A stretch of DNA of 64,000 nucleotides, from positions 1-64,000 of the forward strand of contig NZ_LWSK01000016.1 in NCBI RefSeq assembly GCF_001642955.1, given 5' to 3'. Origin of the DNA: Rubripirellula obstinata. Lineage in GTDB: Bacteria > Planctomycetota > Planctomycetia > Pirellulales > Pirellulaceae. Under the pieces are notes generated by a model. It was not told the origin of the DNA. It saw only the letters and a program-made list of their open reading frames with translations, and ran no database searches. The position numbers and the translations under genes are program-made. Shown piece after piece: positions 1 to 64,000 of the stretch. Numbering within the stretch: the first letter of the stretch is position 1; each line of letters begins with the position of its first letter.

Positions 1-210
1 TGGCCTTCAACCTGACGATCCTGGAGCGTCATCTCGGATCGGGTTGTGGCTTTCCTTAGCAGCCTGGCCTGAGCATCGTGCCTTCCCCCGTCCGCCTATC
101 CCTCCAACCCGACACGACGACTTAACGAGGCTCCCGCTGCGCGATGAGCGCAGCGGGGGTAAGGGGGAAACCACCCCAAAACCCATCGAAAACGAGATAG
201 TTCAACAAGT

Positions 211-267
211 CGCATAGAGTTTCGGCGGGTTCGGAAGCAAGCCGAAGGTCTCGGCGACTTCCGCTAC
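211..267. repeat. family A inverted repeat, degenerate copy
   Basis: The left arm is decayed and the right arm ends in GGCGACTTCCGCTAC, the signature of family A. It lies just upstream of the serine hydrolase gene. The preceding 200 bases contain a GC-rich hairpin around 131-155 (CCGCTGCGCG pairing with CGCAGCGG) and no gene I can support. Confidence 0.6.
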
Positions 268-294
268 GGGGTTCGCGAATTACAATCCGATGCC

Positions 295-1551
295 ATGAAC
301 AAAATCTCCCTCATCGGTTTCGCATTTTTATTAATGTTGATTTTGATGTCGCCACTTCCGGGGCAAGATCCATTGGCCAGCCGTCTGGAAGCACAAGAGT
401 TTTCGGGCGAGGCTGGAACGAAACTGCGAAACTGCCTGGACGCCAGTGTCCGAGATGGATCGGTGCCTGGAGGCATCGTGATCTTGATTCATCGTGGCGA
501 GACCGTGTTTCGGGAATCGTTTGGGTATCGAGATTTGCGGAATCAACGTCGGTTTGAATTGACGACGCCGTTTCGAGCCGCATCGTTATCCAAGTCGATC
601 ATTTCGACCTTGGTAGTCGAACTCGCCAGCGAAGGGATTCTGGACTTGGAGGATCCGATCGACAAGGCGTTGCCCAAAACGCGTGAGCTTCGACTGCGAG
701 GATCCAAACCGCTCGATCGGATGCCAACGCTGCGGGAGTGTTTACATCACACCGCAGGATTTACCGCGGACGAGGCCAAAGGCGGGCGTCCGTGGTTGCT
801 GTTTCGTGGTCAAGGCGTGACGCTGGCCGAAGCGGTCGACGCCGAACTGAAATTGCCGATGGCTCGCCAACCCGGCGTCCGGTTTGCCTACAGCGGGATC
901 GGTTATGACATTGTCGGTCGCGTGATCGAAGTCGCCACGGGGCAGTTGCTGGAAGACGTTTTGCAAAACCGCATGTGCAAGCCGCTTGGCATGACGGGCA
1001 CAACGTTCTACGCCGATGAAGACTCCGCCGACGAGCTGGCGAGTTTCTATTGGCGTTGGCGCAGCGACGGATCCTTCCGCCGTCAACTCGATCCGCGCAT
1101 CGTGCCGCACGGACAATACGCTTCGGTCGGTGGCGGCATTGTGACGACAGCCGATGACTTGGCCAAGTTCATGCTGATGCACCGAAACGGCGGATTGGTC
1201 GATGGCAAGACTTGGACTGAAAAACCCTACCTGCAGCAGCAGTACTTCCGCAAACGTCCCGGTGCGTTCTACGGTTTAGGCTTCACGCTCGGAACCGCCG
1301 AGGAATCCGGCGTCGCATCCTGGATTTTGCATACCGGATCAAGTGGAACGATGTTCTGGTGGGATCGACAAACCGACACAATCGGCATCATCGTGACTCA
1401 GCAACGTTACAGCGACGGCGATGACATTCCCGAAACCGAAAAGCGGATCGCGAAAGACGCCGACAGTTGGCAAGCGACGCTAAAAGCCGACTACATCGAC
1501 CCAGTCTTCGGATGGCGGCCGCTAAAAAAGGGTTACAAGATCATTCCGTGA
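295..1551 (+). CDS. Serine hydrolase, beta-lactamase class C / PBP4* family
   Basis: 418 aa. An N-terminal hydrophobic stretch (residues 5-24) looks like a signal peptide, so the enzyme is probably periplasmic or secreted. Beta-lactamase-family (PF00144) motifs are visible in order: SxxK as SLSK near residue 99, a Y-S-G at the YxN position in FAYSGIGYD, and HTG followed by SSG near residue 346. Members act as penicillin-binding-like carboxypeptidases, esterases or D-aminopeptidases; the substrate cannot be told from sequence. It is a single gene, followed by decayed DNA. ATG 295 is the first start and is followed directly by the signal-like segment. Confidence 0.85.
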   Translation: MNKISLIGFAFLLMLILMSPLPGQDPLASRLEAQEFSGEAGTKLRNCLDASVRDGSVPGGIVILIHRGETVFRESFGYRDLRNQRRFELTTPFRAASLSKSIISTLVVELASEGILDLEDPIDKALPKTRELRLRGSKPLDRMPTLRECLHHTAGFTADEAKGGRPWLLFRGQGVTLAEAVDAELKLPMARQPGVRFAYSGIGYDIVGRVIEVATGQLLEDVLQNRMCKPLGMTGTTFYADEDSADELASFYWRWRSDGSFRRQLDPRIVPHGQYASVGGGIVTTADDLAKFMLMHRNGGLVDGKTWTEKPYLQQQYFRKRPGAFYGLGFTLGTAEESGVASWILHTGSSGTMFWWDRQTDTIGIIVTQQRYSDGDDIPETEKRIAKDADSWQATLKADYIDPVFGWRPLKKGYKIIP

Positions 1552-1562
1552 CGACCTTGGCA

Positions 1563-1722
1563 CTATGCCATCGCGGACAGCAACTCTTTCATTCCGATGG
1601 TGGCAAACGTGGTGGCGTAGTCGGACATCGCGTAGGGGATGATGAGGTAGTCTTGATGGACGGGCAAATCAAAGGTGTCGGACACCTTTTCCAGTTCCCA
1701 CACGGCCTTCATGCTCCCAATT
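1563..1722 (-). pseudogene. C-terminal gene remnant, possibly GH130 glycoside phosphorylase
   Basis: Reading leftwards there are about 50 uninterrupted codons ending in TAG at 1563-1565. They include DYLIIPYAMSDYATTFATI followed by MKELL. The IPY-MSD-TTFAT pattern resembles the C-terminus of GH130-type mannoside phosphorylases. No upstream part of the gene is present, so this is a 3' relic. The palindrome AAAGGTGTCGGACACCTTT lies inside it, in frame. The family call rests on memory of one short motif and is tentative. Confidence 0.45.
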
Positions 1723-1888
1723 TTTTTGTCGCTAATTTTTTTGTCTAACCTTCACTGGAACGCGTGGTGTGCTTGCCGGCCTAGGAGTGAGGCTGGGAGG
1801 ATTTAGACAAAAAAATTAGCGACAAAAAATGGTGTGCTCGTGATCGCTATGACTTTTAGGAAAATCAAAGGTGTCGGACACCTTTTCC
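1666..1888. repeat. Composite palindromic element (two AAAGGTGTCGGACACCTTT copies)
   Basis: Two direct 27-base copies, at 1666-1692 and 1862-1888, share the palindrome AAAGGTGTCGGACACCTTT plus identical flanks. Between them an inverted pair is seen: TTTTTTTGTCGCTAA... at about 1720-1747 and its complement at about 1803-1828. This looks like a non-autonomous palindromic element or two fused ones. No transposase lies nearby. Confidence 0.6.
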
Positions 1889-1972
1889 GGGCAACATGGT
1901 TTCGCGCAGGCCAACAAAGCAACGTACCACGTTTCCGATCCACCGTAATCGACCGTCCAGAAGACTGGGCAT

Positions 1973-1999
1973 TCCGAAAGTCCCGGCGACTTACGCTAC
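1973..1999. repeat. family A repeat, half copy
   Basis: Only the right arm (CCGAAAGTC-GGCGACTT-CGCTAC) is present. It overlaps the end of the MFS gene, whose TAG stop (complement of 1996-1998) is formed by the repeat. Confidence 0.7.
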
Positions 2000-3354
2000 G
2001 GGGATTCTTCGGCGCTGGCGATAATCGGGACCGTGACGCTGCCCGCGCCCGGGCGGACGGAGAGGATTCGCATGCGGATGGTTTTGAGTGATCCCTTGGG
2101 TAGCACGACCCCCGCAAGCAGACCCAAGCAAAGCAGCCGACCAACCGATGAGGTTCCGAATAGCCAGTAATACGTTCGTGATTCACATCCCATCGTTGCG
2201 AGCATCGCGGCACCGGTCAGAGCTCCCAAGCAAACCGCGAGCGTGTTGGCGAAGTTGTAGTACGTCAACAATCGTGTGCGTTGGTTCGCAGGAAGCGTTT
2301 CAAAGAACATCAGGAAGAAACCAAGTTCATAGGCCGCCCAAGCGATACCGCTTAGGATTTGAATGGCGAACAACCAATAGAGGTTCGTCGAAACGATCCA
2401 TAACGCCGCCAACGGAACCAGTCCGATGCCACCGATCCAAAGCACCTTGGACGCGCCGGATCGTTCGGCGATGCGTCCCCAAAACGCTAGCGACATTACT
2501 TTGCTAAGAAACGCGACTGCGACCAAACTGACATAGATCCCATACCCAAACTGCAAATGACCCAGCATATAGGGAACGAAGTAGGGTCCGCTGAGCTGGA
2601 TGAAGACCTGCATTGCGACCAAATAGGCCAGCAATCGCATCGCAGAATGGTTGTCCGCTGAAACGCACTCTGATTCACCTTTGATTGCCGATTGCATTGC
2701 GTGGTGTTCCGTTTTCGGTTCTCGCGTTCGGTGCAAGAATCCGGCGGATACCAATCGTAAGCCTGCGGCGACGCAAAACAACGCCGCGAACCCAGTCAAA
2801 GCGATGCCTTCCTGGGAAGCCCACTGCAAGACCAACCCGGCGACCATCAGGGATGCAAACGTGCAGGTTTGTTGCAATCGCGAACGTTTGGAAAAGAATC
2901 GTGCTCGATGTTGCGACGGCACGATTTGTTCCATCCAAGTATTCCAAGCCGGCCCGGTCGAAAGTCCGGCGGCCCAGTAAACCGAGGCGATGATCATCAT
3001 CATCGAAAGTGTTAGCGTTTCATGCCATGCGGCAAGCGCCAGCGGCAAAAACGCGAGCGCCTGCAAAGACGCGCCTAGTACGATCCAGCGACGGTATCCG
3101 CCGATTCGCTTGATCGCGTACGGCGAACCCAATTGGATGACGCCGCCAACCAGCAAGGGAATACTGGCGACTAATCCGGCCGCGGTTTCCCCAAGCCCAA
3201 CGGCCAACGCAAACGCGGGAAAGTACGTTTCGCCACAACCGACCATCCCACCAAAACAGGCGGCGTCGCCCATGCTGCGACTGAGGTTCGGATCGGACGC
3301 TCCGCCTGGTCGATCGTTGGAAAGTTCACGGGCGGTCAGCATCCGGTCCATCAA
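1996..3354 (-). CDS. MFS transporter
   Basis: 452 aa with about 12 hydrophobic segments. A basic loop follows the second segment (IKRIGGYRRW), the position of the loop 2-3 signature of the major facilitator superfamily, and a long hydrophilic central loop sits near residues 215-235. It is probably an inner-membrane transporter of unknown substrate. It is the last gene of the minus-strand run that holds the amidoligase and peptidases, so import or export of their substrate or product is a reasonable inference. The stop codon is supplied by the half copy of repeat family A. Two ATG codons start the frame (3354, 3351). Confidence 0.82.
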   Translation of the reverse strand: MMDRMLTARELSNDRPGGASDPNLSRSMGDAACFGGMVGCGETYFPAFALAVGLGETAAGLVASIPLLVGGVIQLGSPYAIKRIGGYRRWIVLGASLQALAFLPLALAAWHETLTLSMMMIIASVYWAAGLSTGPAWNTWMEQIVPSQHRARFFSKRSRLQQTCTFASLMVAGLVLQWASQEGIALTGFAALFCVAAGLRLVSAGFLHRTREPKTEHHAMQSAIKGESECVSADNHSAMRLLAYLVAMQVFIQLSGPYFVPYMLGHLQFGYGIYVSLVAVAFLSKVMSLAFWGRIAERSGASKVLWIGGIGLVPLAALWIVSTNLYWLFAIQILSGIAWAAYELGFFLMFFETLPANQRTRLLTYYNFANTLAVCLGALTGAAMLATMGCESRTYYWLFGTSSVGRLLCLGLLAGVVLPKGSLKTIRMRILSVRPGAGSVTVPIIASAEESP

Positions 3355-3370
3355 AGCGATTGAGTTTTGA

Positions 3371-3447
3371 GTAGCGGAACTCGCGTAGAGTTTCGGCGGG
3401 CTTGGGAGGTTTTGGGGAGAGCCGAAAGTCTTGGCGACTTCCGCTAC
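3371..3447. repeat. family A inverted repeat
   Basis: Left arm GTAGCGGAACTCGCGTAGAG, about 25-base loop, right arm CCGAAAGTCTTGGCGACTT then CCGCTAC. It fills the gap between the MFS and amidohydrolase genes. Its CTA (3444-3446) is the stop codon of the amidohydrolase on the minus strand. Confidence 0.85.
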
Positions 3448-4139
3448 AAATGAGGGATCGTTTCCAGCAACGCTTTTACAACTTTTCGTTGGGAATCAAC
3501 AGATCGTTTCCAGTAGCGGTGATTGATTTCCACCTCGATGCCAAGGTAACCCGTCTCTGGAAATTTTCGACGCAGATGTGTTGTGAAACCGTCGTCGGTT
3601 CCCGCGTAGGGTTCGTTGGCGACCACTCGTGTTCGTGGATGTTGATCATTGATCCTTTGACGCCAAGCTTCACAAAACGATTCTTCCGAAAATCGTTCCG
3701 GATCAAAAAGCAGGCCGACGTCGATCGGTCGCCATTTGCCCCGGAATCGGGGCGTAAAAGTATGGATAGAAAGATGGATCACTCGGCGATTCGTCGCAAT
3801 TCGCTCACTCAACGCCTGCTGCACGCGATCGCGATACGGAAAATAATGATTCTGCAACAAGTCGGTTTTCGCCTTTTCGGAAAGTGTTGAAGTGAACCGT
3901 GAATACAACTCGGGGTTGTCGAGCGAACGATTCAAATCGACCAGCAGACGCGTGGTTTCACAACAGATTCGCTGCGTCTTTAAGGCATCGGAAAATTGGA
4001 ATGCGGCGTCGAGAGCTCCCGGGTCATAGCCGCGATGGCTTCTCAATGCTTTGGCGGCACCGGCAGTGGCAAAAAGCGAGTGGTACTCGGCGGGAACCCG
4101 GTCGCCACCATGTTCGCAGGTAATTAGGAATTCGGTCAT
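3444..4139 (-). CDS. N-formylglutamate amidohydrolase family protein
   Basis: 231 aa, the usual length for PF05013. Visible motifs: CEHGGDRVP at residues 8-16, RGYDPGA near 37-43, SIHTF near 124, and GYLGIEVEINHRY near the C-terminus, matching the zinc-ligand and substrate-binding positions of the family. Classical members cleave N-formyl-L-glutamate to formate and glutamate in histidine degradation (HutG type). No hut genes are present here. With GCS2, ATP-grasp and peptidase genes on the same strand, hydrolysis of another N-acyl glutamate or related amide is more likely. The TAG stop lies inside repeat A. Confidence 0.85.
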   Translation of the reverse strand: MTEFLITCEHGGDRVPAEYHSLFATAGAAKALRSHRGYDPGALDAAFQFSDALKTQRICCETTRLLVDLNRSLDNPELYSRFTSTLSEKAKTDLLQNHYFPYRDRVQQALSERIATNRRVIHLSIHTFTPRFRGKWRPIDVGLLFDPERFSEESFCEAWRQRINDQHPRTRVVANEPYAGTDDGFTTHLRRKFPETGYLGIEVEINHRYWKRSVDSQRKVVKALLETIPHL

Positions 4140-4181
4140 GACTTAAATCGAACGCAGCGTAAATCGAACGTAGCGTAAATC

Positions 4182-5414
4182 CTAAACCTGGAACGGTTCC
4201 CAAGTATCCAAACAATCGGCAATCTGGTCGTAAACACTATGCAACTCTTCGTGATCGAACTTCTCACCCAACGAAACGCGAATCCTTGTCGCCAATGTTC
4301 CTTGATCCATGATGATTTCGATTGGTGCATAGAGGTTCGATAGCGTGGTGTCATCGCGCCGCGCTCGCCCCAGCAAGACTTCCCATAAATCCCGAGTCGT
4401 GCAAGATGATTTCTGAACATTGAATAAGGCGAGAAACTTTGCATCGTCGATCACGGCATGTTCGGCACTGACCGTGACGCGGTCCAAGATCGCTCGCAGG
4501 GATTCGGTCGACGCCGCTTTCTGCTGTTGGGTTGTTGACCACTGTTCGGCCACCAATGCTTTGGCCACCGCGATCACGGCGGCGCAGATCGCAACATCCG
4601 CACCGGGGTATTCTTGTACGTCCATGACGCGAAGTTCAATCGAACCACGGTCGAAGCGAGCAATTGCCCCGCGAGCGTTCAGGAAGTCGACTTCCAGGAC
4701 TCCGGCGGGATCATGCGGAGCCACGTCTGCCGCGATCTTGTCGAAAACCTCGCGTCGGTAATTGGCTTCGTCATAAAGTGGTTCAGGAATCAATCGCCCG
4801 GTTAGTGATGGGAGCACTCGGCAATGGTCGGCGTAGTACTGCATCCGCGTGTCGAGTCTGCCGGTATAGCATCCGTGGACGATCGGTGAACTGGCGGTCA
4901 GGGCGGGCACGATTGGCAGCACCAAACGAATGGCGGCATGCAACCGAGCGAACTCGTCATCGCCGTCGAAGGGTAGGTTCAGGTGAACGCTTTGCACGTT
5001 GGACCAACCATGCGACTTGCAATCGAAGATCCGGTCATATGCTTGGTAGATTTCGTGGTTTTCGTGCGGCCAGAGAATCGTTTCGATCGCGGGGTTCATC
5101 CACGGGTGCATCGCGGTGGGCAGCAGCCGAACGTTCAGTCGATCCAGGGCTGGACGCAAATCGCGGATTGCAGTTTCAAACTGCGATGGCAGTGATCGAA
5201 TCTTGGTCGCGGGCAGTGTGGTTTTGAGTTCGATGACGTGCAGAGCGAGTTCGTTGGACCACGTGATCGGTCCAGACTCATAATCGCTGACCGTCTTGCC
5301 GCCCGCCAGAATTGCGAGCAGGGTGTCGGCGACCGGTCGCACGTCCAGCGTGTTGCGGTCGACGAGCATGTATTCCATTTCGATGCCAAAAGCGTCGAAG
5401 AGTTTGAGTGTCAT
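4182..5414 (-). CDS. GCS2-family carboxylate-amine ligase (YbdK-like)
   Basis: 410 aa. Glutamine-synthetase-fold signature FGIEMEYMLVD at residues 6-16, then GWSNVQSVHLNLPF near 163-176 and SSPIVHG near 206-212, all typical of glutamate-cysteine ligase family 2 (PF04107). These enzymes use ATP to join a carboxylate, often glutamate, to an amine. The ATG at 5414 is chosen because the frame upstream is made only of repeat A sequence, which would add a spurious ATSATIKDSP extension. It lies between an RLAN/RimK-like ligase and an N-formylglutamate amidohydrolase. Two amidoligases in one run suggests a multi-step amide or peptide product rather than glutathione. Confidence 0.85.
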   Translation of the reverse strand: MTLKLFDAFGIEMEYMLVDRNTLDVRPVADTLLAILAGGKTVSDYESGPITWSNELALHVIELKTTLPATKIRSLPSQFETAIRDLRPALDRLNVRLLPTAMHPWMNPAIETILWPHENHEIYQAYDRIFDCKSHGWSNVQSVHLNLPFDGDDEFARLHAAIRLVLPIVPALTASSPIVHGCYTGRLDTRMQYYADHCRVLPSLTGRLIPEPLYDEANYRREVFDKIAADVAPHDPAGVLEVDFLNARGAIARFDRGSIELRVMDVQEYPGADVAICAAVIAVAKALVAEQWSTTQQQKAASTESLRAILDRVTVSAEHAVIDDAKFLALFNVQKSSCTTRDLWEVLLGRARRDDTTLSNLYAPIEIIMDQGTLATRIRVSLGEKFDHEELHSVYDQIADCLDTWEPFQV

Positions 5415-5430
5415 GGGAGAATCTTTGATG

Positions 5431-5507
5431 GTAGCGGAAGTCGCCAAGACTTTCGGCAGGTTTTGGGGATAGGGGGCGTGGCCGAAAGTCTTGGCGACTT
5501 CCGCTAC
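5431..5507. repeat. family A inverted repeat
   Basis: Near-perfect arms GTAGCGGAAGTCGCCAAGAC and its complement separated by a G-rich loop of about 25 bases. It lies between the GCS2 and ATP-grasp genes, ending 46 bases downstream of the ATP-grasp stop. Confidence 0.9.
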
Positions 5508-5552
5508 GGTTGGGATGGTGGTTTGGGGCTAAGAGGTCGCTATAAACAGCTC

Positions 5553-7016
5553 CTAAGACTTTGTGGCTTCGATGCGTCTTGCGAACGATTCCATGATGCG
5601 GCGATACAGTTCCTCTCGCAGCACCGCATCTTCGATGCCGGAATCCAAGTTCGGGTTGTCGTTGACTTCGATGACGTAAAAATGTCCGTCGACTTCTTTC
5701 ACATCGACACCGTACAAACCGTTGCCGATCAAGTTCGCGGCTTTGACGGCGACCGCGACGGCTTTTCGCGGAGCGGTTTCGACGGGAAAGGTTTCGCACT
5801 TACCGAATTTTGGTTTTGACTTAACGTCCGTGCCGTGCTTGGCGATCTGCCAATGGCCGCGCGCCATGTGGTACTTGCACGCAAACATCGCTCTTCCGTC
5901 CATCACGCCAATTCGCCAATCAAAATCGGTTCGCATGTAGGCTTGTGCGATCACGAGTTCGGAATCCTCAAAGAACTCAGCCAGCCGAGCTTGCAATTCG
6001 TCTGCATTCGCGGCTTTGACCACGCCCTGCGAAAACGCACTATCGGGACGCTTTAAGACACACGGGTAAGAAAGCGTTTTTGCAAGCTCATCGGCGTTGC
6101 GACGGTGAACGATCGTCGTCTGCGGCGTCGGCACCTTGGCACGCGTCATCAATTCGGCCAGGTAGACCTTGTTGGTACACCGCAGGATCGACACCGGGTC
6201 GTCGATCACCACCATCCCCGCGGCCTCGGCGCGGCGTGCGATCCGATAGGTGTGATGATTCACAGCGGTCGTTTCGCGAATGAACAAAGCATCGAACTCA
6301 AGCAGTCGGCCTGAATCAGACCGAGTGATCAGTTCGGCGTTGATACCTTCGGCTGCGGCCGCCTTCACCAACTTTTTCAGCGCCGCTTCGTCTGACGGTG
6401 CCAGATCGCCTTCGTCGGGATTGTGCAAGATCGCCATGTCGTACCGCATCGACTTGCGTTTGGGGCGACTGGAAACTCCGCGTGCGAAGTGTTTTGCCGC
6501 GGCCTCGGCAACAAAGTCGCGGTGGTTCAGCGGCACCGCACCCAGCGATATCGCGGACGCACGACGAAGTCGCCACTTGCTGCGGCGAGCGAATTTAAAC
6601 TGCAACAGCGGTGCCTGAAAAAGGTTGAACAGTTCGCGAGCGAGCCGGTCGTATTTCTTGGCGAGGTTCTGGCCGAAATAAACGCTCAACACGAATTCGT
6701 CGCCGGTAAGTCCTTTGAAGGAGTTTTCGATCAGCTCTTCCAGATGTTGCGGGATCAACCGGACGGCAGACGATCCGGACAGATCTTGAATGGTGGTCAC
6801 GTCCGGCATGGGACGTTCCCCACGAGCTTCGGCCAATAACGAAACGTAGTAGCCCATGCTTTGGTAAGCATACGAACGGCTGAGGTTGAAGACTCGCGTG
6901 CGGCCCCGTGATTTTGGGTCGGGCGAAGCAAGGTAGTCGCGTGGGTCAACGGTTTGCACGCCGTCGAATTCGCCAAGCCAATCGTCACCGGATTCAGCAA
7001 CAAGGATGGTTTTCAT
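5553..7016 (-). CDS. RimK-like ATP-grasp ligase with RLAN N-terminal domain
   Basis: 487 aa. The N-terminal half carries NLSRSYAYQSMGYYVSLLAE near residues 48-67, the mark of the RLAN domain found fused to RimK-like ATP-grasps. The C-terminal half (about 210-480) is an ATP-grasp: PCVLKRPDSAFSQGV for nucleotide binding and VIEVNDNPNLDSGIED for Mg2+. RimK relatives ligate amino acids, often glutamate, through an acyl phosphate. ATG 7016 is preceded by AAAAGGAA at good spacing; the extra upstream frame is repeat A. Placement between GCS2 and a C39-like peptidase supports a role in building a small peptide or tagging a protein. The substrate is unknown. Confidence 0.88.
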   Translation of the reverse strand: MKTILVAESGDDWLGEFDGVQTVDPRDYLASPDPKSRGRTRVFNLSRSYAYQSMGYYVSLLAEARGERPMPDVTTIQDLSGSSAVRLIPQHLEELIENSFKGLTGDEFVLSVYFGQNLAKKYDRLARELFNLFQAPLLQFKFARRSKWRLRRASAISLGAVPLNHRDFVAEAAAKHFARGVSSRPKRKSMRYDMAILHNPDEGDLAPSDEAALKKLVKAAAAEGINAELITRSDSGRLLEFDALFIRETTAVNHHTYRIARRAEAAGMVVIDDPVSILRCTNKVYLAELMTRAKVPTPQTTIVHRRNADELAKTLSYPCVLKRPDSAFSQGVVKAANADELQARLAEFFEDSELVIAQAYMRTDFDWRIGVMDGRAMFACKYHMARGHWQIAKHGTDVKSKPKFGKCETFPVETAPRKAVAVAVKAANLIGNGLYGVDVKEVDGHFYVIEVNDNPNLDSGIEDAVLREELYRRIMESFARRIEATKS

Positions 7017-7028
7017 AAATTCCTTTTC

Positions 7029-7107
7029 GTAGCGGAAGTCGCCAAGACTTTCGGCGGTGCTGGGGACGACGTGACTGAACACCGAAAGTCTTGGCGACTT
7101 CCGCTAT
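7029..7107. repeat. family A inverted repeat (loop type 2)
   Basis: Same arms as other family A copies. Its loop GGCGGTGCTGGGGACGACGT shared with the copy at 7867 shows that these two are recent duplicates. CTA at 7104-7106 is the stop codon of the C39-like peptidase gene. Confidence 0.9.
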
Positions 7108-7850
7108 GGTTTTGGTTGTGATTTTGGAAAGACGGTCAATAAATTCGCATCAAACGTGACGATACCCAGCAGGATCGCCGACGTCACTCGCGACAGCGGC
7201 GCGACATACTTGTTGGTCGGTGCCATGGGGTTGGGGTGCAGCGGATCGGCAATCAAGACGGTTCGTTTGACGGGATCGAATCCGTGCAGCACGACAAAGT
7301 GCCCGGTCGGGTCGCCACCGATGTCGTCTTCGTCGCCCATGGGTGTCTCACGAGACTCTTGATACAGGTACGTCGAACTCAAACCGCACAGGATCGGCGT
7401 CTCGCGAGCCATCATCGACACGAGAAATAATTCATCGAGCGGTTGCATTTGTACTCGACCGCCGAGCGAAAGAAACTGCAGGTACGACTTCGTCGCCGAC
7501 GCTAATCTGGCAACGTCAAAATCGCCGCGATGCTGTTTCGCATCGAGCTGCTTGGTCAATCTTTCCGTCAACCACTCGCCCGACTTCATTTCACCTCGCG
7601 CGTCAAACCATGTTGGGTCAAACAACTGCAGGTTGTAGGTGACGATTTCTGCAGCGAATCCACGATTCAGCGCGTCGCATGCCAGGTCGACGGCCAGAGT
7701 TCCGCCGCTATTGAGTTCGCTGATTTTACCGAGCAAGTCATTTAAATCGACCGGCTTCTGCCAATAATCATAGACAGCCGCTAAACACGTTGGTCCGCAC
7801 GCCGTGTCACTTGGTTGTGATTGAATTTCAAGAATAAGTTCGTGCGACAA
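7104..7850 (-). CDS. C39-like papain-fold cysteine peptidase
   Basis: 248 aa from a TTG start at 7850; longer readings (to 7883) translate repeat A and are rejected. DTACGPTCLAAVYDYW (residues about 14-29) supplies the catalytic Cys and the oxyanion region. GHFVVLHGFD near 200-209 gives the His, followed by IADPLHPN with the Asp. This is the peptidase C39-like (Peptidase_C39_2) pattern. No transporter ATPase domain is attached, so it is a stand-alone peptidase or an amide-transferring enzyme. It sits between the M42-like peptidase and the RLAN/RimK ligase. Its stop codon is created by repeat A. Confidence 0.75.
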   Translation of the reverse strand: MSHELILEIQSQPSDTACGPTCLAAVYDYWQKPVDLNDLLGKISELNSGGTLAVDLACDALNRGFAAEIVTYNLQLFDPTWFDARGEMKSGEWLTERLTKQLDAKQHRGDFDVARLASATKSYLQFLSLGGRVQMQPLDELFLVSMMARETPILCGLSSTYLYQESRETPMGDEDDIGGDPTGHFVVLHGFDPVKRTVLIADPLHPNPMAPTNKYVAPLSRVTSAILLGIVTFDANLLTVFPKSQPKP

Positions 7851-7866
7851 TGGATGTTTCTTCAGG

Positions 7867-7945
7867 GTAGCGGAAGTCGCCAAGACTTTTGGCGGTGCTG
7901 GGGACGACGTGACTGAACACCGAAAATCTTGGCGACTTCCGCTAC
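7867..7945. repeat. family A inverted repeat (loop type 2)
   Basis: Near-identical to the copy at 7029-7107 including the loop. The two copies bracket the C39-like gene in the same orientation. Confidence 0.9.
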
Positions 7946-7955
7946 GCGCGAACCC

Positions 7956-9005
7956 TCACAATTCACACCGATCGCATAGCAGCCGCAGCATTGCGTCCAC
8001 GCTCAACAACGACGCCGTTTCCAAATGCGTGTGATACGACGACGTGGGCAATTGCAATGTTGTTCCGGAAACCTGTCCCGACGTCGCCGCGATCAGTCGG
8101 CCTAGTTCGGTGCGTCCGATCGAACTCTGTTTCTCTCGCGTGCGGTTCAGCGCCATGATGTAATCGTCTTTGAAGCAATAGGAAATCCCCAGTCGATCGC
8201 AAGACTTCCGCAGTCGCTCGGTCGATTTCGCATCAAACGTTGCGTTAGAATCCGCGTGCCGCAGCACCACTTCTTGTTGGTCGCAATCGTCCACCGTGGC
8301 AAACGGGCTGGTGTCCATGACGATCAACTGGTCTGTCGTCGTATCGTGTCGCTGAAACCACTCGGCCACAAACCGCCAGCTACGCCCTGATTCTTCACCC
8401 GCCGAAAAGAACGCGGTTCCGGAAAAGCCGCGGCGGATCAGTTCGATCAACATCGCAACACTGACGACGTTGTCCAACTGAGCGGAAATGTAACCGTCGT
8501 TTTCCTGCAAGCGGTCGATGAAGGACACCGGCGTGCCGGGTTGCAAGAAATCGAGTCCGTCAATTTCAAAGATCAGGTTCTTTCGTCGCGGACAGATGTA
8601 CGATTCGGTAATCGTACCTTGCCCTAAGTACGAACCGGCGTAGGGCGCGTGAGCCTGAACCCGTTGGCCGCGAAACCGTCCCGCGATCAGTTCCATAAAC
8701 TGCTCGGAAATCGAATCACCGTTCAGCTCGCCTCGGTTGCCCGCAATGAACGCGGCGTACTGGAACTCGTGTGGCCCGGTGCATAGCAGCCCGTGCCGAT
8801 CGACGTGAGCGGAGAGATAGACGCTCTCTGGTTCGTCGCCTTCGACGACCAACAGCCCATGATACCGAGTGATCTTTACCGGGTACTCTTCCAGTTCCCG
8901 ACGAAGCACTCGAAAGAATGCGTCCTCCATGCCGACGACCGACGGTTCGCGAACCAAGTATCGAAGCAGGTGCAGAAATTCGTGCGAAGCGTAGTGAAGT
9001 TTCAT
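7956..9005 (-). CDS. M42/M28-like zinc aminopeptidase
   Basis: 349 aa. Metal-ligand pattern of the M20/M28/M42 clan: VYLSAHVDRHGL (His and Asp) near residue 67, the Asp in SAQLDNVVS near 173, GEESGRS (general base and ligand Glu) near 205, VMDTSPFA with the next Asp, and a final His in SSYHTHLE near 327. It is expected to remove N-terminal residues from short peptides in the cytoplasm, as no signal peptide is seen. ATG 9005 is used; the extension to 9161 covers repeat A. It is first in the minus-strand run and may trim or recycle the product of the two amidoligases. Confidence 0.8.
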   Translation of the reverse strand: MKLHYASHEFLHLLRYLVREPSVVGMEDAFFRVLRRELEEYPVKITRYHGLLVVEGDEPESVYLSAHVDRHGLLCTGPHEFQYAAFIAGNRGELNGDSISEQFMELIAGRFRGQRVQAHAPYAGSYLGQGTITESYICPRRKNLIFEIDGLDFLQPGTPVSFIDRLQENDGYISAQLDNVVSVAMLIELIRRGFSGTAFFSAGEESGRSWRFVAEWFQRHDTTTDQLIVMDTSPFATVDDCDQQEVVLRHADSNATFDAKSTERLRKSCDRLGISYCFKDDYIMALNRTREKQSSIGRTELGRLIAATSGQVSGTTLQLPTSSYHTHLETASLLSVDAMLRLLCDRCEL

Positions 9006-9015
9006 GGCGTGGGTC

Positions 9016-9083
9016 GTAGCGGAACTCGCCAAGAGTTTCGGTGATCGTGGACAGTGGTCGAAAGTCTTGGCGGCTTCCGCTAC
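9016..9083. repeat. family A inverted repeat
   Basis: Arms GTAGCGGAACTCGCCAAGAG and CGAAAGTCTTGGCGGCTTCC with a short loop, just upstream of the peptidase start. A more decayed half copy follows at about 9236-9266, so the spacer 9006-9284 is mostly repeat. Confidence 0.85.
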
Positions 9084-9284
9084 GAGTGCGGTTGCAGTTT
9101 TCGTGCCAGAATGACGGACAGGCAAAACGGCATTGAACACGATGGCAGCGGGTGGAACCATAGAAAAGAAGTTGCCGGAGCTGCAAAAGTTTTTTCCAAT
9201 TCAAGCGAACCCAATTCAAGCGAATCATCCGCCTCCAGGCCGAACGTCTTGGCGAATTTCGCTACGGGCGACGGTGATTTTCGA

Positions 9285-10742
9285 TTACTGCCCAGTCGTA
9301 TTGATCCCGAGATGACGAATTCGGTTTCGCAAGGTTGGGCGGCTGATGCCTAGCCGGGTGGCGGCTTCGCTGATGTTGCCGTGGGTGGCTTTGAGGATGC
9401 CTTGCAGGAGGACTCGGTCGACTTGGTCGTGGACTTCTTCGCTGATGGATTGTGATCCGCTTTCGAGTAGACGCTGGACTTCGAGGGAGAGGTCACCGGT
9501 CCAGCTTGGGCTTGGCTGATCGTCCGAGCCGGTTGGTGATTTTGTTTCGCCGAAACCGATCGGCAAGAACGCTGGGACGATCACGGGGCCGCTGGATTTG
9601 AGGAGCGTTTGCTTGACGACGCCTTGTAGCTCGCGCACGTTGCCCGGCCAGTTGTGTGAGGTTAAGACCTGCATCGTTTCAGGGGCGATGGAGAGGAAGT
9701 CTTTGCCGAGTTGATTCGCGAAGGTGCGAAAGAAGAACTCGGTCATCATTGGGACGTCATCCCCGCGATCGCGCAGCGGTGGCAGGCTGATCGTGTATTC
9801 GTTCAAGCGATAATACAAGTCGCTGCGGAAACTGCCGTCGGCCATGGCTGCATCGAGGTCTCGGTTGGTCGCGGCGATGATTCTCACGTCGGTCTTGATC
9901 GGTTTGCTGCCGCCGACCCGCTCGAATTCTTTTTCCTGTAACACTCGCAACATCTTGGTTTGCATCAGCGGTGTCATGTCGCCAATTTCATCCAAGAACA
10001 ACGTTCCTCCGTTGCAAACTTCAAACTTCCCGATCCGTCGTTGGTCCGCTCCCGTGAAAGATCCCTTTTCGTGGCCGAACAGTTCGCTTTCAAGAAGATT
10101 TTCAGGGATCGCGGCGCAATTGATCGCATGAAAGACTTGGTCGTGACGCTGACTGTGTTGATAGATCGCTCGGGCGACGACTTCTTTTCCCGTTCCGGTT
10201 TCGCCCAGCACCAACACGGCGACGTCACGTGCGGCGACGCGTCCGATGCTGCGGAACACTTCGACCATGGCGGGACATTGGCCGAGAACTTTTTCGCCCG
10301 CCGTGACATCGTTGGCTTTGGGTGAATCGTCGCCCGGCAGAACTGCGGGCATCCTTGCCATGCGACTGGTTTCGATGGCCGAGTCGATTAGCGGCAGGAT
10401 ATCATCGGGCTCGAACGGTTTGGTGATGTACTCGAACGCACCGCCGCTCATCGCACTGATCGCCGTTTCGGCGGTGCCGTGGCCGGTCATCAGGATCACG
10501 GGCACGCGCGGGTCTAGTTCGCGAAATTCATGAAGCGCAGCGAGACCAGATTGGGCGGCCATTTGAATGTCCAATAACACGGCATCGGGTGCATGCTTGC
10601 TGAACAGAGCTTGTCCGTCGGTCGCGTTCTCGGCGGTGTAGACGCGGTAGTCGGGGTCGGGCAGGCATAATTTCATGACCTGCAAGATCAATGGATCATC
10701 GTCGACGACCAAAAGCGATGGAGTTGGGGCGTTGGGTTGCAT
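9285..10742 (-). CDS. Sigma-54-dependent NtrC-family response regulator
   Basis: 485 aa. Receiver domain (residues about 8-122) with LLVVDDDP and the phosphoacceptor Asp in AVLLDIQM. AAA+ domain about 150-385 with Walker A GETGTGKE, the sigma-54 contact loop as GSFTGA (usual GAFTGA with Ala to Ser) and LFLDEIGDM as Walker B. A C-terminal Fis-type helix-turn-helix follows (NISEAATRLGISRPTLRNRI). It should activate sigma-54 promoters when phosphorylated, most likely by the kinase encoded immediately upstream. Both lie on the same strand as the amidoligase run and just ahead of it, so that run is a candidate target. Confidence 0.95.
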   Translation of the reverse strand: MQPNAPTPSLLVVDDDPLILQVMKLCLPDPDYRVYTAENATDGQALFSKHAPDAVLLDIQMAAQSGLAALHEFRELDPRVPVILMTGHGTAETAISAMSGGAFEYITKPFEPDDILPLIDSAIETSRMARMPAVLPGDDSPKANDVTAGEKVLGQCPAMVEVFRSIGRVAARDVAVLVLGETGTGKEVVARAIYQHSQRHDQVFHAINCAAIPENLLESELFGHEKGSFTGADQRRIGKFEVCNGGTLFLDEIGDMTPLMQTKMLRVLQEKEFERVGGSKPIKTDVRIIAATNRDLDAAMADGSFRSDLYYRLNEYTISLPPLRDRGDDVPMMTEFFFRTFANQLGKDFLSIAPETMQVLTSHNWPGNVRELQGVVKQTLLKSSGPVIVPAFLPIGFGETKSPTGSDDQPSPSWTGDLSLEVQRLLESGSQSISEEVHDQVDRVLLQGILKATHGNISEAATRLGISRPTLRNRIRHLGINTTGQ

Positions 10743-10756
10743 GAGGTGAATCTTTC

Positions 10757-10831
10757 GTAGCGGAACTCACCAAGAGTTTCGGTTTTTAGTTGATGCGAAG
10801 GCTGGCCGAAAGTCTTGGCGACTTCCGCTAC
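10757..10831. repeat. family A inverted repeat
   Basis: Occupies the spacer between kinase and response regulator. CTA at 10828-10830 is the stop codon of the histidine kinase gene on the minus strand. Confidence 0.88.
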
Positions 10832-11691
10832 GGTTGCGGGTGCGGTTCAGACGAGGTTTCGGCGATGGGGAACAGGACGGTGATCGTCGTGCCTGCGCCG
10901 ATCTGGGATTGCACGTCGATAGCACCGCCATGGGAACGGATGATGCCAAGGCTGGTGCTCAGCCCTAGTCCGGTGCCTTGGCCGCGTGGTTTTGTGGTGA
11001 AGAACGGGTCAAACATCCGCTCGCGAACTTCTGCTGCGATACCGCTGCCAGTGTCCGAAACGGCGATGGCCAAATAACGTCCGGCAGGCAGCGTGACATA
11101 CGAAAACGTTTGCTCGGTATCGAGATTCATTGAACGGGCACGGATGCTAAGCGTTTGTGCCTGCGTCATCGTCGCGTCACTGCTCGTCGCGTCGCTGCTC
11201 GTCGCGTCGCTGCTCATCGCGTCACTGCTCATCGCATCACTGCTCATCGCGTCACGGGCATTGATGGCCAGATTCATCACCACTTGGCTGATCTCCGTTT
11301 CATCGCCTAGCATTGCGGGCAGATCGGATTCGATTTCCGCGGTTAGTTTAATGAATTCCGGCAAGGTGTGTCGCAGGATCGCGATCACGTCGGGAATGAT
11401 TTGATCGACTTGCAACGGAACATGCACGCCTTCGCCGCCGCGGGCGAACGTTAACAGTTGGGCAATCAAGTCCGCTCCCCGCGATGCACTCGTGCTAATC
11501 GTTGCCAACAACGCATCGCGATCAACGTTGACATCGGTACGCTGCAGCATCCGGCTGCTCATCAAAATCGGCGTCAGCAGATTGTTGAGGTCGTGAACGA
11601 TCCCGCTGGCGAGTGTCCCGAGTGATTCAAGCCGCTGGCGTCGACGTTCAACTAACGCTTGTTCGTTTTGATCTTCGGGAGATGTGTTCAA
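10828..11691 (-). CDS. Soluble sensor histidine kinase (NtrB type)
   Basis: 287 aa from a TTG at 11691 with AGGAAA upstream; a longer GTG start at 11739 would read through a degenerate repeat A. HisKA domain with the phosphoacceptor His in LASGIVHDLNNLLTP (about residue 33). The HATPase domain has the N-box MNLAINARDAM, G1 box DTGSGI, F-box FFTT and G2 GQGTGLGLS. No membrane segment and no PAS or other sensor domain is visible, so the input is unclear; it may sense through a partner protein. Directly after the N-box lies a run of SSDAM/SSDAT pentapeptides encoded by a 15-bp tandem repeat. Its partner is the NtrC-like regulator downstream. Confidence 0.9.
   Translation of the reverse strand: MNTSPEDQNEQALVERRRQRLESLGTLASGIVHDLNNLLTPILMSSRMLQRTDVNVDRDALLATISTSASRGADLIAQLLTFARGGEGVHVPLQVDQIIPDVIAILRHTLPEFIKLTAEIESDLPAMLGDETEISQVVMNLAINARDAMSSDAMSSDAMSSDATSSDATSSDATMTQAQTLSIRARSMNLDTEQTFSYVTLPAGRYLAIAVSDTGSGIAAEVRERMFDPFFTTKPRGQGTGLGLSTSLGIIRSHGGAIDVQSQIGAGTTITVLFPIAETSSEPHPQP
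11171..11255. repeat. 15-bp tandem repeat inside histidine kinase
   Basis: About 5.7 copies of GTCGCGTCACTGCTC with only G/A changes. On the coding strand they give five to six SSDA(M/T) units right behind the N-box. The unit is a multiple of three, so copy-number change keeps the frame. Confidence 0.92.
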
Positions 11692-11825
11692 CGGGTTTCC
11701 TGTCGGCGACTTCCGATACGAGTTGTCGCTACGGCACACGAAATGCTTAGCGAATGATTGCCCTATTCTAGTACCGCTTGGCTTTTGGCATCAGGCGGGC
11801 GATTCACTCGGTTTTGGTTGGTACC

Positions 11826-12266
11826 ATGGTCGATCCCAAACGCTTTGATTCATTCTTTTTTGCTAATCATCAGGCTCATCACAAGGCGATGCAGCAATTG
11901 ATTCAGTCGGCTCGGTCGGGTTGGCAAGGCTGTGATTGGCCCACTCGTTTCGGTCCAAAAAAGCTAGATTTGCAGGGCATTCGCAGTCGGCAGGCCAGAC
12001 TGGCTCAAAAGGCGACTCGCGGTGAAGAGGCGGCTTGCTGGGCGGCGGCGGTTGTCTGGTTGACCGAAGTGGAAGCCGATGCAGCCCAGGCGGCAGACTT
12101 TGCATCACAAGCCTTAGCCGAGTCGGAAAAAGACTGTTGGGTCAACGCAAGCGATTTGCTACAGCAAGCCGAATCGCTGGAAGCGGAGTACGGGCAATTG
12201 AATGGTTACCACCAGGTTCGCGAAGCGTTTCAGCGGTGGTTCGCATCCCATTCATCGCTGGCGTGA
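11826..12266 (+). CDS. Hypothetical helical protein
   Basis: 146 aa from ATG 11826 (an in-frame ATG at 11778 would add 16 residues). Not recognised. Rich in Ala, Gln and Glu, predicted mostly helical from composition, with AARxGWQGCDWPTRFGPKK-like basic region near residues 30-46 and no signal peptide or membrane segment. It is transcribed away from the kinase gene, with about 135 bases between the two starts. The stop codon lies in the first unit of a 17-bp tandem repeat, so the C-terminus may be variable. Confidence 0.6.
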   Translation: MVDPKRFDSFFFANHQAHHKAMQQLIQSARSGWQGCDWPTRFGPKKLDLQGIRSRQARLAQKATRGEEAACWAAAVVWLTEVEADAAQAADFASQALAESEKDCWVNASDLLQQAESLEAEYGQLNGYHQVREAFQRWFASHSSLA

Positions 12267-12311
12267 TCAGGATTCAGGCGTGATCCGGATTCAGGCGTGA
12301 TCCGGATTCAT
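12261..12311. repeat. 17-bp tandem repeat, three units
   Basis: Units GCGTGATCAGGATTCAG, GCGTGATCCGGATTCAG and GCGTGATCCGGATTCAT. The first holds the TGA stop of the preceding gene. Confidence 0.9.
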
Positions 12312-12432
12312 CGGGGTGCGGTGTGGAAAACTTTTTTCAAACCTGGAAAAAGTCTTTCCGGCTTGATTCGTGGATAAACGATTTGAACAAAAAACTTGCC
12401 AAGAAAGCGGAACGGAACGGTTTTCGTTGCTT

Positions 12433-12449
12433 TTGGTACGACGCGTGCA
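12433..12449 (+). promoter_or_regulatory. Candidate sigma-54 promoter
   Basis: TTGGTACGACGCGTGCA fits the -24/-12 consensus YTGGCACGRNNNTTGCW at 15 of 17 positions, with the invariant GG and GC ten bases apart. Transcription would start near 12461, which excludes a GTG start at 12460 and favours ATG 12502 for the VKOR gene. Confidence 0.5.
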
Positions 12450-12501
12450 TTGAGTTGAGGTGTATTGTTCTATCACCCTGAAACCATTTGCCGCTCTCTC
12501 C

Positions 12502-13860
12502 ATGCTGTCTGCTTCAAGTCTTTCCGCCTCTCGTTTTCAAGCCGAATCCGTCTCCAGTTCGCCAACTAAAAACTTCGCCACGAATCGCCCTCAACTGGCT
12601 TCTAAGCGGTTTGTCGTGGCATCTTTGATTTTGGCTTTCGTTGCGATTTGTTTCAGCAGCTATTTGGCTTATGTCGGACTGACCGAATCGAAGGTGGTGG
12701 GATGCGACGGAGGAATTTTTAATTGCGACCATGTCTTGAATAGTCGGTGGTCACAGGTGCTGGGCATTCCGGTCAGTATTCTCGCGATTGGTTTGTACGC
12801 CGTCGTCATCGGTGCCGTCTGTCAATTGCGTCACGGAAAGGGATCAGCACGCCGCTTTGCTTGGTTGGCACTATCGGTACTTTCGGTCGCGGCAGCAACG
12901 ACGGCGTTGTGGTTCATTTCGTTGCAAGTCTTTTCGATCGGTCACTTCTGTCCGTATTGCTTGGTGGTTCACGGTTGCGGGTTGCTGTTGGCCGCCGGGG
13001 TCTGGTGGAACCATCCGGAAAAACGTTCTTCCATGGTCAGAAATCTGACGGCGGGCGTCGCACTCTCGGGCAGTCTGATTGCGATTCAGGCGTTTGGCCC
13101 GGTACCGGATACGTTTGAGATCCAAACGAATGATCCGTCGATGTTGCCGATGGAGTTTGATCCGTTGGATGATAACGCGTTGTTTGAATCACCGCTCGGG
13201 ATGTCTGCGTTGTCGTGGTTGTCGCTGGTGAGTGTTGTGATGGCGGACGAAGCGGTCGCAACCGACCAGCCTGCACTCCCGCCGCGTTTAGTTCCCGTCT
13301 CGGGCGGCAGGCGACAACTTGACGCTCGCAAGTGGCCGGTGTGGGGCAACGTCGATGCAAAATACTTGATTGTGGAGATGTTCGACTACACGTGCGATCA
13401 TTGTCGCAACACGCACAACTCAATTAAAGCCGCCGCACCGTTGTTGGGCAATGATTTTGCCGTGTTGACGTTGCCTGTTCCCCTGCATCAGAGTTGCAAC
13501 GACGCGGCGAAAAACAACAGTCCCGAAGGAGCCGACGCTTGCGAAATTGCCCGGCTAGCGATTTCGGTTTGGTTGGTCGATGCCAGCAAGTTCACGGCGT
13601 ATCACGATTGGTTGTTCGATCAGAAACGTTCGGCGGTTGAAGCACGCATGTACGCCGAAACAATTGTCGATCGCCAGGCACTTGCGGCTGAATTGGCGAA
13701 GGGAACCGCGTCGAAGTACGTTGCCAAGAACGTTTTGTTGTACAAAGACGCCGGTGCGGGCACGGTGCCCAAAATCTCGTTCCCCCGAACCACCGTCGTC
13801 GGCGAAATCGGTTCGGCGAACAGTGTCGCTGATCTCGTTCGACAGCAGTTTGGTCAGTAA
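12502..13860 (+). CDS. VKOR domain fused to DsbA/thioredoxin-fold domain
   Basis: 452 aa. About five membrane segments form a vitamin K epoxide reductase (VKOR) domain (residues 35-190): the loop cysteines in KVVGCDGGIFNC and the active-site CPYC in FSIGHFCPYCLV. A variable linker follows, then a thioredoxin-fold domain (about 265-450) with the motif CDHC in FDYTCDHCRNTH. This is the known bacterial arrangement in which VKOR passes electrons from a secreted thiol oxidase to quinone, replacing DsbB, to make disulfides in the periplasm. A candidate sigma-54 promoter lies upstream. The start is uncertain because no Shine-Dalgarno is visible. Confidence 0.87.
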   Translation: MLSASSLSASRFQAESVSSSPTKNFATNRPQLASKRFVVASLILAFVAICFSSYLAYVGLTESKVVGCDGGIFNCDHVLNSRWSQVLGIPVSILAIGLYAVVIGAVCQLRHGKGSARRFAWLALSVLSVAAATTALWFISLQVFSIGHFCPYCLVVHGCGLLLAAGVWWNHPEKRSSMVRNLTAGVALSGSLIAIQAFGPVPDTFEIQTNDPSMLPMEFDPLDDNALFESPLGMSALSWLSLVSVVMADEAVATDQPALPPRLVPVSGGRRQLDARKWPVWGNVDAKYLIVEMFDYTCDHCRNTHNSIKAAAPLLGNDFAVLTLPVPLHQSCNDAAKNNSPEGADACEIARLAISVWLVDASKFTAYHDWLFDQKRSAVEARMYAETIVDRQALAAELAKGTASKYVAKNVLLYKDAGAGTVPKISFPRTTVVGEIGSANSVADLVRQQFGQ

Positions 13861-13874
13861 GGCGGAGCGCACCC

Positions 13875-13948
13875 GTAGCGGAAGTCGCCAAGACTTTCGG
13901 CAACCTCTCAACCCACCGCTGGCCGAAAGTCTTGGCGACTTCCGCTAC
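13875..13948. repeat. family A inverted repeat
   Basis: Perfect 27-base arms beginning GTAGCGGAAGTCGCCAAGAC, loop of about 20 bases, between the VKOR and antiporter genes. Confidence 0.92.
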
Positions 13949-13963
13949 ATTTAGGAACGCTTC

Positions 13964-15028
13964 ATGGCCTATTTTCTGCTCGCGATTGGACTCGTCATTC
14001 TGGTTGTAGGCGCGGATTGCCTTGTTCGCGGAGCCGCGTCGTTGGCAACGCTGGCCAAAATTTCACCACTGGTGATCGGGTTGACCGTGGTCGCGTTCGG
14101 AACCAGCGCCCCCGAACTTGCCGTGTCCGCAATCTCCGGTGCCCGTGGTGACGCAGCAATTTCATTAGGGAATGTCGTCGGCAGCAACCTATTCAACGTG
14201 CTGGTGATTCTGGGATTGTCCGCCGCGATCGTTCCGCTGAGTGTCTCATCACAGTTGGTGCGTCTCGATGTGCCACTGATGATCGCCGCGTCGATTGCTG
14301 TGTGCCTGGCTGCACTCGACGGCGTGATTTCTTTCGTCGAGGGGGTGATGATGATGGTCGCGTTTGTGGCCTATACAGGGTTCTTGATTCGCGTTGGTCG
14401 TCGTGAATCATCCGAGATATCCTGTGAGAACGAATCCGCGATTACATGGAAAAGTGTCTTTCGGAGTCTGGCTTGGCTTGCCGCGGGACTAGTGGGTTTG
14501 GTTTTCGGCGCCCAACTGCTTGTCGATAACGCGTCGTCAATCGCTCGCGGATGGGGCGTCAGTGACATGGTGATTGGACTGACGATCGTCGCGGCAGGAA
14601 CATCGCTTCCCGAACTCGCTACGTCGATCGCCGCCGCATTGAAAGGTCAACGCGACATCGCCGTAGGCAATGTCGTCGGCAGCAACGTGTTCAACTTGCT
14701 AATGGTACTATCGACCGCGGCGATGTTGTCTCCCACAGGAATCGTCGTCTCACCGAGCGTCCTGCGTTTTGATCTATTGGCAATGATGTTGGTCGCGGTG
14801 TTGTGTTTGCCGATGTTTATCAGCCATGCGAACGTCTCGCGTGGCGAGGCACTCTTGATGCTGGCGTTGTACGTTGGCTACACGGCAATTCTGATCGGCG
14901 ATGCAACAGGAATCGCGGAGATTCCATTCGCAAAGCAAGGTTTCGCGATGATCGTATTACCCACTGGCATTCTGGCGGTTTCGGTGATCGCTTGGCGAGA
15001 CTGGCAATTCACTTCATCGCACAAATAG
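13964..15028 (+). CDS. Calcium/sodium antiporter, CaCA family (YrbG-like)
   Basis: 354 aa with about ten membrane segments in two homologous halves. Each half has the alpha-repeat: FGTSAPELAVS and SLGNVVGSNLFNV near residues 45-75, AGTSLPELATS and AVGNVVGSNVFNLL near 210-245. These carry the acidic ion-binding Glu (in APELA/LPELA) and place it in the K+-independent Na+/Ca2+ exchanger group. It would act in the inner membrane to expel Ca2+ or exchange Na+. A sodium-pumping NQR is also in this window, so a sodium gradient is available. ATG 13964 follows the repeat A copy by 15 bases. Confidence 0.92.
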   Translation: MAYFLLAIGLVILVVGADCLVRGAASLATLAKISPLVIGLTVVAFGTSAPELAVSAISGARGDAAISLGNVVGSNLFNVLVILGLSAAIVPLSVSSQLVRLDVPLMIAASIAVCLAALDGVISFVEGVMMMVAFVAYTGFLIRVGRRESSEISCENESAITWKSVFRSLAWLAAGLVGLVFGAQLLVDNASSIARGWGVSDMVIGLTIVAAGTSLPELATSIAAALKGQRDIAVGNVVGSNVFNLLMVLSTAAMLSPTGIVVSPSVLRFDLLAMMLVAVLCLPMFISHANVSRGEALLMLALYVGYTAILIGDATGIAEIPFAKQGFAMIVLPTGILAVSVIAWRDWQFTSSHK

Positions 15029-15035
15029 ATTCGAC

Positions 15036-15178
15036 ATGATTGAAACTATAGTCTCTTTCGCGGACGAACTTCACCAATCATTTCGTTTGGTCGATGCGAT
15101 CGACATCCTGTTGGTGTCTGCGTTTTTGTATGCAACGTTGGTGTGGTTCAAGAAAACCACTTCCAAGGGCAGCTTAAT
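15036..15178 (+). pseudogene. Diadenylate cyclase (CdaA/DisA_N type) gene, N-terminal fragment
   Basis: Only the first 47 codons or so remain: MIETIVSFADELHQSFRLVD followed by AIDILLVSAFLYATLVWFKK. The DILLV-AFLY-L pattern is typical of the first membrane helix of CdaA, the c-di-AMP synthase. At 15179 the frame runs into the terminal repeat of an ISL3-type element. The rest of the gene, including the DGA/RHR catalytic part, is not found on the far side of the element, so this copy cannot make c-di-AMP. A second functional copy elsewhere would be expected if the nucleotide is needed. Confidence 0.6.
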
Positions 15179-15768
15179 GGCTCATCCGACTAAAGCGTAC
15201 TTTGTCGCATGGAGCGAGTAGAGCAGTAGTTCAAAGTATTCGCGATCACGAATGCCGTAGAATTGTCGTTGGACCGTTTTGATTTTGTTGTTGGTGATCG
15301 TCATGCTGCGAGTGAGCTGCCGAGCGTGTTTGGCCCAGGCTTTGGTGTAGCTTCGACGAACGTCTGCGAAGCCGACTTTGATCTGGCGTACGACTCCACA
15401 ATCGTGGCACTGCACACGAGGTAAGGTGGCAACGATGATGGTTCGTTTCAAGCCGATCGGCGAAGCCCTGAAGTCTCGCTCCTTGGCGCCCCGCCGGATC
15501 ACACGTTGCCGCTCCCACACGAAGAGCAGCAGATCGACTTCTTATTTGGGTGAACGTGGAACCGTGTGACGCCTCCGGCGAACTCAATACGGGTTTGCTG
15601 GTAGCCACGGATACCAAAGGACTGATACAACAGAGTGGTGGACATGTGCGTTCTCTCAAAGGAAGACTTCAGAAACCTCCCTTGAAGGATGGCATGTCCA
15701 CGCTTTTTCATCCATCCATCGCACTTTTATCAAAACCAAGCCCCGCGCACACTTCTGTCGGATGAGCC
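15179..15768 (-). mobile_element. Internally deleted ISL3-family insertion element
   Basis: 590 bp bounded by perfect 12-base terminal inverted repeats GGCTCATCCGAC (15179-15190) and GTCGGATGAGCC (15757-15768). It encloses a broken ISL3 transposase. No matching 8-base target duplication is visible (GCTTAAT side versus GAAATTCT side), so one flank was probably lost by a deletion. It ends the cdaA fragment and, on the other side, abuts half a family A repeat. Confidence 0.85.
15182..15645 (-). pseudogene. ISL3 transposase, deleted and frameshifted
   Basis: The N-terminal zinc-finger part is visible (ICCSSCGSGNV from ATG 15645), then a 2-base TG duplication near 15500 shifts the frame; without it the reading continues as IRRGAKERDFRA and QCHDCGVV. 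After LTRSMTI the sequence jumps directly to the C-terminal motif NNKIKTVQRQFYGIRDREYF ending in LHATKYALVG. The whole catalytic DDE core is therefore missing. It could move only with help from an intact ISL3 copy. Confidence 0.8.
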
Positions 15769-15792
15769 GAAATTCTTGGCGACTTCCGTTAC
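15767..15792. repeat. family A repeat, half copy
   Basis: CCGAAATTCTTGGCGACTTC then CGTTAC directly follows the ISL3 right end, so the element probably inserted in or next to a repeat A copy whose left half was lost. Confidence 0.65.
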
Positions 15793-15802
15793 ATTTGGGA
15801 AC

Positions 15803-16882
15803 CTACTTTCCGATCCAACCCTTCTTCCAGAAATAAGCGATCATTCCGCCGCCGACGGCTAGCATCGCGGCCCACAGGATCGCGTAGGAATATCGGTAAT
15901 GCAGTTCGGGCATGTGCTCAAAATTCATGCCGTAGATGCCTGCCATGAATGTCAGCGGGATGAAGATGCTGGCCATGATGGTCAGTACTTTCATCACTTC
16001 ATTGGTGCGGTTGGCGATTGATGATAGGTACGTGTTCATCAATCCCGTCACCATTTCGCGATACATTTCGGCGACTTCGGATGTCTGAATGCAGTGGTCA
16101 TAAGTGTCTCGCAAGTACACGCCCACCGGTTCGGTCATCAAGTTATGATCGCCGCGAACGAGACTGTTGATCGCTTCCCGCTGAGGCCAGATCGCGCGAC
16201 GCAAATTGATTAGCTGATTCTTCATCGCGTTGAGTTCTTGCAGAACCGCGGGCGTTGGATTGTGGATCACATCATTTTCGAGTGATTCCAATTTGTCGCC
16301 GACCGATTCCAGCACGGGGTAGTAGCAATCGATGATCGTGTCGGCGATCGCGTACGCCAAGTAATCGGCCCCGTGAGTGCGAATGACTCCTTTGCCCGAT
16401 CGAATGCGAGCACGTACCGGGTCCAGGACGTCTCCGTGCTTTTCCTGAAACGTGATCACATAGTTCTTTGCCAACACGATGCTGATCTGTTCCATGTCAA
16501 CTCCGACCGACCGGGTGTCTTCGTTCTTTTCGAGCTGAACCATGCGAACGACCATCAACAACTGATCGCCGTAGGGTTCGGTCTTGGGTCGTTGAGGCAC
16601 GTTGACGATGTCTTCGAGCAGCAGTGAGTGCAGACCAAACACCTTGCCAATTTTTTGCATGACCTTTCGATCGCCGAACCCTTGCACGTCCACCCAAGTC
16701 ACGGTGTCCGGCTTGAAGGTTTCGTGCAGGTTGTCAATGTCAACCACATCGGCTTCGTCACAGCCGCCCAAGTGGTAGTGGATCGAACGGATCGTTGGTT
16801 TGGCCGCATCCTTTGGAATGACGAGCGTGCCCGGCCGAGCGCCAACTTTGGTGTGTCGTTTTTTGAATCGGCTAAGCGGCAT
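15803..16882 (-). CDS. corA: CorA-family magnesium/cobalt transporter
   Basis: 359 aa. A long cytoplasmic alpha/beta N-terminal domain is followed by two C-terminal membrane helices; the selectivity motif GMN occurs in MAGIYGMNFEHMPE near residue 322. Length and architecture are those of CorA channels, which form pentamers passing Mg2+ and Co2+. It lies convergent to the truncated cdaA side and divergent from the rimK-like gene. The 300-base spacer upstream (16883-17185) holds a degenerate repeat A piece at about 16953 and the sequence TGGAAAAAACTTTT at 16978. Confidence 0.93.
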   Translation of the reverse strand: MPLSRFKKRHTKVGARPGTLVIPKDAAKPTIRSIHYHLGGCDEADVVDIDNLHETFKPDTVTWVDVQGFGDRKVMQKIGKVFGLHSLLLEDIVNVPQRPKTEPYGDQLLMVVRMVQLEKNEDTRSVGVDMEQISIVLAKNYVITFQEKHGDVLDPVRARIRSGKGVIRTHGADYLAYAIADTIIDCYYPVLESVGDKLESLENDVIHNPTPAVLQELNAMKNQLINLRRAIWPQREAINSLVRGDHNLMTEPVGVYLRDTYDHCIQTSEVAEMYREMVTGLMNTYLSSIANRTNEVMKVLTIMASIFIPLTFMAGIYGMNFEHMPELHYRYSYAILWAAMLAVGGGMIAYFWKKGWIGK

Positions 16883-17185
16883 GACAAGGATCTTTCAAGG
16901 TGCCGATGTTGGTATCGAAAGAACGGAACGATAAGGCATGACGCCATCAGTCGGTAGCGGAAGCCGGCAACTCGCATTGGAAAAAACTTTTCCACTTCCG
17001 CGAGAACTTTTTCCCCACGGAGCGTTCGGTTCTGCAAATTCCTCGCAATCCTCGAAGCATTCGGCTGATGTTGGGCATTCGCATCGGTTTGGGCCCGGCA
17101 TTTGCCTCTCATGCCCTACCGCACCCGGTCGACACACCGACTCGGCCTACCGGAACACACTGCATCCCCAATCAAAGTTGTTGAA

Positions 17186-18403
17186 ATGAAACTTGGCATC
17201 CTCTCCACATCCCCTCGCTGCTACAGCACCCGACGTCTGATGGATGCCGCCAAGTCGCGCGGCCACGATCCATTGGTCATCAACACACTGAAGTGTTCGA
17301 TTGACCTGCAATCGGGCAAGCCGGACCTGTACTACAAAGGCAAGCCGCTGGACGATTATGATGCCGTGATCCCGCGCATTGGCGCTAGCATCACCTACTT
17401 TGGCACCGCCGTCGTTCGTCAACTCGAACAGATGAGCGTCTTCGTTGCCAACACCTCGGGTGGAATTTCCAACAGCCGCGACAAGTTGCGCAGCATGCAG
17501 ATCCTCAGTCGTCACCACATCGGGATGCCGCGGACGACCTTCGTTCGCGACAAAGCCGATGTGATTCCGGCGATTCAACGAATCGGTGGTGCGCCCGTCA
17601 TCATCAAGTTGCTCGAAGGCACTCAGGGCGTCGGCGTGATTCTGGCGGATAGCATCAAGATTGCCGAAGCGATTATCGAGACCTTGCAAACGGCAAAGCA
17701 GAATGTCTTGGTCCAAGGGTTCGTCTCGGAAAGCAAGGGCCGTGACATCCGAGCGTTCGTGATCGGCGACCAAGTCGTCGGTGCGATGCGGCGAGTCGCT
17801 CAGGGTGACGAGTTCCGCAGCAATGTCCATCGCGGTGGCAGGGTTGAAAAAGTTGAGCTGGATGACCAATACCGCGAGACTGCAATTCGTGCGGCGCAGA
17901 TCATGGGTTTGCGAGTCGCAGGTGTTGACATGCTTGAAGGCAAGAATGGGCCGCAGGTCATGGAGGTCAATAGCTCGCCAGGTCTGGAAGGCATTGAGGC
18001 GGCAACGCAAAGTGACATCGCCGGTGCGATCGTCGACTACTGCGCCGCTCACACGGATTTCCCCGAAATGGATGTCCGGCAAAAGCTGACCGTCAGCAAA
18101 GGCTATACGGTTTCTGAACTTGTTATCCCTGAAGGATCGAAGTTCGTTGGCATGACGATCACCGACGCATCGTTCGCCGATCAGGATATCAATGTCTTGA
18201 CGCTCTACCGAGGCAAAACCGTCATTCCCAACCCCAAAGTCTCACGGGTCCTCGAATCGGGCGACCGCTTGCTTTGCTTTGGCAAGCAGGAAGCGATGAA
18301 GTCGATGGTACCCAAGAAAACCCGCAAGAAACGTGCTCCCGAACCGCAACACTTGGAACCTGAAATGGTCGCTCACGCCAACGCGCAACCGGAGTACTCA
18401 TGA
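17186..18403 (+). CDS. RimK-family ATP-grasp ligase with C-terminal TrkA-C (RCK_C) domain
   Basis: 405 aa. Residues 1-300 match RimK: MKLGILSTSPRCYSTRRLMD start, DKLRSMQILSRHHIGMPRT, ATP-binding IIKLLEGTQGVGVIL, and the metal site VMEVNSSPGLEGIE. RimK adds glutamates to ribosomal protein S6 C-terminus or makes poly-glutamate. Unlike E. coli RimK it has a tail of about 90 residues, with YTVSELVIPEGSKFVGMTI resembling the TrkA-C/RCK_C ligand-binding domain, followed by a basic stretch KKTRKKRAPE. The stop overlaps the start of the AstE/AspA-like gene (ATGA), so the two are translationally coupled. ATG 17186 chosen by homology; the upstream frame is not conserved-looking. Confidence 0.92.
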   Translation: MKLGILSTSPRCYSTRRLMDAAKSRGHDPLVINTLKCSIDLQSGKPDLYYKGKPLDDYDAVIPRIGASITYFGTAVVRQLEQMSVFVANTSGGISNSRDKLRSMQILSRHHIGMPRTTFVRDKADVIPAIQRIGGAPVIIKLLEGTQGVGVILADSIKIAEAIIETLQTAKQNVLVQGFVSESKGRDIRAFVIGDQVVGAMRRVAQGDEFRSNVHRGGRVEKVELDDQYRETAIRAAQIMGLRVAGVDMLEGKNGPQVMEVNSSPGLEGIEAATQSDIAGAIVDYCAAHTDFPEMDVRQKLTVSKGYTVSELVIPEGSKFVGMTITDASFADQDINVLTLYRGKTVIPNPKVSRVLESGDRLLCFGKQEAMKSMVPKKTRKKRAPEPQHLEPEMVAHANAQPEYS

Positions 18404-19470
18404 ACGCAAAATCTGAAAACTGGTTCGGACATGATGTCAAACCCGGCGAAGCGATCAGCACCGAATTGGTGATCTCTGAAAGCTACAGTAGTCGCGATGT
18501 CGCCATCCCAATTCGCGTGCGCCGTGGACTGAATCCTGGACCAACCGTGTTCGTAACCGCTGCTTTGCACGGAGATGAACTCAACGGCACCGGCGCGATT
18601 CGCAGCATGCTGGGCGATCCCTCCTGGGAACTCGCGTCTGGAACACTGCTGATGGTACCGGTGCTAAACGTTCTGGGATTTGAACGTCACTCGCGTTACT
18701 TACCCGACCGCCGCGACCTGAACCGATGCTTCCCCGGCAACACAACTGGCAGCATGGCATCACGGTTAGCCAAGGTCATGTTTGATTCGATCGTTCGCAG
18801 GTGCGATTTTGGGATCGACTTGCACACCGCAGCAGTCCGCCGAACGAACTTTCCCAACGCACGAGCCGATCTCGACAACCCAACTTGTTTGAAGCTGGCC
18901 GAGGCGTTTGGTAGCGGCATCATCCTGCACGGCAAAGGCCCCAAGGGATCATTCCGCCGCGAGGCAACTGCGGCGGGATGTCCAACGATCGTGGTCGAAG
19001 GCGGCGAAGTTTGGAAGGTCGAATCGTCGGTGGCCGATTGCATGCTGCGAGGCGTCTTCAACATTTTAAAAACGCTGAAGATGATGGATGGCCCGCCGGA
19101 CATTCCCGAGCATCAAGCGATCATCAAGCAAACCAAATGGATACGCGCCGAACGTGGTGGTTTCATGTCGATGCATGTTGCCCCCGGTGATAGCGTTGTC
19201 AAAGGACAAGCGCTCGCATCGAACAGCAATCTTTTAACCGAAGATCAAAACCGACTGGAAGCCCCGTTTTCAGGAATCGTCATCGGCATGACCACCCTGC
19301 CCGCGGTTCAACCTGGTGAGCCGGTCGTCCACATCGGTCGCCTAGCAAACCCCAAATCGGCCCTACGTCACGACCAGCATGTGGCCAGCGACGACGTTCA
19401 ACGAACGGCACTCCAACACCTAGCCACCAACGTGCAGGTAACCGAGCCCGAAGAACTTCCGTCGTCGTAA
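18400..19470 (+). CDS. Succinylglutamate desuccinylase/aspartoacylase-family zinc hydrolase
   Basis: 356 aa. AstE/AspA family (PF04952): zinc ligands in ALHGDELNGTGAI (H and E, near residues 52-64) and DLHTA near 137, with RRDLNRCFPG between them for substrate binding. The C-terminal third (about 245-330) looks like a lipoyl/biotinyl-type beta hammerhead, with GGFMSMHVAPGDSVVKGQ. The family removes acyl groups from N-acyl amino acids or trims C-terminal residues. Overlap with the rimK-like gene (ATGA) suggests that this enzyme reverses or edits the glutamate ligation. Confidence 0.88.
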   Translation: MNAKSENWFGHDVKPGEAISTELVISESYSSRDVAIPIRVRRGLNPGPTVFVTAALHGDELNGTGAIRSMLGDPSWELASGTLLMVPVLNVLGFERHSRYLPDRRDLNRCFPGNTTGSMASRLAKVMFDSIVRRCDFGIDLHTAAVRRTNFPNARADLDNPTCLKLAEAFGSGIILHGKGPKGSFRREATAAGCPTIVVEGGEVWKVESSVADCMLRGVFNILKTLKMMDGPPDIPEHQAIIKQTKWIRAERGGFMSMHVAPGDSVVKGQALASNSNLLTEDQNRLEAPFSGIVIGMTTLPAVQPGEPVVHIGRLANPKSALRHDQHVASDDVQRTALQHLATNVQVTEPEELPSS

Positions 19471-19493
19471 CGGAACTCGTCAAGACTTTGATC

Positions 19494-19690
19494 TCAGTTC
19501 CTGGCGTTCGTGATGAGCTGGTTTCTGGTCGCAGAACAAGTTCCCTCACGCGGAAGCCGAGGTCGCGGAAGGCGTCTTCGCGGTAGCCGACGATGAAGGC
19601 GGCGACGTGGTAGAGGTTTCGGTTCAGTGGGGCGGTGGGTGCGGCCGCTAAATCTTTGGCGTTGACGCGGACATTGGAGGTCCAAGTTTT
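19494..19690 (-). pseudogene. Possible coding remnant of unknown family
   Basis: The minus frame reads TWTSNVRVNAKDLAAAPTAP and then NLYHVAAFIVGYREDAFRDL with GFRVRE. It is open but has no start and no recognised domain. It could be the 3' end of a displaced gene. A half copy of repeat A lies at its end (about 19467-19490). Confidence 0.3.
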
Positions 19691-19708
19691 GTTCCGTCCC
19701 TACTGAAG

Positions 19709-19973
19709 TACGCCAACGGCGTTGAACACCATAGCCCAGGGTTAAGGTTTTGCGAGCGTAGCGAAGCAAACCGCAACCCTGGGTTGATGACGTTAACGAA
19801 TTAGTCTCCCCCGTGCCCGATTTTGACGGCTTCGCCGCCAAAATCGGGGACGGGGGAGGGGGGCTGCTGGTGCTCCGTGACCCAGGGTTGCAGTGACCCA
19901 GGGTTGCAGCGTCAAATCGCCAAGGCGATTGACGACTTTAACCCTGGGCTATGTTGTTTAACGCCGTTGGCGT
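19709..19973. repeat. Large inverted repeat (family B)
   Basis: Outer arms TACGCCAACGGCGTT (19709) and its complement ending at 19973, extended inward by AGCCCAGGGTTAA and TTAACCCTGGGCT. An inner hairpin and a C/G-rich stem (ATTTTGACGGC/GCCGCCAAAAT around 19820-19845) lie inside. No ORF fills it. Confidence 0.85.
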
Positions 19974-20233
19974 AGAGAAAGAAAGTAGCGCAAGCAAGAA
20001 TGACTTTAACCCCAATGATTTAGCGGCCCAGGCATCGCCCCGCGCCGTGCGGTCCCATAGTGCGCGGGGTGAGTCCACGGCGGGGGGCCGCCATGCTACT
20101 TTTCGCACCGCGCGTTTAGACAATTTAGAGACCCTTTACGGCGTTGGAGGGGAGCCCAGCAGTCGTCGCCGACGGTCCTGCTGAGAAGTTGTCCAGAGTC
20201 GTTTTAGGAGACTGGATTCCATAAGATCGGCAT

Positions 20234-20292
20234 CCGAACGCTTAGGCGAGGGATTTCCAGGTCAAACAAGATCCCTCGCTTACGCGTTCGGG
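20234..20292. repeat. Inverted repeat CGAACGC...GAGGGAT (family J)
   Basis: CCGAACGCTTAGGCGAGGGA pairs with TCCCTCGCTTACGCGTTCGG. A second copy lies at 24626-24683. The rest of 19974-20504 shows no supported gene and no riboswitch I can recognise ahead of the Cys/Met genes. Confidence 0.85.
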
Positions 20293-20504
20293 TTGGGAAA
20301 TCGGGAAGCTGTTTTGCGACGGTTTCTAAGCCATGTGTGACCGAAAATCGACGCGGTTCGGATAAGTTTGGCTGTTCAGCAAATCAAATGGTTGTCAACT
20401 TGCGACTCGCTGGCTAACCTTGACTGCACGCTGGCGAACTGTTCGCCACTACGCGTTCCCACCAGGGATTTGCGGCCGCTTGCAGCCTTCACTGCTAAAG
20501 AGCC

Positions 20505-21749
20505 ATGACTCTAAAAACATCGATAGACAACAGCGCAACCGATTCCGGTTGCTCTCCGACCGATTCTGAAACCCTTCGTAAGGCGGGCATCTCGACCACT
20601 TCTGTCCACGCTGGCGAAGTGAGGCAAAAACACGATGGAGCCGTTGCTGCTCCGATTGTGACCTCTTCGACCTTTGCGTTTGAAAACACCGAAGCGCTGC
20701 TGCGGTTCGTTGAAGGCGATGAGGACCGGCCCGAATACGGTCGCTACGGAACGCCCAACGAGAAAAGCGTCGAAGCCAAACTGGCGGCACTCGACGGGGC
20801 CGAAGAGGCGATTTTGTACAGCAGCGGAATGGCGGCGATCGTCGGCCTGCTGATGAGCAAGTTGAATGCTGGCGACGAGATCGTCTTCTTCGATCAGTGC
20901 TACCACCGCAGCCGCGAATTCTGTTCGAAGCACCTTTCTCGATTTGGTGTTGTCACTCGCCAAGTCAAAACCGGTGACTTCGCCGCGATGGAATCGGCGA
21001 TCAATTCCAACACCCGAATGCTGGTCAGCGAATCGCCAACCAATCCACACTTGACCGCAGTCGATCTGGAAAAGTTTGTTGCGCTTGGAAAGGCCCACGA
21101 AGTTGAAACGCTGATCGACGCAACCTTGGCGACTCCGTTCAACATCAAACCGATCGAGTTCGGCGTTGACTATGTTCTGCATTCCGCGACGAAGTACTTG
21201 GGCGGTCACAATGATTTGTTGGCCGGTTCAATCTGCGGTTCACGAGAACAACTGGAACCCGTCCGCCGGCTGCGTGGAATTCTGGGCAGCATTAATTCAT
21301 CGCACAACTTGTATTTGCTTGAACGAGGATTGAAAACGTTCGCCCTTCGGATGCAGCGTCACAATGAAAACGGTCAAGCGATCGCAGAGTTCCTGGAAGC
21401 TCATCCTCGCGTCGAAACGGTTTACTATCCGGGATTGAAATCACATCCGACTCACCAAATTGCCGCAGCCCAAATGAACGGTTTTGGCGGACTGATTTCC
21501 TTCACCGTCAAAGATGCTGACTGGAAAGAAACTTCGCGGATTGTCGATGCGGCAACGATTCCACGCATCGCACCCAGCTTGGGTGGTGTAGAATCGCTGA
21601 TCGAACAGCCGTTGGTGATGAGCTATTTCAATTACTCACCCGAAGAACGAGAAACCTTCGGCATCTATGACAATATGATTCGCATGGCGTGCGGTATCGA
21701 AAACACCGATGACCTGATCGCCGATCTGAAGCAGGCACTTGATGCGTGA
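20505..21749 (+). CDS. Cys/Met metabolism PLP-dependent enzyme (cystathionine gamma-synthase/lyase-like)
   Basis: 414 aa. Fold-type I PLP enzyme of the Cys/Met family: YSSGMAAIVGL near residue 105 for phosphate binding and the PLP lysine in HSATKYLGGHND near residue 224. The family holds cystathionine gamma-synthase, cystathionine lyases, methionine gamma-lyase and O-acetylhomoserine sulfhydrylase, which cannot be separated here. An unusual N-terminal extension of about 30 polar residues precedes the usual VHAGE start. It overlaps a paralogue by 8 bases, so the pair is one transcription unit and probably performs consecutive steps such as transsulfuration. Confidence 0.9.
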   Translation: MTLKTSIDNSATDSGCSPTDSETLRKAGISTTSVHAGEVRQKHDGAVAAPIVTSSTFAFENTEALLRFVEGDEDRPEYGRYGTPNEKSVEAKLAALDGAEEAILYSSGMAAIVGLLMSKLNAGDEIVFFDQCYHRSREFCSKHLSRFGVVTRQVKTGDFAAMESAINSNTRMLVSESPTNPHLTAVDLEKFVALGKAHEVETLIDATLATPFNIKPIEFGVDYVLHSATKYLGGHNDLLAGSICGSREQLEPVRRLRGILGSINSSHNLYLLERGLKTFALRMQRHNENGQAIAEFLEAHPRVETVYYPGLKSHPTHQIAAAQMNGFGGLISFTVKDADWKETSRIVDAATIPRIAPSLGGVESLIEQPLVMSYFNYSPEERETFGIYDNMIRMACGIENTDDLIADLKQALDA

Positions 21750-22899
21750 GAAGTCTTTCCGAACACGTGCGATCCACGTCGGCAATGAAGTCGATGCGGC
21801 AACCGGCGCGGTAGTTCCGCCGATTCATTTGGCCAGCACGTTCCAGCAACCCGGCGCAGGTGAATGGGGCGAATTTGATTACTCGCGAAGCGGCAATCCA
21901 ACGCGAACTAATTTGCAGACGACGCTGACTTCGTTAGAAGGCGGCTGTGGATCGCTGGCGTTTTCTTCCGGCATGGCAGCCATCCACTGCGTCACCATGA
22001 TGCTGAAAACCGGTGACCATGTGATCGCCGGATGCGACCTTTACGGGGGGGCCTATCGATTGTTGCACAAGATTTGTGACCGCTCTGGCGTAACAGTCAC
22101 GCTGGTTGACATGACCGATTTAGCGGCAATTGAATCGGCGATTACCGACAACACAAAACTGATTTGGTTTGAGTCGATCGGTAACCCACGTTTGTCGATC
22201 CCTGATTTGAAAGCGATCGCCAGCCTTGCGAAGTCAAAAGACATTCGCACCGGTGTGGACAACACGTTTGCAACACCGGCACTGTTGCGACCGCTGGAAC
22301 TGGGCATCGACATTGTGATGCACTCGGCGACGAAGTACTTGGGCGGACACAGCGATTGTATGGGCGGAACGCTTTCGGTTGCCGATCAAGCGTTGTTTGA
22401 CGAACTGTATTTTATCCAAAACGCAACCGGTGCGGTTTTGGATCCGCTGAGCTGTTTTTTGGTCACGCGTGGATTGAAGACATTGGACTTGCGAGTTCGC
22501 GAACAATCCAAGACTGCATTGGAATTGTCGCAATGGTTGCAGCAGCACTCGTGTGTCAAATCGGTTTTGTACCCTGGGCTGGCAAGTCATCCGCAGCATG
22601 AACTCGCCCGGCAAACGCTGCAGGGCGGATTTGGTGCGATGGTGACCTTTGAACTTGACGGCACCATTGCACAAACAGCCAATACCTGTGAATCAACCAA
22701 GCTGTTTCGTCTGGCGGTCAGTTTGGGTGCAGTCGAATCGCTGATCGAGCAACCGGCGACGATGTCCCACGCCAGCTACGATGCCGCCGATCGAGCCCGA
22801 TTCGGAATCACCGATGGCCTGATCCGGTTGTCAGTCGGTTTGGAATCGATGGAAGACTTAAAAGCTGATTTAGATCAGGCGTTTTCCGCGTCTAGCTGA
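21742..22899 (+). CDS. Second Cys/Met metabolism PLP-dependent enzyme
   Basis: 385 aa, the typical family length. RAIHVGNEVD start, YSRSGNPTRTNL near residue 52, FSSGMAAIHCV and the PLP lysine in HSATKYLGGHSDCMGG near residue 197. YSRSGNPT is shared by cystathionine gamma-synthase and gamma-lyase. The ATG at 21742 lies inside the end of the upstream paralogue, whose TGA is at 21747-21749. Having two paralogues in tandem suggests synthase/lyase division of labour in homocysteine/cysteine exchange; which is which is not decided by sequence alone. Confidence 0.9.
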   Translation: MREKSFRTRAIHVGNEVDAATGAVVPPIHLASTFQQPGAGEWGEFDYSRSGNPTRTNLQTTLTSLEGGCGSLAFSSGMAAIHCVTMMLKTGDHVIAGCDLYGGAYRLLHKICDRSGVTVTLVDMTDLAAIESAITDNTKLIWFESIGNPRLSIPDLKAIASLAKSKDIRTGVDNTFATPALLRPLELGIDIVMHSATKYLGGHSDCMGGTLSVADQALFDELYFIQNATGAVLDPLSCFLVTRGLKTLDLRVREQSKTALELSQWLQQHSCVKSVLYPGLASHPQHELARQTLQGGFGAMVTFELDGTIAQTANTCESTKLFRLAVSLGAVESLIEQPATMSHASYDAADRARFGITDGLIRLSVGLESMEDLKADLDQAFSASS

Positions 22900-23003
22900 G
22901 TGGTTGGGTTGCCAAAAATTGATTTGGCGCTAGGATCGAAGCAGCTAGCAAGAAGTACCGTACCCTCAAAAATACTCCATCCCGTGTCCCAGGAATTTTT
23001 ATC

Positions 23004-23324
23004 ATGGCCTTAGCCGAAGACAAAGTCCGCGAAGCTCTGAAGCAAGTCATTGACCCCGAACTTTTCGTAAACATCGTCGATCTTGGGCTAATTTACGTGG
23101 TCGCCGTCGGCGAAGAAAAAGAAGACGGTCGGCATGATGTTCACGTCGAAATGACCATGACCAGTCCCATGTGTCCCGCCGGACCCCAACTGGTAGCGGG
23201 AACCAAAGGTGCCGCAGAAGGGCTCGACGAAGTAGACACCTGTGAAGTGAAAGTCGTGATGGAACCCGCTTGGACGCCTGAAAAGATGACTGACGACGCT
23301 CGGGACCACCTCGGAATCTTTTAG
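23004..23324 (+). CDS. MIP18/DUF59 family iron-sulfur assembly protein
   Basis: 106 aa. Entire protein is one DUF59 domain: VIDPELFVNIVDLGLIY near residues 14-30 and the conserved Cys in TSPMCPAGPQ near 55. Relatives (SufT, PaaD, MIP18) help to insert Fe-S clusters into target proteins. It follows the Cys/Met genes on the same strand after about 100 bases, which may be relevant since cysteine supplies the sulfur. ATG 23004. Confidence 0.9.
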   Translation: MALAEDKVREALKQVIDPELFVNIVDLGLIYVVAVGEEKEDGRHDVHVEMTMTSPMCPAGPQLVAGTKGAAEGLDEVDTCEVKVVMEPAWTPEKMTDDARDHLGIF

Positions 23325-23340
23325 GTCTCGATTGGCGTTA

Positions 23341-23413
23341 GGGACTGTCCTGAAACAAGTTCCGTAGATGGCGAAACCTTTCGTAGCTGGGAAGTTATTT
23401 CGGGACAGTTCCT
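23341..23413. repeat. Inverted repeat GGACTGTCC...GGGACAGTTCC (family C flank)
   Basis: GGACTGTCCTGAAACAAGTT and GAAGTTATTTCGGGACAGTT with CGTAGCTGGG between. The same outer arms flank the larger family C copies near 40.8 and 51.4 kb. Confidence 0.7.
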
Positions 23414-23542
23414 TACTCGCAGCGACTTGCGAGTTGATCCGGTACGATAGTGGTGAGCGTTGGCGGGCATCGGTTTCGATGGGATACTGCCCACTCAACT
23501 TTTTTGCACTGGCGGGGTGCCTTTCAATCATGGAGTTTGAAC

Positions 23543-24583
23543 GTGCGAATTTTTGTAGGCGAATATGTTGTTGGTGGCGGATTGGCCGACTTGCCAATCG
23601 AATCGATTCCCGCAAGCCTTCGGCGCGAAGGCACGTCGATGCTTCGCGCACTGGTCGCTGACCTTGCGGAATTTGCAGAAGTCGTGGTTTTGGTTGATCC
23701 GCGAATGATTGACAGTTCGGACGAATGTTTCACCGACGGCCCGATCGATCGACGCGAATTTTGCAAAGACCAACCGCTATGGCCCCAATGGATCGCGGCG
23801 GCCGAAGATTGCGACGCGGCGTTGATCATCGCACCTGAAAGCGACGGAGCACTTGCCCAAGGAGTCGCGATGCTGCGGGCCGCAGGAATTGACGTTGTTG
23901 CTGGCAGTGGAGATTTCTTGCGCACAGCAAGCGACAAATTGTTGACGGCCAAAAAGATGATCGCGGCCGGCGTTTCGCATCCGTTATTCATGTCAGCAAC
24001 CGATCGCAGGCACGCCAAGGCGCTGACGAAATTCGATCGTTTCGTCGTCAAACCACGTGACGGATGTGGCACGAAAGAAATCCGAACGTTTGATTGTTTT
24101 GATACCGCCAAGGCAGAACTGCACGAGAACGATTTACTGCAAGCTTGGATGCCGGGCCGTGCGGTGTCGATTTCGTTGATTGCCTCGTCAACACAACAAG
24201 TTTTCTTACCGGCCGTCTCGCAACAACTTGACGACAACAGTTGTGAATATGCGGGCGGACAAGGCCCACTTGACGACGATGCTCAGCGAAGATTGACCAA
24301 TCTGGCAATGCGCGCGATCGAGGCAATGCCGCCGACAGCAAGAGGATTCATCGGATTCGATATGTTGCTGGGCAAGCGTTCGAGCGAAGATTGTGTGATT
24401 GAAATTAATCCTCGGCTGACGACATCTTACGTAGGTCTGCGCCGGATGATTCACGGCAACCTTGCGGCTCGATTTTTCGATATTGAAACAGGGCCCGTTG
24501 CCTGTTGCACGCCGGTCAATTCTGTGAAATGGGCAGCCGATGGTCAGGTCTGGGTCAACGATGCAGTGGCGGAAATGTCTTAA
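23543..24583 (+). CDS. ATP-grasp ligase, MfnD (tyramine-glutamate ligase)-like
   Basis: 346 aa from GTG 23543, with GGAG seven bases upstream. The start RIFVGEYVVGGG is characteristic of the ATP-grasp proteins found with tetrahydromethanopterin-linked C1 genes. Central ATP-binding segment FVVKPRDGCGTKEIRTF near residue 167 and metal site CVIEINPRLTTSYVGLR near 290. In methanogens MfnD joins tyramine and glutamate in methanofuran synthesis; bacterial homologues serve methylofuran. The next two genes resemble MfnF and MfnE, which supports this reading. It is also the third ATP-grasp ligase in the window. Confidence 0.75.
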   Translation: MRIFVGEYVVGGGLADLPIESIPASLRREGTSMLRALVADLAEFAEVVVLVDPRMIDSSDECFTDGPIDRREFCKDQPLWPQWIAAAEDCDAALIIAPESDGALAQGVAMLRAAGIDVVAGSGDFLRTASDKLLTAKKMIAAGVSHPLFMSATDRRHAKALTKFDRFVVKPRDGCGTKEIRTFDCFDTAKAELHENDLLQAWMPGRAVSISLIASSTQQVFLPAVSQQLDDNSCEYAGGQGPLDDDAQRRLTNLAMRAIEAMPPTARGFIGFDMLLGKRSSEDCVIEINPRLTTSYVGLRRMIHGNLAARFFDIETGPVACCTPVNSVKWAADGQVWVNDAVAEMS

Positions 24584-24625
24584 CGGCTAACGAATTGCCA
24601 CGAAACAAGTTCCCAATTTCCCAAG

Positions 24626-24683
24626 CCGAACGCGTAAGCGAGGGATATTGTTTGACGCGGAATTCCCTCGCTTACGCGTTCGG
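24626..24683. repeat. Inverted repeat CGAACGC...GAGGGA (family J)
   Basis: Second copy of the 20234 repeat. It sits between the mfnD-like and mfnF-like genes and is nested in the GAAACAAGTTCC/GAAGTTATTCC arms also seen at 23341. Confidence 0.85.
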
Positions 24684-24761
24684 GTTGAGATTTGGGTGGA
24701 ATCTAATCTCGTGAAGTTATTCCAGGACAATTCCTAAGTACGCGCTGAAGAACCAACCCAC

Positions 24762-25772
24762 ATGATCGTCGGCGTTGATATTGGGGGAGCGAACCTTAAG
24801 TTCGCAGCCGTTGACCCAAAGTCAAACAATGAAGCATGTCATTCTTGTTTCTTTCCCATGTGGACCGATGCGAACCGTCTGGCCGATGTTCTTGTTGCCG
24901 AACTATCCAGTTTCGGAAAGATTGATGCGTTCGCTATCACGATGACGGGCGAGATGGCAGACTGCTTCATCGATCGCCATTTAGGAGTCCAGCAGATTGC
25001 CGAAGCTTGTCGTTTGGCGGCGACGAAGGCGGGCGTTGATCGATTCGGTTTCTATCGTAGTGACGGCAGGTTTACGCGTTTGACGGAATCGAAGAAGGAA
25101 ACTGATTCGGTGGCGTCTGCGAACTGGCACGCATCGGCGACGTGGTTGGCATCGAAGTTTTCAGTTGATCATGGCATTCTGGTCGATATCGGTTCCACGA
25201 CAACCGATTTGATACCGATCAACAACCGCGAAGTTTCCACCCCTTCTAAAACTGATCATGATCGTCTTTGCGAAGGGGCGCTTGCCTATGTTGGGTGCGG
25301 CCGCACGCCGGTATGCAGTCTTGTTTCTTCGCTGTTGATTGATGGGAAATGGTGCCCTGTGATGAATGAGGTCTTTGCGACAATCGACGATGCATTGGTC
25401 GTTTTAGAAATGACGTCGCCCGATGCGGAAGACTTACAATCTGCCGATGGCCAACCAAGGACGGTGCCGTTTGCGGCCAATCGAATTGCCCGAATGGTTG
25501 GCTTGGATCGTAGTTCAGTATCGGTGGATGTCGCCAAGCAACTTTCCGAACAGATTGTCGATGCTGCAAAAGCGAGAATCAAACAATCGTTTCACGCGGT
25601 TGACCAAGGCGGCACAATCATCCTGGGTGGTCATGGCGACGCACTTTTTGACCCACCCAGCGGACGCGGAATCATTCGATTGACGGATCGATTCAGTGAA
25701 CCGGCTTCGCGTTGCCTTCCCGCGCTGGCTGTCGCGCATCTGTTTCAAAACAATCGATACGCGTTGCTATGA
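24762..25772 (+). CDS. H4MPT-linked C1 transfer protein (MfnF-like, hydantoinase/oxoprolinase fold)
   Basis: 336 aa. N-terminal actin-like phosphate loop MIVGVDIGGANLKFAAVD, second loop ILVDIGSTTTDLIPI near residue 140 and a Gly-rich GGTIILGGHGDA near 280. This is the pattern of the protein family annotated as H4MPT-linked C1 transfer pathway protein (TIGR03123), to which archaeal MfnF belongs. MfnF condenses the furan and tyramine-glutamate parts of methanofuran. Its stop overlaps the start of the kinase-like gene (ATGA), so both are coupled. Confidence 0.8.
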   Translation: MIVGVDIGGANLKFAAVDPKSNNEACHSCFFPMWTDANRLADVLVAELSSFGKIDAFAITMTGEMADCFIDRHLGVQQIAEACRLAATKAGVDRFGFYRSDGRFTRLTESKKETDSVASANWHASATWLASKFSVDHGILVDIGSTTTDLIPINNREVSTPSKTDHDRLCEGALAYVGCGRTPVCSLVSSLLIDGKWCPVMNEVFATIDDALVVLEMTSPDAEDLQSADGQPRTVPFAANRIARMVGLDRSSVSVDVAKQLSEQIVDAAKARIKQSFHAVDQGGTIILGGHGDALFDPPSGRGIIRLTDRFSEPASRCLPALAVAHLFQNNRYALL

Positions 25773-26359
25773 TTCGGCGGGTGGTCAAAGTTGGCGGCAG
25801 TTTGCTGAAACGCAAAGACTTGGCCGAGCAAATTGTGTGTTGGACTGAACGTCAATCGATCGCGGAGAATCTGTTTTTGTTTGGCGGGGGTGATGTGATC
25901 AATTCAGTTCGTCAGCTTGACGAAGTTCATTGCTTGGATGTCAGTAGGTTGCACTGGCTTTGCATCGATCTGCTAGACGTTAGCTTTGCGGTCGCATCTA
26001 GTTTGTTGAGTGATTGGAATCGGATCGAGTCACAGCAACAGTTTCGCGAGTTGGTAAAACAGCAACCACGCAAGATGAATACGATCGTTCGTTGCAAATC
26101 GTTCTATCATCGTGAACGAGAGGGTAGCGCGCCGGGATCTTTGGCGAACGCGTTGCCTTGGGATTGGCGAACAACGACTGATTCATTGGCGGCACAATTG
26201 GCCATGGAAACTAACGCACGCGAGTTGGTGTTGTTAAAATCATGCGAAGTTGATTGCCGGCTATCACATCAAGAATTGGCTCGGCGGGGGATTGTTGACG
26301 CAGCATTCCCGAATGCCGCAAAATCAATCGCATCGGTCACCGCGCAGCGGCTTTGTTAG
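25769..26359 (+). CDS. Amino-acid-kinase-fold protein (MfnE-like)
   Basis: 196 aa from ATG 25769, which overlaps the preceding stop. Begins IRRVVKVGGSLLKRKD, the phosphate-binding N-terminus of the amino acid kinase fold, followed by LFLFGGGDVINSVRQLD and ALPWDWRTTTDSLAAQLA. Archaeal MfnE phosphorylates the aminomethyl-furan precursor. Short size and neighbourhood fit. The end of the gene (AQRLC) lies in the first unit of a 23-bp tandem repeat. Confidence 0.72.
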   Translation: MIRRVVKVGGSLLKRKDLAEQIVCWTERQSIAENLFLFGGGDVINSVRQLDEVHCLDVSRLHWLCIDLLDVSFAVASSLLSDWNRIESQQQFRELVKQQPRKMNTIVRCKSFYHREREGSAPGSLANALPWDWRTTTDSLAAQLAMETNARELVLLKSCEVDCRLSHQELARRGIVDAAFPNAAKSIASVTAQRLC

Positions 26360-26430
26360 AAACTGTGCAGCGGCTTTGTTAGAAACTGCGGAGCGGCTTT
26401 GTTAGAAACCGCGCAGCAGCTTTGTTAGCA
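26344..26430. repeat. 23-bp tandem repeat over the 3' end of the mfnE-like gene
   Basis: Units GCAGCGGCTTTGTTAGAAAC-TGT, -TGC, a GGAGCGG variant and a last partial GCAGCAG copy, about 3.7 in all. Every unit repeats the last codons and stop TAG of the gene. Confidence 0.92.
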
Positions 26431-26432
26431 GC

Positions 26433-27311
26433 TTAAAAATACCAGCGGGAAAAGAAGTCTCCGCTCGTCATTTCTAAACCATCCGCTGTAACGGCTTGGT
26501 CGATGTCTTTGTGCTGAAGTTCTTTGAGCACTCGATCGGCTTGGCCGGTCGTCGAGCTTAGCCGATGCATCCAGAGTGATTTGAGTGTGCCGACGCTATC
26601 GAATAGATCTGGCCTAAGCATCATCGCGACGCTTGAGGCCACCGCATGGTTGGCACCGGGCAGAGATGTTTGCTGGGATGTTCGACGTTGAAGTGCATCG
26701 CGCATTGCTGCGTTCATCAGCCATGTTGTGGTTCGACCGGCGACACCGACACTGAAATCACGTGACTCTTTTGCATGCTGTTTGGCAAGTTCAACGTTGA
26801 TTCCGTAGCGAGTCAGATCGGGCATGTCGATCGACAGACGGCCGATCATCGTATCGGTCCAACGCTCCACAACGCGTCGCAAACGGTTCAGTCGGACTGC
26901 GTCGGAGACAGAATTTCCACGACCGAAAAGCATGATCTGTTGAACACGATTCCTCGCCTCCAAATGACTCAAGTAAACCGCATGCGTGACTGGCGAAATT
27001 TCATCGACCCGTTGGACGGCATCAAGGCCGGCGGCAATCGCGGCCACCACGCGCGTCAGCATTTCAGTGACTAAAACTTCCTCCATGACCCCGGCGTGTT
27101 GCTGCCACCACGTCTTCAGTTGCATCACATTGCCGCTGTCTTCGGCGGCTCGGTAACGCGCCATCGTTTGATGCCAGAGTTCCAGTCGATTCCGGGATGC
27201 TGACCAGTATTGAGAAACGGCTTCCGCGGGCACGCGATCGCTGCCGTGTAGTATCGCTGGTCCATGCTGAGACATCATCGCAGCTAAATCGGCTATCAGG
27301 ACGCAGTGCAT
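26433..27311 (-). CDS. Hypothetical helical protein
   Basis: 292 aa, not recognised. Composition and heptad-like spacing suggest an all-helical soluble protein; there is no signal peptide or membrane segment. Notable stretches are RLRRVVERWTDTMIGRLSID near residue 145 and GDFFSRWYF at the C-terminus. It is convergent with the methanofuran-type genes. The ATG at 27311 is followed by further in-frame ATG codons at residues 12 and 13, so the start is uncertain. Base composition matches neighbours, and the frame is long and free of stops, which supports a real gene. Confidence 0.65.
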   Translation of the reverse strand: MHCVLIADLAAMMSQHGPAILHGSDRVPAEAVSQYWSASRNRLELWHQTMARYRAAEDSGNVMQLKTWWQQHAGVMEEVLVTEMLTRVVAAIAAGLDAVQRVDEISPVTHAVYLSHLEARNRVQQIMLFGRGNSVSDAVRLNRLRRVVERWTDTMIGRLSIDMPDLTRYGINVELAKQHAKESRDFSVGVAGRTTTWLMNAAMRDALQRRTSQQTSLPGANHAVASSVAMMLRPDLFDSVGTLKSLWMHRLSSTTGQADRVLKELQHKDIDQAVTADGLEMTSGDFFSRWYF

Positions 27312-27567
27312 ACGGGAACGTTCAACAAGAGCGGCATCGGGAAGGAAACTTGATGGGTTTCCAAAGAAGCAGCTCGCGTGCCGTAGTCAGACGTTAAGTG
27401 TCGATCGCATTACTAAGTCGCATTGCAGCATGCACTTAAGCGAATCTGGATCACGGATTAACCCAACCGTCACATCACGACGACGTTGTTTTTTTACAAC
27501 GTTCGTTCCAGCGGTTCACCGCAAGACGACGTGTTGATGCACCCAGAAAGGGATTGGGATAAAGAAA

Positions 27568-27636
27568 AACGGCCCGGGTTCTTGTGCCCCAACGACAACG
27601 CCCCACAGCGTCGTTGATGGAAAAACCCAGGCCGTT
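27568..27636. other. Nested double stem-loop in a 775-base spacer
   Basis: Outer arms AACGGCCCGGGTT (27568-27580) and AACCCAGGCCGTT (27624-27636); inner arms CAACGAC (27590-27596) and GTCGTTG (27610-27616). It may be a structured leader, small RNA or bidirectional terminator. The rest of 27312-28086 holds no ORF I can support and no tRNA; a smaller hairpin CAACGTTGT-type lies near 27484-27503. Confidence 0.5.
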
Positions 27637-28086
27637 AAGGATCGACATTGGATGGATGATGTCCTGCCCCACGCAATCCATCGGCATCCAACGCCGTCAC
27701 TGTATAGATATCGGGCAGATGCCCATTGAACTTAGATCTAACTTTTTAAAACTCGCACTTAGTGGGGGTTGGGTTTCCCCGAAAGGGTCATGCAGCAGAG
27801 GGGCATTCAGCAGAGGGTGTTTCAAGTGATCGAGTTTTGAACGAAGGCGTGTTCAACCAGCTCGTTATCAATCGCGACGCATATCCTGCATAACCCGATA
27901 TGATCGGCCCATCGATGAATCAATCGAAACAATTTGCAACAAATCAAGATTCCTTTCGGTTTCGCTGTTAATCATCGTGCAAAGGTTGAATTGGCCAACG
28001 AAGGCTTGCCGAATTTAGTCGTTAGCGGCAAATCCACTGTGCTCAAATCTACTTTGAGCCCAAATGCATTTTGGGAAGGAACAGTT

Positions 28087-28326
28087 ATGACAGTGATCGA
28101 ATGTGAAAAGCGTGACCGACGCACTCGAGAAAAAATCTTAACCATCTTCCGTGGTGATGCATCTCTTCGAGACCATGTCGAACTGATCGAAATCGAAATT
28201 GAGCATTCACGAATCGTGCTCAGCGGTGAACTTCCCAATGGCCAATTGGTCCAGCAGTTGGTTCCTGCGATCCGTCGTGCGGGTGTCTTGTGCCAGATCG
28301 CGGTCAACATCGAAGTTGCGGCTTAG
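28087..28326 (+). CDS. Small BON-like protein
   Basis: 79 aa from ATG 28087 with GGAAGGAA eight bases upstream. The pattern HVELIEIEIEHSRIVLSGEL then QLVQQLVPAIRRAG and IAVNIEV follows the beta-alpha-beta layout of a BON domain, without a signal peptide. The longer frame from 27934 is not used because the ribosome-binding site points to 28087. Its role is unknown; BON domains usually bind membranes, ligands or partner proteins. Confidence 0.6.
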   Translation: MTVIECEKRDRRTREKILTIFRGDASLRDHVELIEIEIEHSRIVLSGELPNGQLVQQLVPAIRRAGVLCQIAVNIEVAA

Positions 28327-28386
28327 GAACATACGACTTTTTATAGTCGCGTTTCGCTCGGGACGTTGAATCAGTTACTGCGAGTT

Positions 28387-28522
28387 AGGCCCGGAGGGCC
28401 GGAAGCTCCTTGCCGGGTGCGCGAGCACCCGGATGGCTGCCCCGAGCCAGTGAATGAGTGAGAGATAACGCTGCCATCCGGGGATTAACGTCCCCGGCAG
28501 AGAGCTTCCGTCCCTCCGAGAC
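28387..28522. repeat. Inverted repeat GGAGGGCCGGAAGCTC (family I)
   Basis: Outer arms GGAGGGCCGGAAGCTC and GAGCTTCCGTCCCTCC enclose inner stems CCGGATGGC/GCCATCCGG and a GCGCGAGC hairpin. The following spacer to 28905 contains only a doubtful 75-codon frame (TTG 28542). Confidence 0.85.
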
Positions 28523-28905
28523 TATTCACCGAACGTTATGATTGCGGATCGATCAACGACAATTTGCATTGATTTATTCGACTTCCCTTGGGATGGGCGC
28601 TCACCTGGAATTGTCCACAAAAAAACCGATTGACAACCGTTTATCACAGTTGCCAATCGGCTTTATAGAGTGCTTCGACCTTTCGGCGGCAAAATGGAGC
28701 CGCTGGGAGAAACGTGAGGATCTCAGCGTGCTTCTGCACAAGCCTTTGATTGATCCTGACGAACCCTAAAAATGATCCCTCTGCCGAAAACTACTAGGCC
28801 GAAGCGTGCGAGCTTTGTTCAAGCAAGCCGTGTCATTTTAGACGCGTTTAGCCTCACAGCAAAGGTCATCGGCGCATCTTTGCGACACAATTGACCGAAG
28901 CTTGG

Positions 28906-28937
28906 AAAAAAAGCCTGATATACGCGATCAATCAGGC
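28906..28937 (-). terminator. Intrinsic terminator of hemC
   Basis: On the minus strand GCCTGAT, an 11-base loop, ATCAGGC and then seven T residues. The 5' arm includes the last codons and the TGA stop of hemC. Confidence 0.85.
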
Positions 28938-29845
28938 CGGATCATTTCAATCGCACCCTGATCAATCAATAGACGACTGATGGAATCGGCTAAATGCTCA
29001 GCCGCATTATCAGTCCCAGCATCGACGGAATCACTGTTATCGAGTCGTCGATCTCCCTGCTGCGTCAGCACCACCGTCGCCAGTTTCAACTGCGTGTCTT
29101 CAAGAATCGCATGTGCTGCGATTGGTGCGAGGCACCCCCCGTGCAGAGCGGACAACAACCGGCGTTCCGCGGTTACTGCCATGCGAGTCGGCATGTGGTC
29201 GAGTTGGTTGACCGCATCAAATGAACGGGTGTCACCGGCGCGCACCTCGATTCCCAGTGCCCCCTGGCCAGGTGCTGGTAACATTTCATCGAGCGAAAAA
29301 GTGTATCGCGATAAGTCATGCATTTCCAAACGCAGGATGCCCGCTTCGGCAAGCATGATCGCATCAAATTCACCATCATCCAGTTTTGCTAATCGCGTTT
29401 GCACATTTCCGCGAATGGACATGACGTTTAAATCAGGCCTTAACGATAACAATTGCGCCGCCCGACGACGGCTGCCAGTTCCGACGCGTGCTTGTGGTGG
29501 CAGATCGGCAAGTGACCATGCTTCTTTGGATACAAGTGAATCGACGACGGTTTCTCTGGTCGGAACTGCCGCCAATTTCAAGCGATCATCAGGCTCGGTC
29601 GGCAAATCCTTCAGCGAATGCACTGCGACATCGGCTTCATCGTCCAATAGCGCTCGTTGAATTCGCTTGGTGAAAACGCCCACCTGCCGCGTCCCATCGA
29701 TTGGCGTCATGTCAACATCACCGCTGCTGACCAGTGGCACCAAAACCGACTCAATGCCGTTTTCCATCAGCAACGCCGCGACATGCTTGGCTTGCCACAA
29801 CGCGAGCGGACTTTGACGAGTAGCGATGCGAAGGGCAGGAATCAT
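28928..29845 (-). CDS. hemC: Porphobilinogen deaminase (hydroxymethylbilane synthase)
   Basis: 305 aa, the normal size. [16 protein letters not shown] at the start, [14 protein letters not shown] and [13 protein letters not shown] near residues 60-85, [12 protein letters not shown] near 125, and the dipyrromethane cofactor cysteine in [13 protein letters not shown] near 240. It polymerises four porphobilinogen molecules to hydroxymethylbilane for haem and related tetrapyrroles in the cytoplasm. It stands alone, divergent from the kinase-Hsp70 gene and followed by a strong terminator. Confidence 0.97.
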
Positions 29846-30074
29846 GTGGTAGCGAGACGTGCTGTAGGGATGAAAACGAAATTAGGATGCAAATGTAAGT
29901 GATCTGCCGAGTTCGGCGAGTTCGCCGACGTGGGTTCTAGGGGGCCTGAACTTGTCGGGGTATGATAGGCCTGACGGGGGAAAAGTGAAATCGGCGGAAC
30001 CTTGCTTCGGTTTGATTCGTGTTTCTTAGAAGCAGTCGGTTTTTGCTCGAAATAGCCCGTTAGAATCAACAAGG

Positions 30075-32816
30075 TTGAATTCCGTCGATCTTCGTCAGGC
30101 TTTTACACCCCACTTATCTGTGAATCAGTCTTCATCGCCAGACTTCGTTGACCCCGATTCATCTTCAGCGCAAGATGCGATTACGCCGCTGCCGATCTCC
30201 GAAGAACCGACGCGAGATTCGTCGTTCCTTGGTGCAGCGGTCGAAGACGACGGTGAAAACTCGAGCGAGTTTGAGCTCGCTAGCTCAGAAACTTCGTCAG
30301 ACCGTGTTCCCAAACAGTTGGGCGACTATGAAATCGGTCAAATGATCGGAGCCGGCGGCATGGGGAACGTGTACTTGGGTCAGCACGTTCGCATGCAGCG
30401 AACCGTCGCGATCAAAATGCTTCCGATTGCTCGTATGAAAAATGAAGAAGCGGTTCAACGTTTCTTTGCCGAAGTGCGAGCAGCATCGCGATTGTTGCAT
30501 CCCAACATTGTGGCTGCCTTCGATGCGGGATCCGTTGAAACGCAAGAATTTGGCAAGATTCATTTTCTTGCGATGGAGTATGTCGATGGCGTGACGTTGA
30601 CCCAGGCGGTTGCCAACAAAGGTCCGATGAGCGTCGGTGAGGCGACCGCGGCTATTCGGCAAGCGGCCCTTGGTTTGTTGCATGCTCATCGTGCGGGAAT
30701 CATTCATCGTGATGTCAAACCTGGCAACCTGATGCGTGCCGGCGACGGAACCGTCAAGGTTCTTGATCTTGGACTTGCCAGGATGAATTCAGCGATCATT
30801 CCAACAGCCAAGTTAAGTGACGTTCAAAGCGATTCGAAGACAGATTCCAAAGATAACAGTGGTCGGTTGGTCGGCACACTCGCGTACATGTCACCCGAGC
30901 AGTTGGAAGACCCCAACTCCGCTGACATCCGTAGTGATATCTATTCGCTTGGTGCAACGCTTTACTTCCTGCTAACCGGCACGCCGCCGTATGTTGGCGA
31001 ATATCTGGATCTTGTTTACGGCCATCGCCACGGTGACATTCCAGACCTGATGCAATCGCGAGGAGACATCGACCTCAACTTTGCCAACATTTTTTCTCGC
31101 ATGGTAGCCAAGTCGCCATCGGAGCGCTACGAGTCGCTTGACGAAGTGATTGAGGCGCTGGGCGATTACGCGAGCGAAACTGACACGCCAAATTGGTTGG
31201 TCGAATTTACTCAGCGAAAAATTGGGACCGATGCATCCACCATTTCAAGCCGGTCTGATCCCGACGGCGAATCAAATGTCTTTGGAATCGACTTTGGAAT
31301 GATGTATGCCTCCGCAGCGATTGCCAATCCAAAGGGCGGAAACCGCAAACTTCAAGCAGGCGACGACGGGCAATCGATCATGCGATTAGCGATTGCAACG
31401 GACCGTCATCTTTTAGTTTACGGCAAGGACGCGATTGGGCGGCGGCGAGATTCACCGCTGCAGGTCGCTCATTCCTTACCGCTCTACATGGGGCAAAAGT
31501 CTGTTGCCCGACGTTTCGCCGGTCGCCAATGTCCGCCAGAAGTTTTGATGGCGTTGATGATGCGCCAAGTGTTCACTCGATCGTGGGACCAACTGAGTCT
31601 TCCCCACGCGACCGCCATCACGATCCCGTCTAGTTATGACCAATTACGTCGGCGATGCATGATCCAGGCGGCGCAGATGGCAGGATTTCCGTCTGTCCGA
31701 TTGCTAAGCCGCAGCATTGCCGCGGTTCAATCGTTGTGGATGGAAAAAGAGGGTGACGCTGAAAGGCAATCGAAAACGGTCCCGGGAACGATCTCGGATT
31801 CGGATGATCAAAACATCTTGTTCGTTTCGCTGACGGGACAAGCAACCGAAGTCGCGATCATACGTGGTGGTCCGTCGAGGCTGCAACAATTGGCGACGGC
31901 AGGTCACTGGAGCTGTGGCAAATTACTTTGGCTGCAGCGGCTTGTAGACTTGGCTGGCAAACTGTTCAAAGAGCACCATGGTATCGTTCCGAAAGCCGAC
32001 AAGAAGTCTGCCGTGCGGTTGCAGATCGCTTGCGAAGAGGCACTCACTTCGCTGCTGCAATTTCCTTCTGTTTCGGTCGCTTTGGAAGTCGCCGGTAAGA
32101 AGCATGCAGTGCAAGTGTATCGTCGCGATTGGCTTGGGCAGTGTCAGGATTTGATCGAGACTTTACAGAAGGCGGTTGATCAGGTTTGTTCGGAATCGAA
32201 GTTGACGATTCAGCAAATCGATCGCTGCGTCATGTTGGGCAGCCTGCTGCGGATGCCTGGTGTTGCCGAATCGCTGTTAGACGGTTTGCCCAAAACAACG
32301 ATCAAGACATCGATTGACCGAGGTGACGTGGCGAGAGGTGCGGCGGCATGTTTGGCAGCGGAGCTACCCGGCCGCAGTGACAACGGTTTACCGCCCCGCA
32401 GCGTCACCAGTCAAACGATCGGAATCGTGGTGGAAGACAAGAAAGGTAGACGCCGCATCCTGCCAATCATCCCACGTGGCACGCTATTACCGGCTCGCAC
32501 CAACCGCCGATTGTCGGTCAATGATTCACGCGAGCACCTAAACGTATCGCTGGTGGAATCATCCGGCGTTGACGGAAGCGGATGGCAGACGTTGGGACGC
32601 CACGAAATCGAAGTGGGATCAAGCGGTGTCGGGAAGCGATCACGAACAATTAGCTTTGAAATCAACGTCAATGGACTGCTAACGGTTCGTGCGCCCATGC
32701 CCGGCGAAGCCACGCCCAGTATCCTAACGACCCGCCGCCTGCCAGCACTGCCGGCTGCCGCGATCACTGATGAAGAATTGGTCGATTGGAAAAAGTGGGT
32801 GGAAACCGTAGGGTGA
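30075..32816 (+). CDS. Ser/Thr protein kinase fused to Hsp70/DnaK-like protein
   Basis: 913 aa. Residues 1-80 are an acidic, Ser-rich lead. Kinase domain about 84-375: MIGAGGMGNVYLG, VAIKMLP, HRDVKPGNLM, DLGLAR and GTLAYMSPEQ, all catalytic residues present. From about 405 an Hsp70-type ATPase begins with FGIDFGMMYASAAIAN and continues with IPSSYDQLRRRCMIQAAQMA and VMLGSLLRMPGV. The C-terminal part (about 780-890) resembles the DnaK beta-sandwich, with FEINVNGLLTVRAP. No membrane helix is seen, unlike most planctomycete kinases. The TTG at 30075 is the longest start; later ones would only shorten the acidic lead. Partner proteins are unknown. Confidence 0.88.
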   Translation: MNSVDLRQAFTPHLSVNQSSSPDFVDPDSSSAQDAITPLPISEEPTRDSSFLGAAVEDDGENSSEFELASSETSSDRVPKQLGDYEIGQMIGAGGMGNVYLGQHVRMQRTVAIKMLPIARMKNEEAVQRFFAEVRAASRLLHPNIVAAFDAGSVETQEFGKIHFLAMEYVDGVTLTQAVANKGPMSVGEATAAIRQAALGLLHAHRAGIIHRDVKPGNLMRAGDGTVKVLDLGLARMNSAIIPTAKLSDVQSDSKTDSKDNSGRLVGTLAYMSPEQLEDPNSADIRSDIYSLGATLYFLLTGTPPYVGEYLDLVYGHRHGDIPDLMQSRGDIDLNFANIFSRMVAKSPSERYESLDEVIEALGDYASETDTPNWLVEFTQRKIGTDASTISSRSDPDGESNVFGIDFGMMYASAAIANPKGGNRKLQAGDDGQSIMRLAIATDRHLLVYGKDAIGRRRDSPLQVAHSLPLYMGQKSVARRFAGRQCPPEVLMALMMRQVFTRSWDQLSLPHATAITIPSSYDQLRRRCMIQAAQMAGFPSVRLLSRSIAAVQSLWMEKEGDAERQSKTVPGTISDSDDQNILFVSLTGQATEVAIIRGGPSRLQQLATAGHWSCGKLLWLQRLVDLAGKLFKEHHGIVPKADKKSAVRLQIACEEALTSLLQFPSVSVALEVAGKKHAVQVYRRDWLGQCQDLIETLQKAVDQVCSESKLTIQQIDRCVMLGSLLRMPGVAESLLDGLPKTTIKTSIDRGDVARGAAACLAAELPGRSDNGLPPRSVTSQTIGIVVEDKKGRRRILPIIPRGTLLPARTNRRLSVNDSREHLNVSLVESSGVDGSGWQTLGRHEIEVGSSGVGKRSRTISFEINVNGLLTVRAPMPGEATPSILTTRRLPALPAAAITDEELVDWKKWVETVG

Positions 32817-32832
32817 TCAGCAGTCGGTTCCG

Positions 32833-32894
32833 TTCCGGCAATTGCATTTTCCTGTGTTGGATTGCCGGAACTGCGCTTCGCTTGTTCCGGCCTA
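32833..32894. repeat. Inverted repeat TTCCGGCAAT...GCCGGAAC (family E)
   Basis: TTCCGGCAATTGC and ATTGCCGGAACTGCGCTTCG then CTTGTTCCGGCCTAC. Other copies lie at 35212 and 62845. Confidence 0.75.
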
Positions 32895-32905
32895 CATCAA
32901 CTGCC

Positions 32906-34147
32906 TCAAGTCCCTGCGATTGCGGAACTCGGGCTTCCTTTCGTCAGCGCTGATCGCAGGTCAGGCTGAATTTGAATCGCCTTGGTTCGTTCAGACCAGC
33001 GATCAATTGCCGCGATCATTCGCTTGGACCCGAGTTCATCAAAAAAACTTAGCCAGGATCGGTCGCGGCGGTAACCGAGTCCGCCCTGCATTGCGAGATC
33101 GAACTGCGTTACATCGGTGACGGTTCCGTCGGCAACCGCGTGTGCCGCTTCGATCCACATGGGAATCGATAAACGGTCAACCAAATCTGCATGCGACAAT
33201 TCAAGGTTGTCATCACGGCGATAGCGATCCACCAAGGCCAAACACTCGGTCGCGAGTCCTTCCGAGCGATTGCCAGCGTCGTCGTAGTCGAACAGGCCAG
33301 CGCCCGTGTGCTTTCCCATTCGTTTTGACTTGACCAATCCGGCCAGCAACGGCGACGGTGCGATTCGATTCGGAAACGCTTGCCAATACACTCGCCCGGC
33401 ATCAAACATGGTTCGTGCTCCGATCGTGTCGATCAATTCCAGCGGCGAGATCGGCATCCCGTATTCGATGGCTGCGTCTTCTAGGTCTTTCGCTTCGACG
33501 CCCTGGCAAAGCAGCATCAGCGCTTCGTTCAGGTAAGGCGACAGCAAACGATTGACGATGAAACCTGGGCCGTCGCGAACGACAAGCGGTGTCTTTTTAA
33601 GGTCTTGGATATGCGCGATCGCACGTGCGAGGCTTTTGGAATCCGTCTGTTTCCCCTGAATCAATTCCACGGCATCGCGAGATTCAACGGGCATGAAAAA
33701 GTGCATTCCACAAAACTGCTGGGGCCGCTGTAGTCCGTCGGCCAGATCGCCAATCCGAAGCGTTGACGTGTTGCTGCATAGGATTGTGTTTGGATCGAGA
33801 CGGTTCTGAACTTCTGAAAAGAACGATCGCTTCAGATCCAAACGTTCCGGAATTGATTCAATCAGCAGCGGAACAGGATTCTGCGAAGAGATTTGTGGTC
33901 GATGAATCAGCGAAACCGATGGCAGCCCGCATGGATGAGTCATGGCTTCGCTGACGTCCCACTGGTCGAGATCAAGCGACAGTGAATCGGTCGCTGCAAC
34001 CAGTGCCTTTAGATCCTGATCCACTAAACAGACTGACAGCCCTGCATCGGTGTGAGCTCGCAAGATTGCTTTGCCAACGACACCGACGCCGACCAAAATA
34101 ATTGAGGGCGAACAGCGTCGGTCGGTGGGAGTCGATTCAAGATTCAT
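32906..34147 (-). CDS. 3-hydroxyacyl-CoA dehydrogenase
   Basis: 413 aa. Rossmann NAD site ILVGVGVVGKAI near residues 17-28 (a GxGxxG variant), LCSNTSTLRIGDLA near 123, GMHFFMPV near 145 and VVRDGPGFIVNRLLSPYLNE near 195. Two C-terminal helical domains follow, as in FadB/FadJ C-terminal halves without the hydratase part. It would oxidise 3-hydroxyacyl-CoA in beta-oxidation. The catalytic His is in GMHFFMP. It is convergent with the kinase-Hsp70 gene and stands alone. Confidence 0.92.
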   Translation of the reverse strand: MNLESTPTDRRCSPSIILVGVGVVGKAILRAHTDAGLSVCLVDQDLKALVAATDSLSLDLDQWDVSEAMTHPCGLPSVSLIHRPQISSQNPVPLLIESIPERLDLKRSFFSEVQNRLDPNTILCSNTSTLRIGDLADGLQRPQQFCGMHFFMPVESRDAVELIQGKQTDSKSLARAIAHIQDLKKTPLVVRDGPGFIVNRLLSPYLNEALMLLCQGVEAKDLEDAAIEYGMPISPLELIDTIGARTMFDAGRVYWQAFPNRIAPSPLLAGLVKSKRMGKHTGAGLFDYDDAGNRSEGLATECLALVDRYRRDDNLELSHADLVDRLSIPMWIEAAHAVADGTVTDVTQFDLAMQGGLGYRRDRSWLSFFDELGSKRMIAAIDRWSERTKAIQIQPDLRSALTKGSPSSAIAGT

Positions 34148-34217
34148 CTACGCCGACAGATTTTAAGAATGTTTGGGAACTGTTGAGAAAAAACTTACGG
34201 ATAAGGAAACCGTAACC

Positions 34218-34286
34218 GTAGCTGATCCCGCCACGGTTCAGTTGATCACGACTTGCGTTCTACTGAACCCTGGCGGGATCAGCTAC
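34218..34286. repeat. Inverted repeat GTAGCTG...CAGCTAC (family C)
   Basis: GTAGCTGATCCCGCCACGGT pairs with ACCCTGGCGGGATCAGCTAC. It lies between the dehydrogenase start and the lipoprotein stop; three more family C copies are near 40.8, 51.5 and 52.9 kb. Confidence 0.88.
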
Positions 34287-34360
34287 GGGGCGCGCACGAA
34301 AAACGCCGCCTTGGATATCCAAAGCGGCGTTGGGGTTTCTGAACGAGTCGGTGTTAGCCG

Positions 34361-34999
34361 TTACAGGTTCGGCGTCGTGTACGGTTCGACATCGCCAACC
34401 ATGTGGAAGTGGTTATGGTCAATGTAGACCACTTCGATGGCTTCTTCGTCGTGCAGCGTGTGTGGCACGGGATAGCCGATCGTTGTTTTCTCGTCAAAGT
34501 AGATCGTGCATTTGTAGTGGGCGTGGTGCAATTGAGCGGGCCCGATCAAAGGATAGAATCGAGGCGGGTCAATGTAGTCGGAGATCTTTTCTTTGATGAT
34601 GCGAACGTTGTTACGTTGCTTTTCGTAGATCAACGGAATGCCGCCTTGAACCGGACGAGCCGTTTCTAGGGCGTGCATGACTTCATCATCACTTGGTGGA
34701 TCCAAAGCTTTGACGCTGCCGCCGGAAGTGGTCGGTCCCAGGATTGGCACTCGCTCGTAGCGTTCTTTCTTCCAGAACTTTTCTTCTTGCTTGTGTTGGT
34801 AGTACGGGCTCACTGGCATCGGATAGCCGAGGAATCCGAGATTGTATCCGCCGCCCAGGCCGAAGCAGCCGGTCGAGGAAACAATGACGGTCACAGCCAA
34901 GCCCATCGCAATGTGGGCGGCCCAAGAACGCGGCGTTGCCGATTCTTTGGCTGCTGTGAGCGATGAATTGTTGTTAGTTGGGCAATTCATGGTGGTCAT
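34361..34999 (-). CDS. Putative lipoprotein of unknown function
   Basis: 212 aa. A hydrophobic segment (residues about 28-43) ends in VSSTGC, a plausible lipobox with Cys 45, which would anchor the mature part in a membrane. The mature region is rich in Tyr, His and Pro, with YVPILG-like and HLHHAHYKCTIYFDE-like stretches (PAQLHHAHYKCTIYFDEKT near residue 155). No family recognised. The 422-base spacer on its 5' side (35000-35421) holds a family E repeat and no gene. Confidence 0.75.
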   Translation of the reverse strand: MTTMNCPTNNNSSLTAAKESATPRSWAAHIAMGLAVTVIVSSTGCFGLGGGYNLGFLGYPMPVSPYYQHKQEEKFWKKERYERVPILGPTTSGGSVKALDPPSDDEVMHALETARPVQGGIPLIYEKQRNNVRIIKEKISDYIDPPRFYPLIGPAQLHHAHYKCTIYFDEKTTIGYPVPHTLHDEEAIEVVYIDHNHFHMVGDVEPYTTPNL

Positions 35000-35211
35000 C
35001 CGAGTAACCTTCCGTGGTTCGTTGTGCGAGCCGTTCTTATGACGTCGGCGAATGCGATTCGCGCTCGCTTCGTACTATCTGTATCGTGTGAACTTAGGAG
35101 GATCTTGCGGGTAATTCCGAAGATTCTGAAAAAGCCGAACAAGTTATCGTTACTTCGTTCGTGAAACACGCCCCAGTTTCATGCGTTTGTATTTCGAGTT
35201 GCGACACAATG

Positions 35212-35303
35212 ATGTAGGCCGGAACAAGCGGAGCGCAGTTCCGGCAATACGATGACCTACGATGCAATTGCCGGAACTTCGCTCCGATTGTTCCGGCCTA
35301 CAT
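35212..35303. repeat. Inverted repeat GTAGGCCGGAACAAGC (family E)
   Basis: GTAGGCCGGAACAAGCGGAG then GCAGTTCCGGCAAT pairs with ATTGCCGGAACTTCGCTCCG then ATTGTTCCGGCCTAC. Confidence 0.88.
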
Positions 35304-35396
35304 TTATCGGTCTACGAAAAAACCCACAGACGACGGTGCCATCGCCTGCGGGTATCCGGTTGCCTGCGTCAGACGCGAGGCATTTGTTTCGTCTTA

Positions 35397-35425
35397 CTAA
35401 AGACGCTGAAATGAGCGTTCTTTAG
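35397..35425 (-). terminator. Hairpin at the end of the double-BON gene
   Basis: CTAAAGAACGCT and AGCGTCTTTAG pair on the minus strand with a 6-base loop and one bulge. The stop codon TAA is in the stem. No clear T-run follows, so termination is only probable. Confidence 0.4.
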
Positions 35426-36717
35426 CGATCGGTGAAGTCCAAGAACCACCAACCGTCGTCCCATTCCAAGCTGACCTTACGCCATCCCAATGGGACTTGC
35501 GGGTAAGGATAGAACGGTCCGATGAAGGGCCATGCAGTTGGGCTGTATTGTTGCGGGTAGGTCACCGCGGCGTAGTTTGAATTCGCTGCGTAGCCTGGCC
35601 AAGCGTAGTTGGGCAAGTTGGGGCTGTCGTAGCGAGGTGCACCGACGGGAGCGTGAGGTGCCATGGGGACAGGTGTTCCCATCATTCCGCCACCGCCACC
35701 AAATCCGGTCGCCATTGCTTGGGTTTGACCTTGCATGCGGTACGGAGCAGCTTGCATGACCGGTGCTTGTTGCATCGGTGCGTGCTGCATTTGCATTTGC
35801 TGCATCGGTGCTGGATTCATCGGTGCTGGGTTCATCAGCGGTGCCGCTTGCTGAATCGGTGCGGATGCCAATTGGGCTGGCACACGTGGTTGAGGCGATT
35901 GCTGCGGTGCTTGCAATGTTTCCACTTCGGGCAATTGCTTCAGCGAAGGAGCGGCCGTTGGAACGGCGATCGATTCACGTACACCTGAAACACCCGGCGT
36001 TCGCTCGGCGATTCGCAGGATCGTGTTTCGTTGCTCAGGCGAAGCTGCGCGACCGGTCAGTTCAACAACGCCGTCGTTGCACTGAACATCGACGCCAAAA
36101 CCTTTCAGTTGGCCTGCGTTTTGAGCTCGACCAAGAGCCGAAACCACCGCGGAAACCACGTTTTGGTCACTGTTGGTGTCTTCCATCGCGGCGACCGGTT
36201 GGACGACGCCTGGCACGACCGTCAGAGGCTCGCGGCGAAGCTGGCGAACAACCTGAGCTTCCGAAGCCAATGCTTGGCTGAACGAAAAACCGCTCGTGTC
36301 TTCTGGCGTTTCTTCGGTTGCGGTCATTACCGGCTTTGGTGTCAGCACCACAGCTTCGGGCGGCTCGGTCGCCATTTCGGCTTTAGGCACCGGTGCAGCG
36401 ATTTGTGTCACGCTGACTTCGTCAACCACTTTGGCGATGCCTTCGATACCGCTAGCGGCCTGCAGCACCAGTTGTTTTTGGTCATTGGCGTTCACGTTTC
36501 CGCGGAACAGCACCACGCCTTGATCGACTTTCATGTCGAGCGTGAAGTCCTTTAAAGCACCCGAGTCACGGTTACTTTTTAGACGTTGCATGATTTGTTG
36601 GGCGATTTCGCGGTCACCAGAATTGGCGTCTGCAGAATTAATTTCTGCGGCCTGGGCCTGGATCGGCCCGAGGCTCGCGAGCGCGGCAATCGCGATCAGT
36701 AGTTTCTTGCGTCGCAT
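35422..36717 (-). CDS. Secreted protein with two BON domains
   Basis: 431 aa. Signal peptide MRRKKLLIAIAALASLGPIQ then AQA. BON domain 1 about residues 35-105 (LDMKVDQGVVLFRGNVNAND) and BON domain 2 about 180-250 (GVDVQCNDGVVELTGRAASP). The region 265-345 is Pro/Gln/Met-rich with short repeats NPAPM and QQAP; the C-terminus is aromatic (YPQQYSPTAWPFIGPFYPYP). BON domains bind phospholipid or stabilise envelope structures, so a periplasmic or outer-membrane role is likely. Its hairpin-bearing 3' end and single-gene setting suggest independent transcription. Confidence 0.88.
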   Translation of the reverse strand: MRRKKLLIAIAALASLGPIQAQAAEINSADANSGDREIAQQIMQRLKSNRDSGALKDFTLDMKVDQGVVLFRGNVNANDQKQLVLQAASGIEGIAKVVDEVSVTQIAAPVPKAEMATEPPEAVVLTPKPVMTATEETPEDTSGFSFSQALASEAQVVRQLRREPLTVVPGVVQPVAAMEDTNSDQNVVSAVVSALGRAQNAGQLKGFGVDVQCNDGVVELTGRAASPEQRNTILRIAERTPGVSGVRESIAVPTAAPSLKQLPEVETLQAPQQSPQPRVPAQLASAPIQQAAPLMNPAPMNPAPMQQMQMQHAPMQQAPVMQAAPYRMQGQTQAMATGFGGGGGMMGTPVPMAPHAPVGAPRYDSPNLPNYAWPGYAANSNYAAVTYPQQYSPTAWPFIGPFYPYPQVPLGWRKVSLEWDDGWWFLDFTDR

Positions 36718-36958
36718 CAGATATGCCTCCGAGCAGTCCTAGGTTGTGTTCAGTCCTGAAATCTTCTGGGCCGTCGATTCGTAGTCCGTGGGACGCACAT
36801 GCCCGGTGGACGATCTCTTGTTTTGCTTCTTCGAACGGACACACCAGAGGAGTGTTGTTGGTTGTTTCGGTCGTAGGGACCTATCGCTGGTAGGTTTTTT
36901 CCAATTTTGGCGCTGATTCGGTTTGAAACGTCCCAATCGACCTGTTTCACGGCCGATT

Positions 36959-37333
36959 TCAACTGCGAAACGATCGAACCACCGACGCCAGCGTGAAAAG
37001 AATGCCGATTGCCGGTACAGCAACAATGATCAAACGCGGTTGAGCGGCGACCACGGCCAAGGCCACGACCAAGCCAACGGCGATTCCCGGCGGCAACCAA
37101 GCGGCGGGCCGTTTTAGCGAAGGCCACGCCAACCACAACGCAGCCATCACCAAACCAATCCGTCCCGATGCCGACGCGGCAAACCGAGCGGTCGAATCGT
37201 TTCCGAACTGCCAAGACACAAAGGCTGAAACGATCAACAAGACAACTGAAATGACCAGCACCAAGCGGCGGCGCATTTGCCAATCGCTGATAGAATCGCT
37301 TGGGGAACGGTCCGTTGGTGGGCGAGATGTCAT
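36959..37333 (-). CDS. Small membrane protein of unknown function
   Basis: 124 aa from ATG 37333 (an alternative start at 37369 adds 12 residues). After a polar N-terminus with MRRRLVLVIS there are three to four hydrophobic segments covering residues 22-120. No family recognised. It is divergent from the phosphoesterase gene with about 50 bases between starts, so they may share a control region. The 240 bases downstream to the BON gene contain no ORF; they include the leader of that gene. Confidence 0.7.
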   Translation of the reverse strand: MTSRPPTDRSPSDSISDWQMRRRLVLVISVVLLIVSAFVSWQFGNDSTARFAASASGRIGLVMAALWLAWPSLKRPAAWLPPGIAVGLVVALAVVAAQPRLIIVAVPAIGILFTLASVVRSFRS

Positions 37334-37386
37334 TGCGGTAAGCTTAGGCGAAGTGACGCTAGCCTCCAAACCTAGACAAATAGCCG

Positions 37387-38013
37387 ATGAAAATTCTTTG
37401 TTTCAGCGACCTCCACCGCGATCGCGACGCAGCCATGCGATTGGTCAACATAGCCGAAGACGTTGATGTCGTGATCGGTGCCGGTGACTTTGCCAATCGT
37501 CATCAAGGTGCAACCGATACGCTAGAAATCTTGTCGCAAATCAACTTGCCAGCCGTGTTGGTTCCCGGAAACGGCGAAACCGTGGAAGAACTCCGCTTGG
37601 CCGCGGCAACTTGGTCCACCGCTACGATACTGCATGGCGAAGGATGCGTCGTTGGCGGTGTCAATTTTTGGGGCGTGGGCGGCGGCATCCCGGTGACTCC
37701 CTTTGGCGACTGGAGCTATGATTTCAGCGAAGAGGAAGCAGTGCCCATGCTGACTGGTACACCAACCGGCGGCGTCTTGGTCGTCCATTCACCACCGATC
37801 GACACCGTAGACCACGACAGCAAAGGTCTGATCCGCGGCAGTCAGGCGATCCGTGATGCGGTCGAATCGAAGAAACCTCAATTGGTGGTCTGCGGACATA
37901 TCCACAGCGATTGGGGTAAGAAAATCAAATTGGGACCGACCAGCATTTTGAACGCCGGACCCCAAGGAATGATTGTCGAAATTGATGATTCAAATTCAAC
38001 AGAAGCCTCGTAA
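37387..38013 (+). CDS. Calcineurin-like metallophosphoesterase
   Basis: 208 aa. All family motifs present: FSDLHRD (metal ligands D, H) at residues 6-12, GAGDFAN near 31, GNGE in the GNHE position near 59, VHSPP near 137 and CGHIHSDWG near 169. Small single-domain members act on phosphodiesters or phosphoprotein; the substrate is open. No signal peptide, hence cytoplasmic. It is followed closely by the PQQ-propeller gene (17 bases) and may share its transcript. Confidence 0.9.
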   Translation: MKILCFSDLHRDRDAAMRLVNIAEDVDVVIGAGDFANRHQGATDTLEILSQINLPAVLVPGNGETVEELRLAAATWSTATILHGEGCVVGGVNFWGVGGGIPVTPFGDWSYDFSEEEAVPMLTGTPTGGVLVVHSPPIDTVDHDSKGLIRGSQAIRDAVESKKPQLVVCGHIHSDWGKKIKLGPTSILNAGPQGMIVEIDDSNSTEAS

Positions 38014-38030
38014 TGGAAATATGAACTCCG

Positions 38031-39863
38031 ATGCAAGAAGCTGAAACCATTTCCGAAATTTACGGCACCGACAGCGAATCCAGTTCTCCGTCGTCGCCAA
38101 AATCGTTTCGCGTTTGGGTCGCGATCGCGATCGTTGTTGCGATGTGGATGATCTTGATCGTGCCAGCGATGCTTGCGCCGCTGACCAAGATGCATTTCTA
38201 CTCGATGCAATTGGGGCCAATGTTTGGTGCAATCGGGCTTTCGATCTGGTGGATGAATACACGCGTCATTCCGCGGAACAGTCGTTGGCTTGGACTCGGT
38301 CTGATGTTTTTGATCTTTGCGGTCACGATGTTCTCGATCGACTTTTCAGTCATGATCGCGATGCTGGTCAAAGGCCTGCCGATCGCGTTGACGTTACTGG
38401 TAGCGGGTTTTTTTGTTGGCAGTTTCGTCAACGCCCGCAAACAGGCGTGGATCGGCTTGACGTTCTTTTCGGCCGTGATGATTGCGGGACTTTTCGTCCG
38501 AGCGGAAGACCCGGATGCTGAGTTTGCATTTGATTTGGTTCCGCGATGGAAACCGACTGCGGAAGACAACTTTCTGGACTCGTTGCAAAACGTATCGGCT
38601 AGCGAGGAGGCATCCACCATCGATTCAGATGCTCTTGAATTGCCGGATGCGGTGACATCGAAAGATTGGGCAGAATTCCGCGGACCCAAGCGTGATGGAA
38701 TCTTGAACGATGTTTCCTTTTCAACCGATTGGGAATCAAATCCGCCTGCGGAACTTTGGCGGCACCCGATCGGTCCAGGCTGGTCTTCGTTTTGCGTCGT
38801 CGGGCCGGTTTTTTACACGCAGGAACAACGCGGCGAACAGGAAACCGTCTCGGCGTACACCGTTGCCGATGGTCGCAGTGTCTGGATTCAAGAAACAGAA
38901 TCCAGATTCGAAGCATCGATGGGCGGCGTTGGTCCCAGAGCCACGCCGACGTATGACAACCAACAACTTTTCGTCACCGGTGCATCCGGTTTGGTGCAGT
39001 GTTTGGATGCAAAATCGGGTCAGCCGATCTGGCAATTCGATTTAATGGAACAGTTGGATGTGCCGCTACCGTCTTGGGGATTTGCCAGTTCGCCGCTGCT
39101 GTACAGCAACAAGAAAGAAGAGCTTGATGATGATCTGGTGATCGTTTTCGCTGGCGGTGGCGAAGAGCACGGAACCATCGCACTGGATCGAACCACCGGC
39201 AAGCTTGCTTGGTCAACGCCCGGTGGGAATCACGGTTACAGCTCGGCGCAGCTTGCAACGATTGAAGGCACCGAACAAGTCTTGATCAGCAGCAATCGAG
39301 GCTTGCAATCACTCGATCCGCAAACCGGACGCGAGCTTTGGAATCATGAATGGGACATCGACGTGATGGCTCGAGTGACTCAGCCCACCGTCGTCGGCAG
39401 CACGGCTTACCTTGGGACTGGCTACGGCAACGGAACACGACGAATTGATATTTCGCGTGATGGCGATCAGTGGTCAACCGAACATGCGTGGACCGAATCG
39501 ATGAAACCTTACTTTAACGATTGCGTTTACCACGAAGGCTTTCTGTACGGTTTCGACGGCCCCATTTTTATGTGTCTGAATGCCGACACGGGTGAGAAGG
39601 CATGGAAGCGTGGCCGATACGGGCATGGACAAGTGTTGTTGGTCAAGGAAATGGAAACGCTGTTGATCGTGACCGAGAAGGGTGACCTGGTTCTAGCGAA
39701 GGTGAACCCCAACAAACTGGAAGAGATCGTTCGCATTGCGTCCGTGGAAGGCATCACCTGGAATCATCCCGTGATCGCTGACGGCAAGTTGTTTGTTCGC
39801 AATGCCGAAGAAATGGTCTGCTACGAGCTTGACGTTCTGGCACCATTGGTCACGTCGCAGTAA
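38031..39863 (+). CDS. Membrane-anchored PQQ-type beta-propeller protein
   Basis: 610 aa. Four to five membrane segments at residues 28-160, then a linker and a propeller domain from about 205 with repeated blades such as VQCLDAKSGQPIWQFDLM, IALDRTTGKLAWSTPGG, LQSLDPQTGRELWNHEWD and CLNADTGEKAWKRG. WAEFRGPKRDG at the domain start is typical of planctomycete PQQ-like propellers. It lacks the catalytic Asp/Ca site of quinoprotein dehydrogenases as far as I can see, so it is more likely an interaction scaffold than an enzyme. Confidence 0.85.
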   Translation: MQEAETISEIYGTDSESSSPSSPKSFRVWVAIAIVVAMWMILIVPAMLAPLTKMHFYSMQLGPMFGAIGLSIWWMNTRVIPRNSRWLGLGLMFLIFAVTMFSIDFSVMIAMLVKGLPIALTLLVAGFFVGSFVNARKQAWIGLTFFSAVMIAGLFVRAEDPDAEFAFDLVPRWKPTAEDNFLDSLQNVSASEEASTIDSDALELPDAVTSKDWAEFRGPKRDGILNDVSFSTDWESNPPAELWRHPIGPGWSSFCVVGPVFYTQEQRGEQETVSAYTVADGRSVWIQETESRFEASMGGVGPRATPTYDNQQLFVTGASGLVQCLDAKSGQPIWQFDLMEQLDVPLPSWGFASSPLLYSNKKEELDDDLVIVFAGGGEEHGTIALDRTTGKLAWSTPGGNHGYSSAQLATIEGTEQVLISSNRGLQSLDPQTGRELWNHEWDIDVMARVTQPTVVGSTAYLGTGYGNGTRRIDISRDGDQWSTEHAWTESMKPYFNDCVYHEGFLYGFDGPIFMCLNADTGEKAWKRGRYGHGQVLLVKEMETLLIVTEKGDLVLAKVNPNKLEEIVRIASVEGITWNHPVIADGKLFVRNAEEMVCYELDVLAPLVTSQ

Positions 39864-39953
39864 AGGTCACGACGCAGCGGATTGCCGATATTCCAACGGA
39901 AATGGTGATTCGCTGGCCGTGAGGCACTGTTTGGATTTACTGCGTCATTCGGT

Positions 39954-40142
39954 ATGCCTGGTCACAGGCTTGTTGATTTACGGAGCCGTTCGGGCGACGG
40001 AGACGCAGTCTTGATCGCGCAAGCCGAGTTGTCTCTTGCCGATCAACTATCCTTCAACCGACAGTCGAGCATCATTTTGCAATCGCTCACAATCGAAAAC
40101 GAACTCAAAGAAGTCTTCATGTACGGACACAAAACACGATGA
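39954..40142 (+). CDS. Possible small protein ahead of the DUF1289 gene
   Basis: 62 aa, no recognised domain; charged with no membrane segment. Its TGA overlaps the ATG of the DUF1289 gene (ATGA at 40139-40142), which is the only support for it being translated. It may be a chance frame in a decayed spacer. Confidence 0.3.
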   Translation: MPGHRLVDLRSRSGDGDAVLIAQAELSLADQLSFNRQSSIILQSLTIENELKEVFMYGHKTR

Positions 40143-40321
40143 GCGATCCACGCAACGAGCCTGAATCGCCCTGCATTAATGTTTGCGTTATCGACGGTAG
40201 CAAAATGTGTGTCGGTTGCTACCGGAATTTAGACGAGATTGCTGCGTGGGGAAGTTGCAGCGATCAACAGAAACTTACGATTCTGGACGCCGCAAGAAAG
40301 CGGCGTGAGACTTCTGAATAA
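40139..40321 (+). CDS. DUF1289 family small Cys-rich protein
   Basis: 60 aa. Typical DUF1289 pattern SPCINVCVIDGSKMCVGCYR with four cysteines, followed by LDEIAAWGSCSDQQK and an RKRR tail. The cysteines probably bind a metal or Fe-S cluster. The function of the family is not established. ATG 40139 matches the usual start distance to the first Cys. Confidence 0.85.
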   Translation: MSDPRNEPESPCINVCVIDGSKMCVGCYRNLDEIAAWGSCSDQQKLTILDAARKRRETSE

Positions 40322-40339
40322 GTAGCACAGGTTTCTGGT

Positions 40340-40703
40340 TCCCAGACGGAGCCTGGCCTGATGACAATCATTTCAACGCAGCAAATTGGGCAAGCTGCAC
40401 CATGGCAGACAACATTTCCCTGATCGCCAGGGTGTAGGCCGTAGCGAGCCATAGCGAGCCTTAGCGAGTTACGGCAATTTGCGCACCGCCGTAACTCGCT
40501 TTGGCTCGCTACGGCCTACTTTCTAGTGCCCAGACGTAGCCTGGCCTGATGGAAATCATTGCAACGCAGCAAATTGGGCAAGCTGCACCATGGCAGGCAA
40601 CATTTCCCTGATCGCCAGCATGTAGGCCGTAGCGAGCCTTAGCGAGTTACGGCAATGTGCGCAACGCCGTAACTCGCTATGGCTCGCTACGGCCTACTTT
40701 CAT
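40340..40703. repeat. Direct duplication of about 180 bases with family D palindromes
   Basis: Two tandem copies, 40340-40523 and 40529-40703, share CAGACG-AGCCTGGCCTGATG, CAACGCAGCAAATTGGGCAA and AACATTTCCCTGATCGCCAG, each followed by a palindrome GTAGGCCGTAGCGAGC... ending GCTCGCTACGGCCTAC. Copy 1 has one extra 10-base AGCC unit. Confidence 0.88.
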
Positions 40704-40822
40704 GGGGCGTGACAAGCTGACAACGACACATTTTCATCAGCCCAGGCGTTGCCCACGCGGTTAAACAGCCAACGTGGGCCGGAACTGTGCTGAAACTTGT
40801 TCCGTGTTTGGCGAAATCTTTT

Positions 40823-40902
40823 GTAGCTGGGCCCGCCAGGGTTCAGTCGGGTACCGCTACTGATGGACTGAGAAGGTGCTGAACCCTGGCGGGGCCAGCT
40901 AC
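40823..40902. repeat. Inverted repeat GTAGCTGGGCCCGCCAGGG (family C)
   Basis: GTAGCTGGGCCCGCCAGGGT and ACCCTGGCGGGGCCAGCTAC as arms. It lies 6 bases beyond the apbE-nqrM stop and may act as its 3' hairpin. Half of the GAAACTTGTTCC outer arm precedes it. Confidence 0.9.
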
Positions 40903-40907
40903 GACAA

Positions 40908-42248
40908 TTACGTCGAAGATGCTTTTTCCTGCATTCGCTCTCGTAGCTCTTTGCAGGCGTCGGCGGGGTTACTGCAGAGAGAGCAACTGGTGCTGCCGTC
41001 TTCGGATTGCTGGCTGGCGATTCCGCCGCAGGAACCGCTGATCTTTTTGCCGCTGAAGATCACACCAACGGCCATTGCGAACAGCAAGACCGCGAAGGCG
41101 ACGAACGTGATTGCCAAAACAACCCAGGGTTGGTTCTCAGCGACGGCATTGTCGGCAACTGCATTTTCGGTAACGGATTCGCGTGGTCTTGAATAAGCCG
41201 CGAAGTCACCGGTGCCGGTTCGCCAAAAACCGTCTTCGCCACGACTGACAAGCAAAGCAGATAAATCTTGCTCTGATGCAACGGCTAGACCTTTGGTTTC
41301 ACCCAGAACGTTGATCGCGGTCGCCCACGCATCGGACTCCATGCACAGATCGCTGACGATTGAAACTGATGCCAAATCGTGCGTGATCGGACGGCCAGTT
41401 CGCGGGTCGATGGTGTGCGAGTAACGTTTGCCGTCGATTTCGATGTAGTTGCGATAGTCGCCCGAAGTTGCCATCGATTGGTCGGTCATTTCATAGGCAA
41501 TGTCAAACTGATCGGCTGCCGCATCGGGAACTTGGATTCCGACCTTCCAAGCCTGATCGCCCTTCGTGCCAACGGTTCGGACCTCGCCACCGATTTCGAC
41601 GAACATGTTGGCGATCCCAAGTTCGGTGAGCCGGTCAACGACTCGGTCCACGCCGTGACCTTTGGCGATGGCAGAAAGATCGATTTGCAAACCAGCAATG
41701 GACTTCTTGATCGCGGGCGGATCAAGACGCACCGAAAGGTTTTCGTAACCGACGACCGACGACAACTCATCAATCTGAGCGTCCGTTGGTACCGAATCGG
41801 TTCTGGCGGCCGGACCAAAGTTCCAGGCGTTTACTAAGGGGCCAATGGTGACATCGAACGCACCATCGGTCGCCTTTGCGACCTTTTGTGCGTAGGCGAC
41901 AACCTCCGCGAAAGGCTTACTGATCGGAAACCAATCCGTGGAGTCTGATTCATTAAACCGCGAGATTTGAGACGACTTCAAGTAGTTCGACATCTCGTCG
42001 TTGACGCGGCGAAGCTCCGCATCGACTTCTAGCCGCAATTCGTCGAGATCGGGCAGAGCCTGATCGCCTGATTCCGATTTATCATTGACGTAGGCTTTGA
42101 CCGTGTAGCTGGTGCCCATCGTGCCACCAGACCAAGCAATGATCTCACCCGCAGCCGCGGGCGACACGAACAGCATCAGCCAAAGAATCCCTAGCGAGAG
42201 CTTCGCGAAGGAAGCGTGACTCCATACCGGACGATGCTGGTCATTCAC
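40908..42248 (-). CDS. apbE-nqrM: FAD:protein FMN transferase (ApbE) fused to NqrM-like domain
   Basis: 446 aa. Signal-like hydrophobic segment (residues 13-33), then an ApbE domain: GGTMGTSYTVKAY near 41, DVTIGPLVNAWNFG near 148, LSAIAKGHGVDRVVD near 192 and the catalytic region MATSGDYRNY with HTIDPRTGRPI near 253-285. From about residue 375 a membrane helix and Cys-rich tail, AVGVIFSGKKISGSCGGIAS then SCSLCSNPADAC, match NqrM. ApbE attaches FMN to NqrB and NqrC; NqrM delivers iron for the NqrD/NqrE centre. In other genomes they are adjacent separate genes. Last gene of the nqr run. Confidence 0.88.
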   Translation of the reverse strand: MNDQHRPVWSHASFAKLSLGILWLMLFVSPAAAGEIIAWSGGTMGTSYTVKAYVNDKSESGDQALPDLDELRLEVDAELRRVNDEMSNYLKSSQISRFNESDSTDWFPISKPFAEVVAYAQKVAKATDGAFDVTIGPLVNAWNFGPAARTDSVPTDAQIDELSSVVGYENLSVRLDPPAIKKSIAGLQIDLSAIAKGHGVDRVVDRLTELGIANMFVEIGGEVRTVGTKGDQAWKVGIQVPDAAADQFDIAYEMTDQSMATSGDYRNYIEIDGKRYSHTIDPRTGRPITHDLASVSIVSDLCMESDAWATAINVLGETKGLAVASEQDLSALLVSRGEDGFWRTGTGDFAAYSRPRESVTENAVADNAVAENQPWVVLAITFVAFAVLLFAMAVGVIFSGKKISGSCGGIASQQSEDGSTSCSLCSNPADACKELRERMQEKASST

Positions 42249-42251
42249 GGG

Positions 42252-43472
42252 TTAGCCGCCGAAGTCGTCAAAGGCAATGTTCTCTGGTTCAACACCCAGG
42301 TCATCAAGCATCTTGAAGACCGCTTGGTTCATCATTGGTGGGCCACAGATGTAGTACTCGATGTCTTCTGGGGCTGGGTGCGTGCTGAGGTAGTTTTCGA
42401 GCAGCACTTGGTGAATGAATCCTCGGTAGCCTTCCCAGTTGTCTTCGGGCAACGGTTCGGACAACGCAACATTCATCTTGAAGTTCGGGAAGTCGCGTTC
42501 AATCTGCTCGAATTGGTCCATGTAGAACAATTCGCGACTGCTTCGACCGCCGTACCAGTACGAAACCTTGCGGTCCGTCTTTTGTTCTTTGAACAGTTCA
42601 AAGATGTGGCTTCGCAGCGGAGCCATCCCAGCACCACCACCGATGTAGACCATTTCGGCTTGCGAATCCTTGATGAAGAACTCGCCGTAGGGACCACTGA
42701 TGGTCGCTTTGTCGCCGGGCTTGAGGCTGAAAATCCAGCTACTCATCTGACCAGGAGGCGTTCCTTCGGGAGCACGCGGCGGCGGCGACGCGACGCGAAT
42801 GTTGAGCATGATGATGCCCTTTTCGCCGGGGTAGTTCGCCATTGAGTAAGCGCGGATAACGGGCTCGTCAACCTTGGAAACGTACCGCCAAATATCGAAC
42901 TTGTCCCAATCTTCGTGAAACCGTTCTTCGATGTCGAAATCTTTGTACTTCACGACGTGCGGTGGAGCTTCGATTTGAATGTAACCACCGGGACGGAAAT
43001 CAACCTGTTCGCCTTCGGGAAGCTTCAGCTTGAACTCTTTGATGAACGTCGCAACGTTCTCGTTGCTGATGACTTCACATTCCCACTTCTTGGTGTCGAA
43101 AGCTTCCGGTGGAACTTCGACATCCATGTCAGTCTTGACGGCAACTTGGCAACTGAGGCGTTCACCTTCGGCTGCTTCTTTCTTGTTGATGTGGCCCTTT
43201 TCCGTTTCCAGAATATCGCCACCACCTTCGTGGACCTTCACCTTGCACTGAGCACAGGTGCCACCGCCGCCGCACGCACTGCTGACGAACACGCCAGCAT
43301 CAGCGAGAGCGCTAAGCAGTTTGCCACCTGCCGCGACTTCGACCTCTTTTTGATTGTTAATCATGATCTTGACTGGCCCCGTTGCAACCAATTGGCTGCG
43401 GGCTCCCATAATGACCATGACCAATGCGATCACGACAAGCGTGAACATCAGGACGCCAAGGACGATTTCCAT
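42252..43472 (-). CDS. nqrF: Na+-translocating NADH:quinone reductase subunit F
   Basis: 406 aa. N-terminal membrane helix, 2Fe-2S ferredoxin domain with [10 protein letters not shown] near residues 68-77 and a further Cys in LSCQV, FAD-binding RAYSMANYP near 220, and NADH-binding [12 protein letters not shown] near 276 with CGPPMM near 378. It accepts electrons from NADH and passes them to the other subunits. It ends three bases ahead of apbE-nqrM. A 120-base spacer holding a family D repeat separates it from nqrE, unusual within an nqr operon. Confidence 0.97.
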
Positions 43473-43511
43473 AGTGAAAGACTCTGAGGGTGAGTTTTTG
43501 TGTTTGGGTAC

Positions 43512-43583
43512 TGTAGGCCGTAGCGAGCGGAGCGAGTTACGGCGGGGTTCAATGCCGTACTTCGATCCGATCCATCCGGCCTA
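43512..43583. repeat. Inverted repeat GTAGGCCGTAGCGAGCG (family D, decayed)
   Basis: Left arm GTAGGCCGTAGCGAGCGGAG; the right arm has drifted (GATCCGGCCTAC). It splits the nqr operon between nqrE and nqrF. Confidence 0.65.
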
Positions 43584-43593
43584 CTTTTGCTTC

Positions 43594-44229
43594 TTAAAGT
43601 TGAATTCCGCCGAAGGACATGAAAGCCAAAGCCATCAAGCCAACGGTGATGAACGTAATTCCTAAACCGCGAAGCGGTGGAGGAACATCACTGTATTTCA
43701 TTTTCTCGCGAATTCCCGCAAGCAGCACGAGGGCAAGCGCCCAACCGACTCCGCAACCAAGCCCGTAAAAACAGGATTCGACGAAGTCATAACTGCGTTC
43801 CTGCATGAACAGCGAACCACCAAGGATGGCACAGTTCACGGTGATCAACGGCAGGAAAATACCCAACGCGTTGTACAGAGGCGGGAAGAACTTATCGAGC
43901 ACCATTTCCAGGATCTGAACCATTGCCGCAATCACGCCGATGAAGCTGATGAAGGCCAGGAACGATAGGTCAACGGTGGAGAAGTTCACGGTCGTTTCGG
44001 GAATGAAACCATTCGCCCACGACATCGCACCCTTTTTCAGGATGTATTGATTGATCAATTGGTTGGCCGGAATCGTGATGAATTCAATCACGATCACGGC
44101 GGCACCCAGACCGAGGGCTGTCTTCACATTTTTGCTGACAGCCAAGAACGTACACATGCCTAGGAAGAAGGCGAGTGCGAGGTTTTCGATGAAAACCGCG
44201 TTCAAGAAAATGCTGAGGTAGTTTTCCAT
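43594..44229 (-). CDS. nqrE: Na+-NQR subunit E
   Basis: 211 aa, six membrane segments, the normal size. Conserved cysteine-bearing segments [14 protein letters not shown] near residue 22 and [11 protein letters not shown] near 130; these two cysteines with two of NqrD form the intramembrane Fe centre. It is 9 bases downstream of nqrD. Confidence 0.96.
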
Positions 44230-44238
44230 GGTTAGTTC

Positions 44239-44862
44239 CTAAGCGCTTTCGATTTGGTCAGTCTTGAATGCGCGAATGATCCAGATCAGCAAGCCGATCA
44301 AGAAAAACGCACTTGGAGGCAACAGCATCAAGTTGTTCGGGTTGTACCAACCGCCGTTGCGGTCCAGCACCATCAGCTCGACTCCGAAGAGTGAACCGCT
44401 GCCAAAGAATTCACGGAACGCGGCGACAAACATCAGGACCAATCCGTAACCGAGACCGTTTCCGATCCCGTCCAGGAAGCTAATGCCAGGCTTGTTCTTC
44501 ATCGCAAAGCCTTCGGCCCGCCCCATCACGATACAGTTCGTAATGATCAAACCAACAAACACCGATAATTGTTTGCTGATGTCGTAAAAGAAAGCCTTTA
44601 GCACTTGGTCAACGACGATCACCATCGACGCGATCACGGTCATCTGAACGATGATTCGGATACTGCCGGGGATGAAGTGACGAATCGCACTGACGGCAAG
44701 GTTACTGAAACCGCAAACCGCGATCACAGCCAAGCTCATCACCAGCGACGTTTCCATCTTTGTTGTTACCGCCAGCGCCGAACAGATTCCTAGAATCTGC
44801 AGAGCGATCGGGTTGTTGTCCACGAGTGGATCAACAAGGACATCCATTGATTTTTTAGCCAT
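44239..44862 (-). CDS. nqrD: Na+-NQR subunit D
   Basis: 207 aa, six membrane segments. Cysteines in [15 protein letters not shown] near residue 25 and [17 protein letters not shown] near 110 are those expected for the Fe site shared with NqrE. The start overlaps nqrC by 8 bases. Confidence 0.96.
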
Positions 44863-45676
44863 CGCTTTGCTCCGACTCCTTCATTTCTGATTTAAGCTGC
44901 GTCAGGAACGGGCCGTAAGCATCGTCGCCGGCCCAGTAACGAACCAAGTTAGTGACGCCTCGGCAAGTAATGGTCGCGCCCGACAAACCGTCAACGGCGT
45001 AAACGTTGTCAGTCGGTGCTGGTCCCTTGAAAACGTTCGCGGCAGGATTGCCATCTTCGTCGTACAAATGGACACCGTCCCACTGGGCTTTCCAGCGCGG
45101 GTTATCGACTTCGCCGCCCAGCCCAGGAGTTTCCTTGTGCTGGTAGAACGTAATTCCCTGAATCGTTTTCAGGTCACTCTTGAGTGCCAAGTAACCGTAC
45201 AACGTTCCCCACAAACCTTTGCCGTAGATCGGCAAAACGACCTGCTGAATCGAATCACTGCCGGGTCGTTTGACGAAGAAAACCTTCATCGTTTCTGGCC
45301 GGCGTTCTTCGCCTGGATCGAATTCAGGATCCGTGATTGCGATGCTGGTCGCTGGATTGGACATTGCGTCCATCAGTTTCCAGGTATCTGGATTCGCATC
45401 CACGTCGTAGGTGCCTGATTCCAGGCTAACCATTTTTTCGCTGACCCAACCGTACAACTCTTTGATACGTTCGGGTTCCAATTCACCCGCCACCTTGCCG
45501 TACTCGCCGATGGCCAGTCCCGCTGCGTCGAGGATGTTTTTCTGTTGATCCAACTTTTCGTTGGCCTCTTGGATTGGGCGTAATGCAACCGCGGCGGCGC
45601 TAACCGCCAGCGAGCATACGACACACAAAACGGCCGCAGCCATCAGCGTGTAACCAAGTGAATCACGTTGTTGCAT
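44855..45676 (-). CDS. nqrC: Na+-NQR subunit C
   Basis: 273 aa from ATG 45676, which lies inside the end of nqrB. One N-terminal membrane helix and a periplasmic domain with [11 protein letters not shown] near residue 233; the Thr in SGATxT is the covalent FMN site filled by ApbE, whose gene is at the end of this operon. Confidence 0.95.
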
Positions 45677-46964
45677 AGCGAGCGGCCCTCCGGCGAACAT
45701 TCATTTGAACTACGAACCAATCAATCAGTGGAGCGAACACGTTGCCGAACAAAATCGCCAACATGATGCCCTCGGGGTATGCCGGATTCACGACGCGAAT
45801 CAGGATCGTCATGAAACCAATCAGAAAACCGTAAACCCATTTTCCTTTATCTGTCATCGATGCACTGACCGGGTCAGTCGCCATAAAGACCAGCCCAAAG
45901 GCGAGCCCACCGATCACCAAATGCCAATGCGGCCCAATGCTGAACATCGCGTTACCGCCTTCTGCACCGGATGTGTAAGTTCCCATCATCAAAGCCGATG
46001 TCACCACCGAACCCAGAACAACACCCGCCATGATTTTCCACGATCCAACACCGGCGAAAATCAAAATTGCGGCACCAACAATGCAAAGCAACGCACTGGT
46101 TTCACCAAAGCAGCCTTGGATATTGCCAAGGAACGCATCCATCCATGTAATCGAATCGGTCCAAGTGGCCTGTTCGGCCATCCCGACACCTAATGTGTGC
46201 TGAATCGAACCAAGCGAAGCGATTGCGTCGGAACCGTCTTCGGCTAGTGCAAGTTGACCAAGCGCCGTTGCACCGCTGTAACCATCCACGGCGGTCCAAA
46301 CACGGTCGCCGCTAATTTGTCCGGCGTAAGCGAAGTAAAGAAACGCGCGGCTGGTCAGCGCGACATTCAAAAAGTTTCGACCGGTTCCGCCGAACACTTC
46401 CTTCGCAACAATCACTCCGAACGCGATCCCCAAAGCCACCTGCCAAAGCGGAATCGATGCGGGCAGCGTCAGTGGAAACAGAAGGCCCGTGACCAGGAAC
46501 CCTTCATTGATTTCGTGACCGCGAAGGACACTGAAAATCATTTCAATGTGCCCACCGACAAACATGCAAACGATGTAGACCGGCAGGAAGAATATCGCAC
46601 CAAAGATAAAGTTCGCGATGTGGTTGCCCGGATCGTAGCTGAACCCCAGCGACGTATAGATCGCGTGATGCCAATCCTGGTCCGGCGTGACGCCAGCGGC
46701 CAAGCCTTCGGCCATCGCCTGGTTGGCAAGGTGCCCGACATTCCACATTCCGAACAACGTGACTGGCACCAGTGCCAAAACCACGGTGATCATCATGCGT
46801 TTTAGGTCGATGGCGTCACGAACGTGCGTCGCACCGTGGGTGACTTCACCTGGCGTGTAAAGAAACGTGTCCGTCGCTTCGTAAACCGGATAGGCCGCCG
46901 ATAGCGGACCGTCCTTGACGAACAGCGGATGGACTTTGTCCAAAAGGTCTCTCAGTGGTTTCAT
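45663..46964 (-). CDS. nqrB: Na+-NQR subunit B
   Basis: 433 aa with about ten membrane segments. [14 protein letters not shown] near residue 228 has the Thr that carries covalent FMN. NqrB also binds riboflavin and is central to Na+ transfer. It overlaps nqrC by 14 bases and starts 12 bases after nqrA. Confidence 0.96.
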
Positions 46965-46976
46965 CTACTATTTCCC

Positions 46977-48329
46977 CTAGCCTTCACGTTCAATGGTCGA
47001 AAGGCTCTCGCGAAGCAATGAGCTGTATTCGTATTTTCCGGGGCACACAAAGGTGCAAAGCCCGAGATCTTCTTCTTCCAGCTCAAGCACTCCAAGCGAC
47101 TGAGCTTCGTCGGTATCCCGGTAAATCAGTGCCCTCAGCAGTTGCGTGGGCAAAATGTCCAGCGGCATCACCTTCTCGTAAGTTCCCATGGGAACCATCG
47201 CACGCTCGCTGCCATGAGTGGTCGTTGTCATCGCAAACTTCTTGCCAGGTGTCCCTGCGGAAGCATAAATGCGAGTCAACGAATACTTCTCAAAGCCCGG
47301 CATTTGCCATCCCAGGAATTCTCGTTCTTTGCCCTCGGCCACCGCACAAATTTGTTGGTGGTACCGCCCCAGATAATCAACCGGAGAATTTGCGACGCGA
47401 CCACACAAAACGCTGCCACTGATTGGCCGAATTTCCAGCCCGTCCTCGCACTCATTTTCCAGCAGTTCACTGACGCTTGCACCGATTCGAGTTTCCAGCA
47501 ACCGAGGCTGCTTGACCACTGGACCCGCCAGCGAAACGACTCGGCGAACATCCAGCTTGCCCGACTGTAGGAAAGAACCGATGGCACAAACATCTTGGCA
47601 ACCGATGTACCAAACGACTTTCGACGGGCCGACTGGATCCAGGAAGTGGATGTGGGTTCCGGGCAGGCCCGCTGGATGGGGACCGCCAAATGATTCGACT
47701 TCGACGCCGTTGATTCCCGAACCAGGAATCTCCGCGTCGGGAGCCTTGCAGACGAACACTTTGCCATCGGTCAACTGCGTCAACGCTTGCAGACCGAGCT
47801 TAAACTGATCTTTTCGCTGAGCGATAATGATCGCCGGATCGCCGGCGAGCGGATTTGTGTCGATCGCTTGAACAAAAATGGAACTGGGCGACGTTCCGAT
47901 CGCTGGAACCTTGCCATAGGGCCGCGTGCGAAGCGATGTCCACAGGCCGCTTTCGACAAGCTTCTCTGCGAGCTTTTCACGACCCAGCGAAAGAGGATCG
48001 CTGTTAGCAACGCCGTCGAATTCAACCTGGTCGTTGCTCTGCGAATCGACATCGATTTCAATCGACTCGAACTTACGCTTTGCACCACGATTGACTTCGC
48101 GAATCGTTCCCGTCGCCGGTGCAGTAAAGACGACGCCGACGTTCTTTTTGTCCTCAAAGATGGGCTGACCCAACTTCACCCGGTCGCCAGGACCAACCAA
48201 CATGGTTGGCTTCATCCCGATGTAATCGTCACCCAGCAAAGCGACGCGGGACACATGCCGAGCCGGTTCAATGTGCTGTTCGGGGCTGCCCGAAATGGGT
48301 AAGTCCAATCCCTGCTTGATCGTTGTCAT
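46977..48329 (-). CDS. nqrA: Na+-NQR subunit A
   Basis: 450 aa from ATG 48329, matching the usual [14 protein letters not shown] start ([18 protein letters not shown]). Peripheral cytoplasmic subunit; conserved [13 protein letters not shown] and [18 protein letters not shown] are visible. The frame continues upstream to 48416 but that part has no homology pattern. A perfect Rex-type operator lies 100 bases upstream. First gene of nqrABCDEF-apbE/nqrM. Confidence 0.96.
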
Positions 48330-48428
48330 CGATGAACGTTGCTCGTAAATCAAAATCGGATGTAAGATCCCTTCGGCAACAGGCGAACCCGATTCCCTGG
48401 TCCGTCCCGCCGTCAATCACGAGCAAGC

Positions 48429-48446
48429 TTGTGAAATTTTTCACAA
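48429..48446. promoter_or_regulatory. Candidate Rex operator upstream of nqrA
   Basis: TTGTGAAATTTTTCACAA agrees at all 14 fixed positions with the Rex consensus TTGTGAA-N4-TTCACAA. Rex is the NADH/NAD+-sensing repressor of respiratory and fermentative genes. The site is 100 bases from the nqrA start codon in a 545-base spacer without a gene. Confidence 0.75.
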
Positions 48447-48715
48447 ACTTTCTCCAAGCCGAAGCCCAAAGTCTTATCGGACTTCAGGCTGTTGGGATTC
48501 GGTCGAACGTGTGTTTTGGCAATCAAAGAATTGAGTGCGAACCGTCGCTGCAAAGCAATCTCTTGCGAGCGATCAATATCGCATAGCAGCAAAAAAATCG
48601 CAACGGCTGCTGTGGAAAATGTGTTTTAGAAAATCTCTATCGATCGCTACAAACAAGCGATTGGCCTAACGGTTCTGCAGTTCCCGCTAACGGTCGCCAA
48701 TGCGGCTGTAGGCTG

Positions 48716-48836
48716 ACTTGTGGGAATGTCTCTCGACGCTGATGCAGTAACTCGGTCAGATGTGCGGCACAAATGCGGGACAGGCTTCCCGCCTGCGTCC
48801 ATTTGGGTCGCCAGGCTGGAAGCCTTTCCCACATTA
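48716..48836. repeat. Imperfect inverted repeat upstream of typA
   Basis: TTGTGGGAATGTCTC and GGGACAGGCTTCCCGCCTG face CAGGCTGGAAGCCTTTCCCA. Reading typA from the longer frame (48773) would translate this repeat, which argues for the TTG start at 48875. Confidence 0.6.
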
Positions 48837-48874
48837 TTTCTTTCGCATCCCCTTCAGCCACCCACGATTCTCCC

Positions 48875-50686
48875 TTGCGCCGCAACGACATCCGAAACAT
48901 CGTCATCATTGCTCACGTCGATCATGGTAAAACCACGCTCGTCGATTGTCTCCTGCGTCAAAGCGGTGAATTCCGAGACTCTGAACTCAAAGGCGAACGC
49001 ATTCTCGATTCGAATGATCTGGAACGCGAACGCGGCATTACGATTCTGTCAAAGAACATTGCGATCCCTTATCGCGGCGTAAAGATTAATTTGATCGACA
49101 CGCCCGGTCACGCGGATTTCGGTGGCGAAGTCGAACGTGTTGTGAAGATGGCCGACGGTTGCTTGTTGCTGGTCGATGCCGCCGAAGGCCCGATGCCACA
49201 AACTCGCTTCGTGCTGGAAAAAGCATTGCAAGCCGGCGTGCGTCCGATCATCGTCGTCAACAAAGTCGATCGTCCCGACGGTCGTCCAACCGAAGCGCTC
49301 GACGAAGCACTGGAACTGCTGGCGGATCTCGGTGGCGAAGAACAACTGGACAGCGTCAAGTACGTTTACACCAGCGCAAAAGAAGGCTACGCCACAACCG
49401 ATCCGGCGACACCAACAACCGACATGCGGCCATTGCTGGACCTGTTTGTTGACGAATTGCCCGGCCCCGAAGTCGATCTCGATTCGCCGCTGCAAATGAT
49501 GGTCACGACGCTGGACTGGAGCGAATATGTTGGGCGAATTGCGGTTGGCCGAATTAGCGCTGGAACCATTGAAGCAAATTCGACGATCGAATTGCATCAA
49601 AAAGACGGAGCTAAAAAGCTGAAAATCGCCGGCTTGTTTACGTTCAACAATCTTGGACGAGTGGCCGCCGAATCCGCTTCGGCGGGCGACATCGTCGCAG
49701 TGGAAGGGCTGACCGATGTTGAAATTGGTGACACGATTTCGTTGGTCGGAGCCGACAATGCGTTGCCGCGTTTGAAGGTCGATGAGCCGACTCTGGAAAT
49801 GGTGTTCAGCGTCAATACTTCGCCGATGGTCGGCCGCGAAGGCAAGTACGTGACCACTCGCCAACTCAAAGGGCGTCTTGAAAAAGAACTCGAACGAAAC
49901 GTGGCGTTGCGAGTCGAAATGGTCGAAGGCGTCGAAGCCTACGCCGTCAAAGGTCGCGGTGTTTTGCACCTGGCGATCCTGATCGAAACGATGCGCCGCG
50001 AAGGGTTCGAGCTAAGCGTTGGCAAGCCTCGCGTGATCAACAAAATCATCGACGGAAAATCTCACGAGCCGTTTGAAACGTTGACCGTCGAGGTTCCCAC
50101 CGACACGATGGGACCCGTGATGGAATTGGTGGGCCTGCGTCGAGGACAATTAGAAGAAATGTCGCAGCGTGGTGAATACACGTTGCTGAAGTTCTTGATT
50201 CCCTCACGCGGTTTGATCGGCCTTCGTACCCGCTTGCTCAATGCGACTCGCGGAACAGCGATCATTAACCACCGCTTTGAAAGCTACCGAACTTTGGAAG
50301 GCGACGTGCCGAAGCGATCTAACGGCGTTTTGATTTCGATGGTTTCTGGAAAGACGATGCCGTTTGCGATGTTCGGTTTGCAAGACCGCAGCGAACTGTT
50401 GGTTCCGGCCGGTACCGAAGTCTACGAAGGCATGATTGTTGGCGAAAACGTTCGCGATAACGACTTGGCCGTGAACCCCTGTCGCGAAAAGAAGCTGACC
50501 AACATGCGAGCCAGCGGTAGCGACGAAAACGTCATCCTGAAGCCACCACGCGATATGTCGCTGGAAGCCGCCCTGGAATACATCGAAGAAGACGAATTGG
50601 TGGAAGTAACGCCCGAGAGTATTCGGCTGCGAAAGATCCTGTTGAAGGAATCCGATCGCCGCCGGGTGGGCCGCAATGCGTCTTGA
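48875..50686 (+). CDS. typA: Translational GTPase TypA/BipA
   Basis: 603 aa from TTG 48875, close to E. coli BipA (about 607). G1 AHVDHGKTT at residues 12-20, G2 region ERGITI, G3 [12 protein letters not shown]4 NKVDRPD and the C-terminal BipA-specific domain with [20 protein letters not shown] and [17 protein letters not shown]. It binds the ribosome and aids 50S assembly and stress adaptation. Longer starts run through a repeat. It stands alone, divergent from nqrA. Confidence 0.96.
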
Positions 50687-50878
50687 TTGGTGAACACCCG
50701 TCAGGTTCGTTAGTCAACCCCCCAATGTCGAAAGCCCATAAATCATTGGTTTTTTGTGGTATGTCGGGTTGCAACGAAGGGGCCCTCGGCATAACACTTC
50801 CCCATCTGAATTGACGGGGACCGCAATTTTCACGAACCCCACCCCAAAACACACACCCAAAGAACAAGGTTTGACCTC

Positions 50879-51196
50879 ATGGCAAAAGCTCCGCTTAAGG
50901 CCCCAACCAAGACTCAGATTTTGGCAAACGTTGCTGAAGCGACCGAATTGACCAAGAAAGACGTCGCGGCCGTATTTGACGCTCTCACAGCCGAAATCGA
51001 AAAATCCCTGACCAAGGGCGGCCCAGGCCAGTTCGCGATCCCAGGCCTCTGCAAGATCGTCCTGAAGGATGTCCCTGCGAAGCCAAAGCGTAAGGGTCGG
51101 AACCCAGCAAACGGCGAAGAAATCTGGCTCAAGCCAAAACCAGCCAGCAAGAAGCTTTCGATCCGACCTTTGAAGGGTCTGAAGGAAATGATCTAA
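50879..51196 (+). CDS. HU/IHF-family DNA-binding protein
   Basis: 105 aa. KTQILANVAEATELTKKDVA at residues 11-30 and FAIPGLCKIVLKDVPAKPKR, RNPANGEEIWLKPKPASKK in the DNA-binding arm. Helical body and arm follow HU, but the usual GFG-F-V-RAAR-G-NP arm start is altered (GKGG-QFAIPGL with an internal Cys). It probably compacts or bends DNA in the nucleoid. ATG 50879 lies eight bases after an AAGG-type site. Confidence 0.9.
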   Translation: MAKAPLKAPTKTQILANVAEATELTKKDVAAVFDALTAEIEKSLTKGGPGQFAIPGLCKIVLKDVPAKPKRKGRNPANGEEIWLKPKPASKKLSIRPLKGLKEMI

Positions 51197-51391
51197 AGCG
51201 ATTCATTCGTTTTAGCATTCTGTTGAACACTCTGTCGCGTTTCATCGCGACGTCATGGAAACCCATTCGCGGGCGTTTGCTCGTCCGTGAATGACGTTCC
51301 ACTTCTTCGATCGCAACCGCCGATTCTCTATGCGGCTTTTCGTTGCCCAAGCAGCGTCGATATCCCCGCTGCCACACGGCCTGCATTTGGG

Positions 51392-51558
51392 AATTGTCCC
51401 GAAACAACTTCCCGGTTTGGCGAAATCTTTCGTAGCTGGGCCCGCCAGGGTTCAGTCGGGTACAGCTAATGATGGACTGAGCAGGTACTAAGCAAGTACC
51501 AAACCCTGGCGGGACCAGCTACGGGAAAATCGGAAAGTTATTTCGCGACAGTTCCTCA
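51392..51558. repeat. Nested inverted repeat, families C inside GTCCCGAAACAAC arms
   Basis: Outer arms TTGTCCCGAAACAACTTCCC and GGAAAGTTATTTCGCGACAG; inner family C arms GTAGCTGGGCCCGCCAGGGT (51432) and CCCTGGCGGGACCAGCTAC (to 51522). It separates the HU gene and fliM end; nothing else is in 51197-51572. Confidence 0.88.
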
Positions 51559-51572
51559 GCGCCAAGCTGGCG

Positions 51573-52607
51573 CTATTCGATCGCCGACTCGATCCGAACC
51601 GCTTTTTTGCCCTTAAATGCACCGACGCGAGCGTTGAATTTTGGCACGTCCTGAACCGAGAATTCCAACGGCGAAGTGACCTCTTTCTCCGTCGTGATAA
51701 TGTCACCAACAGCCAATTCAAGCAGGTCGCCTGTGCGGATTTTGGAGCGTGCCAGGGTGACTGCGATGTCCACGGGCGCCTCGTTCATGCTTGTTGAAAT
51801 CGTGCCGCGGCTTTCTTCCGTCGGAACCGCCTTGCCGTAACCCACCCAACCATTGCGAGACAGTTTTGAATTGAATTGCTCGACCGTGTTGAACGGGATA
51901 CACAGATTCAACATGCCTCGGTTTCGCCCCAGCAGCATCTCAAATCCGACCAAGATCACCACTTCATTGGGAGGCACGATCTGCACCAATTGCGGATTGC
52001 TTTCGACCTTTTCGATGCCGACATTCAATTCGACGATGTTCTCCCAGGAATTTTTTAGCTGAATCAAAAACAGCTCCACCACCCGGCCGATCAATCGATT
52101 TTCGATCTCGGTCAGCGGACGCCGAATCGCCTCGTTAGGATCCGGGTCACCGCCAAGCATGCGGTCAATGATGGCGTAGGAAAGCGTCGGTGCGATGTCC
52201 AGGATCCAGTTGCCTTCCAGCGGGTCAATCGAAACCACGTTAAAGCAACTGGGGTTGTCCAGGCTGAACACAAACTCGCTGTAGGTCAGTTGGTCAACCG
52301 ACAGCAGCTTGACTTCGATCATCGTCCGCAGCATGCCAGAGATACTGGCACCAAAGTTTCGGGCCAGCGATTCATGCAACGAATGCATCGCCCGCATCTG
52401 CTCTTTGCCGACGCGTTCGGGGCGTTTGAAATCATACGCGGTCACGCGGGCACCGGAGCCGACGATTGGCGACGGCCTGGCACCGGCAGTTGGGCTTTTT
52501 TCGCTGCTGAACTTGGGCGGCTCCGGCTTGGGTGGCGCACCCTCGACCGTTTCCATTGCCTTCAACAGGCTTTCGACTTGATTCTGACTGAGCGTTTCTT
52601 CAGACAT
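51573..52607 (-). CDS. fliM: Flagellar motor switch protein FliM
   Basis: 344 aa. SQNQVESLLKAM at residues 7-18 corresponds to the CheY-binding N-terminus; YDFKRPERVGKEQMRAMHSL near 60 and EVNVGIEKVES, IVPPNEVVILVGFEMLLGRN are core FliM motifs, and the C-terminal SpoA domain includes VDIAVTLARSKI near 275. It forms the C-ring that sets rotation direction. No other flagellar gene is in the window, so it stands apart from a flagellar cluster, as is common in planctomycetes. Confidence 0.94.
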   Translation of the reverse strand: MSEETLSQNQVESLLKAMETVEGAPPKPEPPKFSSEKSPTAGARPSPIVGSGARVTAYDFKRPERVGKEQMRAMHSLHESLARNFGASISGMLRTMIEVKLLSVDQLTYSEFVFSLDNPSCFNVVSIDPLEGNWILDIAPTLSYAIIDRMLGGDPDPNEAIRRPLTEIENRLIGRVVELFLIQLKNSWENIVELNVGIEKVESNPQLVQIVPPNEVVILVGFEMLLGRNRGMLNLCIPFNTVEQFNSKLSRNGWVGYGKAVPTEESRGTISTSMNEAPVDIAVTLARSKIRTGDLLELAVGDIITTEKEVTSPLEFSVQDVPKFNARVGAFKGKKAVRIESAIE

Positions 52608-52873
52608 GGCTGCGATTTCCCAATGAAATACGCTGTGAAATACGCTGCGCCCGCGATCTACAGGTACAGTTTCCCATGTGTTTTACAGCAGCAGCCGGAG
52701 CCAGCACCAGATCAGTTCAGTCCAGATCGGTTCAGTCCAGATCGGCGCTGCATCGCAGTCGAGAATCTGCCCTAGAACCGATTCCAACCGGCCACCCCGC
52801 CATTGGCGCAATGCAATCAGCCCCTCGCGTCCGCCCTTTCCGAACTGTCCCGGAATAACTTCCCAGTCTTCCC

Positions 52874-52940
52874 GTAGCTGGGCCCGCCAGGGTTCAGACC
52901 ATCAGGAACTCTACCCGACTGAACCCTAGCGGGCCCAGCA
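52874..52940. repeat. family C inverted repeat, interrupted
   Basis: Left arm GTAGCTGGGCCCGCCAGGGT complete; right arm ACCCTAGCGGGCCCAGC stops before its final TAC and runs into AGGCTGTCGATTTAATC, taken as the left end of the insertion sequence. Confidence 0.75.
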
Positions 52941-54690
52941 GGCTGTCGATTTAATCAGTTTGAGGCCACGTTTCGTTTAACAGTCAGCCGAAGGAGACTG
53001 CTGCACTACTCAATGGTTCAATTTTTGCACCGCACAAGGTTGTTTCCGGTTCATCTGTCAATTTGTCTGCCGTGTGTTCGCCATGCGTAGCCCTCTGTGG
53101 GATAGCTTCTTTGAAGCGAAGCCCGAAGAACTCGATTTTTACCGCCGGATGATCTACGACGATCATCGACTTTACCAAGCTATCGAACTTATCGACTTTG
53201 ACGACTTCTTGCCGCAGCTCAACGCCGGCTACAGCGACAAATACGGCTATCCGGCGATCCCGCCGATGATCGGCTTCAAGCTTGAATTGCTGAAGTATTG
53301 GTACAATCTCTCGGACCGACAAGTCATCGAGCGGGCCGAGACGGATGTGGCCTTTCGCTATTTCTTGAAGGTGCCGATCGATAAAGCCATGCCTCACTCG
53401 ACGTTGCTGACGCGGTTTCGAGGCAGGTTCGGCGAGCAGGGCTACCGCAAGCTCTTCCAAACGCTGGTCCGGCAAGCCCGCCAAAAAGGAATCGTCAAAG
53501 ATCAGCTTCGGCTCAAAGACGCCACTCACATCTTCGCCAACATCTCGGTCCCCTCGACCCTGGTGCTGGCCGCTCAAATCCGCGAGCAACTGATCGATTC
53601 CCTTCAAAATGCGGACCCCGAAGCGGCCCAGGGGTTCCGCATCGCGACCGAACAAGTCCGCCAACAAACCAAAGACCAAGACGATCCGGCGCGGCTGCTC
53701 GCCCGCATCGAATTGCTCGGTGACATCGTCGCAACGTGCAGCGACTTGCCGCCGGAAGTCAAACTTAGCAAACGACAAAAACAGAAACTCGACGAAGCGT
53801 TGCAGCTTGCCAAACGGTTGCTGGGCCAACATCAGAACCCCAAAACACCGGGCAAGCTTCGCAGCGCGTCCGACCCGGAAGCCGGACGTGGCAAACACGG
53901 TGTGTACTACGACGGCTATGTAACCGACATCGCGATGGATCCCGATAGCGAACTGATCACGGCGATCGACGTATTGCCAGCCGGTGGCAACGAAGCCGAA
54001 AGCGCGGTGCGTTTGATCGAGCAAGAACACGAACATCAAGGTAACCAAGTTGAGGCGATCTCAATCGACGGAGCGGGCCACAACGGGGAAATGATTCGCC
54101 GTTTTGAAGGTGACGCTGATGATCCCCAAGACGACGGGATGGGCGTGACGGTCTATGTCCCACCCAAGAAAGACCGCAGCGACGTGGCGATTGCCGCCAG
54201 CGAATTCACGGTAAGCGAAGACGGTTCGACGGTCACTTGTCCTGAAGGTCAGACATCATCGTATCGCCAGGAGAGTTCAGGTTCGACGGTCTATCGGTTT
54301 GCCAGAACGACATGTCAGGGCTGTCCCTTGCAAGCGGCATGCGCACCAAAGTTGGGCAAGACACCGTTTGGACGCAGCGTCAGCAAGGGCGAGTACACCG
54401 ACGAATATGAACGCATTCGAGGTCGTGCTCAGACCGAGGCTTTTGCCGAGGTGCGTCGCCGTCATCCGGCGGTGGAGCGAAAGCTCAACGAGTGTGTCAA
54501 CCATCACGGTTCCCGCCGGGCACGTTACCGAGGTCGGTCCAAGGTAGCGATCCAACAGATCGGCGTGGCGATGGTGGTCAATGCGAAACGGATGATCAAA
54601 CTTCTGTTGTCGGCGGCTTCGTGCGCTGACGGGAGTGCGACCGCTCAAACCGCCTAAGAAAGGCGGCTGCGCGGGTGTTTTTTTGGCTTT
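52941..54690 (+). mobile_element. IS1182-family insertion sequence
   Basis: The left boundary is inferred from the broken family C repeat. The right boundary is approximate, placed after the hairpin CCGCCT-AAGAA-AGGCGG and T-run that follow the transposase stop. I could not find a matching right terminal inverted repeat, so this end may be truncated. Confidence 0.65.
53083..54657 (+). CDS. IS1182-family transposase
   Basis: 524 aa, intact. N-terminal DUF772-type domain: PPMIGFKLELLKYWYNLSDR near residue 65 and MPHSTLLTRFRGRFGEQGY near 105. DDE core: LKDATHIFANIS with the first Asp near 144, YDGYVTDIAMD near 280, SIDGAGHNGE with the second Asp near 328, and the C-terminal zinc-finger-like CQGCPLQAAC near 410 before ERIRGRAQTEAF. 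ATG 53083 chosen; GTG 53074 adds three residues. No frameshift seen, so the element may be active if its ends are intact. Confidence 0.93.
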   Translation: MRSPLWDSFFEAKPEELDFYRRMIYDDHRLYQAIELIDFDDFLPQLNAGYSDKYGYPAIPPMIGFKLELLKYWYNLSDRQVIERAETDVAFRYFLKVPIDKAMPHSTLLTRFRGRFGEQGYRKLFQTLVRQARQKGIVKDQLRLKDATHIFANISVPSTLVLAAQIREQLIDSLQNADPEAAQGFRIATEQVRQQTKDQDDPARLLARIELLGDIVATCSDLPPEVKLSKRQKQKLDEALQLAKRLLGQHQNPKTPGKLRSASDPEAGRGKHGVYYDGYVTDIAMDPDSELITAIDVLPAGGNEAESAVRLIEQEHEHQGNQVEAISIDGAGHNGEMIRRFEGDADDPQDDGMGVTVYVPPKKDRSDVAIAASEFTVSEDGSTVTCPEGQTSSYRQESSGSTVYRFARTTCQGCPLQAACAPKLGKTPFGRSVSKGEYTDEYERIRGRAQTEAFAEVRRRHPAVERKLNECVNHHGSRRARYRGRSKVAIQQIGVAMVVNAKRMIKLLLSAASCADGSATAQTA

Positions 54691-54852
54691 CTGATGCTTG
54701 ATTCAAGCCCTGAGCCCTATTTCAATCGCGAAGACGACTCTTTCGTCTTTAGCTGATATCGCCCTCTGGCGATTTTCTCGAAACGCCCGACCGAAAACAA
54801 AACGTATTTGCTGTTATTGCAGCAGTCTCCATCAGGGATCAGTTAATCGTTG

Positions 54853-54972
54853 GCGGATCGGGGTTGCGGGTGCCTGGCCTGATATCATTCGTGGAACCGA
54901 TTTGGATCGTCCTTCTTGGCACTATCAACTGGGTGCCAACTTGGTGATCGGCAAGGTGAACGCTCCCCACGG
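54853..54972 (+). pseudogene. Possible S1/P1-nuclease-like fragment
   Basis: About 40 codons reading AGAWPDIIRGTDLDRPSWHY then QLGANLVIGKV, reminiscent of the zinc-binding ADxxR...WHY region of S1/P1 nucleases. No start or remainder is present. The rest of 54691-55260 is spacer with a family D repeat. Confidence 0.3.
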
Positions 54973-55055
54973 CCTACGAATGGGTCTGCCGATTCAACGT
55001 GGCCTTTCGCGATGTTTGTTTCGATGCAGGCAAGCGATCGGCTGGCGGCGCTAAA

Positions 55056-55132
55056 GTAGGCCGTAGCGAGTGGAGCGAGTTACGGCAGGGCAGCACAAAA
55101 TGCCGTCACTCGCTCCGCTCACCACGGCCTAC
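55056..55132. repeat. Inverted repeat GTAGGCCGTAGCGAG (family D)
   Basis: GTAGGCCGTAGCGAGTGGAG then CGAGTTACGGCA pairs with TGCCGTCACTCGCTCCGCTC then ACCACGGCCTAC. Confidence 0.88.
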
Positions 55133-55284
55133 GAATGGGGCTGCCGATTCAACGTGCCTGTCCCCGTGTTTCGTGTTTGTTTCGCTTTTGCCTTATCCAT
55201 TGACATTTCCGCACCCAGTGTTGAAAGTTAGGGGTTCCAAAGAAGCAATCTTTCCCTCTTTTGACTAGTCCCTGCGGGACCCCT

Positions 55285-56733
55285 ATGAACGCTACTGACT
55301 CGCCTCAGACGATGCCTCCTCAGACGATGCCCCCTCAGACGATGCTGGACAAGATCTGGCAAGAACACGTTGTCCACGCCCCCGAATCTGGACCGGCGAT
55401 TCTGTACGTTGACCTGCACTTGGTCCACGAAGTCACCAGCCCCCAGGCGTTTGAGGGACTGCGAATCAACAAGCGTCCGATCCGGCAACCAGCCCGCACG
55501 ATCGCCACACCCGATCACAATGTGCCCACCAGCGACCGGTCGCTGCCGATCGCGGATGAGATCAGTCGCAAGCAGATCGAAACGCTGCGTCAAAACTGTA
55601 AAGAGTTTGGCGTGACGCTGTTCGATATCAACGATGTCCGCCAAGGAATCGTTCACGTCATCGGTCCCGAAAATGGGTACACTCAACCCGGCATGACGAT
55701 CGTTTGCGGTGACTCGCACACGGCGACTCATGGTGCGTTCGGTTCGTTAGCGTTCGGTATCGGAACCAGCGAAGTCGAACACGTTCTGGCGACGCAGACG
55801 TTGTTGCAGTTCAAACCGAAGACATTCGAGCTTCGGGTCGATGGTGAATTGGGTCGCGGTGTGACAGCCAAGGACATGATCTTGTACTTGATCGGTCAGA
55901 TCGGGACGGCGGGCGGAACCGGGTACGTTCTGGAATACACCGGCGACTGCATTTCAGCGCTGACGATGGAAGAACGCATGACGGTTTGCAATATGTCGAT
56001 CGAAGCCGGTGCTCGTGCCGGCATGATCGCACCAGACCAAACGACGTTTGATTACTTGGATGGCTTGCCCGAAGCACCCAAGGATTTCGCGGCGGCGGTT
56101 GAGCGTTGGAAAAAGCTTCCCAGTGATCCGGGTGCGGTCTACGACAAGTCGAACGTTTACAAAGGCAGCGATATCGAACCGCAGGTGACTTGGGGTACCA
56201 ACCCCGGACAAGTTCGCAGTGTTCGTGCCAACATTCCTGATCCGTCTGAATTTGATAACGCGACCGATCAGAAAACCACACGCGACTCGCTGGATTACAT
56301 GGGATTGAAAGCCGGTACACCGATCGGTGACGTCAAACTGGATCGCATTTTTATCGGCTCTTGCACCAACGCACGGATCGAAGATCTTCGGGCTGCCGCG
56401 GCCGTCTTGAAGGGGCATCATGTCAGCAGCGATCTGGAAGCGATGGTGGTGCCGGGTAGCGGACGGGTGAAATTACAGGCTGAGCAAGAAGGCCTGCATC
56501 ACATTTTCAAAGAAGCTGGATTTGATTGGCGAGAAGCCGGGTGCAGCATGTGCTTGGCAATGAACCCGGACAAGTTGGCACCGGGCGAGCGATGTGCCAG
56601 TACCAGCAACCGCAACTTTGAAGGACGGCAAGGCAAAGGAGGCCGAACCCACTTGGTCAGCCCCGCGATGGCCGCTGCGGCAGCAGTCAAAGGTCACTTT
56701 GTTGATATCCGCGACTGGAATTACAAGGAGTAG
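55285..56733 (+). CDS. leuC: 3-isopropylmalate dehydratase large subunit
   Basis: 482 aa from ATG 55285; homology begins at [10 protein letters not shown]. Aconitase-family motifs: [37 protein letters not shown] near residue 150, 4Fe-4S cysteines in [13 protein letters not shown] and [12 protein letters not shown], and [12 protein letters not shown]. With LeuD it isomerises isopropylmalate in leucine synthesis. A 15-bp repeat at 55303-55347 provides three extra in-frame ATG codons (55312, 55327, 55342), so the true start may be any; a 463-aa product from 55342 fits the family length best. Confidence 0.96.
55303..55347. repeat. 15-bp tandem repeat at the leuC start
   Basis: Three units CCTCAGACGATGCCT, CCTCAGACGATGCCC and CCTCAGACGATGCTG. 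Each encodes PQTM with an in-frame ATG. Confidence 0.93.
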
Positions 56734-56750
56734 AGAGTAGAGAGTAGGGA

Positions 56751-56867
56751 AAAAGGTGTTAGGCATTAGGTTTTAGGAAGATACCACGCCTGACGCCGCC
56801 AGCCTTTTGCACCCTCCCGATTGCTGTTCCCAATACCTAACGCCTAACGCCTAACGCCTAATACCTA
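56751..56867. repeat. TAACGCC tandem repeat and inverted partner
   Basis: AGGTGTTAGGCATTAGGTTT at 56755 faces CCTAACGCCTAACGCCTAAC at 56836, giving a 7-bp repeat of three to four units in a hairpin between leuC and leuD. Confidence 0.75.
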
Positions 56868-56872
56868 CTTCC

Positions 56873-57466
56873 ATGCAAAACTTTACGATACACACCGGCA
56901 TCGTTGCCACGATGGACCGCGCCAACGTTGACACTGACCAAATCATCCCCAAGCAATTCTTAAAGCGAATTGAACGAACGGGTTTTGGCCAATTCTTGTT
57001 TTACGATTGGCGGTTCATGGACGATGGCACAACGCCTAATCCTGAATTCGAACTCAACCGGATCAACGTCAAGGGTTCGTCGGTGCTGGTCACTCGGCAA
57101 AACTTCGGCAGCGGTAGCAGCCGCGAGCATGCGGTTTGGGCGCTGGAAGATTACGGCTTCCGCAGCGTCATCGCGCCTTCGTTTGCCGACATCTTTTTCA
57201 ACAACTGTTTCAAGAACGGTGTGCTTCCGATCGTGCTGCCCGAATCCGACATTGACGAATTGTTTGAACGAGCGGAAAAGCATCCGAATTATCAGATCAC
57301 CGTCGATCTGGAAAACCAAAAGATCACCGACGATCACGGTTTCGAACGCAGCTTTGATGTCGATCCCAGCCGACGCCACAACCTGCTGCACGGCCTGGAC
57401 GACATCGCTCAAACGTTGCAGCACGAAGACAAGATCACGGCCTATGAAGCAGCCCGAACCTGGTAG
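56873..57466 (+). CDS. leuD: 3-isopropylmalate dehydratase small subunit
   Basis: 197 aa, usual length. [18 protein letters not shown] near residue 17, [14 protein letters not shown] near 76 and [17 protein letters not shown] near 100 are the swivel-domain signatures. Forms the heterodimer with LeuC. 140 bases of repeat DNA separate it from leuC, but both are on one strand and probably cotranscribed. Confidence 0.96.
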
Positions 57467-57544
57467 TGGGATATTCCTTAGGCCGAATGAATCCTATGCC
57501 ACGTTTTAGATCCGACCTGTCGCAAAGATAAAAGTGAATCGCAA

Positions 57545-58003
57545 TTAATCTTCTTTTGGTCTTGGAAGTCGGTCGGTGAGGTCTTTGATAAATTGGTCGC
57601 GGTTGACGGGAGAAATGATCACGCTTTTCTGGTTCGTTTTGATCTCAACTCGATTCAGCGACAACGCGGGACCGCTACGCCATGTCGATGTTCGCTGAAC
57701 GGATTCGATGTCGTTGTACGTGATTCGATAAAACACAAAGAGTCCGCAGCGAATGGAGATGGCGTCCGCGGTTAGCGTGTAACGGCACGGCAGCGTGAAC
57801 GCGATGGAAACCAAGAGTGTGAACGCGGCTGCTGCGAACAGGATCGCGGCGTCGTCGGCTTTCCCGTTGGCAAAGCAATAGACACCGATCGCTGCGCTGG
57901 TAAGCGGTGACAACAGCAACAGTGCGATTACCCATCGATCAATCGCCGATTCGTAGACTTTGATTTGGGTGGTGGGATGAGAAGGTGATTCAGGATCTTT
58001 CAT
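57545..58003 (-). CDS. Bacterial PH-domain membrane protein (bPH_4-like)
   Basis: 152 aa. Two membrane segments (residues about 24-65) and a C-terminal PH-like domain: LPCRYTLTADAISIRCGLFV, RITYNDIESVQRT and PALSLNRVEIKTNQKSVIIS PVNRDQF, the pattern of the YyaB/bPH_4 family. Role unknown, perhaps membrane or envelope stress. Its ATG overlaps the stop of the VTT-domain gene (ATGA 58000-58003), so the two are coupled. Confidence 0.8.
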   Translation of the reverse strand: MKDPESPSHPTTQIKVYESAIDRWVIALLLLSPLTSAAIGVYCFANGKADDAAILFAAAAFTLLVSIAFTLPCRYTLTADAISIRCGLFVFYRITYNDIESVQRTSTWRSGPALSLNRVEIKTNQKSVIISPVNRDQFIKDLTDRLPRPKED

Positions 58004-58710
58004 GAGGCTGTTTCGATTGCGTTCTGTGTCGGGTGTCGCGTTTGGTTTTCACGGATTCGCCGCATTGCCTGTTTTGGAACGATGACGGAAACCAAGATGC
58101 CACCAACGATCGCAATCGCGATGCTAATCCATTGGGCCACGGTCGTGCTGGAATCACTGGCCAATGCCGCCGCCGTGCCGCTGTGGACCCAAAGGATTTG
58201 AGGAATCACGGCGACGGCTGCGGCAGCAAGATACGGTTTTTGACGAGCCCGACAGGATCCCATCGCGTAGCTAATCACCATGGTGGGCACCGGCGAGAGA
58301 CGAACGAGCAGGTGCGAAGCGAAACCTGCTTCGGCAGCCATTTCCGTCATCGATCGGACGATCGACTCTTGATCGGTTGCGACATCCTTGTTTTCGCCGG
58401 GCGATCGATGCATCCACCAGCGGCCGATGTGATAATTCAGCAGGGCCGCCGTCACGGCTGACACCAGCATCAAGCCGCTGCCAAGCCAGGTTCCGAACAA
58501 CGCACCCGCCGAGATCGACATCACGGTTTTCGGAACGCAGGCGGACATAAGAATGACGCCGAAGCATACGAAAAAAATTGGTGCGAACGGTCCGGACCTT
58601 TCCAGCCAATGTCTCAACTCGGCGAAATCCATTTTCCAGTGGATCAACAACGCAAGAGCTGCCAACAAAAAAGCGGGCAGCAAAATTCGATAGACTTTAT
58701 GCCGGTACAA
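58000..58710 (-). CDS. TVP38/TMEM64 (VTT/SNARE-associated) family membrane protein
   Basis: 236 aa with five to six membrane segments. VTT-domain motifs: SACVPKTVMSISAGALFGTW near residue 56 and LVRLSPVPTMVISYAMGSC near 135, the latter matching the RxSPxxP reentrant element. Relatives (DedA/TMEM41/VMP1 superfamily) move lipids across bilayers. Overlaps the PH-domain gene downstream by 4 bases. Confidence 0.87.
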   Translation of the reverse strand: MYRHKVYRILLPAFLLAALALLIHWKMDFAELRHWLERSGPFAPIFFVCFGVILMSACVPKTVMSISAGALFGTWLGSGLMLVSAVTAALLNYHIGRWWMHRSPGENKDVATDQESIVRSMTEMAAEAGFASHLLVRLSPVPTMVISYAMGSCRARQKPYLAAAAVAVIPQILWVHSGTAAALASDSSTTVAQWISIAIAIVGGILVSVIVPKQAMRRIRENQTRHPTQNAIETAS

Positions 58711-58850
58711 TTTCGGTCAGTACGCTTTTCGACTGGTGCAATATGAATGTTGCAATTCGGATGGGGTGAGTGCACCTTACGGGTTGCAATCCGTAAGGCT
58801 GTGAGTGAGTAAGCAATCCCAAAACTTGTACTTCAACTCTCACGGCGAAG

Positions 58851-58954
58851 GTTTAGGTTTAGGTTTGAGTTTAGGTTTGAGTTTAGGTTTGAGTTTAGGT
58901 TTGAGTTTAGGTTTGAGTTTAGGTTTAAGTTTAGGTTTAAGTTTAGGTTTGAGA
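58851..58954. repeat. 12-bp tandem repeat GTTTAGGTTTGA
   Basis: About 8.5 units with G/A variation. Low GC and no ORF. It lies in the 450-base spacer between the VTT gene and the P-loop ATPase gene. Confidence 0.93.
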
Positions 58955-58981
58955 TAACTTCACAGCTTAGCACCGTTGGAG

Positions 58982-59061
58982 TCCAGGCTTCAGCCGTTTG
59001 AGCACTTCATAGAAGGTTCCAATTCCGCCGAGATCATAAGCGGCTAAAGCCTGGACTCCAG
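58982..59061. repeat. Inverted repeat GGAGTCCAGGCTTCAGCCG (family H)
   Basis: GGAGTCCAGGCTTCAGCCG at 58979-58998 pairs with CGGCTAAAGCCTGGACTCC ending at about 59060. Confidence 0.85.
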
Positions 59062-59161
59062 CAAATACCGCCATGCCTCAGCAAACCGTAAGATGCACTC
59101 GTTGGGTTTGATTGGGCCTCCGAAACATCATAGCTCCTCTTTTGAAGAATCACATCGCGCG

Positions 59162-59833
59162 ATGATCGACATGGATTTAGATTCTGTTTGCGATGCTGGC
59201 CGCTTGTCGGACGGGCCAGCCTGGCAACCCTGGTCTCGGCTGAACTTGTTCCGCAATCCGTTCGGTGAATTGTCGATCGCTGAGCGTGCTGAATTGGCGA
59301 TCGTGAACGAAAACTTGCTCGACCAGATCACGCTGGACCTGCGGACGGCGATTGAATTTATTGGCGATTGCGGGCGTGGGAAATCGACTCGATTGCATTG
59401 GCTGGGATCTCGTTTGCCGCAGGCGACCTATGTTTACCTTCCCGAAGAAGGCCCCGTGCCAGCGATTCCGTTCGGCAATCCGCTGATCATCGATGAGGCT
59501 CAGCGAATGAACCGATCGGCAAAGCGGTCCGTGTTTGCGACGGGGGTTCCGCTGATCTTGGGAACCCACCAAAGTCTGTCGCGATGCTTGCGGCGTTGGG
59601 GTTACCAAGTCCAAAGCGTTCGCATCGGGCAACAGAACACAGCGTCTTTGATTCAACAAATTCTGAATCGTCGAATCGAGGCATCACGCAGTGGCGATGG
59701 ACCGATTCCCATCGTTTCGGCGCAAGAGGCTGGTTGGCTGTTTGATGAATTCGGCAGCGATCTTCGATCGGTCGAAGGGTTCATGTACGAACAATTTCAA
59801 CGGCGTATCGCGGATCTGATGGATCGGGATTGA
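59162..59833 (+). CDS. P-loop NTPase of unknown role
   Basis: 223 aa from ATG 59162 (ATG 59093 would add 23 residues). Walker A GDCGRGKST near residue 68 and Walker B PLIIDEAQRMNR near 110, with a possible sensor 1 in PLILGTHQSLSR and a polar C-terminal helical part. The ExeA/TniB-like AAA pattern (LFRNPFGELSI near the N-terminus) is suggestive. It precedes the arrestin-like membrane protein gene by 30 bases on the same strand, so they may work together; I know of no described system with this pair. Confidence 0.8.
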   Translation: MIDMDLDSVCDAGRLSDGPAWQPWSRLNLFRNPFGELSIAERAELAIVNENLLDQITLDLRTAIEFIGDCGRGKSTRLHWLGSRLPQATYVYLPEEGPVPAIPFGNPLIIDEAQRMNRSAKRSVFATGVPLILGTHQSLSRCLRRWGYQVQSVRIGQQNTASLIQQILNRRIEASRSGDGPIPIVSAQEAGWLFDEFGSDLRSVEGFMYEQFQRRIADLMDRD

Positions 59834-59863
59834 TGAGGCTTTCCAAAAAGGGAAATTACTGAG

Positions 59864-61243
59864 ATGTCGAAACCAAAATTGTCAGTTGAATTGACCGAAC
59901 CAGATCGAATTTTCCGTGGCGGTGATACGGTCACCGGTGTCGTCCGCGTGGATGTCGACAAAGACATCGCCTGTAATGGTTTGGTGATTCAAATAGGTTG
60001 GCGGACGCATGGCCGCGGAAATGTGACTTCAAAGATCGGCGATTCGGTCACGGCGTTTCAGGGGCAATGGCAGGAAGGAGAATCGCTGGAGTATCCGTTT
60101 GAGTTGAAGGCTCTGGATTGGCCGCCGACGTACCACGGGCACTTTTTGAATGTCGATCATTACGTGGATGCACGAGCCAAAATTGCCTGGTCGTTTGATC
60201 CGAAAGCCTCCGCCGCGTTTCAGATGGTGCCATTGCAAGCACCCGCGGACTCATCGGCGGCGAAAGCCAATTCCTTACCAGCGAAGGTGTTTGTGGCCTT
60301 GATACTGATGGTGGCGATGGTGGCGGTCTTTGCAGGGTTCGCGGGGGTTGTCCTAGGATTGGGTTGGATTGGACTTCCATTTTTTCTGCTGCCAATCGGC
60401 GGGATCGGGTTTTGGTTTCTGAAAAACTGGTTGCCAAAGTATCTGCTTGGAAATGTCGAATGTGAATTGTCGGATTCATTGATTGTTCCCGGTGGATCGT
60501 TAACGGGCGAACTTGTTTTGAAGCCTCGACGAAGCGTTGGGATCAACGGAATTAACGTCAAGCTAGAAGGCCGCGAACAAGTGGTCAGCGGTAGCGGCAG
60601 CAACAAAACCACTCACCGGCATGTTTTCTTTGAACAAGAAGAAACGCTTCGCGAGGCGGGAAAATTGATGCCGGGCACTGAGCTGCGTTTACCGATTGCG
60701 ATGGAAGTTCCCAGCAACGCTCCCTTGTCGCTGAATCTGGCAGCGAACGAATTGATTTGGACCGTGGTGGTGCGAATCGACATTCCACGCTGGCCAGATT
60801 GGGTCAAGACGATGGTCTTTCAAGTCGTGCCATCCGGCGAGTCTGTGACGTCCGATGCTGCCAATTTAGCGATGCCAAAGGCGGGGACTGAATCCAGTTC
60901 GGGGATCACGTTTGAAGAATCCGTCAATCATCTGTGGCAGGTTCGCGCTGATCGTGACCAGCGAGATATGCTGGTTGATGCGATCGCGGGATTGACGTTT
61001 TCGGTGACCGCGATCATCGAACGACGTCTGTTGTACGGAGGTGATCATGATGCCAACGTGTATCCGCAAGGTCACAGTGTTTGGGCAAGATTTCCCAACC
61101 CAGAATTGCCACTGGTGCTGTTTGTTCCGCACGATATGGGCGAGGAATTCGAGCAATTGGGGCGTCAGCAGTGGACCGGCCAAGCAACGGTGGTCGGCTG
61201 GGACGATGATCATGGTCGGCTGCAGTTGGCGGTTGAGTCGTAG
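59864..61243 (+). CDS. Membrane protein with two arrestin-like domains
   Basis: 459 aa. Residues 1-125 form an arrestin-N-like beta domain (LSVELTEPDRIFRGGDTVTG, HGHFLNVDHYVDARAKIAW). Two membrane helices at about 142-192 follow, then a second similar domain (about 203-330: LIVPGGSLTGELVLKP, PSNAPLSLNLAANELIWTVV). The C-terminal 100 residues are alpha/beta and unassigned. Bacterial arrestin-like folds are known from Spo0M, but I know no characterised membrane-spanning double form. ATG 59864. Adjacent ATPase suggests a shared, possibly trafficking or signalling role. Confidence 0.7.
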   Translation: MSKPKLSVELTEPDRIFRGGDTVTGVVRVDVDKDIACNGLVIQIGWRTHGRGNVTSKIGDSVTAFQGQWQEGESLEYPFELKALDWPPTYHGHFLNVDHYVDARAKIAWSFDPKASAAFQMVPLQAPADSSAAKANSLPAKVFVALILMVAMVAVFAGFAGVVLGLGWIGLPFFLLPIGGIGFWFLKNWLPKYLLGNVECELSDSLIVPGGSLTGELVLKPRRSVGINGINVKLEGREQVVSGSGSNKTTHRHVFFEQEETLREAGKLMPGTELRLPIAMEVPSNAPLSLNLAANELIWTVVVRIDIPRWPDWVKTMVFQVVPSGESVTSDAANLAMPKAGTESSSGITFEESVNHLWQVRADRDQRDMLVDAIAGLTFSVTAIIERRLLYGGDHDANVYPQGHSVWARFPNPELPLVLFVPHDMGEEFEQLGRQQWTGQATVVGWDDDHGRLQLAVES

Positions 61244-61253
61244 TTTTTTTTGG

Positions 61254-61342
61254 CCCACAGATGGCTTTCGCAGACCCACGGATGATTGCGCCCAAACTAC
61301 CCACAAAATCCGTGGGTCTGCGAAAGCCATCCGTGGGCATCT
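61254..61342. repeat. Inverted repeat around CCCACGGAT (family F)
   Basis: CAGATGGCTTTCGCAGACCC and ACGGAT pair with ATCCGTGGGTCTGCGAAAGC then CATCCG. Lies between the arrestin-like gene and purQ. Confidence 0.88.
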
Positions 61343-61445
61343 TCTTCCGGTTCTGGATCTGCACACCGCTACGCAAGTTTGCCTAGCGTGGCTATAGTCC
61401 CGTGCTGAATCGGTAGCCAATTCTTTCACTTCAGCGACCCACTTC

Positions 61446-62261
61446 ATGTCTTCCGCAAAAGTTCAACCGCGTGTTCTAGTTTTGCGTGCCCCCGGCACGA
61501 ATTGTGACGAAGAGACTGCCTATGCGTTTGAGCAAGCCGGCGCGGTTGCTGAACGAGTTCACGTCAATCGCTTGATTGAAAATCCGGCGCTGAAAGATCG
61601 GTATCAGATCTTGTGCTTTCCAGGCGGATTTAGTTACGGGGACGACATCGCAGCCGGTCGCATTTTGGCGACTCGGTTGCGAGAACATCTGGCCGAGATG
61701 GTGGACTCGTTCGTTCACGGTCAAGGCGATCGTTTGGTGCTAGGGATTTGTAACGGCATGCAAGTGATGATGCGTCTGGGCGTTCTGACCGAGGGCGCAG
61801 GTCAGGATGATTTGCCTAGCGCGACATTGGCTTGGAACAATCACGGTCGTTTCGAGGACCGTTGGGTTCACTTGGTCGTCGATCCCGATTCGCCGTGCGT
61901 ATTCACTCGTGGAATCGACAAGATGTATTTGCCGATGGCTCATGCCGAAGGCAAGTTTGTCGCTCGTGACGAGGAAGCGCTCGAATCACTTGGTAGCCAA
62001 GGTCGTTTGTCGCTTCGTTATGCGACTGAAACGCAAACCGATGTGGTGGATGATATCTTGCCGTTTCCGATCAACCCCAACGGTGCCGATGCCAACGTCG
62101 CTGGTGTTTGCGATTCGACTGGCCGAGTATTCGGTTTAATGCCGCACCCCGAACGCCACGTCGATGCGACTCACCATCCGTTTTGGACTCGTCGAAAAGA
62201 ACAGCCCGAATTCGGTGACGGTCACGCAATGTTTCAAAATGCGGTTGATTGGTTCGCGTAG
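61446..62261 (+). CDS. purQ: Phosphoribosylformylglycinamidine synthase, glutaminase subunit
   Basis: 271 aa. Class I glutamine amidotransferase: LRAPGTNCDEE at residues 13-23, FPGGFSYGDD, nucleophile Cys in LGICNGMQVM near 101 and the catalytic His/Glu in LMPHPERHVD near 236. PurQ supplies ammonia to PurL in purine synthesis. The 40-residue insertion common in this longer PurQ group is present. It stands alone here, with purL and purS elsewhere. Confidence 0.95.
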   Translation: MSSAKVQPRVLVLRAPGTNCDEETAYAFEQAGAVAERVHVNRLIENPALKDRYQILCFPGGFSYGDDIAAGRILATRLREHLAEMVDSFVHGQGDRLVLGICNGMQVMMRLGVLTEGAGQDDLPSATLAWNNHGRFEDRWVHLVVDPDSPCVFTRGIDKMYLPMAHAEGKFVARDEEALESLGSQGRLSLRYATETQTDVVDDILPFPINPNGADANVAGVCDSTGRVFGLMPHPERHVDATHHPFWTRRKEQPEFGDGHAMFQNAVDWFA

Positions 62262-62265
62262 GAAA

Positions 62266-62333
62266 TCGTCGCCTTTCGCTCCGCGAAAGTTGCGTTCACT
62301 CGCTGCTTTCGCGGAGCGAAAGGCGACGATGAC
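62266..62333. repeat. Inverted repeat CGCCTTTCGCTCCGCGAAAG (family G)
   Basis: ATCGTCGCCTTTCGCTCCGC then GAAAG pairs with CTTTCGCGGAGCGAAAGGCG then ACGAT, nearly perfect. It sits between two convergent genes and may terminate both. Confidence 0.92.
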
Positions 62334-62774
62334 CTACAGATGAATGCTGCAACCGTCGCTGTCGCAGGCCTTCTTTCCCGCCAGCTTGTAACGTCGCTTG
62401 GCGACTTGGTTGTACAGCCATCGCCACAACCCAGCGGTGCCGGGCAGATGCAAAAACGGCATCGCGGGCCACAGGATCGGTAGCCGACGGGTCAGATATT
62501 TGACCGCTTCGCTGCCGCCATGGGCCGTCCCGGATCCGTCGATCACATACATTTGGGCCATCAGGTCGTCGTAGCTGAGTTCTGGATATCGCTGAGTCAC
62601 GCGGTCATCGTGCAGCGATAGGAATGACAATCGTTTTCCACCGATGTCCAAACGGCGAAGATTGCGGACTTGCCCGATGCAGAAATTGCAGTTTCCGTCA
62701 TAAATCACCACATCCGATTGCGTCGGCAAATCGGCTCTGGAATCGGGATCTGGAAGTTCGACGCGTCGCAGCAT
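62334..62774 (-). CDS. DCC family thiol-disulfide oxidoreductase (DUF393)
   Basis: 146 aa from ATG 62774. VVIYDGNCNFCIGQVRNLRR near residues 22-41 carries the signature DGxCxxC, then FLSLHDDRV and GGSEAVKYLTRR typical of the family. Probably a thioredoxin-like reductase with unknown partners. The C-terminus KKACDSDGCSIHL adds two further cysteines. The frame upstream of 62774 enters a family E repeat and is not used. Confidence 0.88.
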   Translation of the reverse strand: MLRRVELPDPDSRADLPTQSDVVIYDGNCNFCIGQVRNLRRLDIGGKRLSFLSLHDDRVTQRYPELSYDDLMAQMYVIDGSGTAHGGSEAVKYLTRRLPILWPAMPFLHLPGTAGLWRWLYNQVAKRRYKLAGKKACDSDGCSIHL

Positions 62775-62843
62775 GGTTTCAATCGCAAAAAAGCAGCAAA
62801 AATTAGGACTGATCGCGTTGCCACGATTGTCCTTATACTGATT

Positions 62844-62876
62844 GTAGGCCGGAACAAGCCAAAAGAAGTTCCGGCA
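62844..62876. repeat. family E repeat, short copy
   Basis: GTAGGCCGGAACAAGCC followed by GAAGTTCCGGCA; the arms are short here. Confidence 0.65.
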
Positions 62877-62913
62877 TCCATCAGATCTTGAATCTAACCG
62901 CAGAGTATTCGTC

Positions 62914-64000
62914 ATGAACACCATCCAGTCCAAAGTGAACGCGGCTCGTCGCAGGATGATTTTAGGCCTGTTCGGACGATCGCTTTGTGTTGCCCTGTTC
63001 GTCGCTCTGATTGTTGCGACGATCGCGATCGCCCTGCCAGCGCTGCGTGTGATGGAAGTCGATTTTGCGAGCTGGACCCAGGGATGGATCTTTGGCAGCA
63101 TCGCGGCGGCAGTCGTCGCAGCGACTGTGTACGCCATCGTCAAAGCTCCCACGGTACAGAGTGTTGCCGTGGAAGTGGATCGGCGATTCGGATTGCGCGA
63201 ACGACTAAGCAGCACGATGGGACTGCCTGACCGCGATCGTGACAGCGAGTTTGGGATGGCGCTGCAGCAGGATGCTTCGCGTCGAGCCGATCAATTGGCA
63301 ATTGCAGATCGTTTTGCATTGAAGCCCAATAAAGTCGGTTGGTTGCCAATCGCCGTCGTGCCTGTTTTGGCGATCGTGTTGATGTTGGTCGAACCGATGC
63401 AGCCGACCAACGCCAGCTCAGCGACCCCGGTCAATAAAATTGAAATGAAGCAGGTCAAAACGGTCGCCAAGCAATTGAAGAAACGGATTGAACAACAAAA
63501 GCGCAAGGCGGATAGCCAAGGCCTGACCGAAGCCAAAGAAATGTACGAGAAGATGGAATCGGAACTCGACAAGTTGACCAACAAGAAAAGCATGAATCGT
63601 AAAGATGCGATGATTGCGATCAACGATTTGAAGAAACAGCTAGACGACCGCCGAAAAGAACTCGGGTCGTCCGAGCAGATGCGAAAAGCACTCTCGCAAA
63701 TGAAGGGTCTGCAAAGCGGTCCCGGTGAAAAGGTTGCCAAGGCGATCGAGAAGGGTGAATTTGGAAAGGCGGAAGACTTGGTCAAACAGTTGGCGAAGAA
63801 AATGAAGGATGGAAAACTGTCGGACCAAGAAAAGAAGCAGCTTCAAAAACAGGTCAAACAAATGGCCGACGCGATGAAGAAAGCTGCAAAGGATCACGAA
63901 CAAAAAAAGCAGGCTTTGAAAGAGAAGATCGAGAAAGCAAAACAGGAAGGCCGCGGCGCGGACGCTGCCAAGATGCAGCAGGAAATGAATCAAATGCAGC
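62914..64000 (+). CDS. Coiled-coil membrane protein, 3' truncated by window edge
   Basis: 362 codons visible, no stop before the window ends. ATG 62914. Two pairs of membrane segments (about residues 17-45 and 55-80, then 140-160) are followed by a very long Lys/Glu/Gln-rich coiled coil from about 185, e.g. KQLKKRIEQQKRKADSQG and KKMKDGKLSDQEKKQL. This layout matches large planctomycete membrane proteins annotated near DUF4175 and often found with von Willebrand or MoxR genes. Identity beyond that cannot be told from the fragment. Confidence 0.75.
   Translation, partial: MNTIQSKVNAARRRMILGLFGRSLCVALFVALIVATIAIALPALRVMEVDFASWTQGWIFGSIAAAVVAATVYAIVKAPTVQSVAVEVDRRFGLRERLSSTMGLPDRDRDSEFGMALQQDASRRADQLAIADRFALKPNKVGWLPIAVVPVLAIVLMLVEPMQPTNASSATPVNKIEMKQVKTVAKQLKKRIEQQKRKADSQGLTEAKEMYEKMESELDKLTNKKSMNRKDAMIAINDLKKQLDDRRKELGSSEQMRKALSQMKGLQSGPGEKVAKAIEKGEFGKAEDLVKQLAKKMKDGKLSDQEKKQLQKQVKQMADAMKKAAKDHEQKKQALKEKIEKAKQEGRGADAAKMQQEMNQMQ

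Follow-up and report, generated by a model that had tools for sequence, protein, structure and literature searches.

A four-gene RLAN-ATP-grasp and GCS2 operon in planctomycetes and some proteobacteria, with a GNAT-type sister system, as a candidate pathway for a small capped peptide or amide

Iyer et al. in 2009 (Mol Biosyst) reportedly described amidoligase operons in which RLAN-ATP-grasp proteins stand with COOH-NH2 ligases, GNAT enzymes, and papain-like domains. The locus examined here has the same enzyme superfamilies, and it likewise links amidoligases that differ in fold to a peptidase within a single operon. Passages of PMC4431377 take up the theme of peptide capping or extension by linked ligases, and a part of PMC10318531 that cites Iyer et al. 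(2009) states that DUF3335 peptidases frequently carry fused GNAT domains. Since ligase-plus-peptidase operons and a GNAT-C39 fusion are already in print, the four-gene unit described below is a well-bounded variant of the published amidoligase operons.

Four further systems bear comparison. The pathway to the osmolyte NAGGN (N-acetylglutaminylglutamine amide) uses an asparagine synthase homologue, Ngg, and an aminopeptidase, Ngg being made up of a GNAT plus an ATP-grasp domain. According to passages of PMC8070244, Ngg N-acetylates a glutamine and forms a peptide bond, and as this enzyme alone makes both the acetyl cap and the peptide bond, the GNAT::RLAN proteins encoded at two of our loci (L079 and L080) could do likewise. 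NAGGN is thus a precedent for a cap plus an ATP-grasp ligase, as an analogy that applies only to the GNAT-type sister system; the window cluster differs in lacking asparagine synthetase and Ngg, in the RLAN domain of its ATP-grasp protein, in having GCS2 as the cap enzyme, and in the position of M42 outside the unit. Identity with the NAGGN pathway was rejected, the six window proteins having no match to an Ngg-type enzyme (TIGR03103) or an asparagine synthase homologue. Glutathione synthesis (GCS, then GshB) is similar in using a GCS-superfamily ligase followed by an ATP-grasp ligase, but the window ATP-grasp protein is RimK/LysX-like with an RLAN domain, its GCS2 is remote from known GCS enzymes, and two extra hydrolases are present; the canonical pathway was rejected, none of the GshB or GshA models listed scoring above its curated cut-off. 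The RimK/RimB system of ribosomal S6 glutamylation likewise pairs a RimK-like ATP-grasp ligase with an opposing hydrolase, although the window has a Cys hydrolase rather than a retropepsin, and has GCS2 and FGase in addition. Pupylation (PafA/Dop/Pup), which uses a GCS2-superfamily ligase, is of interest because passages of PMC2588565 report Pup in Rhodopirellula, but the window locus is without a conserved Pup-like small protein, as judged by a general small-ORF comparison over 69 loci.

The window is the whole stretch of 64,000 nt of Rubripirellula obstinata DNA that was analyzed. Six ORFs lie head to tail in it, all on the minus strand:

7956 to 9161, minus strand: M42-like peptidase (Pfam M42, 33.4 bits), adjoining the conserved unit but outside it
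7104 to 7883, minus strand: C39-like (papain-fold) cysteine hydrolase or transferase, core gene 1 (Pfam C39_2, 42.7 bits)
5553 to 7016, minus strand: RLAN-ATP-grasp amide ligase, core gene 2 (Pfam RLAN, 159.1 bits, plus RimK)
4182 to 5447, minus strand: GCS2-type carboxylate-amine ligase, core gene 3 (Pfam GCS2, 80.3 bits)
3444 to 4139, minus strand: FGase-type (N-formylglutamate amidohydrolase-like) hydrolase, core gene 4 (Pfam FGase, 81 bits)
1996 to 3354, minus strand: MFS transporter, a lineage-specific accessory (Pfam MFS_1, 59.4 bits)

ORF positions and Pfam matches, all of the latter above Pfam gathering scores, bear out the original prediction that six genes of these families occupy one strand at these places. 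An internal Met of the M42 ORF at 9005 fits the gene boundary given earlier, and for the RLAN gene, whose frame is open to 7082, the Met at 7016 is the start common to its relatives by alignment. A scan of the locus for promoters and terminators gave no signal above shuffled sequence.

To define what is conserved, neighboring families were counted within 6 kb of RLAN at 139 RLAN loci. GCS2 was present at 69 of these, and the 69 GCS2-type loci contained C39 in 64 cases, FGase in 51, MFS in 5, and M42 in 1, the window itself. The order of the middle four genes (C39, RLAN, GCS2, FGase) was far above chance, whereas the position of M42 was not. Spacing was tight, with median distances of 6 nt from the C39 stop to the RLAN domain start (64 loci), 27 nt from the RLAN stop to the GCS2 domain start (69 loci, including two single-frame fusions), and 24 nt from the GCS2 stop to the FGase domain start (51 loci). 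RLAN and GCS2 form one frame in L107 and L108, and in genomes G124, G149, and G234 the two domains were found with equal ORF lengths. The conserved unit is therefore four genes, encoding the C39-like hydrolase, the RLAN-ATP-grasp ligase, GCS2, and FGase, in a tight and widespread operon. Scattering in close relatives, named beforehand as grounds for giving up the six-gene proposal, was found for M42 and in part for MFS, and was not found for the other four genes.

The cassette is also found in Oxalobacteraceae, and on a Legionella adelaidensis plasmid, where no C39 gene was seen. RLAN matches, some of them weak and partial, occurred in 75 of 294 sampled planctomycetes, and in 72 of 398 sampled Pseudomonadota; from that planctomycete list, loci were taken for 60 of the 74 other RLAN-bearing genomes, all but G009, G060, G097, G108, G113, G124, G149, G174, G187, G210, G232, G234, G271, and G279. 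Across the 294 planctomycetes, GCS2-A occurred with RLAN in 54/57 genomes (14.5 expected), C39-A with RLAN in 50/51 (13.0 expected), and FGase-A of at least 170 bits with GCS2-A in 43/43 (8.3 expected), three of these 43 (G121, G125, and G274) having FGase on a different contig from the core. A search with the window protein supplied all nine proteobacterial GCS2-type loci, which are therefore no measure of how frequent this type is in Pseudomonadota. When 60 of 75 RLAN places were taken in a Pseudomonadota survey, 59 were of the GNAT type, 1 of neither, and 0 of the GCS2 type; one of the 15 places left out, G294, is locus L041.

The ligase that anchors these loci belongs to the RLAN (PF14401) family, with an RLAN domain (159.1 bits, cut-off 25) N-terminal to a RimK ATP-grasp domain (36.3 bits, cut-off 21). 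Residues K305, K344, D460, E472, and N474 (numbered from the 7082 start) were invariant in 70/70 rows, and from family knowledge we take them to be of the ATP-grasp catalytic type. In sequence, the ATP-grasp portion resembles RimK and LysX, a ligase acting on a carrier protein, and the structural model matches LysX, ArgX, RimK, and Ddl structures, with TM on target of 0.75-0.83 for the RimK, LysX, and ArgX folds. Assignment as the RimK S6 glutamate ligase was rejected (PRK10446, 36.2 vs 331; TIGR00768, 72.2 vs 143.4), as was assignment as glutathione synthetase, for which one model gave 33.1 bits (cut-off 408) and PRK05246 gave 19.2 bits (cut-off 272). Open-licence literature, as titles, abstract starts, and passages, gave no function or product for RLAN proteins; two listed papers (PMC9756463 and PMC6893657) name a 'RimK family protein' or a 'peptidase C39 family protein' once. 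The host genome also has three GSH-S_ATP matches, one of them a RimK-like gene that lies within the window, at 17 kb.

In GCS2, residues E23, E25, E66, E73, H155, and R259 were invariant in 69/69 rows, and E271 and R273 in 68/68. Enzymes whose specificity is known are only distant relatives of this family (plant GCL, 19.6 bits; YbdK, 17.8 bits), and it fell below the NCBI curated cut-offs, among them those of the glutamate-cysteine ligase models listed, so that glutamate as its substrate is an assumption. A second GCS2 of 183.1 bits is encoded in the host genome on contig C278. FGase residues E9, H10, H35, D39, H122, H126, D146, E202, and E204 were invariant in 50/50 rows. This protein passes the Pfam FGase cut-off, its closest solved relative is the uncharacterized Atu2144 (111.7 bits), and its profile gave 21 bits with 2q7s, the structure named as N-formylglutamate amidohydrolase. 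The glutamate freed by FGase-family enzymes supplies the amine of an amide, whereas in a gamma-glutamyl bond glutamate supplies the acyl group.

The C39-like protein has Cys29, His195, and Asp213 invariant in all 64 aligned rows from GCS2-type loci. Its AF2 model (mean pLDDT 86.4) gave weak structural matches, with TM on query of no more than 0.44 among the matches listed; Foldseek placed PeiR, an endoisopeptidase of pseudomurein, first (E 1.5e-05, TM on query 0.44). By analogy with phytochelatin synthase or CtaG, the enzyme may be an acyl transferase rather than a protease.

RLAN loci fell into two nearly exclusive kinds, those with GCS2, often with FGase, and those with a GNAT acetyltransferase. 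GCS2 and GNAT were together at only 1 of the 136 loci that had either (L088, where the match is a 30.7-bit fragment on the opposite strand), and FGase, present at 51/69 GCS2 loci, was present at 0/67 GNAT loci. GNAT was in frame with a C39-like domain at 47/67 GNAT loci, in frame with RLAN at L079 and L080 (682 and 660 aa), and a stand-alone protein with no C39-like domain found at 18/67. It lay on the opposite strand to RLAN at 32/67 loci, so it is not always within one operon. The GNAT-linked C39 is a homologue of C39-A, and the catalytic positions of the two coincide in the alignment (hhalign 96.7%, E 4e-10); the L073 GNAT gave 30 bits with TIGR03103 (cut-off 569). In our reading, one ligase scaffold would work with either of two capping enzymes, GCS2 or GNAT, to give a capped peptide-like metabolite. 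The GCS2/GNAT split tracks the two main RLAN branches; the best RLAN tree has 2 changes between the types, and a single GNAT clade is also compatible (p-AU 0.43), so the swap may be one event and repeated swapping is not claimed.

Small ORFs of 20-110 aa at the 69 loci included none conserved in more than 3 sequence groups, a comparison that very short or fast-changing peptides may escape, and a ribosomal precursor peptide (graspetide-like) or Pup-like modifier was rejected on this basis. Among 1188 neighboring ORFs, 12 clusters were present in at least 4 groups, and 6 of these were put to Pfam; none of the six has a fixed place in GCS2 loci as a fifth pathway gene would. Both locus types had a response regulator (in 14 groups), a histidine kinase carrying a receiver (in 10), and a sulfatase; DUF2817 occurred at GNAT loci only (10 loci), and a 436-aa family with no Pfam match at 4 GCS2 loci and 1 GNAT locus. 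DUF883 (5 loci) was the only family in at least 4 groups confined to GCS2 loci, which, together with the lack of a conserved small ORF, would favor ordinary metabolites as substrates.

Our leading reading, held tentatively and at somewhat less than an even chance, is that the four enzymes form a self-contained operon that builds and dismantles a small capped peptide or amide; the product would, on the best reading, be a small glutamate-linked compound. GCS2 would couple glutamate to an amine-bearing partner, by analogy through the gamma-carboxyl. The RLAN-ATP-grasp enzyme, acting through an acyl-phosphate as LysX/ArgX, RimK, and Ddl do, would then extend the GCS2 product at a carboxyl with a second amino acid or an amine, an order that would parallel glutathione synthesis, where GCS precedes the ATP-grasp enzyme. 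With its complete Cys-His-Asp set, the C39-like enzyme could carry out hydrolysis or acyl transfer at a ligase-made bond, and FGase could remove or recycle the glutamyl part. In the sister system, which has no FGase, the GNAT acetyltransferase would cap in place of GCS2. Several results count against the four-enzyme reading: FGase is missing near 18/69 and C39 near 5/69 GCS2 loci, GCS2 is remote from known enzymes, the structural matches of C39 are weak, GNAT is often on the opposite strand or stand-alone with no C39-like domain found, and the GCS2/GNAT swap may have happened once.

Modification of a protein is an unlikely alternative, in which the RLAN enzyme, like RimK on ribosomal protein S6, would add residues to a protein C-terminus, the tag or the protein N-terminus would be the substrate of GCS2 or GNAT, and C39 and FGase would take the tag off again. 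A protein target is compatible with the best PDB matches of the RLAN model, since these span small-molecule (Ddl) and protein-carrier (LysX, ArgX, RimK) ligases, and the likeness of the ATP-grasp portion extends to RimK and LysX in sequence; the sister-system GNAT also comes close to the cut-off of the RimI (S18 N-acetyltransferase) model (84.1 vs 86.4 bits), and RimK with the protease RimB is described in passages of PMC12239564 as an experimentally known ligase/hydrolase pair. Against this, the small-ORF comparison, within its limits for very short or fast-changing peptides, gave no conserved small modifier or target protein at the locus, and passages of PMC2588565 favor peptide metabolites over protein conjugation where two other families of the GCS2 superfamily lack a Pup-like neighbor. 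Spread between phyla would, moreover, be easier for enzymes acting on common metabolites than for those acting on one host protein.

It is also rather improbable that the pairs RLAN/C39 and GCS2/FGase constitute a substrate cycle that reversibly conjugates a compound for storage or detoxification, with no final product. Glutathionylspermidine synthetase/amidase is an analogue, and a single operon that encodes two ligases and two hydrolases, with residues of catalytic type conserved, is consistent with such a cycle, as is the fact that FGase tracks GCS2 and not RLAN, which is expected if FGase reverses the GCS2 step. Direct reversal is, however, not the simplest fit from family knowledge, given the opposite placement of glutamate in the two bonds, and FGase is absent from the vicinity of the 18 GCS2 loci noted above. 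A very unlikely proposal is a role in the cell envelope, with the ligases assembling an isopeptide on envelope material and the C39-like enzyme cleaving it: PeiR and Ddl are among the structural matches of C39 and RLAN, respectively, but these are fold-level, at 13-18% identity, and no envelope gene was found among the 6 of 12 recurring neighbor clusters put to Pfam.

The original prediction was of a make-trim-export pathway for a glutamate compound, in which M42 would trim the product and MFS would export it. Its two ligases, C39, and FGase survive as the conserved operon. M42 was absent from all 18 loci of the window-protein search, and its homologues lay away from the core in both planctomycetes tested (G296 and G297), in R. 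rubra on a separate contig and in TBK1r at a distance of ∼1.9 Mb; two Noviherbaspirillum genomes had no match. MFS at the 5 loci (2 sequence groups) lay 3' of FGase in L031, L032, and L035, and 3' of GCS2 in L070, the fifth being the window. The glutamyl aminopeptidase of NAGGN synthesis is of the M42 family. Although a gene for that enzyme is included in the NAGGN operon in passages of PMC8070244, and all six genes are head to tail in the window, the locus counts and unlinked homologues largely rule out M42 as a pathway member and leave MFS weak as a general export step, making the six-gene unit most improbable.

Returning to the four-enzyme operon and its sister, we consider it possible, though doubtful, that RLAN is the common engine of widespread, reversibly capped peptide metabolites with a modular cap. 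In planctomycetes and a few proteobacteria the cap would be gamma-glutamyl, put on by GCS2 and taken off by a dedicated FGase; in most proteobacterial loci it would be acetyl, added by a GNAT fused to the homologous C39-like domain or to RLAN. The C39-like enzyme would perhaps be an acyl transferase. The reduction to four genes, together with two alternative cap enzymes, narrows a vague 'amidoligase neighborhood' to defined units, two small cassettes that are open to expression and mass spectrometry.

The original prediction had read six genes on one strand of the window as a candidate make-trim-export pathway. All six are present, among the following features.

9161-1996, minus strand: six genes, transcribed in the order M42-like peptidase, C39-like cysteine peptidase, RLAN-ATP-grasp ligase, GCS2 ligase, FGase-type amidohydrolase and MFS transporter (Pfam)
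12460-13860, plus strand: one protein with a VKOR domain and a weak thioredoxin-like match
17102-19470, plus strand: second ATP-grasp, a fusion of RimK and its pre-ATP-grasp domain with TrkA_C
20505-22899, plus strand: two Cys/Met metabolism PLP enzymes side by side
23450-25772, plus strand: third ATP-grasp (ATP-grasp_3 with preATP-grasp_3) adjoining a Hydantoinase_A gene

The genome holding the window is 6.58 Mb; among named genomes, Rhodopirellula rubra and Aporhodopirellula aestuarii encode the RLAN proteins nearest to its own (83 and 85% identity). Upstream of the six genes, the same strand encodes a sigma-54 response regulator and a histidine kinase. Approximately 10 kb from the core genes, an AstE/AspA (succinylglutamate desuccinylase-like) gene overlaps the RimK/TrkA_C gene by a few bases, making another ligase/hydrolase pair. 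We take the ATP-grasp_3/Hydantoinase_A pair to resemble methanofuran/tetrahydromethanopterin C1 genes of planctomycetes.

Named genomes were scanned with the window RLAN protein, yielding 18 loci, nine from planctomycetes and nine from Oxalobacteraceae or an unclassified proteobacterial MAG. C39 precedes RLAN in 17 (the L038 sequence begins just ahead of RLAN), GCS2 follows RLAN in all 18, and 16 have FGase, which in L045 lies 2.5 kb further along; the L044 sequence stops within GCS2, and L047 lacks FGase. MFS was detected in 3 of the 18 loci. When four of these genomes were searched for an M42 homologue, it was located on contig C17 in R. rubra, with the core on C19, and ∼1.9 Mb from the core in the planctomycete TBK1r, and the two Noviherbaspirillum genomes gave no match.

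A sample of 294 planctomycete genomes had PF14401 (RLAN) in 75, a sample of 398 Pseudomonadota genomes had it in 72, and all 14 control genomes lacked it. Of the 74 further planctomycete genomes with RLAN, 60 supplied loci, as did 60 of 75 Pseudomonadota RLAN places; with the window and the 18 named loci this gave 139 loci, in which domains within 6 kb of RLAN were counted with purpose-built profiles. GCS2 was found in 69, GNAT without GCS2 in 67, and neither in 3 (L076, L124 and L096, the last a 6.9 kb contig with RLAN close to its end). At 75% identity, RLAN proteins form 46 GCS2-type and 39 GNAT-type groups. The 69 GCS2 loci contained C39 (64), FGase (51), MFS (5), M42 (1) and GNAT (1), the sole GNAT being a partial match of 30.7 bits on the opposite strand in L088, and the 67 GNAT loci contained another C39 type (47), M42 (1) and no FGase. 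Of the predicted six-gene unit, then, a four-gene core is real and sharply bounded, but M42 did not belong (0 of 18 and 1 of 69 loci). GCS2-type genes nearly touch, with median distances of 6 nt from the C39 stop to the RLAN domain start, 27 nt from the RLAN stop to GCS2, and 24 nt from the GCS2 stop to FGase. RLAN and GCS2 share a single open frame in L107 and L108, and in three sampled genomes (G124, G149, G234) both domains were reported with identical ORF length.

A 436-aa family without a Pfam match lies less than 2 kb from RLAN in four GCS2-type loci and one GNAT-type locus (e.g., L102:11079-12386), its side and strand relative to RLAN differing between loci. Planctomycete family f12 (G009, G060, G097, G113, G174, G187, G210, G232, G271, G279) has weak RLAN matches, several in two parts, in ORFs of 217-359 aa versus the usual 500 aa, possibly RLAN without ATP-grasp or degenerate copies.

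Core-family profiles built from the window and named relatives (those for FGase and GCS2 including one Legionella protein) were run on the same 294 planctomycetes. GCS2 (E ≤1e-30) was found in 57 genomes, 54 of them with RLAN versus 14.5 expected (exceptions G004, G191, G273), and C39 (E ≤1e-15) in 51, 50 with RLAN versus 13.0 expected (exception G104). All 43 genomes with FGase (at least 170 bits) had GCS2, versus 8.3 expected, including three (G121, G125, G274) with FGase and core on separate contigs; at a looser 1e-25, FGase was found in 49 genomes, five without GCS2 or RLAN. P-values for these co-occurrences ignore kinship, and single genomes are not independent evidence. The 21 of 75 RLAN genomes without GCS2 have GNAT-type loci, weak partial RLAN, or incomplete contigs. 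G124 carries a second C39 copy with one in-frame TAG and FGase directly after it (G124:C456:3906-5299), separate from the contig bearing its RLAN/GCS2, and one GCS2 gene was read as two abutting pieces (G247:C1:1499033-1500257), a frameshift or assembly error.

At the 67 GNAT-type loci, GNAT lies on the same strand as RLAN in 35 and the opposite strand in 32. It shares a frame with a C39-like domain in 47, shares one with RLAN in L079 and L080 (682 and 660 aa), and stands alone in the other 18. In the two fusion proteins checked (L073, L106), the C39-like part is DUF3335 (Pfam), a domain often fused to GNAT, as PMC10318531 notes, citing Iyer 2009. Profiles of the GNAT-linked and GCS2-type C39 align over 156 columns (hhalign probability 96.7%, E 4e-10) with Cys, His and Asp positions lined up, indicating that the two types are homologous. 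The GCS2/GNAT split tracks the RLAN tree, with two changes on the best tree and L079 and L080 falling among GCS2-type rows, but the data do not reject one clade for all GNAT types (p-AU 0.43). DUF2817 genes, presumably a metallo-carboxypeptidase-like family, lie a few kb from RLAN in ten GNAT-type loci of four groups (e.g., L149:11085-12215) and clustered in no GCS2-type locus by neighbour-ORF clustering; DUF2817 might take FGase's role at GNAT-type loci.

Proteobacterial rows (nine; seven for FGase) form one supported group in each of four gene trees (SH-aLRT: RLAN 100, GCS2 99, FGase 98, C39 100). Only the RLAN tree has other-type rows to root against. In it the proteobacterial group nests within planctomycete GCS2-type rows (support 98 for a 67-row group; 80-86 at forks on the path inward), which makes one transfer out of planctomycetes likely, although the tree has an unfixed root and flagged long branches. 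On a Legionella adelaidensis plasmid record, genes annotated as RimK family (the RLAN gene, at the record's start), glutamate-cysteine ligase family and N-formylglutamate amidohydrolase are ordered as in the core, with no C39 gene annotated at its other end. The GNAT type occurs on Azospirillum brasilense and Tistrella mobilis plasmids.

Judged from alignments (rows covering <60% of the profile were dropped beforehand), all four core enzymes retain catalytic-type residues, whose roles we assume from family knowledge: Cys29/His195/Asp213 in 64/64 C39 rows, K305/K344/D460/E472/N474 in 70/70 ATP-grasp rows, E23/E25/E66/E73/H155/R259 in 69/69 and E271/R273 in 68/68 GCS2 rows, and His/Glu/Asp positions in 50/50 FGase rows. 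Among the 50 matches listed for the RLAN-ATP-grasp AF2 model (mean pLDDT 77.7, pTM 0.64) are Ddl, LysX, ArgX and RimK (E 1.9e-16 to 1.5e-14; TM on target up to 0.83); none of those targets exceeds 317 residues, which leaves the RLAN part without a named fold. All solved enzymes are remote from GCS2, and the closest solved relative of FGase is the uncharacterised Atu2144, not a named N-formylglutamate amidohydrolase.

The best-supported reading, which we hold tentatively, is that GCS2 would act first and RLAN second to make a capped small peptide or amide, which C39 and FGase would process or reverse. The operon, the specificity of its partners and the conserved active sites are observed; its substrates, bond types and directions we infer. 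PMC4431377 describes, as a general theme, linked ATP-grasp, COOH-NH2 and GNAT ligases in successive ligations or capping. Modification of a protein instead of a small product is unlikely, and a reversible conjugation cycle is equally so. The C39 model (mean pLDDT 86.4) matches the pseudomurein endoisopeptidase PeiR, PCAT/ComA C39 peptidases and phytochelatin synthase Alr0975, with a weak match to CtaG as well; Alr0975 and CtaG act as acyl transferases. Envelope peptide modification is highly improbable.

The system belongs to the known broad kind of predicted amidoligase operons. Its clear two-way variant structure, with a near-exclusive GCS2/GNAT split and an FGase-GCS2 tie, was not found stated in those portions of the searched literature that were accessible. 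The genes are common, and they provide a minimal four-gene cassette ready for testing.
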